A program made the translations under genes and the position numbers. This document shows positions 1 through 35,984 of a DNA stretch of 35,984 nt, piece by piece. Positions within the stretch are counted from its first letter, which is position 1, and every line of letters begins with the position of its first letter. The notes below the pieces were generated by a model that did no database searches, was not told the origin of the DNA, and worked only from the letters and a program-made list of their open reading frames with translations. Source of the DNA: an uncultured bacterium (GTDB lineage: Bacteria > Bacillota > Clostridia > Lachnospirales > Lachnospiraceae); assembly GCA_947177425.1 (NCBI GenBank), contig CAMWUN010000035.1, positions 1 through 35,984 of the forward strand, given 5' to 3'.

Positions 1-15
1 TCCCCAATATGGCAT
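1..15 (-). CDS. 5' end of a divergent gene (five codons)
   Basis: Reading the minus strand, an ATG at 15-13 is preceded by GGAGGGAG at 28-21 with a 5-base spacer. The first codons encode M-P-Y-W-G before the window ends. This is the arrangement expected for a gene divergent from the FAD oxidoreductase at 78. Only five codons are visible, so no function can be assigned, and the call rests on the ribosome binding site and spacing. Confidence 0.45.
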
Positions 16-77
16 GTTTTCTCCCTCCTTTTATAGAAGATAACTAAATATTATCCACTATATAAGGAGGACAGGAT

Positions 78-1199
78 ATGACAGATGTAGTAATCATAGG
101 CGGCGGCCCGGCCGGTGTGTCAGCCGCAACTGTTTTACAAAGAAAAGGATATAAAACATGCATAATAGACTCACAGGTCTTTCCAAGAGAAAAACTATGT
201 GCCGGAGTCTTAACTGTTAAATCCATCAGACTGCTTCAATATATCTACAAAGATTTAAATCTTGAAAATTTAAATATAAAGCATATAAACAAAATTGTAT
301 TACTAAATAACCGTGAGACTATTGGAAAATACACCTTGGCTAATCCTTACAGTGTAATTAACAGAACAGAGTTCGATAACGCTCTGTTGCAATATTACAA
401 AAATATCGGCGGTCTGGTATTTGACGGGCAGAAAAATTATACTATAGCTTATGATAAAAATTTGGTCAAATTGTCTGATGGTAATGAAATCACATACCGC
501 TTTTTAATAGGCGCCGACGGTATCAACAGCAAAGTCAGGGCTAATCGCTGGCAAGGTTGGAAAGCCTCCATTTTATGTTTTGAAAAGTTTATTCCCAACA
601 CTACAAACGAAGATACCATAAAAATAAACTTTGGAGGAATGTTAGGGGGATATTCATGGCGGATTCCGGGCCAGGACAGAATAGGCATCGGTCTTGGCGA
701 GTTTTATATAAAGGGAATGAAAAGAAAGCCAGATAAATACCGTAAGTATTTCAACGCACAGGGAGTTACGGATATAAACGGAATGAAAGGGGCTTTTGTC
801 TCATTTGGCAACTTTGTACCAAACCCGGTAAAACAAAATATATTGTTAGCTGGCGATGCTGCCGGACTGGTTGATGCCATGACTGGCGAAGGCATCTATT
901 TTGCCATCGAATCCGGGCGACAGGCAGCGCTGGCAATTATTGAACTTCTTGAAAAAGGTACTCCCTTATCCACTTATACAAACAGAATAAAGAGAATACA
1001 TAAAAAGATAAAAGAACAAAGCATATATAATAAAATGCTGTATGTGCCGATACTACAGCTAATCAGCTTACAGCACATAAAGAAAAATCCCGAATTCGGG
1101 CAAAGTGTATTGGAGAACGCGGTTTCAACATATCACACCGGATATACAAAGGAACTTCAGCAAAATAAGAGAAAGAAGCGCCAAAGCAGCCCAATATAA
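78..1199 (+). CDS. FAD-dependent oxidoreductase, geranylgeranyl-reductase-like
   Basis: The 373-residue protein begins with a Rossmann dinucleotide-binding motif GGGPAG at residues 8-13. It continues with the PREKLCAGVLT segment typical of geranylgeranyl-reductase/halogenase-type flavoproteins, a GADGINSKVR motif, and a C-terminal LLAGDAAGLVDAMTGEGI segment that contacts FAD in this group. Such enzymes hydrogenate polyprenyl chains or oxidise/halogenate small molecules, so the substrate here is open. The protein is cytoplasmic, with no signal peptide. The start is set by AAGGAGG at 64-70, eight bases before the ATG. The gene is visibly more AT-rich than those after it (AAA/ATA/TTA codons are frequent), which may mean a different origin. 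Its stop codon lies inside a bidirectional terminator shared with the next gene. Confidence 0.8.
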   Translation: MTDVVIIGGGPAGVSAATVLQRKGYKTCIIDSQVFPREKLCAGVLTVKSIRLLQYIYKDLNLENLNIKHINKIVLLNNRETIGKYTLANPYSVINRTEFDNALLQYYKNIGGLVFDGQKNYTIAYDKNLVKLSDGNEITYRFLIGADGINSKVRANRWQGWKASILCFEKFIPNTTNEDTIKINFGGMLGGYSWRIPGQDRIGIGLGEFYIKGMKRKPDKYRKYFNAQGVTDINGMKGAFVSFGNFVPNPVKQNILLAGDAAGLVDAMTGEGIYFAIESGRQAALAIIELLEKGTPLSTYTNRIKRIHKKIKEQSIYNKMLYVPILQLISLQHIKKNPEFGQSVLENAVSTYHTGYTKELQQNKRKKRQSSPI

Positions 1200-1208
1200 G
1201 CTGCTTTT
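1183..1208. terminator. bidirectional intrinsic terminator
   Basis: AAAGCAGC at 1183-1190 pairs with GCTGCTTT at 1200-1207 across a 9-base loop, and the plus strand continues with a T run. The structure contains the stop codon of the FAD enzyme (1197-1199) and reaches the stop codon of the convergent hydrolase (1207-1209). One hairpin therefore serves both genes. The A-rich left arm gives a U-rich end on the minus strand as well. Confidence 0.7.
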
Positions 1209-1917
1209 ATGAGGCGGTTGTAATTTGCATAAAATCCAGAATAAACTGTGCGGTCATCTGCCATTGCTGTTCGCTGGAAATCCGGGCGGCGCCGTCCCCC
1301 TTTTGTGGGCCGTAATCCCCGAATCCTGCATGGTTTCCGCCTTCTATCACATGTTCCGTAAGGGAATTTGCAAGAGGTATTGCCGCGCTGTATTTTTCAC
1401 GATTCAGCACACCATCTTCGCTTCCGTAAACGGAAAGTACCGGAAGGCCGCCCAAATCCTTTGTGGGATATGCCGCAAGCAGGATAAGTCCGCACAGGTT
1501 CTGCCCCTTTGACGCTGCAAAATCAGCCGCCATTGCGCCGCCCAGAGAATGTCCGCCGATAAACCAGCGTTCTACATCGGGAAAATCCTCCATAACCTGT
1601 TTCGCCGCATCAGGGCGCAGTACCGCCAGATGGCAGGGCATTTTTACCGCCACACAGCACAAACCATTGTCAGAAAGTTCTGACAGGAGCGGACTGTATG
1701 CAGCTTCCTCCACCTTCGCCCCCGGATAAAAGATAAGGCCAACAGTGTTTTCCCTGCTGCCATAGACAAGATACGCCCCGGTTTCTTCTGCAGCAGGAAC
1801 GGCGTGTGATTCTGCATGGTAATAATCTTTTGTATACAAGTAAAACGAAAAACCTGCTGCCGCAGTAAGAAGTGTTAGGATTAGTGCAATCCGAATCCAA
1901 ATTTTTTGTCTTTTCAC
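1207..1917 (-). CDS. membrane-anchored alpha/beta hydrolase
   Basis: The 236-residue protein has one N-terminal transmembrane segment (about residues 9-28) and then an alpha/beta hydrolase fold with the nucleophile elbow GGHSLGG (Ser124). Asp169 (YGSEDG) and His197 (GGNHAGFGDYG) complete a plausible catalytic triad, as in the Abhydrolase_5 group. It is probably held on the outer face of the membrane by its N-terminal anchor. The start codon is GTG at 1917, preceded on the minus strand by AGAGGA; this is an unusual start but the spacing is good. The substrate is unknown; carboxylester or lipid-like compounds are possible. It is followed upstream by the acetyltransferase gene on the same strand. 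Confidence 0.75.
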   Translation of the reverse strand: MKRQKIWIRIALILTLLTAAAGFSFYLYTKDYYHAESHAVPAAEETGAYLVYGSRENTVGLIFYPGAKVEEAAYSPLLSELSDNGLCCVAVKMPCHLAVLRPDAAKQVMEDFPDVERWFIGGHSLGGAMAADFAASKGQNLCGLILLAAYPTKDLGGLPVLSVYGSEDGVLNREKYSAAIPLANSLTEHVIEGGNHAGFGDYGPQKGDGAARISSEQQWQMTAQFILDFMQITTAS

Positions 1918-1978
1918 AGTTTATCCTCTCCCTTTATATTTGCCCAATCCAGGTGTTTTCTAATTACTTTGCTATTTG

Positions 1979-2737
1979 TCATTTTATAATTTCATACGCC
2001 GCATATTCATGGTCAAAATGATACCCCAGCTTTTCTGCCAAAGCCACTGACCACTTATTCTGGGCGTCCCAGCTTGGATACCAGCCCCGCTCCATACACG
2101 CCAAAATCAGTTTTGCCCCACATGCATAGGCCAGTCCCCTTCTCCGGTAGTCCTCTCTGGTATCAATCTCAACTTCTATGCCTCCCAAATAGCCAGAATA
2201 GGAAGATGCCCCGGAAACAGGTTCCCCGTCTTTTAACGCCACTGCCCCAAGCCCGTACTTTTGATATATGGAATAGTCCTCATACTGGGATACCCAGTCC
2301 CGGCACCATGCTGTTTTCTTACAGCGATGAAACAATTCTTCATCTATCATTTGCAGCGTATAATCTACGGGCAATGCATCCACCACGGCCTGTAACTTCT
2401 CTCTGTCAAAAATATCCGGCTCTTTCTTTATTGCATAGCGGACTACTTTCTTTGCCTTTTCCATAAAGCATTCCTCTATTAAATCTGCCCAGCCCTCATT
2501 GTGCGGAACCATAATCAGAAAATCCCTATTTTCCGGCTCATATAAGACAATTTCCCTATTTACTTTTCCAGCACAGAAACAGAAATCTCCCAATAATGCC
2601 ATGGCAGAAACAGGGCTGTCCTGGGAATCCGCATAGATTTTCCCCATCACTCCTTGTAAACATGACCATATCAAAGTTTCCTGCCATCCTTCAAACAATG
2701 CCGCCGCTTTGTGCCTTTGCTTTAATTCAACAACCAT
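1979..2737 (-). CDS. GNAT family N-acetyltransferase
   Basis: The 252-residue protein matches the GNAT_acetyltran type, with a divergent N-terminal half and a C-terminal acetyl-CoA fold. The segment EIDTREDYRRRGLAYACG near residues 190-210 is the acetyl-CoA pyrophosphate-binding loop (R-x-x-G/A). It is followed by PSWDAQNKWSVALAEKLGY, typical of motif B where the substrate and CoA arm sit. The protein is soluble, with no membrane segment. The start at 2737 is preceded by GGAGGTGG on the minus strand. It lies between the hydrolase and the membrane acyltransferase, all on one strand with short gaps, so co-transcription is plausible. The acceptor substrate is not predictable. Confidence 0.75.
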   Translation of the reverse strand: MVVELKQRHKAAALFEGWQETLIWSCLQGVMGKIYADSQDSPVSAMALLGDFCFCAGKVNREIVLYEPENRDFLIMVPHNEGWADLIEECFMEKAKKVVRYAIKKEPDIFDREKLQAVVDALPVDYTLQMIDEELFHRCKKTAWCRDWVSQYEDYSIYQKYGLGAVALKDGEPVSGASSYSGYLGGIEVEIDTREDYRRRGLAYACGAKLILACMERGWYPSWDAQNKWSVALAEKLGYHFDHEYAAYEIIK

Positions 2738-2759
2738 TTTCCCACCTCCGGACTCTTTT

Positions 2760-3881
2760 TCATTGATTTGTCCTTCTGTTTTTTACTGCATCCAGCAATT
2801 TCTCCCTGATTATCTGCCACAGGCCCGCCATCCCCAGGGGAATGCCGATTCCGGCTGCCAGGTAAATCCACTTCCCGGCCTCCACCCCTCCCGGCAGAAA
2901 GACGAAGCCAATCTCATGATGGAACATCTCCTTATCAAAATCAGCACAGAAAGATGTATAAAGGCTGCACAGGTAAAAAAAACCCTTCACCAACATAAAG
3001 CAGAACACATGATGCATCATAATAGAGTATGTATTCCTTCCAATATGTACCATTTTTCCCGACAGGTAAGGAATCCCGCTTATGATTCTGGCAATCCGCA
3101 GCCAGAAAGCAATTCCCGTTACTACCGTCAGATAAGGAATAAGCGGCCCGTTGGCAAAACTGCTGACCCACACGGCGCTGAAATTCAGCCCGGCGCAGAA
3201 TATGATAATGAGCACCTGCAATCCCATGACGCATGCAAAGTAAATGCCGTCCCCAAGGGTATCATATTTTTCCAGCTTTTCCCGGTAAATCCTTCCCAAC
3301 TGGAAGCCGGGCATCATAAACAGAAGACGCCCCGGTATCTTGTACCAGCCCCACACATGCCCTCCAGCCGCCAGCCATACCGTCAAAATACCGGCCAGCA
3401 GGCACAAGGCAAAAATCAGCCACTCATTTTCAAGATAAACCAGCGACAGGATTTTCCGCATCAGCACATTAATCACTTCCAGCATAAAAAGCACAGGCAC
3501 AAACCATGCCGGAAAATTATATAAAAACTGGTGTCCATCAAGAAATGGCGACAGAAATATGGTCTTTATGGATAAGGACTGTCCAATGGAAAATCCCGCC
3601 CTGTGCAGCAGTTCTGTGACTATCCCGTAAAAAAGGTTCCAGGCAAAGTAAGGCGCCAGAAGAGTGACGCACTTCCCAATCAGATAACTGCCAATCCGCT
3701 CCTTGGATTCCTTTTTATAAAAATATCCTGAAACAAACAGAAAGATAAAAACATGAAACGAATAATAGGGAAACAGTTCCCCGATTTCAAAAATATTATA
3801 ACCCAGATGACCGGCCGCCACCAGAATAATCCCTATTGCCGATAAGATTCTGAACTCTTTATTTTCCCTGTAAACCGCCAT
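2760..3881 (-). CDS. multi-pass membrane acyltransferase (acyltransferase 3 family)
   Basis: About ten hydrophobic segments span the protein. The N-terminal pattern ILSAIGIILVAAGHLG, with His in the first membrane helix, followed by YYSFHVFIFLFVSGYFYKKE, is characteristic of the acyltransferase-3/OafA-like family. These enzymes move acyl groups onto extracellular glycans or lipids. I choose the ATG at 3881 (373 residues) because GGAG lies about six bases upstream on the minus strand; a GTG four codons further upstream (3893) is possible but has no better site. The stop is 22 bases before the acetyltransferase start on the same strand, suggesting an operon that modifies cell-surface or secreted molecules. 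The acceptor is unknown. Confidence 0.75.
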   Translation of the reverse strand: MAVYRENKEFRILSAIGIILVAAGHLGYNIFEIGELFPYYSFHVFIFLFVSGYFYKKESKERIGSYLIGKCVTLLAPYFAWNLFYGIVTELLHRAGFSIGQSLSIKTIFLSPFLDGHQFLYNFPAWFVPVLFMLEVINVLMRKILSLVYLENEWLIFALCLLAGILTVWLAAGGHVWGWYKIPGRLLFMMPGFQLGRIYREKLEKYDTLGDGIYFACVMGLQVLIIIFCAGLNFSAVWVSSFANGPLIPYLTVVTGIAFWLRIARIISGIPYLSGKMVHIGRNTYSIMMHHVFCFMLVKGFFYLCSLYTSFCADFDKEMFHHEIGFVFLPGGVEAGKWIYLAAGIGIPLGMAGLWQIIREKLLDAVKNRRTNQ

Positions 3882-3940
3882 ACTTTCTCCCACCCCCGCA
3901 ATCTAAAAATGTAAATCCATATATAGTATATAAAAAAACA

Positions 3941-3969
3941 TTGTATAATAAAAGGAAAAATTTTATAAT
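3941..3969 (+). promoter_or_regulatory. promoter close to the lipoprotein start codon
   Basis: TTGTAT at 3941-3946 and TATAAT at 3964-3969 are separated by 17 bases, giving a predicted RNA start at about the ATG (3976). A second TATAAT at 3944-3949 could start RNA near 3956, but the only purine-rich stretch (AAAGGA, 3951-3956) is about 20 bases from the ATG. No normal ribosome binding site precedes 3976, so a leaderless or near-leaderless message is possible. Confidence 0.45.
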
Positions 3970-3975
3970 AGCTGT

Positions 3976-5022
3976 ATGAGAATAACACAAAAGACTTTTA
4001 TAAACTTAATTCCCTTATTTACCCTGGCATGTATCCTGGCTCTCAACCTTACCTCCTGCTCTCCAAAAAGGCAGGAACCAGCCGAATCCTATGTTCCGGA
4101 AAACTATCTGTCGGAAGGGAATCTGATATCTTTTGACCGTACATCCCTAAATGCCGTGCCAAACAATCCAAATCCCACCTTAAATGTGCCCACCTATATC
4201 ACGAAGGTGGACGGCATGTTCTTCATTGTGGACTGCTACAATAACCAGGTGATTTACAACGACAGCCTGGCAGATCCTTTGTACGAATGGCATGTAATGA
4301 CCAGCGATATTTCCAAGGGGCATACGCTGGCCAGCGACGGGCAGGTATATCTCATTGACGACACGGAAAACAACCGGATTCTGGTGATGGAAAAATCCCT
4401 TAATGATAATGGACAGATTATTTTTATCCCCACCCAGGAATTTTTAAATATCGGAAACCGCCCCCACTACATCATTTACGATGACCATACGGATACTTTC
4501 TACGCCTGGAGTTCCCAGAGCGGGGAAATGTATCTTTTCCGCCGGGGAAAGGACAGCACGCAGATGTACCTGACTGAAATACGCTCCATCCCTTCTCTTG
4601 ACAATGTATATGTGCGTTCCTTCACCATCCTGGAGGACAGGATTTTCTTTGTCTCCGGGAATTCCAGCATCATAGAAGCTGACCTTGAAACTTTCAAAAT
4701 CAAAAAGGAATACCCTGTACCGGAACAACTGGCCGGCATGATTCAGCTTACCCGGATAGAGGATTACTTTTATATTACCATATCCACTGACGCCGCCGGA
4801 AACCAGGACTACGCCACCATGCTTCGTACCCGCAGTCTGGAAGACCTTGCAAAAGGTAGTTATGAAGATGTATACAATAAGTTTATCGGCGGAGGAACTC
4901 CTTATTACATTACTAACAATAACAGTGTCTGGTATCTGACAGAACACCGGATCCCCGGCCACTCTATCTGGAGTTTCCGGATAAAAGACAACAACATAAC
5001 AGATGTTATTCCGCTTTACTGA
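3976..5022 (+). CDS. lipoprotein with beta-propeller-like repeats, function unknown
   Basis: The 348-residue protein starts with a positively charged tip, a hydrophobic stretch and the lipobox LTSC (Cys28), so it should be processed by signal peptidase II and anchored outside the membrane. The rest contains repeated blocks of the kind YVTKVDGMFFIVDCYNNQVI and LASDGQVYLIDDTENNRILV, with a D-x-x-N-x-R/Q-I pattern seen in NHL/YncE-type beta-propellers. I see no catalytic motif. The start has no clear ribosome binding site. The gene is followed 52 bases later by a membrane glycosyltransferase on the same strand, so the two may act together at the surface, but nothing specific supports a shared substrate. 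Confidence 0.7.
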   Translation: MRITQKTFINLIPLFTLACILALNLTSCSPKRQEPAESYVPENYLSEGNLISFDRTSLNAVPNNPNPTLNVPTYITKVDGMFFIVDCYNNQVIYNDSLADPLYEWHVMTSDISKGHTLASDGQVYLIDDTENNRILVMEKSLNDNGQIIFIPTQEFLNIGNRPHYIIYDDHTDTFYAWSSQSGEMYLFRRGKDSTQMYLTEIRSIPSLDNVYVRSFTILEDRIFFVSGNSSIIEADLETFKIKKEYPVPEQLAGMIQLTRIEDYFYITISTDAAGNQDYATMLRTRSLEDLAKGSYEDVYNKFIGGGTPYYITNNNSVWYLTEHRIPGHSIWSFRIKDNNITDVIPLY

Positions 5023-5074
5023 CGCTCTATGCAACTGCATACAATTACCCTTCCCCAGCCGAAAGGATATTTAT

Positions 5075-6676
5075 ATGAAAAAATTACTTTTCAGAAACCC
5101 TCACGCTATATTCCGTAACAACGCAGCCGCAAGAACCACGCTCTCCCTGATTCTCACCATAGTACTGTCCTGCCTTGTCACTGCTGCCGCACAGGGCACC
5201 AGCTTCTTTTACTGCTCCCATTACACCAAAGTGCTGGTTCTCGCCTGCCTCTTTCTGGCATATGCAGGGCTTTTCTTTTACCTGAAAATTTCCCGCCGCT
5301 TCAATGAAAATACAGTGGTTTTTCTGCTGATTCTGGGCGGGGTTCTGCTACGATGCTCGTATGTACTGCTGTCCGGCCTTTATGAACGCCAGCATGACGC
5401 CGGGGCCTATACCGGCATGGGAACAGATTTCATAAATCCCGGCCACATTGGTTATGTGGAGCACATCTATAAGTTCCGCAGGCTTCCCGATATCAATCCC
5501 TATGAACTTTTTGCCTACTACCACCCGCCCCTGCACCATATCCTTTCTTACATATGGCTGCAGATAAACATATGGCTGGGCGTTCCCGAATCTCTGGCCT
5601 TTGAAAACCTGCAGATCCCTCCCCTGCTCTACTCATGCCTTTGCATGGTCATCACATGGAAAATCCTGAAAACTCTGGAAGTCAGGGGCAACGGGCTTTA
5701 CATTGGGCTTGCCTTTATGGTGTTCCACCCGGCTACCATTGTAATGGCAGGCAGTGTCAACAATGACATGCTGACCATCCTGTTCATGTGCCTTTTGATT
5801 TGGGAATCTCTTAAATGGATACGGGATAAGAATCTGGCAGGACTTATCCGGCTGGCCCTGTACATTGGTTTCGGAATGCTTACCAAGCTGAACAGCGCCG
5901 TACTTGCCATCCCTTTGGCAATTATTTTCCTGATACATTTCATTTCGGTTATCCGGGCAAAGGATAAGCCCCAGCTTCTCAAATGGGTTAGAAATTACTG
6001 CATTTTCGGAGTAATTGTGGCTCCCATCGGCCTGTCCTGGATTATACGCAACCTTACCCGCTTTGGAGAAAAACCCGGCGTTCCTGTTCCGGGGGAGACT
6101 TCCCCCATGTACACCGCCCCATACAGCTTATGGAGCCGGCTTGGCATCCCTTCCTTCAGCGACTGGAACTTTGCATTCCCGTTCCACCCCATCAGTGCCA
6201 AAGCCTGCAATAACACCTGGGTTATTATGTTCCATACCTCCATGTTTACCGAAGAATATCCGGTGGATTTGCCTGATCTGCTCCTGGTTCTTTGCCAGAT
6301 TACCTTCGTACTGGCGGTTATTCTTGGAATAGCAACTTTTATTTTATTATTTATCACTTTTCTGAACAGGAGGACACGAAAAGAAGACACTATTTTCCTG
6401 CTTACAGGCTACATTATCATGCTGACTTCCTTTGCAGCGTTTGTCATTATTTATCCCTACACATGCAGCAGTGATTTCAGGTATGTGGCGGTCTGTCTTG
6501 TATACATATCCATCGCCATAGGGCTTGGCAATAAATATTACCTTGCCCCGCATCTGATACACAAAGATGAAAAATTCATGCAGACAAAAACCGTCTTCAT
6601 GCACTGCATCAACAGTGTCACTCTGACGGTTCTTGCTCTTATTACGCTTATATATATTTTCTGGGATCGCTGGTAA
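5075..6676 (+). CDS. family-39-type membrane glycosyltransferase (PMT/ArnT-like)
   Basis: The 533-residue protein has roughly 12 membrane segments. After the early membrane helices it carries the acidic extracellular motif HDAGAY (near residue 105), as in PMT/ArnT/GT39 enzymes that use polyprenyl-phosphate sugars. A second loop contains YYHPPLHH, which also occurs in these proteins. Such enzymes transfer sugars to lipids, proteins or wall polymers on the outer face of the membrane. The ATG at 5075 is chosen because GAAAGGA (5061-5067) sits just upstream; a longer in-frame extension would overlap the lipoprotein gene and lacks a site. It lies downstream of, and is probably transcribed with, the lipoprotein. 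The acceptor is unknown. Confidence 0.75.
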   Translation: MKKLLFRNPHAIFRNNAAARTTLSLILTIVLSCLVTAAAQGTSFFYCSHYTKVLVLACLFLAYAGLFFYLKISRRFNENTVVFLLILGGVLLRCSYVLLSGLYERQHDAGAYTGMGTDFINPGHIGYVEHIYKFRRLPDINPYELFAYYHPPLHHILSYIWLQINIWLGVPESLAFENLQIPPLLYSCLCMVITWKILKTLEVRGNGLYIGLAFMVFHPATIVMAGSVNNDMLTILFMCLLIWESLKWIRDKNLAGLIRLALYIGFGMLTKLNSAVLAIPLAIIFLIHFISVIRAKDKPQLLKWVRNYCIFGVIVAPIGLSWIIRNLTRFGEKPGVPVPGETSPMYTAPYSLWSRLGIPSFSDWNFAFPFHPISAKACNNTWVIMFHTSMFTEEYPVDLPDLLLVLCQITFVLAVILGIATFILLFITFLNRRTRKEDTIFLLTGYIIMLTSFAAFVIIYPYTCSSDFRYVAVCLVYISIAIGLGNKYYLAPHLIHKDEKFMQTKTVFMHCINSVTLTVLALITLIYIFWDRW

Positions 6677-6719
6677 ACATACACAAAACTAACGAAAACG
6701 GCCCGGCCTTACCGCGACA

Positions 6720-9700
6720 TCATCCCAGAAATTCTCTCAATACGTTTATGAAGATATCCATATCAAGAGGTTTGGCGATATGGGCGCTCATTCCGTTCTT
6801 TAAGGCTGCTTCCTTATCCTCCTCCAGGGCGTTGGCTGTCATGGCGATAATTGGCAGATCCCTGACATCCTTCCTGGGCATGCTTCTGATGGCTCTGGTG
6901 GCCTCATAGCCGTTCATAATCGGCATCTGCACATCCATCAGAATCGCATCATAATAATATTCCTCCGCCTTTTCCATCATGGAAACGGCATCTGTCCCGT
7001 CCGGCGCGCTTTCCACAAGAAAACCTGATTCTGTCAGTATGACTTCCGCAATTTCACGGTTCAACTCAATATCCTCTACCAGAAGAATCCTCTTTCCGCT
7101 AAAGTCAGCCAGCGTCCAGGCCGCCGCTTCCTCCTCCTTGTCAAGCAGATTGTTGGCGGCAAGCAGGGCAGATTTCAAATCCGACATAAAGAGCGGTTTC
7201 GCACAGAAAGCAGTGACGCCCGCCTCCCTTGCTTCCTCCTCGATATCAGACCAGTCGTATGCTGTCAGTATAATGATGGGAGCCTCCTCCCCAACTGCGC
7301 TGCGGATTCTTCTTGCGGTTTCCACTCCGCTGACCTCCGGCATCTGCCAGTCAATAATATAGGTATGATAGGAATCCCCTTCATCGTATGCGATTTTTGC
7401 CCGGTATGCTGCCTCCCTGCCGGAAGTGGTCCACTCAGCGCGCATACCTATATGCTTGAGCATTTTGCTGACGCTGGCACATACGTTAAAGTCATCATCC
7501 ACTACCAGCGCGCGCAGTCCGTCCAGTTCCTTCAACTGCTCTGCATTCTTTTTAGTATCCTGAAGCTTCAGGGTAAATTCTACCGTAAATACGCTTCCTT
7601 TCCCCACTTCGCTTTCAACGGAAATTGTACCGTTCATCATTTCAACGATATTCCTGGTGATTGCCATGCCAAGCCCGGTTCCCTGAATACCTGACTGGGT
7701 GGCTGTTGATTCCCGCTCAAAAGGCTCAAAAATATGCTTTACAAACTCCTGCGACATGCCGATTCCGTTATCCTTAATGATGAAAACATAGTCGCCATAT
7801 CCGTGATGGAAAGTCGTTTTCTGCATAATCCTGAAAGAAATCGTACCTCCTGCCGGCGTATATTTTACCGCGTTGCTCAGCAGGTTAATAAACACCTGGT
7901 TCATCTTCAGCGCATCGGCTATAACATCTTCATTGACCACCTCAAACGTATCAATGAACAGTTCTAGCTGCTTCGCCTTTACCTGGGGCTGGATAATATT
8001 TACCAGATTATGCATCAGTTCAGAAATATTGCACTCCTGCTCCTTAATCTGCACCTTCCCGCTCTCAATCCGGCTCATATCAAGAATATCATTAATCAGG
8101 CTTAAAAGGTGGTTGCTGGAGGAAAGAACTTTCTGCAGGCAGTCTCTTACCTGGTCTTTATTGTCAATATGGCTGACCGCAATCGTCGCAAAACCGATAA
8201 TAGCATTCATAGGTGTACGGATATCATGGGACATATTGGAAAGGAAAGTAGTCTTCGCCCTGTTCGCATGTTGTGCCTGCATCAGCGCATCCTGCAGTGC
8301 CTGGGTCTGCTCCTTCTGCTTTCTGACACTCTCTGTAATTTCCTTTAACACAACCATTACCATAATATCTTTTGTGTCATTGTCCTGCGTCATGATAAAC
8401 GACTGCCGGACGCAAATCTGTACCCCTTCTGATTCCCATACCCAGTAATCAATATCTACCTCTGTACCTCCCTGTTCAAACCGTTCTTTCAGATTATCCA
8501 CGTTTACAACTGTCTGATACTCTTCCAGGGATTCACTCAAAACAAACTGCTTCCACTTATCAAAATATTCTGACGCCTTACATGCTGCTTCAAGCCCCAC
8601 CTTTTTGAGCAGGGATATCTGCTCCCCGTCTATCACCCGCACAACATCCTGCTCAATCAAATCCTGCGTCAGATTAAATTCAAAGGTACAAAAAGCATTG
8701 GCGGTAATTGCTATCCTGTACTGTCTTTCCTTGCGGTCTGCAAGGGACATTTCCGCCTGTATGCGCAGTTCCTTTTCCTTAACTTCCGTAATGTTCTGGC
8801 GGATATACAAAATCTTGCTGGCCCTGCCGTCTTTTCTCTCCAGGCATATCATGTTCATATGCTCCCATTCAGGCCGCCCCTTCCGCATAACATGGCACTC
8901 GATACGGAGGTCATTCTGCTGCGCCAAAGCATTGATAACCGCTTCCTTATCAACCACCTTTACAAATTCCTGACTCGCTTCGTCCTCTATCATAATGGAA
9001 CACCAGTGGGCCACCAGTTCCTGATATTTGCCGCTGTCTGCAATATTGCCCTCTTCCGGCTTGGTACCTGCAAGATAGTGATATGTGTCCGTCTCAAAAT
9101 CAATCATGGCAAAGCGTGAAAACAATGTATTGACGCCGTTTATAATATAGCCCATCTCCCGGTTTTCATGCTCTAATACTTTCTTTTGCCGTCCTGCCTT
9201 AAAAAGCAGTATCACAATATAAATGACAAACAGTCCAATCAGCATAATCTCCAACTGGATCCCAACCAGATTTTCATCCCTTATCATGGCCTGGGTAACA
9301 CTTTTGGGGAAAGTCTGCACAAGCACAAATTCATTGTCTGGCAGATAACGGACGCAGATATTATCTGTTTTGCTGTCGGAACTGCACACCAAAGCCTTTT
9401 CCCCGCCGTTTTCAAATACGTCCCTTACGCCAAGGGCCGTATTTTCATCGATAACACCGGAATTTACCAGGGAATCAACCAGATGCCCCTCATAATCTTG
9501 ATCGTTGGAACTTGCGATCACTCTCCCGTCGGCTGTGCACAAAAACACATCAGCCTGCTCCCCAAAATAGGTTGTGGAAAGCATTTCCTTCATGTATTCT
9601 TCCGTAAGATATACCCCTCGCAGCACGCCGATAATTTCGCCTTCAAAGCGCACAGGCGCATAAAAGCACACCATTATTTCGTCCAGGATATGGGGATCAA

Positions 9701-10109
9701 AAATAACGGATATGCCGCTCTCTCCTTTTATCCCGTTATGGTAAAAGTCACGGTCGGTTACATCCGCAGTCCGCCCGTCAGAAGCATGGTCAATGCCCTC
9801 CAGATCCGTAAACATCAGCGTGTCGAACCGGGAATTCTCTTCCATCTCATTCAGCATAGGGATTGTAACTTCCGGCTCAGCCAGCCCTTCCCCCACGAAA
9901 TATGTATGGTCTTTAATCGTATTAAGCGCATTATTCAGTTCCTCGTCAATCTGTACCGCCTTGAGCCGCGCTGAGTCCGCTGCATAATTTTTGTTCCGTT
10001 CTTCCATACGGCTGCTGTTCTGCATCGTATACCAGATAAACACGACAACAACTGCCGCCATAAGGCACAACGTGTAAATAACTTCCTGTAATGGTTTCTT
10101 TCTCTTCAT
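6720..10109 (-). CDS. hybrid sensor histidine kinase with two receiver domains
   Basis: The 1129-residue protein has a membrane helix near residues 12-28, an extracytoplasmic Cache-type sensor (about 35-275) and a second helix near 285-305. PAS-like regions (about 330-600) follow, then a HisKA domain with His628 in MSHDIRTPMNAIIGFA. The HATPase has an NAVKYTPAGG N-box and IFEPFERE and GTGLGM motifs. Receiver 1 starts near 865 (phospho-acceptor Asp920 in IIDWQMPE) and receiver 2 near 1006 (Asp1059 in LMDVQMPIMNG, Lys in AKPLD). No Hpt or output domain is present, so the phosphoryl group must pass to separate partners not seen next to it. The start at 10109 is preceded by AGAGGGG on the minus strand. 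The ligand is unknown; Cache domains often bind small organic molecules. Confidence 0.9.
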   Translation of the reverse strand: MKRKKPLQEVIYTLCLMAAVVVVFIWYTMQNSSRMEERNKNYAADSARLKAVQIDEELNNALNTIKDHTYFVGEGLAEPEVTIPMLNEMEENSRFDTLMFTDLEGIDHASDGRTADVTDRDFYHNGIKGESGISVIFDPHILDEIMVCFYAPVRFEGEIIGVLRGVYLTEEYMKEMLSTTYFGEQADVFLCTADGRVIASSNDQDYEGHLVDSLVNSGVIDENTALGVRDVFENGGEKALVCSSDSKTDNICVRYLPDNEFVLVQTFPKSVTQAMIRDENLVGIQLEIMLIGLFVIYIVILLFKAGRQKKVLEHENREMGYIINGVNTLFSRFAMIDFETDTYHYLAGTKPEEGNIADSGKYQELVAHWCSIMIEDEASQEFVKVVDKEAVINALAQQNDLRIECHVMRKGRPEWEHMNMICLERKDGRASKILYIRQNITEVKEKELRIQAEMSLADRKERQYRIAITANAFCTFEFNLTQDLIEQDVVRVIDGEQISLLKKVGLEAACKASEYFDKWKQFVLSESLEEYQTVVNVDNLKERFEQGGTEVDIDYWVWESEGVQICVRQSFIMTQDNDTKDIMVMVVLKEITESVRKQKEQTQALQDALMQAQHANRAKTTFLSNMSHDIRTPMNAIIGFATIAVSHIDNKDQVRDCLQKVLSSSNHLLSLINDILDMSRIESGKVQIKEQECNISELMHNLVNIIQPQVKAKQLELFIDTFEVVNEDVIADALKMNQVFINLLSNAVKYTPAGGTISFRIMQKTTFHHGYGDYVFIIKDNGIGMSQEFVKHIFEPFERESTATQSGIQGTGLGMAITRNIVEMMNGTISVESEVGKGSVFTVEFTLKLQDTKKNAEQLKELDGLRALVVDDDFNVCASVSKMLKHIGMRAEWTTSGREAAYRAKIAYDEGDSYHTYIIDWQMPEVSGVETARRIRSAVGEEAPIIILTAYDWSDIEEEAREAGVTAFCAKPLFMSDLKSALLAANNLLDKEEEAAAWTLADFSGKRILLVEDIELNREIAEVILTESGFLVESAPDGTDAVSMMEKAEEYYYDAILMDVQMPIMNGYEATRAIRSMPRKDVRDLPIIAMTANALEEDKEAALKNGMSAHIAKPLDMDIFINVLREFLG

Positions 10110-10166
10110 AATAAAACTACCCCTCTGAATGTAGTAACGCTTCCCATTATTGGTCTGCTGTCTACT

Positions 10167-10195
10167 ATTTTATCATGGTTTTTGTACGGCTACAA
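10167..10195 (-). promoter_or_regulatory. promoter of the hybrid histidine kinase
   Basis: On the minus strand TTGTAG (10195-10190) and TAAAAT (10172-10167) are spaced by exactly 17 bases. RNA would begin near 10160, giving a leader of about 50 bases before the kinase ATG at 10109. Confidence 0.5.
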
Positions 10196-10235
10196 GATAT
10201 TATGCACCTGGATTACATTTCAAAGGCCAGACAAG

Positions 10236-10368
10236 GTTACTGTTCACTCCGTGACCAGTAACATGCAAAAATCCATCGAAAATTGCCTTCGGCAATGGGA
10301 TTTTTGCACTCTTGAATCATTTTCTTACGACCAGCGCAGTAAATGCGCAGGTCTGTGTGAACAGTAAC
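10236..10368 (+). repeat. 133-bp dispersed element with 12-bp terminal inverted repeats, complete copy
   Basis: The element begins GTTACTGTTCAC (10236-10247) and ends with its exact reverse complement GTGAACAGTAAC (10357-10368). Inside are two hairpins. The first pairs TGCAAAAATCC (10264-10274) with GGATTTTTGCA (10298-10308), with an inner stem ATTGCC/GGCAAT (10282-10287, 10291-10296). The second is GACC-A-GCGCA-gtaaa-TGCGC-A-GGTC (10329-10353). It lies between the divergent promoters of the hybrid kinase and the 58-aa gene. Related copies occur at 17149-17204, 17385-17454 and 35916-35984. It encodes no convincing protein. No target-site duplication is visible at its borders. Confidence 0.85.
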
Positions 10369-10383
10369 AGGCGAAAGAACATG

Positions 10384-10412
10384 TGGCAATCCCTCTCCAA
10401 ATGGGCTATAAT
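10384..10412 (+). promoter_or_regulatory. promoter of the 58-aa gene
   Basis: A perfect TATAAT is at 10407-10412; the -35 at the ideal distance (TGGCAA, 10384-10389) is weak. RNA would start near 10419, about 36 bases before the ATG at 10455. The repeat element ends only 15 bases upstream of the -35 position. Confidence 0.5.
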
Positions 10413-10454
10413 GGACATAGATGGAAATTTCCTTAATTTTAAGGAGGTGAAAAG

Positions 10455-10631
10455 ATGCCTACGAACGAAAAGGAATTGAATGCAGCTTTGTTTGACCAGC
10501 TTACACTGGTTGAACGAATTGAGCGGAAAGCGGAAAGCGGAAATCTGGAGGAAGTTAAAGCAGAAATTGAATTTATTAAAAAAGAAATCCTTCGCAAACT
10601 TTACCAAAAGCCGCCGCTGGTCAATGAATAG
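10455..10631 (+). CDS. small 58-residue protein of unknown function
   Basis: The ATG is preceded by an exceptionally strong ribosome binding site, AAGGAGGTGA at 10441-10450, and by a TATAAT 43 bases upstream. The product is rich in Glu, Lys and Leu (LNAALFDQLTLVERIERK, then LEEVKAEIEFIKKEIL) and should form two amphipathic helices, perhaps a coiled coil or helical hairpin. It has no membrane segment, cysteines or signal peptide. Its size is like Spo0E-type peptides, but the SQELD-type motif of that family is absent, so I do not assign it. It is convergent with the GTPase-nuclease gene; the stop codons are 21 bases apart and lie in one hairpin. Confidence 0.7.
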   Translation: MPTNEKELNAALFDQLTLVERIERKAESGNLEEVKAEIEFIKKEILRKLYQKPPLVNE

Positions 10632-10658
10632 CACAGGCACACCATGTCTGTGCTATTC
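10626..10658. terminator. hairpin between convergent stop codons
   Basis: GAATAGCACAG (10626-10636) and CTGTGCTATTC (10648-10658) form a perfect 11-bp stem with an 11-base loop. It includes the stop codons of the 58-aa gene and of the GTPase gene. There is no T run on either side, so it may act as a weak terminator or as a 3'-end stabiliser; type assigned by position. Confidence 0.45.
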
Positions 10659-13463
10659 CTCCGTCCCCATGATATGTTCCTTTATCTTTTCCGCCGCCTG
10701 CCCGGAAAGCGCCTGCCCCAGGGAAGCTCTTTCTTTTGGGTGGCCGTTCCGGTATTCCTCCATCACTTTTTTTGCAGTCTGCTCTATTTCTTCTTTCAAT
10801 TCCCTTGAAGATATCAGCTTACACCCTGCCCCTACAATAATAATCTGCTCAAGACCGTCCGAGGTAGCCACAGTGACGTCATATTTACGGCTGTTTTCAT
10901 GGGCAAATTTCTCTATATACTGGTCAGCCGTCTCCGCTTCTTTGGTGTAAACCACATGGATATTGTGATAATCCAGCGTTTCCGTGGGATGTCCTGCAAG
11001 ACGGTAAGCATCAAAAACCGCTATCAGGCTGCATTGCTTTACCGCCTGGTAATTGCACAGAATATCAAGGAGCGCCCCTCTTGCACCGTCCAGATTTTCC
11101 TTTGCCAGTTCCTTTAATTCTTCCCATGCAAAAATTACATTGTATCCGTCCACAAGCAGATATTTTTCCTTTGGAGGTTCTGTGCGGTAGGTTCTGGTCT
11201 GGGACGGTGAAAATGAATCCCGTTCCTTCCCTCCGCGCCCCTTTCCCCAGCCGCTCCGGGTTCCCTCCCTGTTTTCTTTCCTGTTTGCGCCGGAAGTACG
11301 GCTGATAATGGCATCCACTTCTTCCGTCCAAATCCACTGCCCTTTTGTCAAATCTGCGCCTGCCTTTTGCCCTGCCCGCGCACCGCCCCGGATTCCGGCT
11401 GCTTTTCCTCCGGGATTCCAGTTTTCCTCCCATTCCTTCCAGCCGCAATCCTCCTGACGCCAGAGTTCCCTATCCTCTGATAAACAGCTTTCCAGATGCA
11501 TGTAATCGGGCACCCTGTCCCATTCCACGATAAAACCTGCGCCATGGGCACAGAATACAGAACTGGATGGATTCTCCACATCGCTTAACGGGTCATAACC
11601 GATTTCTTCCAGAACTTCTTCCGTATTATGGCAGGGAAAGTATCCTTTTAATGTGCAATAAAGCTGCCCTATGCCTTTGGTATAGGCTGTCACTTCCCTC
11701 TGGTAATCCTGCAAAAGCACCATGGGCGCTGCCCCTGCAAGGCAGGCCATACCACCGGCATTGTGTTCCAGCGTAAACTTTCCCTGCATCTTATCCAAAT
11801 CCGTCATGGCCCGTCCCACTGCGCCCTCCGGCACCATAAGACGGAATTCATAATAAGGTTCCAGCAGAATATTTTCCGCCTGCATCAGTCCCTGTCGTAA
11901 AGCCCGGTATACTGCCTGCCTGAAATCCCCGCCTTCCGTATGCTTCTGGTGGGCACGTCCTGATTTTAAAGTAATCTTCATATCTGTAATGGGCGCTCCT
12001 GCCAAAACCCCCAGATGCACCTTTTCCTCAAGATGGGTGAGAACCAGCCGCTGCCAGTTAAGGGCCAGTACATCTTCACTGCAGTCCGCCCCTATAACAA
12101 GACCGCTTCCTGCCTCTCCCGGCTCCAGCAGAAGATGCACCTCCGCATAATGCCGCAGGGGTTCGAAATGCCCCACCCCTTCTGCCGGCTCCGCAATTGT
12201 TTCCTTATAGACAATGCTTCCTGTGCCGAAGTCCACACAGACGCCGAACCGCTCCTCGATCAGATTCCTATACACTTCAATCTGCACCGGCCCCATAATC
12301 TGTGCTTTCAGTTCCATATTTTTTTCATCCCAGAAAATATGAAGCTGGGGTTCCTCCTCCTCAAGCTGTCTGAATTTTGGGAGCATAAGCACCGGATCAC
12401 AGCCCTCCGGCAACATAATGCGGTAATTAAGCACCGGAGACAGTTCCGGGTATATGGTTTCCTTCTCAAACCCCAGACCTTCCCCCGCCCATGTCCGGGA
12501 CAGGCCAGTGACTGCGCATATCTCTCCAGCCTCTACCTCCACAGGCGTGGTAAATTTATCCCCCGAATAAATACGTATCTGATTGACTTTTTCTTCCCAA
12601 GGCTCCCCATCCGGCTGCATATATCCTTTCCCCATACCTGAAAGAATTTCCCGGGTTCTTAAGGTTCCTCCTGTGATCTTCATATGGGTCAGCCGGCTTC
12701 CCTGGCTGTCCCGGGTAATCTTAAATATCCGGGCGCCAAACTGTACGGGGTATTCTTTGGGAGCTGTATATTCGTCAATCCCCGCTAAAAGTTCCGCCAC
12801 CCCTGTCAGCTTTAATGCGGAACCAAAAAAGCAGGGAAAGATTTTTCTTTCCCTAATCAGTCTTTGCATACTTGTTCTGGAAATTTCCCCGCTTTCCAGA
12901 AACTCATTTAATACCTCTTCCTCACTGACTGCCATGCTTTCATAGAATTCCTGCGACTTCTGTCCCGAAAAGTCCACACAGTACTCATTCAGCTTTTCTC
13001 TCAGTTCTGTAAGGATCGTCTCCCTGTGGGTATCCGGCTGATCCATTTTGTTGATGAACAAAAACACAGGTATCCGGTACCGTGCCAGCAGACGCCATAA
13101 AGTGAGCGTATGCCCCTGCACCCCGTCGCTTGCGCTTATCACCAGAACCGCCGCATCCAATACCTGAAGGGTGCGCTCCATTTCCGCTGCAAAATCCACA
13201 TGGCCAGGAGTATCCAGCAGGGTAATCAGAGTATCCTTCACCGAAAGAAGGGCCTGCTTGGAAAATATGGTAATACCCCTCTCCCTCTCCTGGCTGTAAG
13301 TGTCCAGAAAGGCATCTTTTTTATCCACCCTGCCCAGCTTACGGATACTTCCGCTTACATACAGCATCCCTTCTGATAAAGTTGTTTTCCCGGCATCTAC
13401 ATGGGCCAGCAGACCCACGCAAATATGTTTCTTTGGTTTCTTTTCTTCTGTCTGTCCGCCCAT
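10653..13463 (-). CDS. TetM-like translational GTPase fused to a C-terminal NYN endonuclease domain
   Basis: The 936-residue protein starts with an EF-G/TetM-type GTPase: G1 AHVDAGKTT (20-28), G2 RERGIT (60-65), G3 DTPGHVD (84-90), G4 NKMD (138-141), G5 GSAL (214-217). EF-G-like domains II-V follow to about 660, then a Gly/Arg/Lys-rich linker (about 670-765). From 768 a YacP/Rae1-type NYN domain begins, YLLVDGYNVIFAWEEL, with putative catalytic acids Asp772, Asp847 (ETADQYIE) and Asp869 (TSDG). In the domain IV region, RAHQKHTEGGDFRQAV stands where TetM has its YSPVST tip loop, so plain tetracycline protection is doubtful. The ribosome binding site GAGGAGGT lies in a long palindrome. Family knowledge: TetM acts in the ribosomal A site and Rae1 cleaves mRNA there. 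A ribosome rescue or quality-control role is inferred. Confidence 0.88.
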   Translation of the reverse strand: MGGQTEEKKPKKHICVGLLAHVDAGKTTLSEGMLYVSGSIRKLGRVDKKDAFLDTYSQERERGITIFSKQALLSVKDTLITLLDTPGHVDFAAEMERTLQVLDAAVLVISASDGVQGHTLTLWRLLARYRIPVFLFINKMDQPDTHRETILTELREKLNEYCVDFSGQKSQEFYESMAVSEEEVLNEFLESGEISRTSMQRLIRERKIFPCFFGSALKLTGVAELLAGIDEYTAPKEYPVQFGARIFKITRDSQGSRLTHMKITGGTLRTREILSGMGKGYMQPDGEPWEEKVNQIRIYSGDKFTTPVEVEAGEICAVTGLSRTWAGEGLGFEKETIYPELSPVLNYRIMLPEGCDPVLMLPKFRQLEEEEPQLHIFWDEKNMELKAQIMGPVQIEVYRNLIEERFGVCVDFGTGSIVYKETIAEPAEGVGHFEPLRHYAEVHLLLEPGEAGSGLVIGADCSEDVLALNWQRLVLTHLEEKVHLGVLAGAPITDMKITLKSGRAHQKHTEGGDFRQAVYRALRQGLMQAENILLEPYYEFRLMVPEGAVGRAMTDLDKMQGKFTLEHNAGGMACLAGAAPMVLLQDYQREVTAYTKGIGQLYCTLKGYFPCHNTEEVLEEIGYDPLSDVENPSSSVFCAHGAGFIVEWDRVPDYMHLESCLSEDRELWRQEDCGWKEWEENWNPGGKAAGIRGGARAGQKAGADLTKGQWIWTEEVDAIISRTSGANRKENREGTRSGWGKGRGGKERDSFSPSQTRTYRTEPPKEKYLLVDGYNVIFAWEELKELAKENLDGARGALLDILCNYQAVKQCSLIAVFDAYRLAGHPTETLDYHNIHVVYTKEAETADQYIEKFAHENSRKYDVTVATSDGLEQIIIVGAGCKLISSRELKEEIEQTAKKVMEEYRNGHPKERASLGQALSGQAAEKIKEHIMGTEE

Positions 13464-13469
13464 AAAAAT

Positions 13470-13516
13470 ACCTCCTCTCGTGAAAATATACTTTTTAGTA
13501 TATCACAAGAGGAGGT
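13470..13516 (-). promoter_or_regulatory. long palindrome enclosing the ribosome binding site of the GTPase-nuclease gene
   Basis: On the minus strand, ACCTCCTCTTGTGATATACT (13516-13497) can pair with the sequence running 13492-13470 that ends in GAGAGGAGGT. This gives about 20 pairs with one G-T wobble position, a two-base bulge and a four-base loop. The right arm is the gene's own Shine-Dalgarno, so in any message that includes both arms the ribosome binding site is closed. The stem is followed by ATTTTTATG, i.e. a U run merging into the start codon, so terminator activity is also possible. Confidence 0.75.
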
Positions 13517-13525
13517 AATCGTCGA
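13497..13525 (-). promoter_or_regulatory. promoter of the GTPase-nuclease gene, overlapping the palindrome
   Basis: TCGACG (13525-13520, minus strand) and TATACT (13502-13497) are spaced by 17 bases. RNA from here would start near 13490, after the left arm of the palindrome, leaving the ribosome binding site free. The palindrome could instead be the operator of a repressor. Confidence 0.5.
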
Positions 13526-13579
13526 GATGCCGTAACAGAAGCTGAAAACAAAACTGCTGCTGCGCAATCCCTTTCTTTT

Positions 13580-14752
13580 TTATTGATGCTCTTCCAGCCA
13601 GCGTACCGCGCAGTGGGCCAGGCAGGCGGAACCGACCGGACAGACATTCTCATTGAACCGGACTTTCGGATTGTGGGCGGGTGCATCCCCCCGCTCATCC
13701 ATATACCCTGCCGAAAGATACATGAATACGCTGGGAACTTTCTCTGCAATAGTCGCAAAGTCCTCAGAAGCACTGGCTGACGTGTCTGGAACCGGAGTCA
13801 GACCGGGAATCGGCAGTTCTTCCATATAGCCTGCCATCTCGTCAGTCATGACCGGATCACAGATCAGCGGCGGCACCTCGGAAATCATCTCGATATCTGC
13901 AGTTCCCCCGAAAACCTGCGCGGTCTTCTGGGCAGCCTCCTTCAGCCGCCGGACCAGTTTCTTTCGGCTGGCATTGTCATTGGTGCGCAAAGTTCCCTGG
14001 AGAACGGCGGTATCAGGGATTATATTGGGCGCTGAGCCTGCGGAAAAACTGCCAATAGTCAGCACACAGGCTTTGCTGGGATCTGCCTCCCGGGCAATCA
14101 GCGATTCCAGGGCCAGATAAACATGGACACCGATATTGATTGGATCAATGGAATTGTGGGGATATGCGCCGTGGGCTCCCCGGCCATGGATTATAATCCG
14201 AAAACCATCCACAGAGTACATCATGGTTCCTCCGCTATTGTACATAAACAAGCCCACTGGCATCCTGCCAGGGCCCACATGATAGGCCAGGGCTGCATCC
14301 ACACCCTCCAGTATCCCGTTTGCCATCATGTCCTTCGCGCCCTCAAAAGTTTCTTCCGCAGGCTGGAACATAAAGCGGACCCTGCCAGAGAGCATGGCTT
14401 CATTTTCTTTTAGCATCTTTGCCGCTGTCAGCAGCATAGCCGCATGAAAATCGTGGCCGCAGGTATGAGCCTCCGTACCGGTTGGACAGGAAAAGCTTTC
14501 GCCGCTTTCCTCCGGCATGGGCAGCGCATCCATATCTGCACGGAGCAGAAGCGTCCTGCCCCCTTCCCTGCCCAGTTCTGCACTCACTCCATGCCCGCAG
14601 GGATGCGGTTCCAGACCATATTCTCTCAACTGATCCATGACATAAGTCTGTCCTTTTGGCATATGCAGACCCACCTCCGCATTTCTGTGCAGCCAGCGGC
14701 GGTGGGTGACTGTTTCGTCACGCAGTTCCAGTGCCCGCTTATAAAAATCCAT
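13580..14752 (-). CDS. M20 family metallopeptidase/amidohydrolase
   Basis: The 390-residue protein has the normal length of M20D amidohydrolases (hippurate hydrolase, IAA-amino-acid hydrolase and N-acetyl-diaminopimelate deacetylase relatives). Metal and catalytic motifs are visible: RADMDALPMPEE (about 70-82), HTCGHDFHAAML (about 97-108) with the Cys and His ligands, and FQPAEETFEGAKDM (about 129-142) with the Glu-Glu pair. A dimerisation domain containing GRGAHGAYPHNSIDPI follows, and a late His ligand lies in the C-terminal APAHNPKVRFNE segment. It removes an acyl group from an N-acylated amino acid or peptide in the cytoplasm; the substrate cannot be read from sequence. The start at 14752 has a perfect AAGGAGGT site. 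It lies upstream of the GTPase gene on the same strand, 116 bases away. Confidence 0.88.
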   Translation of the reverse strand: MDFYKRALELRDETVTHRRWLHRNAEVGLHMPKGQTYVMDQLREYGLEPHPCGHGVSAELGREGGRTLLLRADMDALPMPEESGESFSCPTGTEAHTCGHDFHAAMLLTAAKMLKENEAMLSGRVRFMFQPAEETFEGAKDMMANGILEGVDAALAYHVGPGRMPVGLFMYNSGGTMMYSVDGFRIIIHGRGAHGAYPHNSIDPINIGVHVYLALESLIAREADPSKACVLTIGSFSAGSAPNIIPDTAVLQGTLRTNDNASRKKLVRRLKEAAQKTAQVFGGTADIEMISEVPPLICDPVMTDEMAGYMEELPIPGLTPVPDTSASASEDFATIAEKVPSVFMYLSAGYMDERGDAPAHNPKVRFNENVCPVGSACLAHCAVRWLEEHQ

Positions 14753-14828
14753 AATCGTACCTCCTTAATCTGCCATGAAAATTGAGAAACATGTGTTGAA
14801 TAAATTTCAGTAAAAGACTTGGGCCGTC

Positions 14829-14877
14829 AGCCTTCCAATGAATAGGATAACTCTTTTATCTGATATTCATTCAGGCT
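14829..14877 (-). other. intergenic stem-loop between the ROK kinase and M20 genes
   Basis: AGCCT (14829-14833) pairs with AGGCT (14873-14877), AATGAATA (14837-14844) with TATTCATT (14864-14871), and an inner GGATAA/TTATCT helix closes the loop. No T run follows on the minus strand, so it is not a classical terminator. It may be an RNA processing or stability element in the 147-base gap. Confidence 0.5.
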
Positions 14878-14899
14878 TGGCGCGCACCAATATCATTTT

Positions 14900-15772
14900 C
14901 TATTCTTCTTTCGCTTTCCTTGCAAGTTCCAGGCAGCCCATAATTCCCTGATCGTCATGGAGACTTGCCGGAACGATATAGTTTTCTATGTGTTCCATCT
15001 CCTCGGTCTTGATATAACCGTTAAGCATTTCTTTTACGTAATTCCGAATCATTGGAAACAACTGTTCCTGATGCATAACGCCTCCGCCCAGAATAATGAT
15101 TTCCGGGGAAAGTGTGAGAATATATCCGCAGAGAGCCTGCGCAATATAATATGCCTCCAAATCCCAGACTTCTTCTTTATCCTTCAGTTCAATTGCCTTT
15201 TTGCCCCAGCGCTCCTCAATTGCCGGGCCTGCCGCATGGCCTTCCAGACAGTTCTTATGATAAGGGCACCTTCCTGCGTAAGTATCGTTTTCCCTCTTCT
15301 GGATGAACACATGTCCTGCCTCCGGGTGCAGCATTCCGTGAAGCAGCTTCCCTTCTATGAAAACGCCCGCCCCAACGCCGGTTCCAATGGTGATATACAT
15401 GGCACATTTCTTTCCTTTAGCCTGCCCGAATGTTACCTCTCCCAAAACAGATCCGTTCACATCAGTGTCAAAACCTACCGGGCACCCAAGCGCTTTCTCA
15501 AACTCGCCTACGATATTGTAATCTGCCCATGCCAGCTTCGGCGTGCTGGTGATATAGCCGTAAGATGCGGAACTCTTGTCCGGGTCAATGGGCCCGAAGC
15601 ACGCAATCCCCAAGGCTTCCACCTGTGCATTTTTAAAATATTCAATCATCTTCGGAACTGTAATTTCCGGCGTCTGGGTAGGAAGCGAAATCTGCTCAAA
15701 AATCTTTCCAGTCTCATCCCCCACTGCACACACCATTTTTGTTCCACCTGCTTCCAAAGCACCTAATCTCAT
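14900..15772 (-). CDS. ROK family sugar kinase, fructokinase-like
   Basis: The 290-residue protein begins GALEAGGTKMVCAVGDE, the ROK phosphate-binding loop (GGTK). It also has FDTDVNGSVLGE with the catalytic Asp, and GTGVGAGVFIEGKLLHG followed by PEAGHVF. The zinc-binding segment (His plus CPYHKNCLEGHAAGPAIEERWG) is typical of ROK kinases. The length and EAGGTK start resemble Bacillus-type fructokinases (GmuE/YdhR group) more than repressor members; there is no DNA-binding domain. It phosphorylates a hexose, most likely fructose or mannose, with ATP. The start is preceded by AAAGGAG on the minus strand. It follows the phosphatase gene by 21 bases, so the two form an operon. Confidence 0.85.
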   Translation of the reverse strand: MRLGALEAGGTKMVCAVGDETGKIFEQISLPTQTPEITVPKMIEYFKNAQVEALGIACFGPIDPDKSSASYGYITSTPKLAWADYNIVGEFEKALGCPVGFDTDVNGSVLGEVTFGQAKGKKCAMYITIGTGVGAGVFIEGKLLHGMLHPEAGHVFIQKRENDTYAGRCPYHKNCLEGHAAGPAIEERWGKKAIELKDKEEVWDLEAYYIAQALCGYILTLSPEIIILGGGVMHQEQLFPMIRNYVKEMLNGYIKTEEMEHIENYIVPASLHDDQGIMGCLELARKAKEE

Positions 15773-15793
15773 AACTTTTCTCCTTTCAGTCTT

Positions 15794-16375
15794 CTATTGA
15801 TATCTTTTATAAAATAAATCCTTATCCATTTCCACAATCTGGGCATTTCCAGTCTTGTAATTTCTCGCCATTTCTTCAAAAGGCGTATCGTATATATATG
15901 ACAGCAATGTCATAATCACTGCACTGTGGGTTACAATCAGCGCATTGTTTTTTTCCTTCTTAATAATATCGTCAATTGCAGGCAGAAGCCTGTCAAGGAG
16001 CTGCTGGTAGGACTCACCCTTGGGCGGGACCTGATAACGGCGGTTGTCGTGCCATACCCGATAATCTTCTGAAAAAGTCTCCTTTACCTCTTTCCAGGTA
16101 TAACCTTCCCATTTCCCCATAGCTATTTCTTCAATCCCCGGATATATTACCGTCTCTATCCCCAGCATATTCCCTATAATTTTGGCTGTTTCCTCCGCCC
16201 GCTTCTTTCCGCTGGCATAAATCCTTGAAATACAATAATCTTCCCCTGCAAGTTTCACTGCAAGGGCTTCGGCCTGTTCCCTCCCTTTATTATTCAGGGC
16301 TGTATCTGTCTGGCCCTGAATTTTATTTGCGATATTCCAGTCCGTTTCCCCATGCCTGACCAAATAAAGCTTCAT
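15794..16375 (-). CDS. histidine phosphatase superfamily protein (phosphoglycerate-mutase-like)
   Basis: The 193-residue protein starts LYLVRHGETDWN, the RHG motif with the phosphorylated His near residue 8. An Arg in KKRAEETAKIIG, a Glu in EEIAMGKWEGYTW and the second catalytic His in LIVTHSAVIMTLL complete the active site. Members dephosphorylate sugar phosphates, phosphoglycerate or cobalamin precursors. The short length favours a broad phosphatase rather than a glycolytic mutase. The start is preceded by GAGGAG on the minus strand. It is co-directional and closely spaced with the ROK kinase, which suggests balancing of a sugar phosphate pool, though this is inference. Confidence 0.85.
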   Translation of the reverse strand: MKLYLVRHGETDWNIANKIQGQTDTALNNKGREQAEALAVKLAGEDYCISRIYASGKKRAEETAKIIGNMLGIETVIYPGIEEIAMGKWEGYTWKEVKETFSEDYRVWHDNRRYQVPPKGESYQQLLDRLLPAIDDIIKKEKNNALIVTHSAVIMTLLSYIYDTPFEEMARNYKTGNAQIVEMDKDLFYKRYQ

Positions 16376-16467
16376 TCACTCTCCTCACTTCTTTCAGCAA
16401 TCTTCACAACACATCATACAGACTCCATAAGTAAATCTGACGAAAATCCCATTCACAGTAAAATATA

Positions 16468-16497
16468 CTGACATTTTTCCGAAAAATCTGGTATTAT
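16468..16497 (+). promoter_or_regulatory. promoter of the CarD-like gene
   Basis: CTGACA at 16468-16473 and TATTAT at 16492-16497 are spaced by 18 bases, with a TGG directly before the -10 (extended -10). RNA would start near 16504, leaving a short AT-rich leader to the ATG at 16555 with AGGAGGG at 16542-16548. Confidence 0.55.
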
Positions 16498-16554
16498 AGA
16501 AATATAATTACTAATTATAACAAATAATAATATTAATACACTAGGAGGGTCAAT

Positions 16555-17070
16555 ATGTTTGAAAAAGGCGATTATGTAATCTATGGCAACAATGGCATAT
16601 GCTGTATACAGGATGTCACTACTTTAGACATTCCAGGCGTCGATAAAGACAGAAAATACTATCTGCTAAAGCCTGTATATGCCTCAGGAAGCACTGTATA
16701 TACACCAGTAGACGCTGCCGGCCCCCTGCTCCGTGCGGCCCTGTCCAGAGAAGAAGCTGATGACCTCATAAAATCCATCCCTGATATTCCTCTCATCCCC
16801 ATAAGAGATGAAAAGACTCTGGAAAAAACTTACAAAGAATATATGCGCTCCAACAACTGCAAAGCCTGGATACAGTTAATCAAAACCATTTATCTGCGGA
16901 AAGAAAACAGAATCATGAAGGGCCACAAAATAACCGCCCTGGACAGCCGTTATTTCAGTCTTGCAGAAACCTCCCTTTATGGTGAACTGGCAGTAGCCCT
17001 GGACAAACCGCGGGAGGAGATCAAATCTTATATTGCCGACTGCATCGGCCATAATAACCCCGAACCTTAA
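16555..17070 (+). CDS. CarD family transcriptional regulator
   Basis: The 171-residue protein has the CarD/TRCF RNA-polymerase interaction domain at its N-terminus: FEKGDYVIYGNNGICCIQDV, then KYYLLKPVYASGSTVYTPVD. A helical C-terminal domain (about 75-170) follows. In other bacteria CarD proteins bind the beta subunit of RNA polymerase and stabilise or modulate open promoter complexes. In Clostridia several short paralogues exist and their roles are less known. It appears to be monocistronic, with its own promoter and AGGAGGG ribosome binding site. No terminator is obvious downstream; the next sequence is a broken copy of the dispersed repeat. Confidence 0.85.
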   Translation: MFEKGDYVIYGNNGICCIQDVTTLDIPGVDKDRKYYLLKPVYASGSTVYTPVDAAGPLLRAALSREEADDLIKSIPDIPLIPIRDEKTLEKTYKEYMRSNNCKAWIQLIKTIYLRKENRIMKGHKITALDSRYFSLAETSLYGELAVALDKPREEIKSYIADCIGHNNPEP

Positions 17071-17148
17071 AGATTTCCCATATTCTAAGTTTACTACAGA
17101 TTTCATTTAAGTTCAATCACGCTCTGACAGGTAAAGGATAAATTTTTC

Positions 17149-17204
17149 TGAAACATTTTTTTACGGTCTGCGCAGTCAATGCAAAGACCTGTGTGAACAG
17201 TAAT
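17149..17204 (+). repeat. truncated copy of the 133-bp element (right end, plus orientation)
   Basis: These 56 bases correspond to 10313-10368 of the complete copy, with about 11 differences. The terminal GTGAACAGTAA is kept. The hairpin GGTC-T...A-GACC replaces GACC-A...A-GGTC: the second and third stem pairs have both changed on both sides and still pair. The left half is absent. Confidence 0.75.
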
Positions 17205-17384
17205 TTTTCTTTACCTGTGGGGCTGTCACGGAATATTTACCTCTGCGTTCTTGTCCCGTTGCCGATAAGCGCCTTTTTGCCGAAAAAGGCAAATCCATAG
17301 TTCATACTCCTGTTCCCCCGTTTAATTATATTGTGCCGCGCCATAAAGGTCAATTGCCAAAAAATTGAACAATCCGGTATTCTA
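17205..17384. other. 180-base spacer between two facing repeat ends
   Basis: The gap between CarD and the YesM-like kinase (17071-17536) has no credible gene. Its central part, bounded by the two inward-facing right termini of the element, contains a perfect 8-bp palindrome GCCTTTTT-GCCG-AAAAAGGC at 17271-17290 with no T run after it. Otherwise nothing is recognised in it. Confidence 0.4.
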
Positions 17385-17454
17385 GTTACTGTTCACACAG
17401 ACCTGCGCATTTACTGCGCTGGTCGTAAGAAAGTGATTCGAGAGTGCAAAAATC
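17385..17454 (-). repeat. truncated copy of the 133-bp element (right end, inverted)
   Basis: Starting GTTACTGTTCACACAGACC, these 70 bases are the reverse complement of the right half of the copy at 10236-10368, with only two differences. Similarity stops at GCAAAAATC, in the middle of the first hairpin. The break lies about 24 bases before the TATAAT of the following kinase gene, so the repeat abuts the promoter region. Confidence 0.85.
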
Positions 17455-17477
17455 TACCCTTTACTTCTGTTTTGTTG

Positions 17478-17483
17478 TATAAT
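17478..17483 (+). promoter_or_regulatory. -10 of the two-component operon
   Basis: TATAAT at 17478-17483 is preceded by TTG. No good -35 is found at 16-18 bases, where the sequence joins the end of the repeat. RNA would start near 17490, 47 bases before the kinase ATG; AAAGGAG at 17522-17528 is the ribosome binding site. Confidence 0.5.
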
Positions 17484-17536
17484 GAGGGCAACACATTTAC
17501 ACGTTTTTTAATCATCCCCATAAAGGAGTCCTCATA

Positions 17537-19363
17537 ATGAATTCTGCTGCCCCGGCCATCCGCAGCCAGCTTTGGCATATCAGACAATTGTTTCTGAACC
17601 GGAGTCTGGCCTCCAAATTCAAAATTATCTACATAATGACCATACTTCTTTGTATGCTCTGTAACGTTACGGTAATCCGTTTTTTTTATAAAAATGAAGT
17701 AAGGGAGACCATAAGCGCACTGGCTTCCCAGACACTGGAAACCATTTCCCAGAACGCGGACAATACCATCCGTATCATATCAAAGAATTCCACCTATCTG
17801 CTGGGAAGTTCGGATATCCAGAATTATCTTACGCGGGATATCTACGGCCAGAACAACACAAGACTGTCCCGGAACCTGCGCAATACCCTTTATCTCACGC
17901 TGGAATCCATGCCTGCAGCACATTCCATTGTAATCATTGACGAAAACGGATATCTGGAAAGTGCGGCCCGGTATACCCATCCCCGGTGTATCCTCTCCTC
18001 CCCGGTGGAGGCAGACTGGTATGAGGAAGTCCATTCCCTTCAGGGCGCGCCGGTTTTCCTGCTGAACGGGGGCGGATATTTTGCGCCTGAAAAGGACAAT
18101 AATTACCTTTCCCTGATCCGTCTCATCAACAGCACGGAAGATGCCAGACCTTTAGGTTATATGATTATAAACATCCCTCTGTCTGAACTGTTTTCCGTCC
18201 CTAACGTGCGGGGAAATAATTATTCAGACATCTGCGTTTATTCCGGCTCCTCCCCGGTTCTTGATTTCGACAACGGGGAACTGGCTTCGCATTTCACCTG
18301 GCAGACTGCCCGGGAATTATCCCAGGCGGATAAAAAGGAACTGGTTGTTGGTAACGAGCGTTACCTGCTCCTTGGCCTTGACAATTCCCCTTTGGGGCTC
18401 CAGTATTACAGCGCCACCAGATTTGCTTCCTACGCCAATGAGTACAAACCTTTTCTTCTGATATGCCTGTTTACGGTTTTCATCAGCACCAGTCTGTTTC
18501 TGCTGATTGCCCTGTGCACCAGCCGTTTTGTCACGGATCCTCTGTACCGTCTGAGCGCTGCCATGAAAAAAACCGAGGAGGGAGATTTCCATCCGGCCTG
18601 CGTTACTACCCACAAAGATGAAATCGGACAGCTGCAGGACGCTTACAACGAAATGGTGGACAAAATCCAAAACCTGCTGACTGCCAAAATCTCTGAACAG
18701 AAGCGTCTGAGAAACGCAGAACTTAAGATTCTGCAGGAGCAGATCAAACCCCATTTTCTGTACAACAGCTTAAGCGGCATTGCTTATCTTATTACCGCCA
18801 GACAGAACGAAACGGCCTGCGGACTGGTCATTTCCCTGTCCGAATATTACCGGGAAAGCTTAAGCAAGGGAAGCGAAGCAATTCCCCTTTCTGCGGAAAT
18901 CAATATTGTAAAAAATTATCTGAAACTGCAGAAAATGCGCTTCCCAAATATATTTGATGACCAGTACGAAATCGCCCCCAAGACTCTGGACATTACGATT
19001 CCCCGGCTGGTCTTACAGCCTCTGGTGGAAAATTCCCTCTACCACGGGATACTTCCAACAGGAGATTACGGAACAATTTTCATCCGCTCTTATCTAAAAG
19101 ATAATCTGCTGATGATTCATGTAAAGGATGACGGTGTGGGAATGGAACCGGAGCAGCTTTCCGAAATATTAAAGGACTCTCTGGAATCCAACCAGAAAAG
19201 TTTCGGCCTTCGGGGCACTGTGGAGCGCCTCCAGATTTTTTACGACAATAAGAATATTTATGAAATTATCAGCACCCCTGGGGAAGGAACGGAAATTATC
19301 TTCTCCCTGCCTCTGGAACATGCAAAAAAACAACAGGAGGAATCAGATGGAACGCCAGAATGA
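17537..19363 (+). CDS. YesM-like sensor histidine kinase
   Basis: The 608-residue protein has a membrane helix near 30-50, an extracytoplasmic sensor (about 55-295) and a second helix near 300-322. A HAMP linker (TDPLYRLSAAMKKTEEGDF) and a His_kinase domain with His406 in LQEQIKPHFLYNSL follow. The HATPase domain has LVLQPLVENSLYHGI and DDGVGM motifs. This is the class that senses sugars or sugar-bound proteins outside the cell and pairs with YesN-type AraC response regulators. The next gene overlaps it by 17 bases and encodes exactly such a regulator. Because the pair faces a solute-binding protein, permeases and xylosidase operon, its likely signal is a xylo-oligosaccharide. Confidence 0.9.
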   Translation: MNSAAPAIRSQLWHIRQLFLNRSLASKFKIIYIMTILLCMLCNVTVIRFFYKNEVRETISALASQTLETISQNADNTIRIISKNSTYLLGSSDIQNYLTRDIYGQNNTRLSRNLRNTLYLTLESMPAAHSIVIIDENGYLESAARYTHPRCILSSPVEADWYEEVHSLQGAPVFLLNGGGYFAPEKDNNYLSLIRLINSTEDARPLGYMIINIPLSELFSVPNVRGNNYSDICVYSGSSPVLDFDNGELASHFTWQTARELSQADKKELVVGNERYLLLGLDNSPLGLQYYSATRFASYANEYKPFLLICLFTVFISTSLFLLIALCTSRFVTDPLYRLSAAMKKTEEGDFHPACVTTHKDEIGQLQDAYNEMVDKIQNLLTAKISEQKRLRNAELKILQEQIKPHFLYNSLSGIAYLITARQNETACGLVISLSEYYRESLSKGSEAIPLSAEINIVKNYLKLQKMRFPNIFDDQYEIAPKTLDITIPRLVLQPLVENSLYHGILPTGDYGTIFIRSYLKDNLLMIHVKDDGVGMEPEQLSEILKDSLESNQKSFGLRGTVERLQIFYDNKNIYEIISTPGEGTEIIFSLPLEHAKKQQEESDGTPE

Positions 19364-20960
19364 CGCTAACGGCAAACTGAAAGTAATGATTGTGGACGAT
19401 GAGGAATTGTCCCGGAAATTTTTCATCAGCAGCCTGGACTGGGAAGACATGGGGCTGGAAATAACAGCCGAATCCGCCTCCGGCTTAGAGGCCCTGACAC
19501 TTTTGGAGGAACATACCCCGGACATTATTTTTACAGACATCAAAATGCCCTATATGGACGGTCTGGAACTGGCACGGTTAATTGCAGACAAATTCCCCCA
19601 TATCAAAATTGTCATTTTAACGGCATTTAAAGATTTTGATTATGCACAGCAGAGTATCCATATCGGTGTGTCCCATTTCCTTTTGAAGCCAGTCAGCCGC
19701 CCGGAACTGGAAGCCACTGTGCTGAAACTGAAAGAACAGATCGCCGACGAACGCAGGCAATGGTCCGAACTAGGTTATCTGAAAAAAATCCTGCTGGATA
19801 ATTATTCTTTTCTCCGGGAAAAATTCCTGCTGGAACTTTTGGAGGACCAGATGCCCGCGCCTGCCTCCCAGAGCCAGTTATCCTATTATTTTCCACAGGG
19901 AGTTCCCTCTTATATTCAGGCAACGCTTCTGGAAGCTTTTTCCCCCCGCTTCTTAGGGCTGTCCGAGGAAGAGCGGCTTTTGCAGGATATGAAGAACCTC
20001 GAATTTGTAAAAAACTGTCTGAAAAATGACAGCAGAATAGATGTTTTTGCGGACAGGAGACACCGCCTGATACTTCTGTCCTATTCTCCTTTGGTAAAAA
20101 TGGTCACATTATGCGAACAGTTGCAGTGTTCTATCCACCAGATAGCAGGACTTGACATTTACTTCGGCATCGGCACTGCCTATGAAGAATTCCGGAAAAT
20201 CAGCCTTTCTTATCAGGAAGCCCTGGAATCTCTGAAATTCAGCCGCTATATGCCCAGCCAGCCCATCACCATCTACCAGAATGACATCCACGTACAGAAC
20301 TCCAAGTGGCAGCCCAGACAGGATGCCATTGAGGATGTGAAATTTTATATCAAGGCTGGGCTTTCCGAAGAACTGAACCAGATTCTGCCCTCTCTGTTTC
20401 TGGACAGCAATGAAAATATGATCAACGCAGACCAGGCCAGACTTCTGTCCATGACTCTGTTGTCTGCCGCAGTCAATGTGGTAAACGACATCGGCATTGA
20501 CCTGCAGGAACTTTTCGAGCAGGGGACCGGCTCCTTCCTGTCTATCCTTTCCGAATCCACAGGGAACGACCTCCGCTGTCAGACCATTGATTACCTGAAT
20601 AAGCTGACCCTTTCCATCGCTTCCTACCGCACCAATAAAAGCAAATCTGTTTTGTGGGATATTCTGCAATATATACAAAAAGAAATGAAAAATCCGGAGC
20701 TGTCCCTTACCGCTGTTGCCGAGCAGTTTCATATGAACGACAGCTATTTGAGCCGGACATTTAAGAAAGAACTGGGATTTAGCTTTTCCAAGTATCTGAA
20801 CCGGCTGCGGATGGAACAGGCCATCCAGCTTATCGCCAGCACAGACATGAAAGCCTATCAGATTGCCGAAGCAGTAGGCATACCGGACGCCTACTACTTC
20901 AGCAACTGCTTTAAGAAATATACAGGAAAATCCATCCGGGATTACAAAAAAGGCTTATAA
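19347..20960 (+). CDS. YesN-like response regulator with AraC DNA-binding domain
   Basis: The 537-residue protein has a receiver domain (MIVDDEELSRKFF, phospho-acceptor Asp64 in IFTDIKMPYMDG, Lys in HFLLKPVS). A long middle region (about 130-430) of the YesN type follows, then a C-terminal AraC HTH pair (VAEQFHMNDSYLSRTFKKEL and IAEAVGIPDAYYFSNCFKKY). The start at 19347 is chosen because GGAGG (19336-19340) is six bases upstream; the gene overlaps the kinase by 17 bases, implying translational coupling. Its stop codon shares the palindrome TTATAA with the stop codon of the convergent xylosidase. It probably activates the minus-strand transport operon whose promoter is at 26047-26074. Confidence 0.9.
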   Translation: MERQNDANGKLKVMIVDDEELSRKFFISSLDWEDMGLEITAESASGLEALTLLEEHTPDIIFTDIKMPYMDGLELARLIADKFPHIKIVILTAFKDFDYAQQSIHIGVSHFLLKPVSRPELEATVLKLKEQIADERRQWSELGYLKKILLDNYSFLREKFLLELLEDQMPAPASQSQLSYYFPQGVPSYIQATLLEAFSPRFLGLSEEERLLQDMKNLEFVKNCLKNDSRIDVFADRRHRLILLSYSPLVKMVTLCEQLQCSIHQIAGLDIYFGIGTAYEEFRKISLSYQEALESLKFSRYMPSQPITIYQNDIHVQNSKWQPRQDAIEDVKFYIKAGLSEELNQILPSLFLDSNENMINADQARLLSMTLLSAAVNVVNDIGIDLQELFEQGTGSFLSILSESTGNDLRCQTIDYLNKLTLSIASYRTNKSKSVLWDILQYIQKEMKNPELSLTAVAEQFHMNDSYLSRTFKKELGFSFSKYLNRLRMEQAIQLIASTDMKAYQIAEAVGIPDAYYFSNCFKKYTGKSIRDYKKGL

Positions 20961-22571
20961 TTCCCGATATATAAAATAGTCAAAATCCGCAGGGATACGT
21001 GTGCCAAGGCCATCCACGCTTACCATCCCTACAAAAGCCCCGGTAAATGCCGCGTCATACACTGCCTTAATGTACTCATCGGAGAGTCGGGCTGAGTCAA
21101 AAGTATAGGGTACCCGTATCCAGTTTTCGTTGTCAAAGGAATACAGGTACTGGTAGGAGATTCCCCGGACTTCCGCCCGGAAGTATACATAATCCGCCGA
21201 AGCCGGCACGGGGACAGGTTCCTCCTGATAAACGCTGAAAGTTTTACCCAGATCTGTACTTACCACGTCTATAACACGGCCGTATTTCTCATTCCAGGTC
21301 ATTTGGATGCATGACCAGTTCTGGGTGTTATAGTAACAGGTCAGTCCGGCCCACTGCTGTATATTCCGGGGACGGTAATCCATCTTCACTTCTGTGTCAA
21401 ACTGAAAGCTCTGCCAGCGCCTTGCTATATGGGCCTGGGTAAAGGTGGAAGCCAGAGACTGCCTGCCGTAAAGCCGCAAGTGTCCCGGCCTGTCAGTCAG
21501 CGACAAAGTATTTTCTGAAAGAGGAATCCGCAGGCTCTGGAAGTTAATATTTAAGGATGCTGTGTCAAAATCATCTTTTACAGGACAGGTTTCCTCCCAT
21601 TTATGCTCCTTTACGCCCAAAGGCGCATCCACTTCCTTCATCCCCATATGACCGCCCACAATATGGGGCCATTTTTCCTCATCCCAGACTACCTTCTGGA
21701 TAGCGCTTTCCCTGCCTAAGGGACACCAGCCTCTGGGGTCAACCGCCGATTCGTTCTCATGATGCAGGGGCCTTCCCATCAGATGGGCAAAATACCATTC
21801 CCCTTCCGGCGTATCCACCAGCGAGCCATGCCCCGCTTTCTGGATAGGATGGAAAGGAACGTCAATAGTGGTTAGAAAAGGCTCCCCCGGCTGTGTCTCA
21901 AATTCATCTTTAAGCGACCTGGCCCGTGCCACCCGCTCCTGATGGGCATACACTGTCCCTCCCTGAGCCACAAACAGATAATAATATCCGTGAAGCTTAT
22001 ACAGATGAGGGCCTTCCGTAAACTTTTCCTCCGTTCCTTTATAAATAATCCACGGTTCTCCGATTAGTTTTTTCTCCTGTTCGGAATACTCTGTACACAT
22101 AATTCCATAAAAAGGATGATGGAAGCTTCTGGGATCCCAATACTGGTTTACCAGATATTTCCGCCCGTCCTCATCATGGAAAAGGGAAGCGTCAAATCCC
22201 GCAGTATTCAGTTCCACCGGATCCGACCATGGCCCCATAATATTTTCCGCCGTAATCAGATAATTAATGCAGTCCTTGAAAGAACCGTCCGTCACCTTCA
22301 CATCCGTATAAATCAGATAAAAATGCCCGTCATGCCAGGACAGATCCGGCGCCCAGATTCCCCCGGAATCCGGGTTCCCTGTCATGTCCAGCAGTCTTTT
22401 TTCATTCAAAGGATGGGCAATCAGCTTCCAGTTCACCAGATCCCTGGATTGATGAATCTGCACCCCCGGCCACCACTCAAAGGTGGATGTTGCAATATAA
22501 TACATATCCCCTACCCTGACAATACTCGGATCCGGGTTAAAACCTTTCAATATGGGATTTACAATTTTCAT
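20955..22571 (-). CDS. xynB: GH43 beta-xylosidase/alpha-L-arabinofuranosidase
   Basis: The 538-residue protein is a two-domain GH43 enzyme. It opens with NPILKGFNPDPSIV, where Asp14 is the expected general base. FDASLF gives Asp127 (pKa modulator) and TEGPHLY gives Glu186 (general acid). From memory, these positions and the length of 538 are those of the Selenomonas ruminantium beta-xylosidase SXA. The C-terminal domain (about 330-538) contains LTDRPGHLRLYGRQSL and RRWQSFQFDTEV, typical of the beta-sandwich that closes the active site. No signal peptide is present, so it acts on imported xylo-oligosaccharides in the cytoplasm. The ATG at 22571 follows GGAGGTGCA; an in-frame start 13 codons upstream has no site. 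It is the last gene of the transport operon. Confidence 0.93.
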   Translation of the reverse strand: MKIVNPILKGFNPDPSIVRVGDMYYIATSTFEWWPGVQIHQSRDLVNWKLIAHPLNEKRLLDMTGNPDSGGIWAPDLSWHDGHFYLIYTDVKVTDGSFKDCINYLITAENIMGPWSDPVELNTAGFDASLFHDEDGRKYLVNQYWDPRSFHHPFYGIMCTEYSEQEKKLIGEPWIIYKGTEEKFTEGPHLYKLHGYYYLFVAQGGTVYAHQERVARARSLKDEFETQPGEPFLTTIDVPFHPIQKAGHGSLVDTPEGEWYFAHLMGRPLHHENESAVDPRGWCPLGRESAIQKVVWDEEKWPHIVGGHMGMKEVDAPLGVKEHKWEETCPVKDDFDTASLNINFQSLRIPLSENTLSLTDRPGHLRLYGRQSLASTFTQAHIARRWQSFQFDTEVKMDYRPRNIQQWAGLTCYYNTQNWSCIQMTWNEKYGRVIDVVSTDLGKTFSVYQEEPVPVPASADYVYFRAEVRGISYQYLYSFDNENWIRVPYTFDSARLSDEYIKAVYDAAFTGAFVGMVSVDGLGTRIPADFDYFIYREL

Positions 22572-22599
22572 ACTTGCACCTCCATTTCTATCCCCACAC

Positions 22600-22621
22600 A
22601 AACGTCCCACGAAAGACGTTT
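22600..22621. other. small hairpin in the permease-xylosidase gap
   Basis: AAACGTC (22600-22606) pairs with GACGTTT (22615-22621) across eight bases, and TTT follows on the plus strand. On the sense (minus) strand of the operon no U run follows. It could be a weak terminator for antisense RNA or an mRNA structure in the 132-base gap; confidence is low. Confidence 0.3.
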
Positions 22622-22703
22622 TTTCTCTGCGGCATCCCCTTTCAAACCTGCACCTGCCGCGTATGTACAGGCTGTATAAATTATCCCGTCCGCAAAAGTC
22701 AGT

Positions 22704-23534
22704 TTACCCTTTAACCGCTCCAGACACCATTCCGCTCTGCACCTGTTTGCTGAACAACAGATAAATCACAATCGTCGGCACTGTGGCAACCATAAGTCCC
22801 GCTCCCATGGTTCCCCAGTCTGTGGTATATTTCCCCACCATCTGCATGATTCCTACCGTCAGTGTGCGGTATTTTTCAGAGTTGATAAATGTAATGGCAA
22901 ACATCATTTCATTCCATGTAGAAAGAAATGTAAATACAGAAATCGTAGCCAGCGCCGGTTTTACAAGGGGCAGCATGATATAAAAAAATGTCCTGTAAAT
23001 ACTGCACCCGTCCAGAAAGGCCGACTCTTCCAACTCCCTGGGCAGTGTCTGGAAAAATCCTATCATAAAGAAAATCGCCATAGGCAGTGCAAAAGCAATA
23101 TAGGGAATGATAATGGCCTGATAAGTATCCAGCATTTTCAGATTTTTAAGCATAATAAATACCGGAAGAAGCACTGCGTGGAGGGGAATCATCAGTCCCA
23201 GCGAAAAGAATGTCTTTACGAATCCGTTGATTTTCACTGTCATCCTTGCAATGGCATAGGAAACCATACATGCCAGCACACCGGATATCAATATTACCAC
23301 CAGCGTTACGAAAATACTGTTCAGCAGATAATTTCCCACATTGGCATTGAACAGGGCATTTTCATAATTTGACCACTTAAACTGCCGGGGCAGCCCCATA
23401 ACATTTCCGCCGTAAATCTCATTATTATCCTTCAATGAAAAGAAGAAAAGAAATACCAGCGGATAGAGCTGTATCACTGCAAATGCAATCAGGACAACCT
23501 GCAGTAAAATGTCAGGTATATGTATTTTTTTCAT
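22704..23534 (-). CDS. sugar ABC transporter permease (MalG type)
   Basis: The 276-residue protein has six membrane helices and the EAA-loop LEESAFLDGCSIYRTFFYIMLP that docks onto the ATPase. The N-terminus lacks a long periplasmic loop, which is the MalG-type half of the carbohydrate uptake (CUT1) family. The start at 23534 is preceded by AGGAGGG on the minus strand. The gene begins 10 bases after the stop of the other permease, so the two are co-translated. With its partner it forms the membrane channel for the substrate delivered by the lipoprotein at 24613-26007, presumably a xylo-oligosaccharide given the downstream xylosidase. Confidence 0.92.
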   Translation of the reverse strand: MKKIHIPDILLQVVLIAFAVIQLYPLVFLFFFSLKDNNEIYGGNVMGLPRQFKWSNYENALFNANVGNYLLNSIFVTLVVILISGVLACMVSYAIARMTVKINGFVKTFFSLGLMIPLHAVLLPVFIMLKNLKMLDTYQAIIIPYIAFALPMAIFFMIGFFQTLPRELEESAFLDGCSIYRTFFYIMLPLVKPALATISVFTFLSTWNEMMFAITFINSEKYRTLTVGIMQMVGKYTTDWGTMGAGLMVATVPTIVIYLLFSKQVQSGMVSGAVKG

Positions 23535-23544
23535 AAGCGCCCTC

Positions 23545-24420
23545 CTAATAAGTAATATTGTCTACTTTAAAGAATTTTTCTATAAGGAAATAAAACAGCA
23601 GACATTCCGCCACAATGAACACGGCAATGGCACTGCCGCTTCCATATTCCATTCTTGTAAAAATCGTGGTGTACATAAGGGTACTGGGAACCTCGCTGGC
23701 ATGGAGCGGGCCGCCTTTTGTGAGAACCCAGATCAAGTCAAAGAGTTTCAGTGAGCCGATAACCGCAAAGGTTAAGCTGACCTTCATAGTGCTCTTAATT
23801 AGGGGAATGGTAATGCGGAAAGCCATCTGTCTTTCATTCGCCCCGTCAATCTGGGCCGCCTCATATATTTCCGCAGGCACACCCTTGATTCCAGTGTAGA
23901 GAATCAGCATATGATACCCGATATACTGCCAGATGATAGGGAAAAACGCCGCCCCTAAAACCAGCTTCGTATTTCCCAGCCAGTCCTGCCCTTTTATGCC
24001 GAACAAACCAAAGAAAGCATTCAGCGCACCGTAATCTGCATTATATATCTTCAAAAACAACTGCCCTATGACCACCGTTGAAAGCAATACCGGAATGAAA
24101 TAAACAGTCCGGTAAATGCCCTCCCCTTTAATGTTCCTTGAAAGTACAATTGCAAAAAACATGGCGGGTATCAACTGCCCCACAATAGATGCAACTGCCA
24201 GAATCAGGGAATTTTTTACTGAACTCATAAATGCATTATTTTTCGTAAGCGCAATAAAATTATCAATCCCCACAAATACCTTTTCCCCTATCCCGTTCCA
24301 TTCCAGGGTGCTATAATATCCTGAAATGATGATGGGAATGAAAGCCATAATGAAATAAACCACAAATGCCGGAAATACAAATATGAAATATGCCTTTTTA
24401 TTTCCCAGAATTTTGTCCAT
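23545..24420 (-). CDS. sugar ABC transporter permease (MalF type)
   Basis: The 291-residue protein has six membrane helices. After the first helix there is the conserved YSTLEWNG-type segment of CUT1 permeases, and the EAA-loop is EIYEAAQIDGANERQMAFRI followed by TIPLIKST. This is the partner of the permease encoded next. The start at 24420 has GGAGGAG just upstream on the minus strand. It lies 192 bases after the solute-binding protein gene, with a stem-loop between them, an arrangement that often gives more binding protein than permease. Confidence 0.92.
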   Translation of the reverse strand: MDKILGNKKAYFIFVFPAFVVYFIMAFIPIIISGYYSTLEWNGIGEKVFVGIDNFIALTKNNAFMSSVKNSLILAVASIVGQLIPAMFFAIVLSRNIKGEGIYRTVYFIPVLLSTVVIGQLFLKIYNADYGALNAFFGLFGIKGQDWLGNTKLVLGAAFFPIIWQYIGYHMLILYTGIKGVPAEIYEAAQIDGANERQMAFRITIPLIKSTMKVSLTFAVIGSLKLFDLIWVLTKGGPLHASEVPSTLMYTTIFTRMEYGSGSAIAVFIVAECLLFYFLIEKFFKVDNITY

Positions 24421-24518
24421 ACTCTCCTCCTCTCCAAACTTACACCCGCAGCCTTCTCCGGGCCACTCGCCAAATACATAATGGCAATCCTCATATTCTG
24501 TAACGTTTCGTCATACCA

Positions 24519-24558
24519 GAAAAGGTAATCCGAAGGGTTGTCAGCGAATTACCTTTTC
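24519..24558 (-). other. stem-loop between binding-protein and permease genes
   Basis: GAAAAGGTAAT (24519-24529) and ATTACCTTTTC (24548-24558) are perfect 11-bp arms around 18 bases. On the sense strand no strong U run follows. This position, right after a highly expressed solute-binding protein gene, fits a partial terminator or 3'-end stabilising hairpin. Confidence 0.55.
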
Positions 24559-24612
24559 CATTTTCAAAATCTGCTCATTTACTATCTACTTATTCAATAT
24601 CCTATTCAGCAT

Positions 24613-26007
24613 CTACTCGTTCAGCGTCTGCAGGTTTGCACAAAATTCTTCAGGTGTTTCATTTCCTGCAATGAGATTTGCGATTTCATTCATGAGCGTA
24701 TCTGCTGCGGATCCTCCTGTCAGGGAATCCAGCCAGTATACATACCCTGTTGCATCCTTGGTAAGATCTGCAATCTCCTGTGACAGACGGTTCAGTTCGG
24801 AAGTATCGCCCATATCAGCTTCCCATGCAGGCATACCTGAACCAGCCAGATACTGATCTTTGGACATCTTTTCACAAATATACTGTGCCACTGCCGCAGC
24901 TTCCGCAGGATACTCTGTGTTGCTGCTTACCAGGAAAGTTTCTCCTGAACCGCCGTGAAACTCGTCAGCCGTGCCTTTTCCGCCTTCAATTACAGGGAAT
25001 TTTATAACGGAAATTTTACCTTTTACTGCTGCATCGTCTGCCTCGCAGTCACCGTTAAGCCAGCTTCCCATAAACATCATGGCTGCCCTTCCCTGCTTAA
25101 ATGCTGCCACTGCATCATCCTCGGAAGTCCCCATTGCACTGTCTCCAAAACCGCCTCTTGCCGCCAGTTCCTGCACCAGCTTCGCAGCTTCCACCAATTC
25201 AGGTGTGTTATAGGATGCCTCCCCGTTAAGGGCTGCATTAAAGGCTTCTGCGCCTGCCATACGGATTGCATGAATACCAAAAATCATAAGACCCGGCCAT
25301 AAATCTCTTTCACCTAAGGAAATGGGCGTAATTCCTGCCGCTTTGAAAGCGTCTACTGCAGCCAGAAATTCGTCATAAGTTTCCGGTACCTTTACATTAT
25401 TCTGCTCAAACAGTTCTGTATTTACATACAAAGATGCCACTGCCACACTGTACGGATACCCGTAAATTTCCCCGCCAAATGTAAAGTTATCCAATGTTCC
25501 TCCAAGTATTTTTCCCTTCATTTCATCGGTCATATACTCATCCAGGGGAAGCACCAGTCCGGCCTCCACATAGGGCGCCATTGTTCCAGCACCCCAGTTA
25601 AAAAATACGTCGGGGAGTTCATTTCCTGCCATTGCCGTACGAAGCTTTACCTTATAAGATTCTGATTCCGTCCCCTCATGTACCACATTCACATTTGGCA
25701 TATCCGTCTTGATAGATTCCAGCGCATTGTAAAACGCTACATAATTTCCATCCGTGGAATTGGGATCAGAAAACTGTGACCAAAGGGTAATTGTAACCTG
25801 TTCCCCACTCTGGGCATCCGCCTGGGCACCTGCTTCCGCATCTGCCTCACTTCCCGATGATTCTGATTCCTGCGCCGGAGCTGCTTCCTGTGCCGGTTCT
25901 GATGAAGGACTGCCGCTGTCCTTACTGCCGCCGCATCCTGCCAGCGAAACAACCATCGCCGCCGACATCAATAGTCCCACTGCTTTTTTCAGTGCTGTTC
26001 TTTTCAT
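24613..26007 (-). CDS. extracellular solute-binding lipoprotein of the sugar ABC transporter
   Basis: The 464-residue protein has a signal peptide with lipobox LAGC (Cys25). A Ser/Ala/Glu/Gln-rich tether (about 32-70) follows, then a family 1 solute-binding domain (TITLWSQFSDPNSTDGNYVAF; ELPDVFFNWGAGTMAPYVE; AAFKQGRAAMMFMGSWLNG). It should capture an oligosaccharide outside the cell and hand it to the two permeases. The start at 26007 is preceded by GAAGGGAGAAG. It is the first gene of the operon, and its promoter is at 26047-26074. The transporter's ATPase is not encoded in this window, as is usual for Firmicutes CUT1 systems served by a shared MsmK-type ATPase. Confidence 0.93.
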   Translation of the reverse strand: MKRTALKKAVGLLMSAAMVVSLAGCGGSKDSGSPSSEPAQEAAPAQESESSGSEADAEAGAQADAQSGEQVTITLWSQFSDPNSTDGNYVAFYNALESIKTDMPNVNVVHEGTESESYKVKLRTAMAGNELPDVFFNWGAGTMAPYVEAGLVLPLDEYMTDEMKGKILGGTLDNFTFGGEIYGYPYSVAVASLYVNTELFEQNNVKVPETYDEFLAAVDAFKAAGITPISLGERDLWPGLMIFGIHAIRMAGAEAFNAALNGEASYNTPELVEAAKLVQELAARGGFGDSAMGTSEDDAVAAFKQGRAAMMFMGSWLNGDCEADDAAVKGKISVIKFPVIEGGKGTADEFHGGSGETFLVSSNTEYPAEAAAVAQYICEKMSKDQYLAGSGMPAWEADMGDTSELNRLSQEIADLTKDATGYVYWLDSLTGGSAADTLMNEIANLIAGNETPEEFCANLQTLNE

Positions 26008-26046
26008 AACTCTTCTCCCTTCATTTCATCTTTATTTGATGATACT

Positions 26047-26074
26047 ATTGTAACTTTGGGCGACTTTCATTCAA
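26047..26074 (-). promoter_or_regulatory. promoter of the xyloside transport operon
   Basis: On the minus strand TTGAAT (26074-26069) and TACAAT (26052-26047) are spaced by 16 bases; RNA would start near 26040. Upstream (26080-26160) is an extremely AT-rich tract, where the YesN-like regulator could bind. The gap 26008-26424 holds this promoter and that of the divergent XRE-ABC gene, and no coding sequence. Confidence 0.5.
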
Positions 26075-26260
26075 ATGGAAATAAAATATTAAATTTTAGA
26101 AATTTTTTACCTTCTTTTATTTTTTTGTAAAATTTTTAAATTAAATAGAATATTTTTACCTGAATATTGCACTCCAAAATCCATGCAGACACACTGCTGC
26201 CTATAATGAGCAGGGAAGTAGCAAGAAACCAAAAACAAGATAGATTTGGCGATAGCGGAA

Positions 26261-26269
26261 TGGTATAAT
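26261..26269 (+). promoter_or_regulatory. extended -10 promoter of the XRE-ABC operon
   Basis: TGGTATAAT at 26261-26269 is an extended -10 element. No consensus -35 is present at 17 bases. RNA would start near 26276, leaving a leader of about 150 bases before the ATG at 26425. Confidence 0.45.
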
Positions 26270-26350
26270 CTGAACGTACATATTTCCTTATATTTTGTCA
26301 GATTCCACTCAGAACCATACTATTGGCAGAGAGTAAAATCCCTGTTTTAT

Positions 26351-26369
26351 CCAACTCTACCGTTGGTAG
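26351..26369 (+). promoter_or_regulatory. candidate operator in the XRE-ABC leader
   Basis: CTACC-GTT-GGTAG (26357-26369) is a 13-base palindrome, nested with CCAAC-tctacc-GTTGG (26351-26366). Located between promoter and start codon, it would suit binding by the XRE domain encoded just downstream. It is a prediction from symmetry only. Confidence 0.35.
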
Positions 26370-26424
26370 GTGTTTATTTTTATGCCAGATTTATATAATT
26401 TACTGCAAGCAGGAGGGCTGAATA

Positions 26425-27540
26425 ATGAATCAAATAAGGATTGGCGCTTTTATTTCCAAATGCCGGAAAGCAAAGGGCTGGACCCAAAGCCAGTTAGCAG
26501 AAAAACTGGGAATAACTGATAAGGCTGTTTCAAAATGGGAAACAGGGCGGTCTATGCCGGATTTGTCTTTGTTTGTTCCATTATGCACTCTTTTAGGCAT
26601 TACATTGAATGAACTATTTGCGGGCGAGTGCATTGCAGAAGAAAATTTGAAAGAAAAAGCAGATGAGGTACTTATGGAAGTGATTACAAATTGGTTAGGA
26701 CATGATAAATGGGAATCAAAAGAATGTGATACAGCACCCCAAAACGTCTTGGAAGTTGAAAATGTTTCCAAACTATATGAAAATGTTTCAATAGGGCGCG
26801 AAACAGAAAATAATTCTGTATTAGCCGTAAATGGTGTAAGTTTTCAAATACCGCATGGCAGCTTTGTTGGAATTATGGGTGCTTCCGGTTCTGGGAAAAC
26901 AACATTGCTAAATCTGATAGCCACGATAGATAAGCCAACAAATGGAATGATACGAATCAGCGGGCAAAATATAGTGGATATACCGGAAAAAGATACCGCA
27001 GAATTTCGCCGCAGACATTTAGGTTTTGTTTTCCAGGAATACAACTTGATTGAAACTCTGACTATCTATGAAAATATTGCACTTGCCTTAACAATTAAAG
27101 AGGTTTCCAAAGATAGTATTCGCCCAATGATTCAGAGTTTATCTGAAAAGCTGGATATATCGTCCATATTGGACAAATTTCCATATGAGGTATCGGGAGG
27201 ACAGCGGCAGCGCTGCGCCTGCGCACGTGCTATTGTGGTAAATCCAGACATTATACTTGCGGACGAGCCTACCGGGGCATTGGATTCCCATGCTGCCAGA
27301 CAACTTTTAGACACCTTTGCCATGCTTTGCAGAGAATATAGCGCAACAATATTGATGGTCACACATGATGTCATGGCAGCCAGCTATTGTGACAGAATAT
27401 TGTTTATGAAAGACGGAGAAATAAAAGCTGCCTTAAACCGGGAACGGAAAAACAAACAGACCTTTTTTGCAGATATTTTGAAGAAAATAGAGTGGATAGA
27501 GGGAGAAAGCTATGATGTACCTGAAGTTGTCAATCCGTAA
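26425..27540 (+). CDS. ABC transporter ATPase with N-terminal XRE DNA-binding domain
   Basis: The 371-residue protein joins two domains. Residues 7-62 are an XRE helix-turn-helix (KGWTQSQLAEKLGITDKAVS then KWETGRSMPDLSLF). From about 108 comes a complete ATPase of the LolD/MacB/BceA class: Walker A GASGSGKTT (152-160), Q-loop FVFQEYNLIE, signature VSGGQRQR, Walker B IILADEPTGALD, H-loop MVTHD. The ATPase looks intact. The fusion suggests that the protein both powers the permease encoded next and controls transcription, perhaps of its own operon. The start is set by AGGAGGG at 26411-26417. Codon use is AT-rich compared with the preceding xylosidase operon. Relatives in this class act in antimicrobial peptide or lipid export, but the substrate here is unknown. 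Confidence 0.9.
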   Translation: MNQIRIGAFISKCRKAKGWTQSQLAEKLGITDKAVSKWETGRSMPDLSLFVPLCTLLGITLNELFAGECIAEENLKEKADEVLMEVITNWLGHDKWESKECDTAPQNVLEVENVSKLYENVSIGRETENNSVLAVNGVSFQIPHGSFVGIMGASGSGKTTLLNLIATIDKPTNGMIRISGQNIVDIPEKDTAEFRRRHLGFVFQEYNLIETLTIYENIALALTIKEVSKDSIRPMIQSLSEKLDISSILDKFPYEVSGGQRQRCACARAIVVNPDIILADEPTGALDSHAARQLLDTFAMLCREYSATILMVTHDVMAASYCDRILFMKDGEIKAALNRERKNKQTFFADILKKIEWIEGESYDVPEVVNP

Positions 27541-28849
27541 TGCCAGGCGGTCTTTTACAAATTATCTTTTGTATGTTACTACCATGACCGTCCTTTGGGC
27601 GGTTATCGAGGTATCTAATTGTATAACCATTATAGGAAAATCAGCCGGTTTTCAAGTAATTTCTCTGCCCCTGCTAATAGCGGTAATTCAAATAGTTTTA
27701 GCAGGATATATAGACTTATTTCTGTTAAAGCAGCGGGCAAAGGAATTTGCAAACTATTTATTATTGGGTATGGAAAAAAACAGATTGACCCGGCTATTCC
27801 TGGGCGAAGTCTTATTGATTGGCTTTTGCTGTTATTTAGCAGGAACAACAATAGGCTTTGCTGTCTATGGATTTTGGTATTTCCGTGAGCCTTTACATGA
27901 ATTGAAGCTTTGCGGATTCCTTTATGGTAAAAGTATGTTTATTACGCTTATGTTTTTTTGCCTTATTGAAGCGGTGTGTTCTTTTCGGCTGAGGGGGCGC
28001 TTATACAAGCTGCAAATAAGGGAGCTGATGTATGAAAGAAACCGTAATCAAGGCGAAAAAAATATAGAAAACTATAAAAAATGGGGATTCATCTTCTTTT
28101 TCTTTTTTGCATGCTTGATTGGCTGCATATGTGGGATTGTTTTCTTGCCGGAAGCTTATGTTGTCTACCCTGTATGTGTTGCAGCAATACCTTTGTTAAT
28201 ATCTGTCTTTGCCTTTTACAAATGGGCATTTGGCTTTCTATATGCGCAAAGGAAAATGAAATCCATTAAAATATACCAAAAAGACATACTATATATTACG
28301 GCAAATATCACGTCAAGCTTCAAAACATCTGCTATTATAAATACTATTTTTTGTGTATGCTTTTTATTTTCAGCGTGTTCTTTCATAACTGGAACATTGA
28401 TGCTGCAGCCGGAATTTCAGCTTTTTGATACGACTATGCGGCAGTGGATGGGAACTTTACAAATAAGTATCTGTATTGTGCTTTTGGTTATTTATTTTTC
28501 GATATTATCTCTGCATCAGATTATAGAGGCCATGCAAAATTCAAAAAGTAATCAGATAATGCGCTGTATGGGAAAAAGCAATAAACAGATAGAAAGGCTT
28601 GTGAATCAGCAGATTGCAATTAAACTGATTTCTCCAATGATAATGGCTTTATTGATTTTTTTATTCTGTATCCCCTTACTGAATGGAAAAATGAACTTAA
28701 TATTGCCAGCTTCCTTAAATAACATTCTGTTCAAATTAACAGGTGAATTTTGGGTGTGTATTATATTTTTCTATATTTGCTATTTTTGCATTGTCAGTGC
28801 TATGAGCAGACGGTACATAAATCCCTCTGCCAGCAGGCAGCCAAAGTAA
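27512..28849 (+). CDS. FtsX/BceB-like ABC transporter permease
   Basis: The 445-residue protein has about eight hydrophobic segments. The N-terminal MYLKLSIRNARRSFTNYLLY pattern is shared with BceB/FtsX-type permeases, and a cytoplasmic RLYKLQIRELMYERNR stretch follows the fourth helix. It is shorter than BceB proteins (about 650 residues), and no large extracellular domain between helices VII and VIII is visible. It is thus a reduced member, or one that senses differently. The start at 27512 lies inside the ATPase gene (29-base overlap) with GGGAG six bases upstream; ATG at 27515 is equally possible. The overlap implies translational coupling with its ATPase partner. Confidence 0.8.
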   Translation: MMYLKLSIRNARRSFTNYLLYVTTMTVLWAVIEVSNCITIIGKSAGFQVISLPLLIAVIQIVLAGYIDLFLLKQRAKEFANYLLLGMEKNRLTRLFLGEVLLIGFCCYLAGTTIGFAVYGFWYFREPLHELKLCGFLYGKSMFITLMFFCLIEAVCSFRLRGRLYKLQIRELMYERNRNQGEKNIENYKKWGFIFFFFFACLIGCICGIVFLPEAYVVYPVCVAAIPLLISVFAFYKWAFGFLYAQRKMKSIKIYQKDILYITANITSSFKTSAIINTIFCVCFLFSACSFITGTLMLQPEFQLFDTTMRQWMGTLQISICIVLLVIYFSILSLHQIIEAMQNSKSNQIMRCMGKSNKQIERLVNQQIAIKLISPMIMALLIFLFCIPLLNGKMNLILPASLNNILFKLTGEFWVCIIFFYICYFCIVSAMSRRYINPSASRQPK

Positions 28850-29006
28850 CCGAAACAGCCGGCAGCAATAGATGATCAAATAGCGACAGTTTAAGACTTT
28901 GCCGCCGCCCTGTTATCCTTGCCGGAGAAAAAGAGGGGGAATCAAATGCATAGTTAAATTGCGAAACCTATTCATGCGTTTGTCGTGGAAAAATTTCTTA
29001 TTGTTA

Positions 29007-29035
29007 TTGACGGATAAAGAGAATAGTGCTATTTT
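29007..29035 (+). promoter_or_regulatory. promoter of the antiporter gene
   Basis: TTGACG (29007-29012) and TATTTT (29030-29035) are spaced by 17 bases. RNA would start near 29042 and have a leader of about 107 bases. The rest of the 28850-29148 gap holds no gene I can support; the open frames there have no ribosome binding site. Confidence 0.55.
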
Positions 29036-29148
29036 ACAATTTGGAGTTGTGGTATGCAGACAGGCATTATGCTCTCATAGAGAACCATCCACAGAGAAAA
29101 ATCGGACAGACAGATCAATATATAATGGTAAAACAGGAGATGATACAG

Positions 29149-30423
29149 ATGCACAGTTACAAATTTTTATTGGACCTGGCAATTATTTTATTATGTACCA
29201 AATTACTGGGTGTTGCGACGAAAAAGGTACAGATGCCACAGGTAGTTGGCGCACTGGTGGCAGGACTTTTGCTGGGACCAGCAATGTTTGGAGTCCTGTC
29301 AGAAACTGATTTTTTAGCGACAGTGGCAGAACTGGGTGTGATTGTTCTGATGTTTAGCGCCGGATTGGAAACGGACATTAAGGAGTTAAAAAAGAGTGGA
29401 AAGGCCTCCGTGGTTATTGCTTTCTGTGGAGTTTTCCTGCCAATTGCAGGAGGATTTTTTGCTTCCTGGTTCTTTAATAAGCCGGGAATGATAGAGTCAG
29501 ATGCGTCGTGTAGTGTTTTACTGCAGAACGTATTTATGGGTGTGATATTGACTGCAACTTCCGTCAGTATTACGGTAGAAACTCTGAAAGAACTTGGAAA
29601 ATTGAAGACTCATTCAGGTAATGCAATTCTTGGGGCAGCAATCATTGATGACATTCTCGGAATTGTTGCACTGACAATTATTACAAGTATGGCAGATCCT
29701 TCGGTTCATATCGCAGTAGTTCTGGGAAAAGTGGCGGCATTTTTTGTGTTTGCCATTGTAGTCGGCTACTTGTTTTACAGAGGCTACAAATATTGGATGT
29801 CGCAGGCCGATAAAATGCGCCACAGGCATGTAATTATTGCATTTGTGTTCTGCCTGCTCATGGCATATGTGGCGGAGCATCTGTTTGGCGTGGCCGATAT
29901 TACAGGGGCGTACATAGCCGGACTGATTATTTCCAATACGGAAAGATCAGAATATCTGCAGGAAAAATATGATATCTTATCATATCTTTTGCTGTCCCCT
30001 GTCTTCTTTGCGAATATAGGCCTTTCTGTTGAACTTCCGAAAATGACACCCACCATCATTCTGTTTACACTGATACTTGTTATCGTGGCGGTTCTGACAA
30101 AGATTGTTGGGTGTGGTCTGGGCGCAAAACTGTGCGGATATCAATCGCTCCAGTGTAAGCGGATTGGAATTGGAATGGTGTCCAGAGGCGAGGTCGCCCT
30201 CATAGTGGCAAGTAAGGGAGCTGCTGTGGGACTGCTGGGAAACTCCTTCATGGGACCGGTAGTGGTTATGGTGGTGGTCACAACAATCATTACCCCCATT
30301 CTGCTTAAGGTTGTCTATAGGAGCGGATCGATTGCCGCTGTTGAAGTAAGTGAAGATATTACAGAATATCACGAAAAAATTACAGACCTACGGCAGAAAA
30401 TCAGTCAGGAGGATATGGATTGA
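29149..30423 (+). CDS. cation:proton antiporter (CPA2/Kef-type)
   Basis: The 424-residue membrane protein has about 12 helices and the CPA2 patterns KVQMPQVVGALVAGLLLGPA in helix 1-2, LMFSAGLETD, the ion-binding helix GAAIIDDILGIVALTI with the Asp-Asp pair, and IGMVSRGEVALIVASKGA near the end. It exchanges Na+ or K+ for protons across the membrane. There is no C-terminal RCK/TrkA-N domain, only a short tail. I start it at 29149 because CAGGAGA is directly upstream; a start at 29026 would put 41 extra residues inside the promoter. It is followed 65 bases later by a MgtC-like gene with no terminator between, so they are probably co-transcribed and concerned with ion homeostasis. Confidence 0.88.
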   Translation: MHSYKFLLDLAIILLCTKLLGVATKKVQMPQVVGALVAGLLLGPAMFGVLSETDFLATVAELGVIVLMFSAGLETDIKELKKSGKASVVIAFCGVFLPIAGGFFASWFFNKPGMIESDASCSVLLQNVFMGVILTATSVSITVETLKELGKLKTHSGNAILGAAIIDDILGIVALTIITSMADPSVHIAVVLGKVAAFFVFAIVVGYLFYRGYKYWMSQADKMRHRHVIIAFVFCLLMAYVAEHLFGVADITGAYIAGLIISNTERSEYLQEKYDILSYLLLSPVFFANIGLSVELPKMTPTIILFTLILVIVAVLTKIVGCGLGAKLCGYQSLQCKRIGIGMVSRGEVALIVASKGAAVGLLGNSFMGPVVVMVVVTTIITPILLKVVYRSGSIAAVEVSEDITEYHEKITDLRQKISQEDMD

Positions 30424-30488
30424 TACCAATTCCGCTGCAATGATCAGGATATATAAACAGTAACCAGAACACTTATCGGAGGAATATA

Positions 30489-31184
30489 ATGATATTAGAG
30501 CAGATAGTCATGTTCCGTGAATTAACGCTTCCTTCTATCCTTCTTAGAACTTTTCTTGCTATGATTATCGGTGGTATATTAGGATATGAACGGGAAAAAA
30601 GACACCGTCCGGCAGGTTTCAGGACCTATCTGATTGTGTGTCTCGGCTCAACGCTGGCTATGATGGTAGGTCTTTATTTATCCCAGCTTACCGGTTCTGA
30701 CGATGCCAGCCGTATTCCCGCCCAGGTAGTCAGCGGCATTGGTTTTCTGGGAGCCGGCACGATTTTAGTTACGAGGCAGAACCAGGTAAAAGGGCTTACC
30801 ACTGCTGCAGGACTTTGGGCCGTATCCTGTCTGGGACTTGCCCTTGGGGCAGGGTTTTATACTGGCGCCATTGTAGGCTTTGCCGCCATCTGGATTTCCA
30901 TAAGAATTCTGTTAATGGTGGATAAGCACATGTATGCTGATGCAAAGCTTGTATCTTTACATGTGGAATTTGCCAAAATCAGTGATTTGAGCGCATTTAT
31001 CACCTTTGCCAAAAAACAGAACTGCATAGTGGAACATTTAGAGATAAACCGCTCCAGCCACATTAAAAAGGGAATTGCTGTTTCAGCAGTGATTACCCTC
31101 CGTTTCAGTAAGGATATGGCATATCCTGAAATTGTGGAAACTTATGGGGCGCTGGAGGGCGTTATCCATATAGAGTCTATGTAA
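30489..31184 (+). CDS. MgtC/SapB family membrane protein
   Basis: The 231-residue protein has four to five helices in its first 140 residues, with the family signature GGILGYEREKRHRPAGFRTY, then LVCLGS-type and VVSGIGFLGAGTIL segments and KGLTTAAGLWAV. A C-terminal cytoplasmic domain of about 85 residues follows, as in the longer MgtC proteins. Family members are linked to survival at low magnesium and modulation of ATP synthase in pathogens; in commensals the role is unclear. The start has GGAGGA at 30478-30483. It sits downstream of the antiporter and just before the promoter and riboswitch of ribU. Confidence 0.87.
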   Translation: MILEQIVMFRELTLPSILLRTFLAMIIGGILGYEREKRHRPAGFRTYLIVCLGSTLAMMVGLYLSQLTGSDDASRIPAQVVSGIGFLGAGTILVTRQNQVKGLTTAAGLWAVSCLGLALGAGFYTGAIVGFAAIWISIRILLMVDKHMYADAKLVSLHVEFAKISDLSAFITFAKKQNCIVEHLEINRSSHIKKGIAVSAVITLRFSKDMAYPEIVETYGALEGVIHIESM

Positions 31185-31193
31185 AAATCCATG

Positions 31194-31222
31194 TTGACAC
31201 AACGAATCCCAGATGGTATTAT
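31194..31222 (+). promoter_or_regulatory. strong promoter of the riboflavin transporter unit
   Basis: TTGACA (31194-31199) and TATTAT (31217-31222) are spaced by exactly 17 bases, with TGG before the -10. RNA should start near 31229, about 20 bases before the FMN aptamer. Confidence 0.75.
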
Positions 31223-31247
31223 ACAACAGACAACCAAATAGCAATAA

Positions 31248-31358
31248 TGTCTTCAGGGCAGGGTGAAATTCCCGATCGGCGGTGACAGTCCGCGGGCGCG
31301 AGAGCGCGGGGTCTGGTGAAATTCCAGAACCGACGGTATAGTCCGGATTAAAGAAGGT
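31248..31358 (+). ncRNA. FMN riboswitch (RFN element)
   Basis: The conserved blocks of the RFN element are easy to see: CTTCAGGGCAGGGTGAAATT then CCCGATCGGCGGTGACAGTC, then CCGCGGGCGCGAGAGCGCGG as a variable arm. These are followed by GTCTGGTGAAATTCCAGAACC, split at 31311-31330, and CGACGGTATAGTCCGGAT with AAAGAAGG closing the P1 helix. It binds FMN and shuts off the downstream gene. The target is ribU at 31558. There are about 100 bases between the aptamer and the final terminator, which is longer than needed. Confidence 0.95.
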
Positions 31359-31365
31359 GTGTTGA

Positions 31366-31404
31366 AGTTGTCAGCATCAGGCTGACTTTTCCTGCACTCT
31401 TTTT
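31366..31404 (+). terminator. first possible terminator after the FMN aptamer
   Basis: GTCAGC (31370-31375) and GCTGAC (31381-31386) form a short stem, extended imperfectly by GAAG upstream and TTTTC downstream. It is followed by TTTT and again by CTTTTTAT (31399-31404). The stem is weaker than the later one, so it may be a pause site or an early terminator. Confidence 0.35.
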
Positions 31405-31462
31405 ATATCCGTCTGCCAATCCCACTATGCTCTGACGACATGCAGCACACCTGAATTTATGG

Positions 31463-31504
31463 ACACCTGAAAGGCATTGTATGCTTTCAGGTGTTATTTT
31501 ATTA
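31463..31504 (+). terminator. intrinsic terminator of the FMN riboswitch expression platform
   Basis: ACACCTGAAA (31463-31472) pairs with TTTCAGGTGT (31485-31494), with an inner GCAT/ATGC helix, followed by TATTTTATTA. ACACCTGAA also occurs at 31447-31455, where it can compete for the same 3' arm and so act as the antiterminator switch strand. Confidence 0.75.
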
Positions 31505-31557
31505 CAATAAGCTGGCTCTCAAAGGGTGACAGCGTTTGATTTTCAGGAGGAATTATC

Positions 31558-32205
31558 ATGTACAGTAAAACAAAAAAACTTACAACAATTGCCATGCTCT
31601 GCTCCTTTGCGTATATTTTGACGCTTATAGGGCGGATTCCCATCGTGCTTTTCCTAAAGTATGATTCCAAAGACATTGTAATCGTAATCGGCGGCTTTAT
31701 CTTCGGTCCTATGGTTTCCTTTACCATTTCACTGCTTGTATCTGTCCTTCAGATGTTTACCACCAGCAGTACAGGTATCTGGGGCTGTGTTATGAATCTT
31801 ATCTCAAGCTGTGCATTTGCATGCACCGCCGCCTTTGTTTACAAAAGAAAGCATACCTTATCCGGCGCCATTACCGGGCTTTGCTGCGGATGGGGATGTA
31901 TGGTCCTTGTCATGCTGCTTTGGAATTATCTGATAGCCCCTGTCTATATGGGATATCCGCGGGAGGAAATTGCCGGACTTCTGTTTCGCGCATTTCTGCC
32001 TTTTAACCTGATCAAAGGAGGGCTGAACACGGCCGGAACCATGCTTTTGTATAAGCCTGTGGTAACTGCCCTGCGGCGTTCCCATTTACTGGAACCTGCC
32101 GGGAATCCATCAAAGCCCCGGATAAATAAAGGATTGGTATTGGTATCCCTTTTAATCATAGCGACATGTATGCTGTTTGTACTTTCTTTTAACGGAGTAT
32201 TCTAA
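31558..32205 (+). CDS. ribU: riboflavin ECF transporter S component RibU
   Basis: The 215-residue membrane protein has about six helices with the ECF S-component pattern. The IARxxV-like region near the start is replaced by KKLTTIAMLCSFAYILTLIG, then DIVIVIGGFIFGPMVSFTI, SLLVSVLQMFTTSSTGIWG and FLPFNLIKGGLN, all found in RibU proteins. It captures riboflavin and works with the shared EcfA/A'/T module encoded elsewhere. Identification is reinforced by the FMN riboswitch directly upstream. The start has AGGAGGA at 31544-31550. The C-terminus ends with an extra helix (LVLVSLLIIATCMLFVLSF). Confidence 0.93.
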   Translation: MYSKTKKLTTIAMLCSFAYILTLIGRIPIVLFLKYDSKDIVIVIGGFIFGPMVSFTISLLVSVLQMFTTSSTGIWGCVMNLISSCAFACTAAFVYKRKHTLSGAITGLCCGWGCMVLVMLLWNYLIAPVYMGYPREEIAGLLFRAFLPFNLIKGGLNTAGTMLLYKPVVTALRRSHLLEPAGNPSKPRINKGLVLVSLLIIATCMLFVLSFNGVF

Positions 32206-32235
32206 ACAGGCATACCCCTGCAAACATACAGAAAA

Positions 32236-32271
32236 GGGGCATTATAATCTGAATACAGACTATAATGCCCC
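32236..32271. terminator. terminator between ribU and the convergent kinase gene
   Basis: GGGGCATTATA (32236-32246) and TATAATGCCCC (32261-32271) form an 11-bp stem, prolonged by CTG/CAG. On the minus strand it is followed by TTTTC, giving an intrinsic terminator for the kinase gene ending at 32291. On the plus strand no T run follows, but it can still stop ribU transcripts less efficiently. Confidence 0.7.
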
Positions 32272-32290
32272 AACTGGTAATCATATGTTA

Positions 32291-33397
32291 TCATAAATAC
32301 TGTTCTACTATGGACTGCATCTTCTCCCACTTATCTTCCATATCTTTGACCATGGCAAACTGCGTCCGGCACCGGTCCAGATTATGTTCCGGGCGGTGAA
32401 TCTTAAAGTAAACATCGCCCTCCAGATAATCCGTAAGAAAACGCATGCCGCATTCCAGCGTCATCAATTTGGCGCCCATGGGAAGCATTTTAATTTCTTT
32501 TTCCGTCAGCGAACCTTCGCATCCTTCGGTAAATCCTTTTGTATAAAGGGCAAAAAGTTCTAAATCACAGGAAATTTTCGTCAAATCCTTTTCGTCCTCC
32601 GCACCTGTATTGGCTCCAAACCGGATGGAATCTCCATAATCATACAAGGCCGACCCCGGCATGACCGTATCCAAATCAATCACACAGATACCTTTCCCTG
32701 TCTGATTGTCAATCATTATATTGTTCAGTTTTGTATCGTTATGGGTAACGCGCAGAGGAACTTCTCCCGAAGCCAGCATGTCACAAAGAATATGACAGTC
32801 GTCAGCACGGTCCATCACAAAGCGGATTTCATCCTGCACACCCTCTGCCCTGCCACATATATCCTTTTCAACTGCCGCCTTAAATTTGGCAAGCCGGTCT
32901 ATTGTATTATGGAAATTGGGTATTGTTTCATGCAGACTTGCTGCAGGATATTCCTCCAAAAGCTTCTGAAAATGCCCGAAAGCCACTGCACTCTCGTAAA
33001 AGTCTTCCTTCCTCTCCACTGCGTCATAACTGACTGAATCCTCCACAAACAGGTACATCCTCCAATAGGTACCATCTTCGTGCACATAATAGAACTCCCC
33101 TAAACGGGTAGGGATTACATTCAATGCCTCTCTTTGGGAATCTCCACCATTTTCACGAATCTTCTTCTGCAAAAATGTTGTAACGCCTACCACGTTTTCC
33201 ATCAGGCCTTTAGGGTCTTTAAACACCTCATGGTTCATTCTCTGCAAAATGTAGTGTTTCTCTTCTTCTCCCTCATGACAGGTCAGAAGAAAGGTGTCGT
33301 TAATATGGCCGCTCCCGTGGGGCACAACGCTTTTTTTTACACCTTCAACCTGAAATTTCTCCGCAATCTGAAATAATTCTGTTTTGTCTCTTTCCAT
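32291..33397 (-). CDS. sugar 1-kinase, NahK-like (aminoglycoside-phosphotransferase fold)
   Basis: The 368-residue protein has the APH/choline-kinase fold: an N-lobe with HGSGHINDTFLLTC (about 27-40) as the nucleotide loop, the catalytic loop VTHNDTKLNN (Asp221) and the metal site VIDLDT (Asp241/Asp243). The SGHINDT start and overall length match the N-acetylhexosamine 1-kinase (NahK) group, which phosphorylates GlcNAc or GalNAc released from lacto-N-biose or galacto-N-biose. Plain fructosamine or homoserine kinases of this fold start differently. A nucleotidyltransferase that could use the product is encoded two genes away. The start at 33397 is preceded by AAGGTG on the minus strand. Its 5' flank carries a 167-bp foldback element from 36 bases upstream. 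Confidence 0.75.
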   Translation of the reverse strand: MERDKTELFQIAEKFQVEGVKKSVVPHGSGHINDTFLLTCHEGEEEKHYILQRMNHEVFKDPKGLMENVVGVTTFLQKKIRENGGDSQREALNVIPTRLGEFYYVHEDGTYWRMYLFVEDSVSYDAVERKEDFYESAVAFGHFQKLLEEYPAASLHETIPNFHNTIDRLAKFKAAVEKDICGRAEGVQDEIRFVMDRADDCHILCDMLASGEVPLRVTHNDTKLNNIMIDNQTGKGICVIDLDTVMPGSALYDYGDSIRFGANTGAEDEKDLTKISCDLELFALYTKGFTEGCEGSLTEKEIKMLPMGAKLMTLECGMRFLTDYLEGDVYFKIHRPEHNLDRCRTQFAMVKDMEDKWEKMQSIVEQYL

Positions 33398-33432
33398 ACT
33401 ATATCACACCTTTATCCTTTCACACCGCCTGT

Positions 33433-33599
33433 ACTAGTATGATTCAACTTAATTACCTTAATGTTTCACGCAGGATAAATTTTCATGTGCAAGGCGGCTG
33501 AATGAGGCGATGCCGGTAGCATCGTCGATTGAAGCCAACGCAGCAGATGGAAATTCAGACAAGTGAAACATAAGGTTAATTAAGTTGAGTCATACTAGT
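33433..33599. repeat. 167-bp foldback (MITE-like) element
   Basis: ACTAGTATGATTCAACTTAA at 33433 matches, inverted, TTAAGTTGAGTCATACTAGT ending at 33599. The symmetry continues inward through GTTTCAC/GTGAAAC, AATTTTCAT/ATGGAAATT and a central CGATGC-cggta-GCATCG hairpin. The whole segment can fold into one long imperfect stem. No protein is encoded. It lies in the divergent region between the NahK-like and AraC genes, so it is probably inside the leader or promoter of the kinase. The outer ACTAGT is itself palindromic, so a target duplication cannot be told apart. Confidence 0.8.
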
Positions 33600-33931
33600 C
33601 CCCCGAATCTTATGATGATTATAATAATTCATAAATCAAAAGTCTTTATCTTATCTATCTAGCTTTTTGCACTATCAGCCAGCACTTTTTGCAGTTTGCA
33701 TAAATTTCTCTTGTTTTTTTAATTTAATTGTCATTTTCACAAGAAATCTTCCGCTTTTTTCAGCATCCCGCCCAAAAAAATTTATTATCTTCCCATTTCT
33801 CTATCACTTTTTTATCTTTTCATTTGCTTAATTTGCATTTTTGTATTATGATAATTTCAATATAAGACGTATAATTTGCACAATCAGCCTATCTCCGCAT
33901 AAAAGATATGCTGGAAAGGGGCCTGCATTCC
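33600..33931 (+). promoter_or_regulatory. AT-rich promoter region of the AraC regulator with repeated TTTGCA motifs
   Basis: This 332-base region has no gene. TATAAT at 33870-33875 is a plausible -10 for the AraC gene; the -35 is poor. TTTGCA occurs five times, at 33666-33671, 33688-33693, 33695-33700, 33832-33837 and 33875-33880; the first two are 22 bases apart. These could be half-sites for the regulator encoded next. Confidence 0.4.
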
Positions 33932-34834
33932 ATGAGTTATAAAAGCGTACATCTCAATGAAGTCCTGACCATAGACGAAATTTACTCCATCCATTACTTT
34001 GAATACATGAGTGATTTTTCTTTTCCGGGAGAATCCCACGATTTCTGGGAATTTTTATGTGTGGACAAGGGTGAGGTAAATGTCTTTGCGGACGAACTGT
34101 TCCACTCATTAAAAAAAGGGGACGTTATTTTCCATAAACCAAATGAGTTCCATAATGTAAAGTCCAACGGGATGATTGCACCAAATCTGGTAGTCATCTC
34201 TTTTGCATGTAATTCCCCTGCCATGGCATTTTTTGAGAAAAAGGTATTGCAAATCAGCGAACCGGAACGGCTCCTGCTGGCTCAGATTATCCAGGAAGCC
34301 CGGTATGTTTTTGAAGGACGTCTGGACAATCCCTGCCAGAAAGAACTGTTGCGCGCCGAAAGTCCGCGTTTTGCCGGGGAACAGTTGATTAAAATCTATC
34401 TACAGCAGTTTCTGATACAGATGATACGGCATTATATGGTACACACCACCCCGCTTGCGCCACCCCTTGTCAAATCTGTCAAGCAAAAAGCAGACGGGGT
34501 CCTGTTTTCCCAGATACTGGAATATATGGAAGTGCATATAAATGAAACTATTTCTATTGAACAGATTTGCAGAAGCAATTCCATAGGCCGCTCCCAGCTC
34601 CAGAAACTCTTCCGGTCCAGAAGCGGCTATGGCGCTATTGAATACTTTTCACGTTTGAAAATAGATTTGGCAAAGCAGATGATACGGGAACGTCATTACA
34701 ACTTTACACAGATAGCGGATGCCCTTGGATTTTCCTCCATCCACTACTTTTCCCGGCAGTTCAAACAGATTACCGGCATGACCCCGTCAGAGTATGCCTC
34801 CTCCATAAAAGCGCTGTCAGACCAGCCCATGTAG
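33932..34834 (+). CDS. AraC family transcriptional regulator with cupin sensor domain
   Basis: The roughly 300-residue protein has an N-terminal AraC-type cupin (HDFWEFLCVDKGEVNVFADE, then LKKGDVIFHKPNEFHNVKSN) that binds a small ligand, usually a sugar. The C-terminal pair of helix-turn-helix motifs is ISIEQICRSNSIGRSQLQKL and FTQIADALGFSSIHYFSRQF, followed by KQITGMTPSEY. I place the start at 33932 because GGAAAGGGG (33913-33921) is ten bases upstream; an ATG at 33908 has no site. It is divergent from the NahK-like kinase and convergent with the nucleotidyltransferase (stop codons five bases apart), so it most likely controls amino-sugar salvage. Confidence 0.85.
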   Translation: MSYKSVHLNEVLTIDEIYSIHYFEYMSDFSFPGESHDFWEFLCVDKGEVNVFADELFHSLKKGDVIFHKPNEFHNVKSNGMIAPNLVVISFACNSPAMAFFEKKVLQISEPERLLLAQIIQEARYVFEGRLDNPCQKELLRAESPRFAGEQLIKIYLQQFLIQMIRHYMVHTTPLAPPLVKSVKQKADGVLFSQILEYMEVHINETISIEQICRSNSIGRSQLQKLFRSRSGYGAIEYFSRLKIDLAKQMIRERHYNFTQIADALGFSSIHYFSRQFKQITGMTPSEYASSIKALSDQPM

Positions 34835-34839
34835 AAAAA

Positions 34840-35760
34840 CTATTCCCAAAGCTTCTGGGGATAGCATCCTTCGTCTTTTAACGCCTGGATGGCTTTCATC
34901 ACTGTGGGTTTATCCTCTTTATAGGTGACGCCGTACCAGCGGTCACGGGATTTTAGCACGGTCACTTCCGCCTTTTCTTCCTGAATCAGTTCATCCACAA
35001 CAAAGGGAAGGAAATACTCACATTTCAAAGGATTCTCCGGCAGGCTGGCCTTTAAGAAACTGGCAAATCTGTCATGAATCTCCTGAAGGATGCTCCTGGT
35101 AAAGCCCCACATATTCATGGAAACTACTGTGTCTTTTGCAAGCCCTGTCCATGTGCTGCCCTCATCTTCCGTATATGCCGGGCCGTCCTCACGCTTTTCA
35201 ATACGGACGCGCTCCGTAATTTCTGTCAGTTTTCCTGCCTCGTTCGTCCCGCAGACGCCTCTTGCCACATGGCCATTTTCTGTGAGTGTGTTCTCCAGAA
35301 GGTAGCCGACCATTGTATACTGATATTTTTCATTGTCCTCATGGGACGCAAGGAAATCATAAATCATCTGAAATGCCTGCTGGCCATAATAATCGTCTGC
35401 ATTAATTACCGCAAAAGGGCCGTCAATCACTGGCAGGCAGGATAAAACTGCATGAGCCGTTCCCCACGGCTTGGTTCTTCCCTCCGGAACTTCAAAGCCT
35501 TCCGGCAGATTGTTAATATCCTGGAATACATATTCCACCTGTATCCTCTTTTCCATCCTGTCACCAATGCAGGAACGGAAGTCCGCTTCATTTTCCTTCT
35601 TGATAATAAATATCACTTTCTCAAAGCCGGCTTTAACCGCATCATAGATAGAAAAATCCATGATAATATGGCCCTCGGCGTCTACCGGATCAATCTGCTT
35701 CAGCCCTCCGTAGCGGCTTCCCATGCCTGCCGCCATAATTACAAGTACCGGTTTTTTCAT
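34840..35760 (-). CDS. sugar-1-phosphate nucleotidyltransferase
   Basis: The 306-residue protein opens VLVIMAAGMGSRYGGLKQID, the nucleotide-binding motif of the NTP_transferase family in a variant form. The metal-binding Asp lies in FAVINADDYYG (about 113-123), and WGTAHAVLSC contacts the base. It probably joins UTP (or another NTP) to a sugar 1-phosphate. Together with the NahK-like kinase (32291-33397) this gives a two-step salvage of a hexosamine to UDP-sugar. The usual phosphorylase and epimerase of the lacto-N-biose pathway are not in the window. The start is preceded by GAAGGAGGA on the minus strand, and its promoter is at 35848-35876. Confidence 0.82.
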   Translation of the reverse strand: MKKPVLVIMAAGMGSRYGGLKQIDPVDAEGHIIMDFSIYDAVKAGFEKVIFIIKKENEADFRSCIGDRMEKRIQVEYVFQDINNLPEGFEVPEGRTKPWGTAHAVLSCLPVIDGPFAVINADDYYGQQAFQMIYDFLASHEDNEKYQYTMVGYLLENTLTENGHVARGVCGTNEAGKLTEITERVRIEKREDGPAYTEDEGSTWTGLAKDTVVSMNMWGFTRSILQEIHDRFASFLKASLPENPLKCEYFLPFVVDELIQEEKAEVTVLKSRDRWYGVTYKEDKPTVMKAIQALKDEGCYPQKLWE

Positions 35761-35847
35761 TTTTATGTTCCTCCTTCAATAAATATATCACATGCCTCTT
35801 CTGAAAATCCTTCTCCCGCGGTTACAGAAATGACTGTTTACCTTTTT

Positions 35848-35876
35848 AGTATATATGCTTTCCCGTCCTCCGGCAA
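35848..35876 (-). promoter_or_regulatory. promoter of the nucleotidyltransferase gene
   Basis: On the minus strand TTGCCG (35876-35871) and TATACT (35853-35848) are spaced by 17 bases, and AAAAAG follows. RNA would start near 35841, with an 80-base leader. Confidence 0.55.
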
Positions 35877-35915
35877 TAGCACGATAAGCGCTTTTCTTTA
35901 TCTAAAAAGATGTCT

Positions 35916-35984
35916 GTTATTGTTCACTCCTGACCAGTAACATGCAAAAATCCATCGAAAATTGCCTTCGGCAATGGGATTTTT
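35916..35984 (+). repeat. left part of another 133-bp element, cut by the window end
   Basis: From GTTATTGTTCACTCC at 35916 to the last base, the sequence matches 10236-10305 with one substitution (C to T at the fifth base) and one missing G. The first hairpin is identical as far as visible. The right end lies outside the window. Confidence 0.85.

Follow-up and report, generated by a model that had tools for sequence, protein, structure and literature searches.

A translational GTPase joined to a Rae1/YacP-type NYN domain in Lachnospiraceae and other Clostridia, a candidate ribosome-directed mRNA nuclease

Introduction

What is the task of a protein in which a translational GTPase and a nuclease of the Rae1/YacP type are made as one polypeptide? 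The question is raised by a gene found in a stretch of 35,984 nucleotides from an uncultured Lachnospiraceae bacterium (contig CAMWUN010000035.1; this whole stretch is called the window below). Rae1 is able to attack mRNA in the ribosomal A site, and the list of nucleases cutting mRNA on ribosomes was called incomplete (PMC12320835). The protein bears on how widespread the cutting of mRNA on stuck ribosomes is among bacteria, and on how Rae1 gains the A site.

Fusions between a Tet-like protein and a NYN domain have been in print since 2015, when they were mentioned from "ten species of clostridiales" and read as RNase-based antibiotic resistance (Atkinson 2015, BMC Genomics 16:78, PMC4342817). 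No other paper was found when NYN was combined with Tet or EF-G terms in literature searches. The original prediction for this DNA did not know of the published fusion or of the unfused GTPase described below. It suggested that one protein recognizes a stalled ribosome with its GTPase part and cuts the message with its tail.

The Fusion Gene and Its Product

The open reading frame at 10653..13463, which had been predicted with no strand given, is real and lies on the minus strand, as do all features below. It starts with an ATG at 13463 and encodes 936 amino acids. Residues 12-660 form a translational GTPase of the EF-G/Tet-like kind, which a disordered linker joins to an NYN domain of the YacP/Rae1 type (residues 769-929). 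Pfam domains cover both halves, bearing out the proposed fusion, and the architecture is not due to chance, as 79 relatives align over the entire length with 57-85% identity. The resulting alignment, A1, has 80 of 81 possible rows including the window (L217 was excluded). A second set was made from 47 fusion loci, 46 fetched and the window, of which L080 and L176 were excluded as broken, leaving 45 fusions. An AF2 model of the protein has a pTM of 0.61 and gives the arrangement of the parts without confidence. EF-G chains were the top Foldseek matches of this model (best E 2e-49), and it superposed poorly on whole EF-G chains (TM 0.31 and 0.43, rmsd 22.5 for the best match).

The NYN Domain

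The NYN_YacP domain (residues 769-929; 10677..11159) belongs to PF05991, with an E-value of 5.9e-52 and 176.4 bits against a curated cut-off of 24.6. Its sole PDB sequence matches at E-values up to 0.1 are 5mq8 and 5mq9 (E 3e-23), in agreement with the Rae1-like nature originally proposed. Asp772 (11148..11150), Asp847 (10923..10925), and Asp869 (10857..10859) are located as claimed, and correspond to D7, D81, and D104 of B. subtilis YacP. A fourth acid, Asp818 (11010..11012; D53 in B. subtilis), is equally invariant. All four are present in 45/45 fusions from many families and in 80/80 rows of A1, both sets including the window, so that a search for homologues lacking the catalytic acids gave none in either set. 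Furthermore, 26 positions are at least 90% conserved in fused NYN domains and in stand-alone ones from outside the Lachnospirales alike; the 75 fused domains used in this comparison and in the first NYN tree count some genomes twice.

That first tree nested the stand-alone YacPs of Lachnospirales among the fused NYN domains. An origin of these stand-alone proteins by fission of the fusion was nevertheless rejected, since a single clade of fused domains is compatible with the data (p-AU 0.82, with 25 of 121 rows excluded as same-genome copies or as the contig-edge pieces L012 and L054) and since seven of the ten Lachnospirales stand-alone yacP genes sit after rlmB in the canonical operon.

The GTPase

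The G domain (GTP_EFTU, residues 11-233; 12765..13433; Pfam 1.7e-52) has complete G motifs, and these are found as predicted: AHVDAGKT at residue 20, RGITI at 62, DTPGH at 84 with H88, NKMD at 138, and GSAL at 214. They are nearly invariant in the 45 fusions. Pfam does not detect domains II and III, yet these can be aligned along TetO and EF-G, and they are followed by EF-G domain IV (EFG_IV, residues 416-529; 11877..12218) and domain V (EFG_C, residues 533-613; 11625..11867). By its G motifs and EF-G-like domains the protein is thus one of the EF-G-family translational GTPases. An extension after domain V (residues 608-660; 11484..11642; YxxCHN...VFC..G...W...YMH) is common to the fusion and to unfused GTPases of the same kind.

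Domain IV is the most conserved domain (mean majority 0.76 in the 45 fusions). Its tip consists of loop I, GHFEPLRHYAEVH (residues 431-443; 12135..12173), and loop III, RAHQKHTEGG (residues 503-512; 11928..11957). The latter was correctly predicted to differ from that of Tet proteins, and it is conserved: the pattern KHTxGGDF is found in 43/45 fusions and in 20/20 unfused GTPases. An SPVSTP-type loop III is regarded as the defining feature of the tetracycline ribosomal protection proteins (Atkinson 2015, PMC4342817). Eight of nine tet-labelled proteins have SP[VA]STP in this loop and the ninth (L173) has HTHP, while the window protein has KHTEGGDF and lacks the tetracycline-type tip.

The curated models point in the same direction. 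The best NCBIfam match of the fusion is tet_protect, but the score is 384.7 bits against a cut-off of 775, and four unfused relatives score 393-442. A classical Tet protein used as control (L167) passes, with 832 for tet_protect and, for the M/W model (cut-off 1100), with 1247. The score for the EF-G translocase is 257.8, the cut-off being 659.4. In a tree of the GTPases, from which 20 of the 45 fusions were left out (FastTree and treekit were used for the trees), the fusions fall on one side of a branch with support 98, and the 20 unfused GTPases cluster together (support 81). By the sequence tests made, the GTPase half is a subfamily of its own, related to the Tet/RPP group and not a member of it.

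These results bear on the published reading, that the protein uses RNase activity to protect the ribosome against tetracycline or another drug (Atkinson 2015, PMC4342817). The nearest solved sequence relatives of the GTPase half are TetO and TetM, and together with the tet_protect match this is what one would expect of a resistance protein. Neither the score, far below a cut-off that the Tet control passes, nor the KHTEGGDF loop fits, and the fusion is usually a single-copy gene found family-wide (G252 carries two). In addition, Tet-length proteins with 30-32% identity coexist with the fusion in 13 of the 99 family genomes that carry it; their tip was checked in five of these. Because of these proteins and the odd tip, drug displacement is unlikely to be the main job, as originally predicted, and we regard drug protection as most improbable.

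Distribution and Loss of Stand-Alone YacP

The domain order was searched for in genomes of the family and class of the window, and the fusion was found across the class and beyond, with both tip and acids conserved in the aligned sets given above. It is present in 99 of the 120 sampled genomes of the family. PF05991 was detected in 108 of these 120, in 97 of them in frames of at least 500 amino acids and in nine as stand-alone proteins; G095 and G042, where a contig end or frame break interrupts the gene, were also scored as fusions. In the class the fusion is found in 106 of the 291 sampled genomes, 99 recognized by the GTPase frame (nine of these lie outside the listed PF05991 rows) and seven as broken or contig-edge cases (G342, G250, G299, G258, G333, G170, and G339). 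The remaining class genomes with PF05991, 84 in number, were counted as stand-alone; frame lengths were listed for all but 28 of them.

None of the 203 fusion genomes clearly encodes a stand-alone YacP as well; the one ambiguous case is a contig-edge fragment in a family genome (G039). For three class genomes that seemed to hold both forms, the second proved to be a sub-cut-off partial match of another protein. The exclusion has a Fisher p of 5e-21 without these doubtful doubles and of 6e-17 with them, values that are uncorrected for kinship. The two forms alternate within the genera g154 and g149 and within the families f1, f24, f25, f29, and f129.

The old place of yacP was inspected in 13 fusion genomes. 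In nine of them rlmB adjoins sigH with no yacP between, and in three yacP is absent after rlmB and sigH was not seen there. The last, G144, has a decayed yacP full of stops at this place, while its genus-mate G178, which lacks the fusion, has an intact yacP. In the genome of the window, rlmB is on another contig, without a yacP after it and outside the canonical rlmB-sigH arrangement. The fusion thus seems to exclude and replace stand-alone YacP. As the fusion genomes have no separate YacP, the likely role of the fused protein is to seek out ribosomes and cleave the message they carry.

The canonical neighbors of yacP, rlmB and mrnC by their B. subtilis names, are genes for rRNA modification and maturation. 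This operon position is a usual, not a defining, feature of YacP. Such neighbors would suit an NYN domain that matures rRNA or tRNA, with the GTPase as a ribosome-assembly factor, in line with an older prediction for NYN domains (Anantharaman and Aravind, 2006, cited in Atkinson 2015, PMC4342817). However, the characterized YacP, Rae1, acts on A-site mRNA (PMC12320835; PMC6613710), and the highest conservation is seen in the tip-bearing domain IV, as expected for a decoding-site factor. A maturation role is therefore very unlikely.

The Linker and the Unfused GTPase

The linker (residues 666-764; 11172..11468) is disordered by prediction, with pLDDT under 50 across residues 666-761. It had been described as basic and rich in Gly and Arg. 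In the window it contains 21 K+R, 17 D+E, and 16 G per 106 residues and is only mildly basic. Gly content (1-17) and length (62-109, measured between the alignment positions of residues 664 and 769 in the window protein) are both unconserved across the 45 fusions. A motif at residues 714-729 (EEVDAIISRTSGANRK; 11277..11324), absent from the original prediction, is conserved; its core pattern is found in 114 of 125 linkers compared to 2.1% of shuffled linkers. A helix at residues 713-724 in this region is predicted with low confidence.

The GTPase of the fusion subfamily also exists unfused, including in seven class genomes without any PF05991 match; in one of these, G355, it is split into two broken frames. 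Three unfused GTPases were excluded from the analyses, L134 (truncated), L154 (with an insertion), and L155 (split), and L127, L129, L130, and L131 are the genes of L177-L180. In the family the unfused GTPase is found in five of the nine genomes with only stand-alone YacP and in none of the 12 YacP-less ones (p 0.006). In the class the association of the unfused GTPase with stand-alone YacP does not reach significance (10/7/74/94, p 0.31), and most genomes with stand-alone YacP lack a GTPase of this kind (74 of the 84 stand-alone class genomes). A strict dependence between GTPase and YacP is thus unsupported class-wide, despite the family result. The occurrence in YacP-less genomes indicates that the GTPase is useful without the nuclease and does not need it everywhere.

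This could mean that the GTPase has a general job of its own on the ribosome, in rescue, recycling, or A-site clearing, and that the NYN domain rides along on a loose tether, with hydrolysis and cutting uncoupled. The unfused proteins, a cluster of 20 (support 81) that shares tip and C-terminal extension with the fusions and in seven class genomes occurs where PF05991 is missing, would fit such a role, as would the disordered and variable linker. On the other hand, the fusions keep to one side of their branch (98), the fused form has been kept across many families, and the linker motif exceeds the needs of a passive tether. Uncoupled activities appear unlikely to us.

Gene Surroundings

Upstream of the gene there is a palindrome (13469..13517) whose 5' side carries a promoter-like -10 and whose 3' arm carries a Shine-Dalgarno sequence. 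The promoter-like element, TCGACG-17-TATACT with a TG before the -10 (13497..13525), is a consensus match only, and seven sites of this kind were found in the region where 5.2 are expected. L250 was kept in the palindrome counts although its hairpin does not fit. A hairpin with 14-nt arms is located at the stop codon (10626..10658) and has no T run after it. An operon partner was sought, but the commonest fusion neighbor was found in just 19 of 126 loci. Rfam gave no match at the fusion gene, only an FMN riboswitch elsewhere, and PADLOC matched 0 families of anti-phage defense systems.

Proposed Mechanism

The fusion is probably a ribosome-directed mRNA endonuclease, in which a Rae1/YacP NYN domain is flexibly tethered to a translational GTPase that forms a separate subfamily. 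The original idea of a fused nuclease for stalled ribosomes gains in part from these results, namely from the Rae1-like NYN domain and from the exclusion and replacement of stand-alone YacP. Judged from sequence comparisons, the best reading is that ribosome-dependent cleavage of mRNA, the job of Rae1, passed to the fusion, which has a GTPase built in. Starting from the observed domain make-up, the invariant acids, the separate GTPase clade, and the exclusion and loss of stand-alone YacP, we infer ribosome binding, an mRNA substrate, the order GTPase then nuclease, and GTP gating.

The GTPase module would dock in the factor-binding site, where the tip of domain IV would probe the A site, and would leave once GTP is hydrolyzed. 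As a single A site cannot hold domain IV and the NYN domain at once, one must assume a hand-over. The tethered NYN domain, kept near at high local concentration, might then enter the A site or act on a neighboring ribosome, and cut the message as Rae1 alone does in B. subtilis.

A more specific version, which we put forward tentatively as a possibility, is a single-protein, GTP-timed A-site mRNA nuclease, standing in Rae1's place in most sampled genomes of the family. The GTPase may sense a lastingly empty A site or a collided ribosome, hydrolyze GTP, withdraw domain IV, and hand the site to the NYN domain; the codon would be cut, leaving the ribosome open to rescue. In a subset of the genomes the protein might be expressed from a promoter inside a hairpin that silences read-through transcripts.

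In most sampled genomes of the family, which its named relatives place in the Lachnospiraceae, a translational GTPase and a Rae1-type nuclease form one chain and the separate yacP is gone, in one genome half decayed. Should the GTPase time the cut, this would be a new coupling of a translation factor to mRNA decay, and in the more specific version above a single-chain bacterial equivalent of quality control by a factor plus a nuclease. Proteins assigned to Tet on similarity (Atkinson 2015) may be housekeeping mRNA-decay enzymes and not resistance genes.

Comparison with Known Systems

The Tet-NYN fusion of Atkinson (2015) has the same architecture, comes from Clostridiales, and was suspected of RNase activity. 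There it was given for ten species and filed under Tet, whereas here it is found class-wide and beyond, in a separate clade, and in replacement of YacP/Rae1. Added here to that account are its commonness, the exclusion of YacP, the invariant acids, the GTPase clade of its own that also exists unfused, and the linker motif.

Rae1/YacP of B. subtilis (5mq8, 5mq9) shares the NYN domain, all four acids, and the 26 conserved positions with the fusion, and the two forms are mutually exclusive. The stand-alone YacPs examined are mostly 168-216 amino acids long and mostly encoded in the rlmB-sigH operon, while the fusion adds a GTPase and has its own gene outside the operon. TetM and TetO have the same EF-G-like domains and a C-terminal extension, but the identity is about 29%, and the fusion has another tip, half the curated score, and an extra nuclease. 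EF-G has the same fold and a histidine in its tip that aligns with H505 (GSYHxVDSS in EF-G); the tip of the fusion is otherwise unlike, and its EF-G score is far below the cut-off. Closest are the unfused KHTxGGDF GTPases of Clostridia, which have the same subfamily, tip, and extension at 42-49% identity, but are encoded by a separate gene with neither linker nor NYN domain.

Domain Architecture and Conservation

The fusion gene lies on the minus strand at 10653-13463 and, as read from the window, its ORF encodes 936 amino acids. Matches to the Pfam families GTP_EFTU, EFG_IV, EFG_C and NYN_YacP are all above their cut-offs, and the translation has the named motifs and residues at the positions given in the original prediction. 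By sequence the GTPase part is nearest to TetO and TetM; among solved structures the only matches of the NYN part are 5mq8 and 5mq9, both of YacP from B. subtilis. An AF2 model built from an 80-row alignment (mean pLDDT 78.1, pTM 0.61) displays an EF-G-like part and an NYN part, mostly of good confidence, separated by a linker (residues 666-761) with pLDDT below 50. The best Foldseek matches to the model are EF-G chains aligned over the full length (best E 2e-49). Overall the superposition on these chains is poor (TM 0.31 and 0.43, rmsd 22.5), and the domain arrangement in the model is therefore not to be trusted.

The proposal that the tail is a nuclease predicts that its catalytic acids are kept. 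Loss was sought in homologues and none was found; the four NYN acids are invariant in 45/45 fusions and in all 80 rows of the alignment of fusion proteins, both sets counting the window itself. When fused NYN domains are aligned with stand-alone forms (lacking the GTPase) from outside Lachnospirales, 26 positions reach at least 90% conservation in both groups. Three positions that the stand-alone forms conserve are altered or relaxed in the fused ones. The G motifs are nearly invariant among the 45 fusions. In the extension that follows domain V, residues 611-656 (window 11496-11633) include two cysteines, C611 and C638, that never vary in the 80 rows, and two nearly invariant histidines, H612 and H656; these four residues could form a metal site.

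The linker is 62 to 109 residues long in the 45 fusions and contains a motif with the majority pattern EE[ILV][DE]xI[LFI]x[RK]T[YF], usually about 50 residues before DGYN. Its core was found in 114 of 125 linkers versus 52 of 2460 shuffled ones. The AF2 model places a helix here with low confidence, and the docking partner of the motif may be the ribosome or the fusion protein itself.

Distribution and Apparent Replacement of Stand-Alone YacP

The fusion is real, conserved and widespread. It is the single NYN_YacP match in the window's own genome. In the family sample 108 of 120 genomes contain NYN_YacP and 12 have none; the 108 comprise 99 with the fusion (97 in an open frame of at least 500 aa, two broken) and nine with stand-alone YacP. 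The class sample has NYN_YacP in 189/291 genomes, the fusion being present in 106 (counting G250, where the NYN match is missing at a contig edge) and stand-alone YacP in 84. The family and class samples have two genomes in common, and 203 different fusion genomes were examined. In the phylum sample (155/299 genomes with NYN_YacP) at least 12 fusions fall outside the class, three in family f81, five in f132, two in f144 and one each in f85 and f129. The best 80 of 531 relatives in named genomes include Parablautia, Kineothrix, Eisenbergiella, Roseburia, Anaerostipes, Acetivibrio, Ruminiclostridium and Desulfosporosinus, and the nearest among these 80 is from Lachnospiraceae bacterium 1XD21-87 (85% identical).

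The two forms tend to exclude each other. Three class genomes (G255, G320 and G360) were rejected as carriers of both, the second match being a 21-bit partial hit in another protein, below the cut-off. Fisher's test gives p = 6e-17 with these three as doubles and 5e-21 without, both values ignoring phylogeny. In G039 a second form is ambiguous: the candidate is a fragment at a contig edge, and this genome has 5% contamination.

In stand-alone genomes yacP is usually found between two genes which we take to be rlmB and sigH, after the gene order of B. subtilis. Among 20 stand-alone loci, an rlmB-like gene is near yacP in 16 and a sigH-like gene in 15. An RlmB probe was applied to 18 genomes to find the old yacP place. 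Of the stand-alone genomes, G054, G178 and G377 have yacP in this place, and G059 and G361 have it elsewhere. In nine of the 13 fusion genomes sigH comes after rlmB and the intervening yacP is missing; in three (G046, G088 and the window's own genome) rlmB is present without yacP and sigH is absent from the stretch examined. In the remaining one, G144, what is left of yacP is interrupted by many stops and frame breaks. This decayed gene (locus L299, about 2243-2715) lies between rlmB and sigH, in a genome that also has the fusion. Its genus-mate G178 has an intact yacP and no fusion, so that one genus (g154: G144, G178, G255, G320, G360) displays intact yacP without the fusion, a remnant with it, and no trace with it. 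Likewise, in genus g149 yacP is found in G377 and the fusion in G139 and G173. Nothing else speaks as strongly for the fusion performing the role of YacP as this alternation of forms together with the loss of yacP.

The GTPase Half

Mean majority among the 45 fusions is highest in domain IV (0.76), compared with 0.65 for the G domain, 0.62 for NYN and 0.48 for the linker. Tip loop III reads KHTxGGDF in 43/45 fusions and in 20/20 unfused GTPases of the same subfamily (exactly KHTEGGDF in 38 and 12, respectively), and in 0/9 Tet-labelled, 0/7 intermediate and 0/4 EF-G proteins compared; 8/9 Tet-labelled proteins have SP[VA]STP. Judged from these sequences, fusions and unfused GTPases form a clade of their own, with support of 100 for the two together, 98 for fusions and 81 for unfused proteins in a tree for which the program flagged long branches and uneven letter make-up. 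FastTree gave 0.998, 0.70 and 0.865. Against tet_protect the window's fusion protein scores 385 and four unfused relatives score 393-442, all below the cut-off of 775, which a classical Tet control exceeded. Tet-length proteins of 30-32% identity occur in 13/99 fusion genomes of the family sample, the tip being checked in five of the 13. Other Tet-like GTPases (L161-L164, L166, L173, L135; 30-34% identical) belong neither to classical Tet nor to the fusion subfamily; their tips contain HTHP, except in L161 and L164. Unfused GTPases with the KHTxGGDF tip are found at loci L141-L153 and L177-L180.

If GTPase and nuclease were simply partners, the unfused GTPase should accompany stand-alone YacP. 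Among non-fusion genomes of the family this is so (five with and none without YacP where the GTPase is present, four with and 12 without where it is absent; p 0.006). Across the class, ten of the 17 non-fusion genomes with an unfused GTPase have stand-alone YacP and seven have no NYN_YacP match, and of the other 168 it is present in 74 and absent in 94 (p 0.31). The class-wide counts speak against a simple partnership, and because of them the GTPase probably acts on the ribosome in its own right, with the nuclease as an addition. Indeed, the seven genomes mean that the KHTxGGDF subfamily has some function independent of the nuclease. The nuclease was perhaps joined only once: a tree with all fused NYNs in a single clade is not rejected (p-AU 0.82).

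The Upstream Palindrome

A palindrome precedes the gene (13469-13517, minus strand), with a promoter-like -10 (TATACT) on its 5' side and the Shine-Dalgarno in its 3' arm. As RNA it folds at -29.6 kcal/mol (z -6.1), and its 5' arm occurs once in its own genome at up to two mismatches. The Shine-Dalgarno is paired with z < -2 at 14/124 fusion loci, against a median z of -0.2 for the whole set, and such a hairpin is thus a trait of a subset. The palindrome is likewise upstream of fusions in L208, L213, L215, L218, L234, L237, L243, L249, L267, L268, L084, L085 and L089. The arrangement of -10 and Shine-Dalgarno in opposite arms comes in two types of sequence, both of which preserve the pairing. 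In a 16-row alignment selected for this pairing, 22 cells are changed on both sides versus 0-7 in slid controls, and paired cells and covariation score are above all 500 shuffles; pairs changed on both sides (76/500) and pair types (283/500) are not beyond shuffles. Chosen for pairing, the set overstates covariation. Read-through RNA might fold and hide the Shine-Dalgarno, and a promoter lying within such a hairpin would then keep nuclease expression tight.

Other Features of the Window

The neighbour of the fusion gene encodes an ordinary hybrid histidine kinase (6720-10109, minus strand; 1129 aa) with two stretches of receiver domain and a Cache domain. Equally ordinary is an FMN riboswitch (31245-31362, 103.9 bits), which lies upstream of the gene for the substrate component of an ECF transporter (31558-32205). 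The region 17537-26007 contains a GH43 beta-xylosidase, beside it two apparent sugar-ABC permeases and a binding protein (judged from translations), and a sensor kinase with an AraC-type response regulator; it looks like a xylan-use locus.

Mechanism and Relation to Known Systems

EF-G-like factors insert domain IV into the A site. Domain V is about 70-80 Å from the decoding centre, a distance that a linker of at least 62 flexible residues should span. Two papers describe mRNA in the A site as open to attack by Rae1 (PMC12320835; PMC6613710). As Rae1 and domain IV target the same site, GTPase and nuclease would alternate or use neighbouring ribosomes, and the favoured order would be that the GTPase acts first and the NYN cuts afterwards. 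We lean towards the fusion being a Rae1-type nuclease with a built-in GTPase; strict timing of its cutting by GTP is possible but less likely. No functional study of the fusion was found in the literature within reach of the searches. The GTPase-NYN architecture is already in print, filed under Tet (Atkinson 2015, PMC4342817), and is thus not new; this was the only paper listed when the NYN domain was searched together with ribosomal protection, and it notes the fusion in ten species of Clostridiales, interpreted as antibiotic resistance through an RNase. The accessible part of that paper contains no link to Rae1, which the reference lists of later papers date to 2017. New here are the fusion as a replacement of YacP/Rae1 and its GTPase as a clade separate from Tet.
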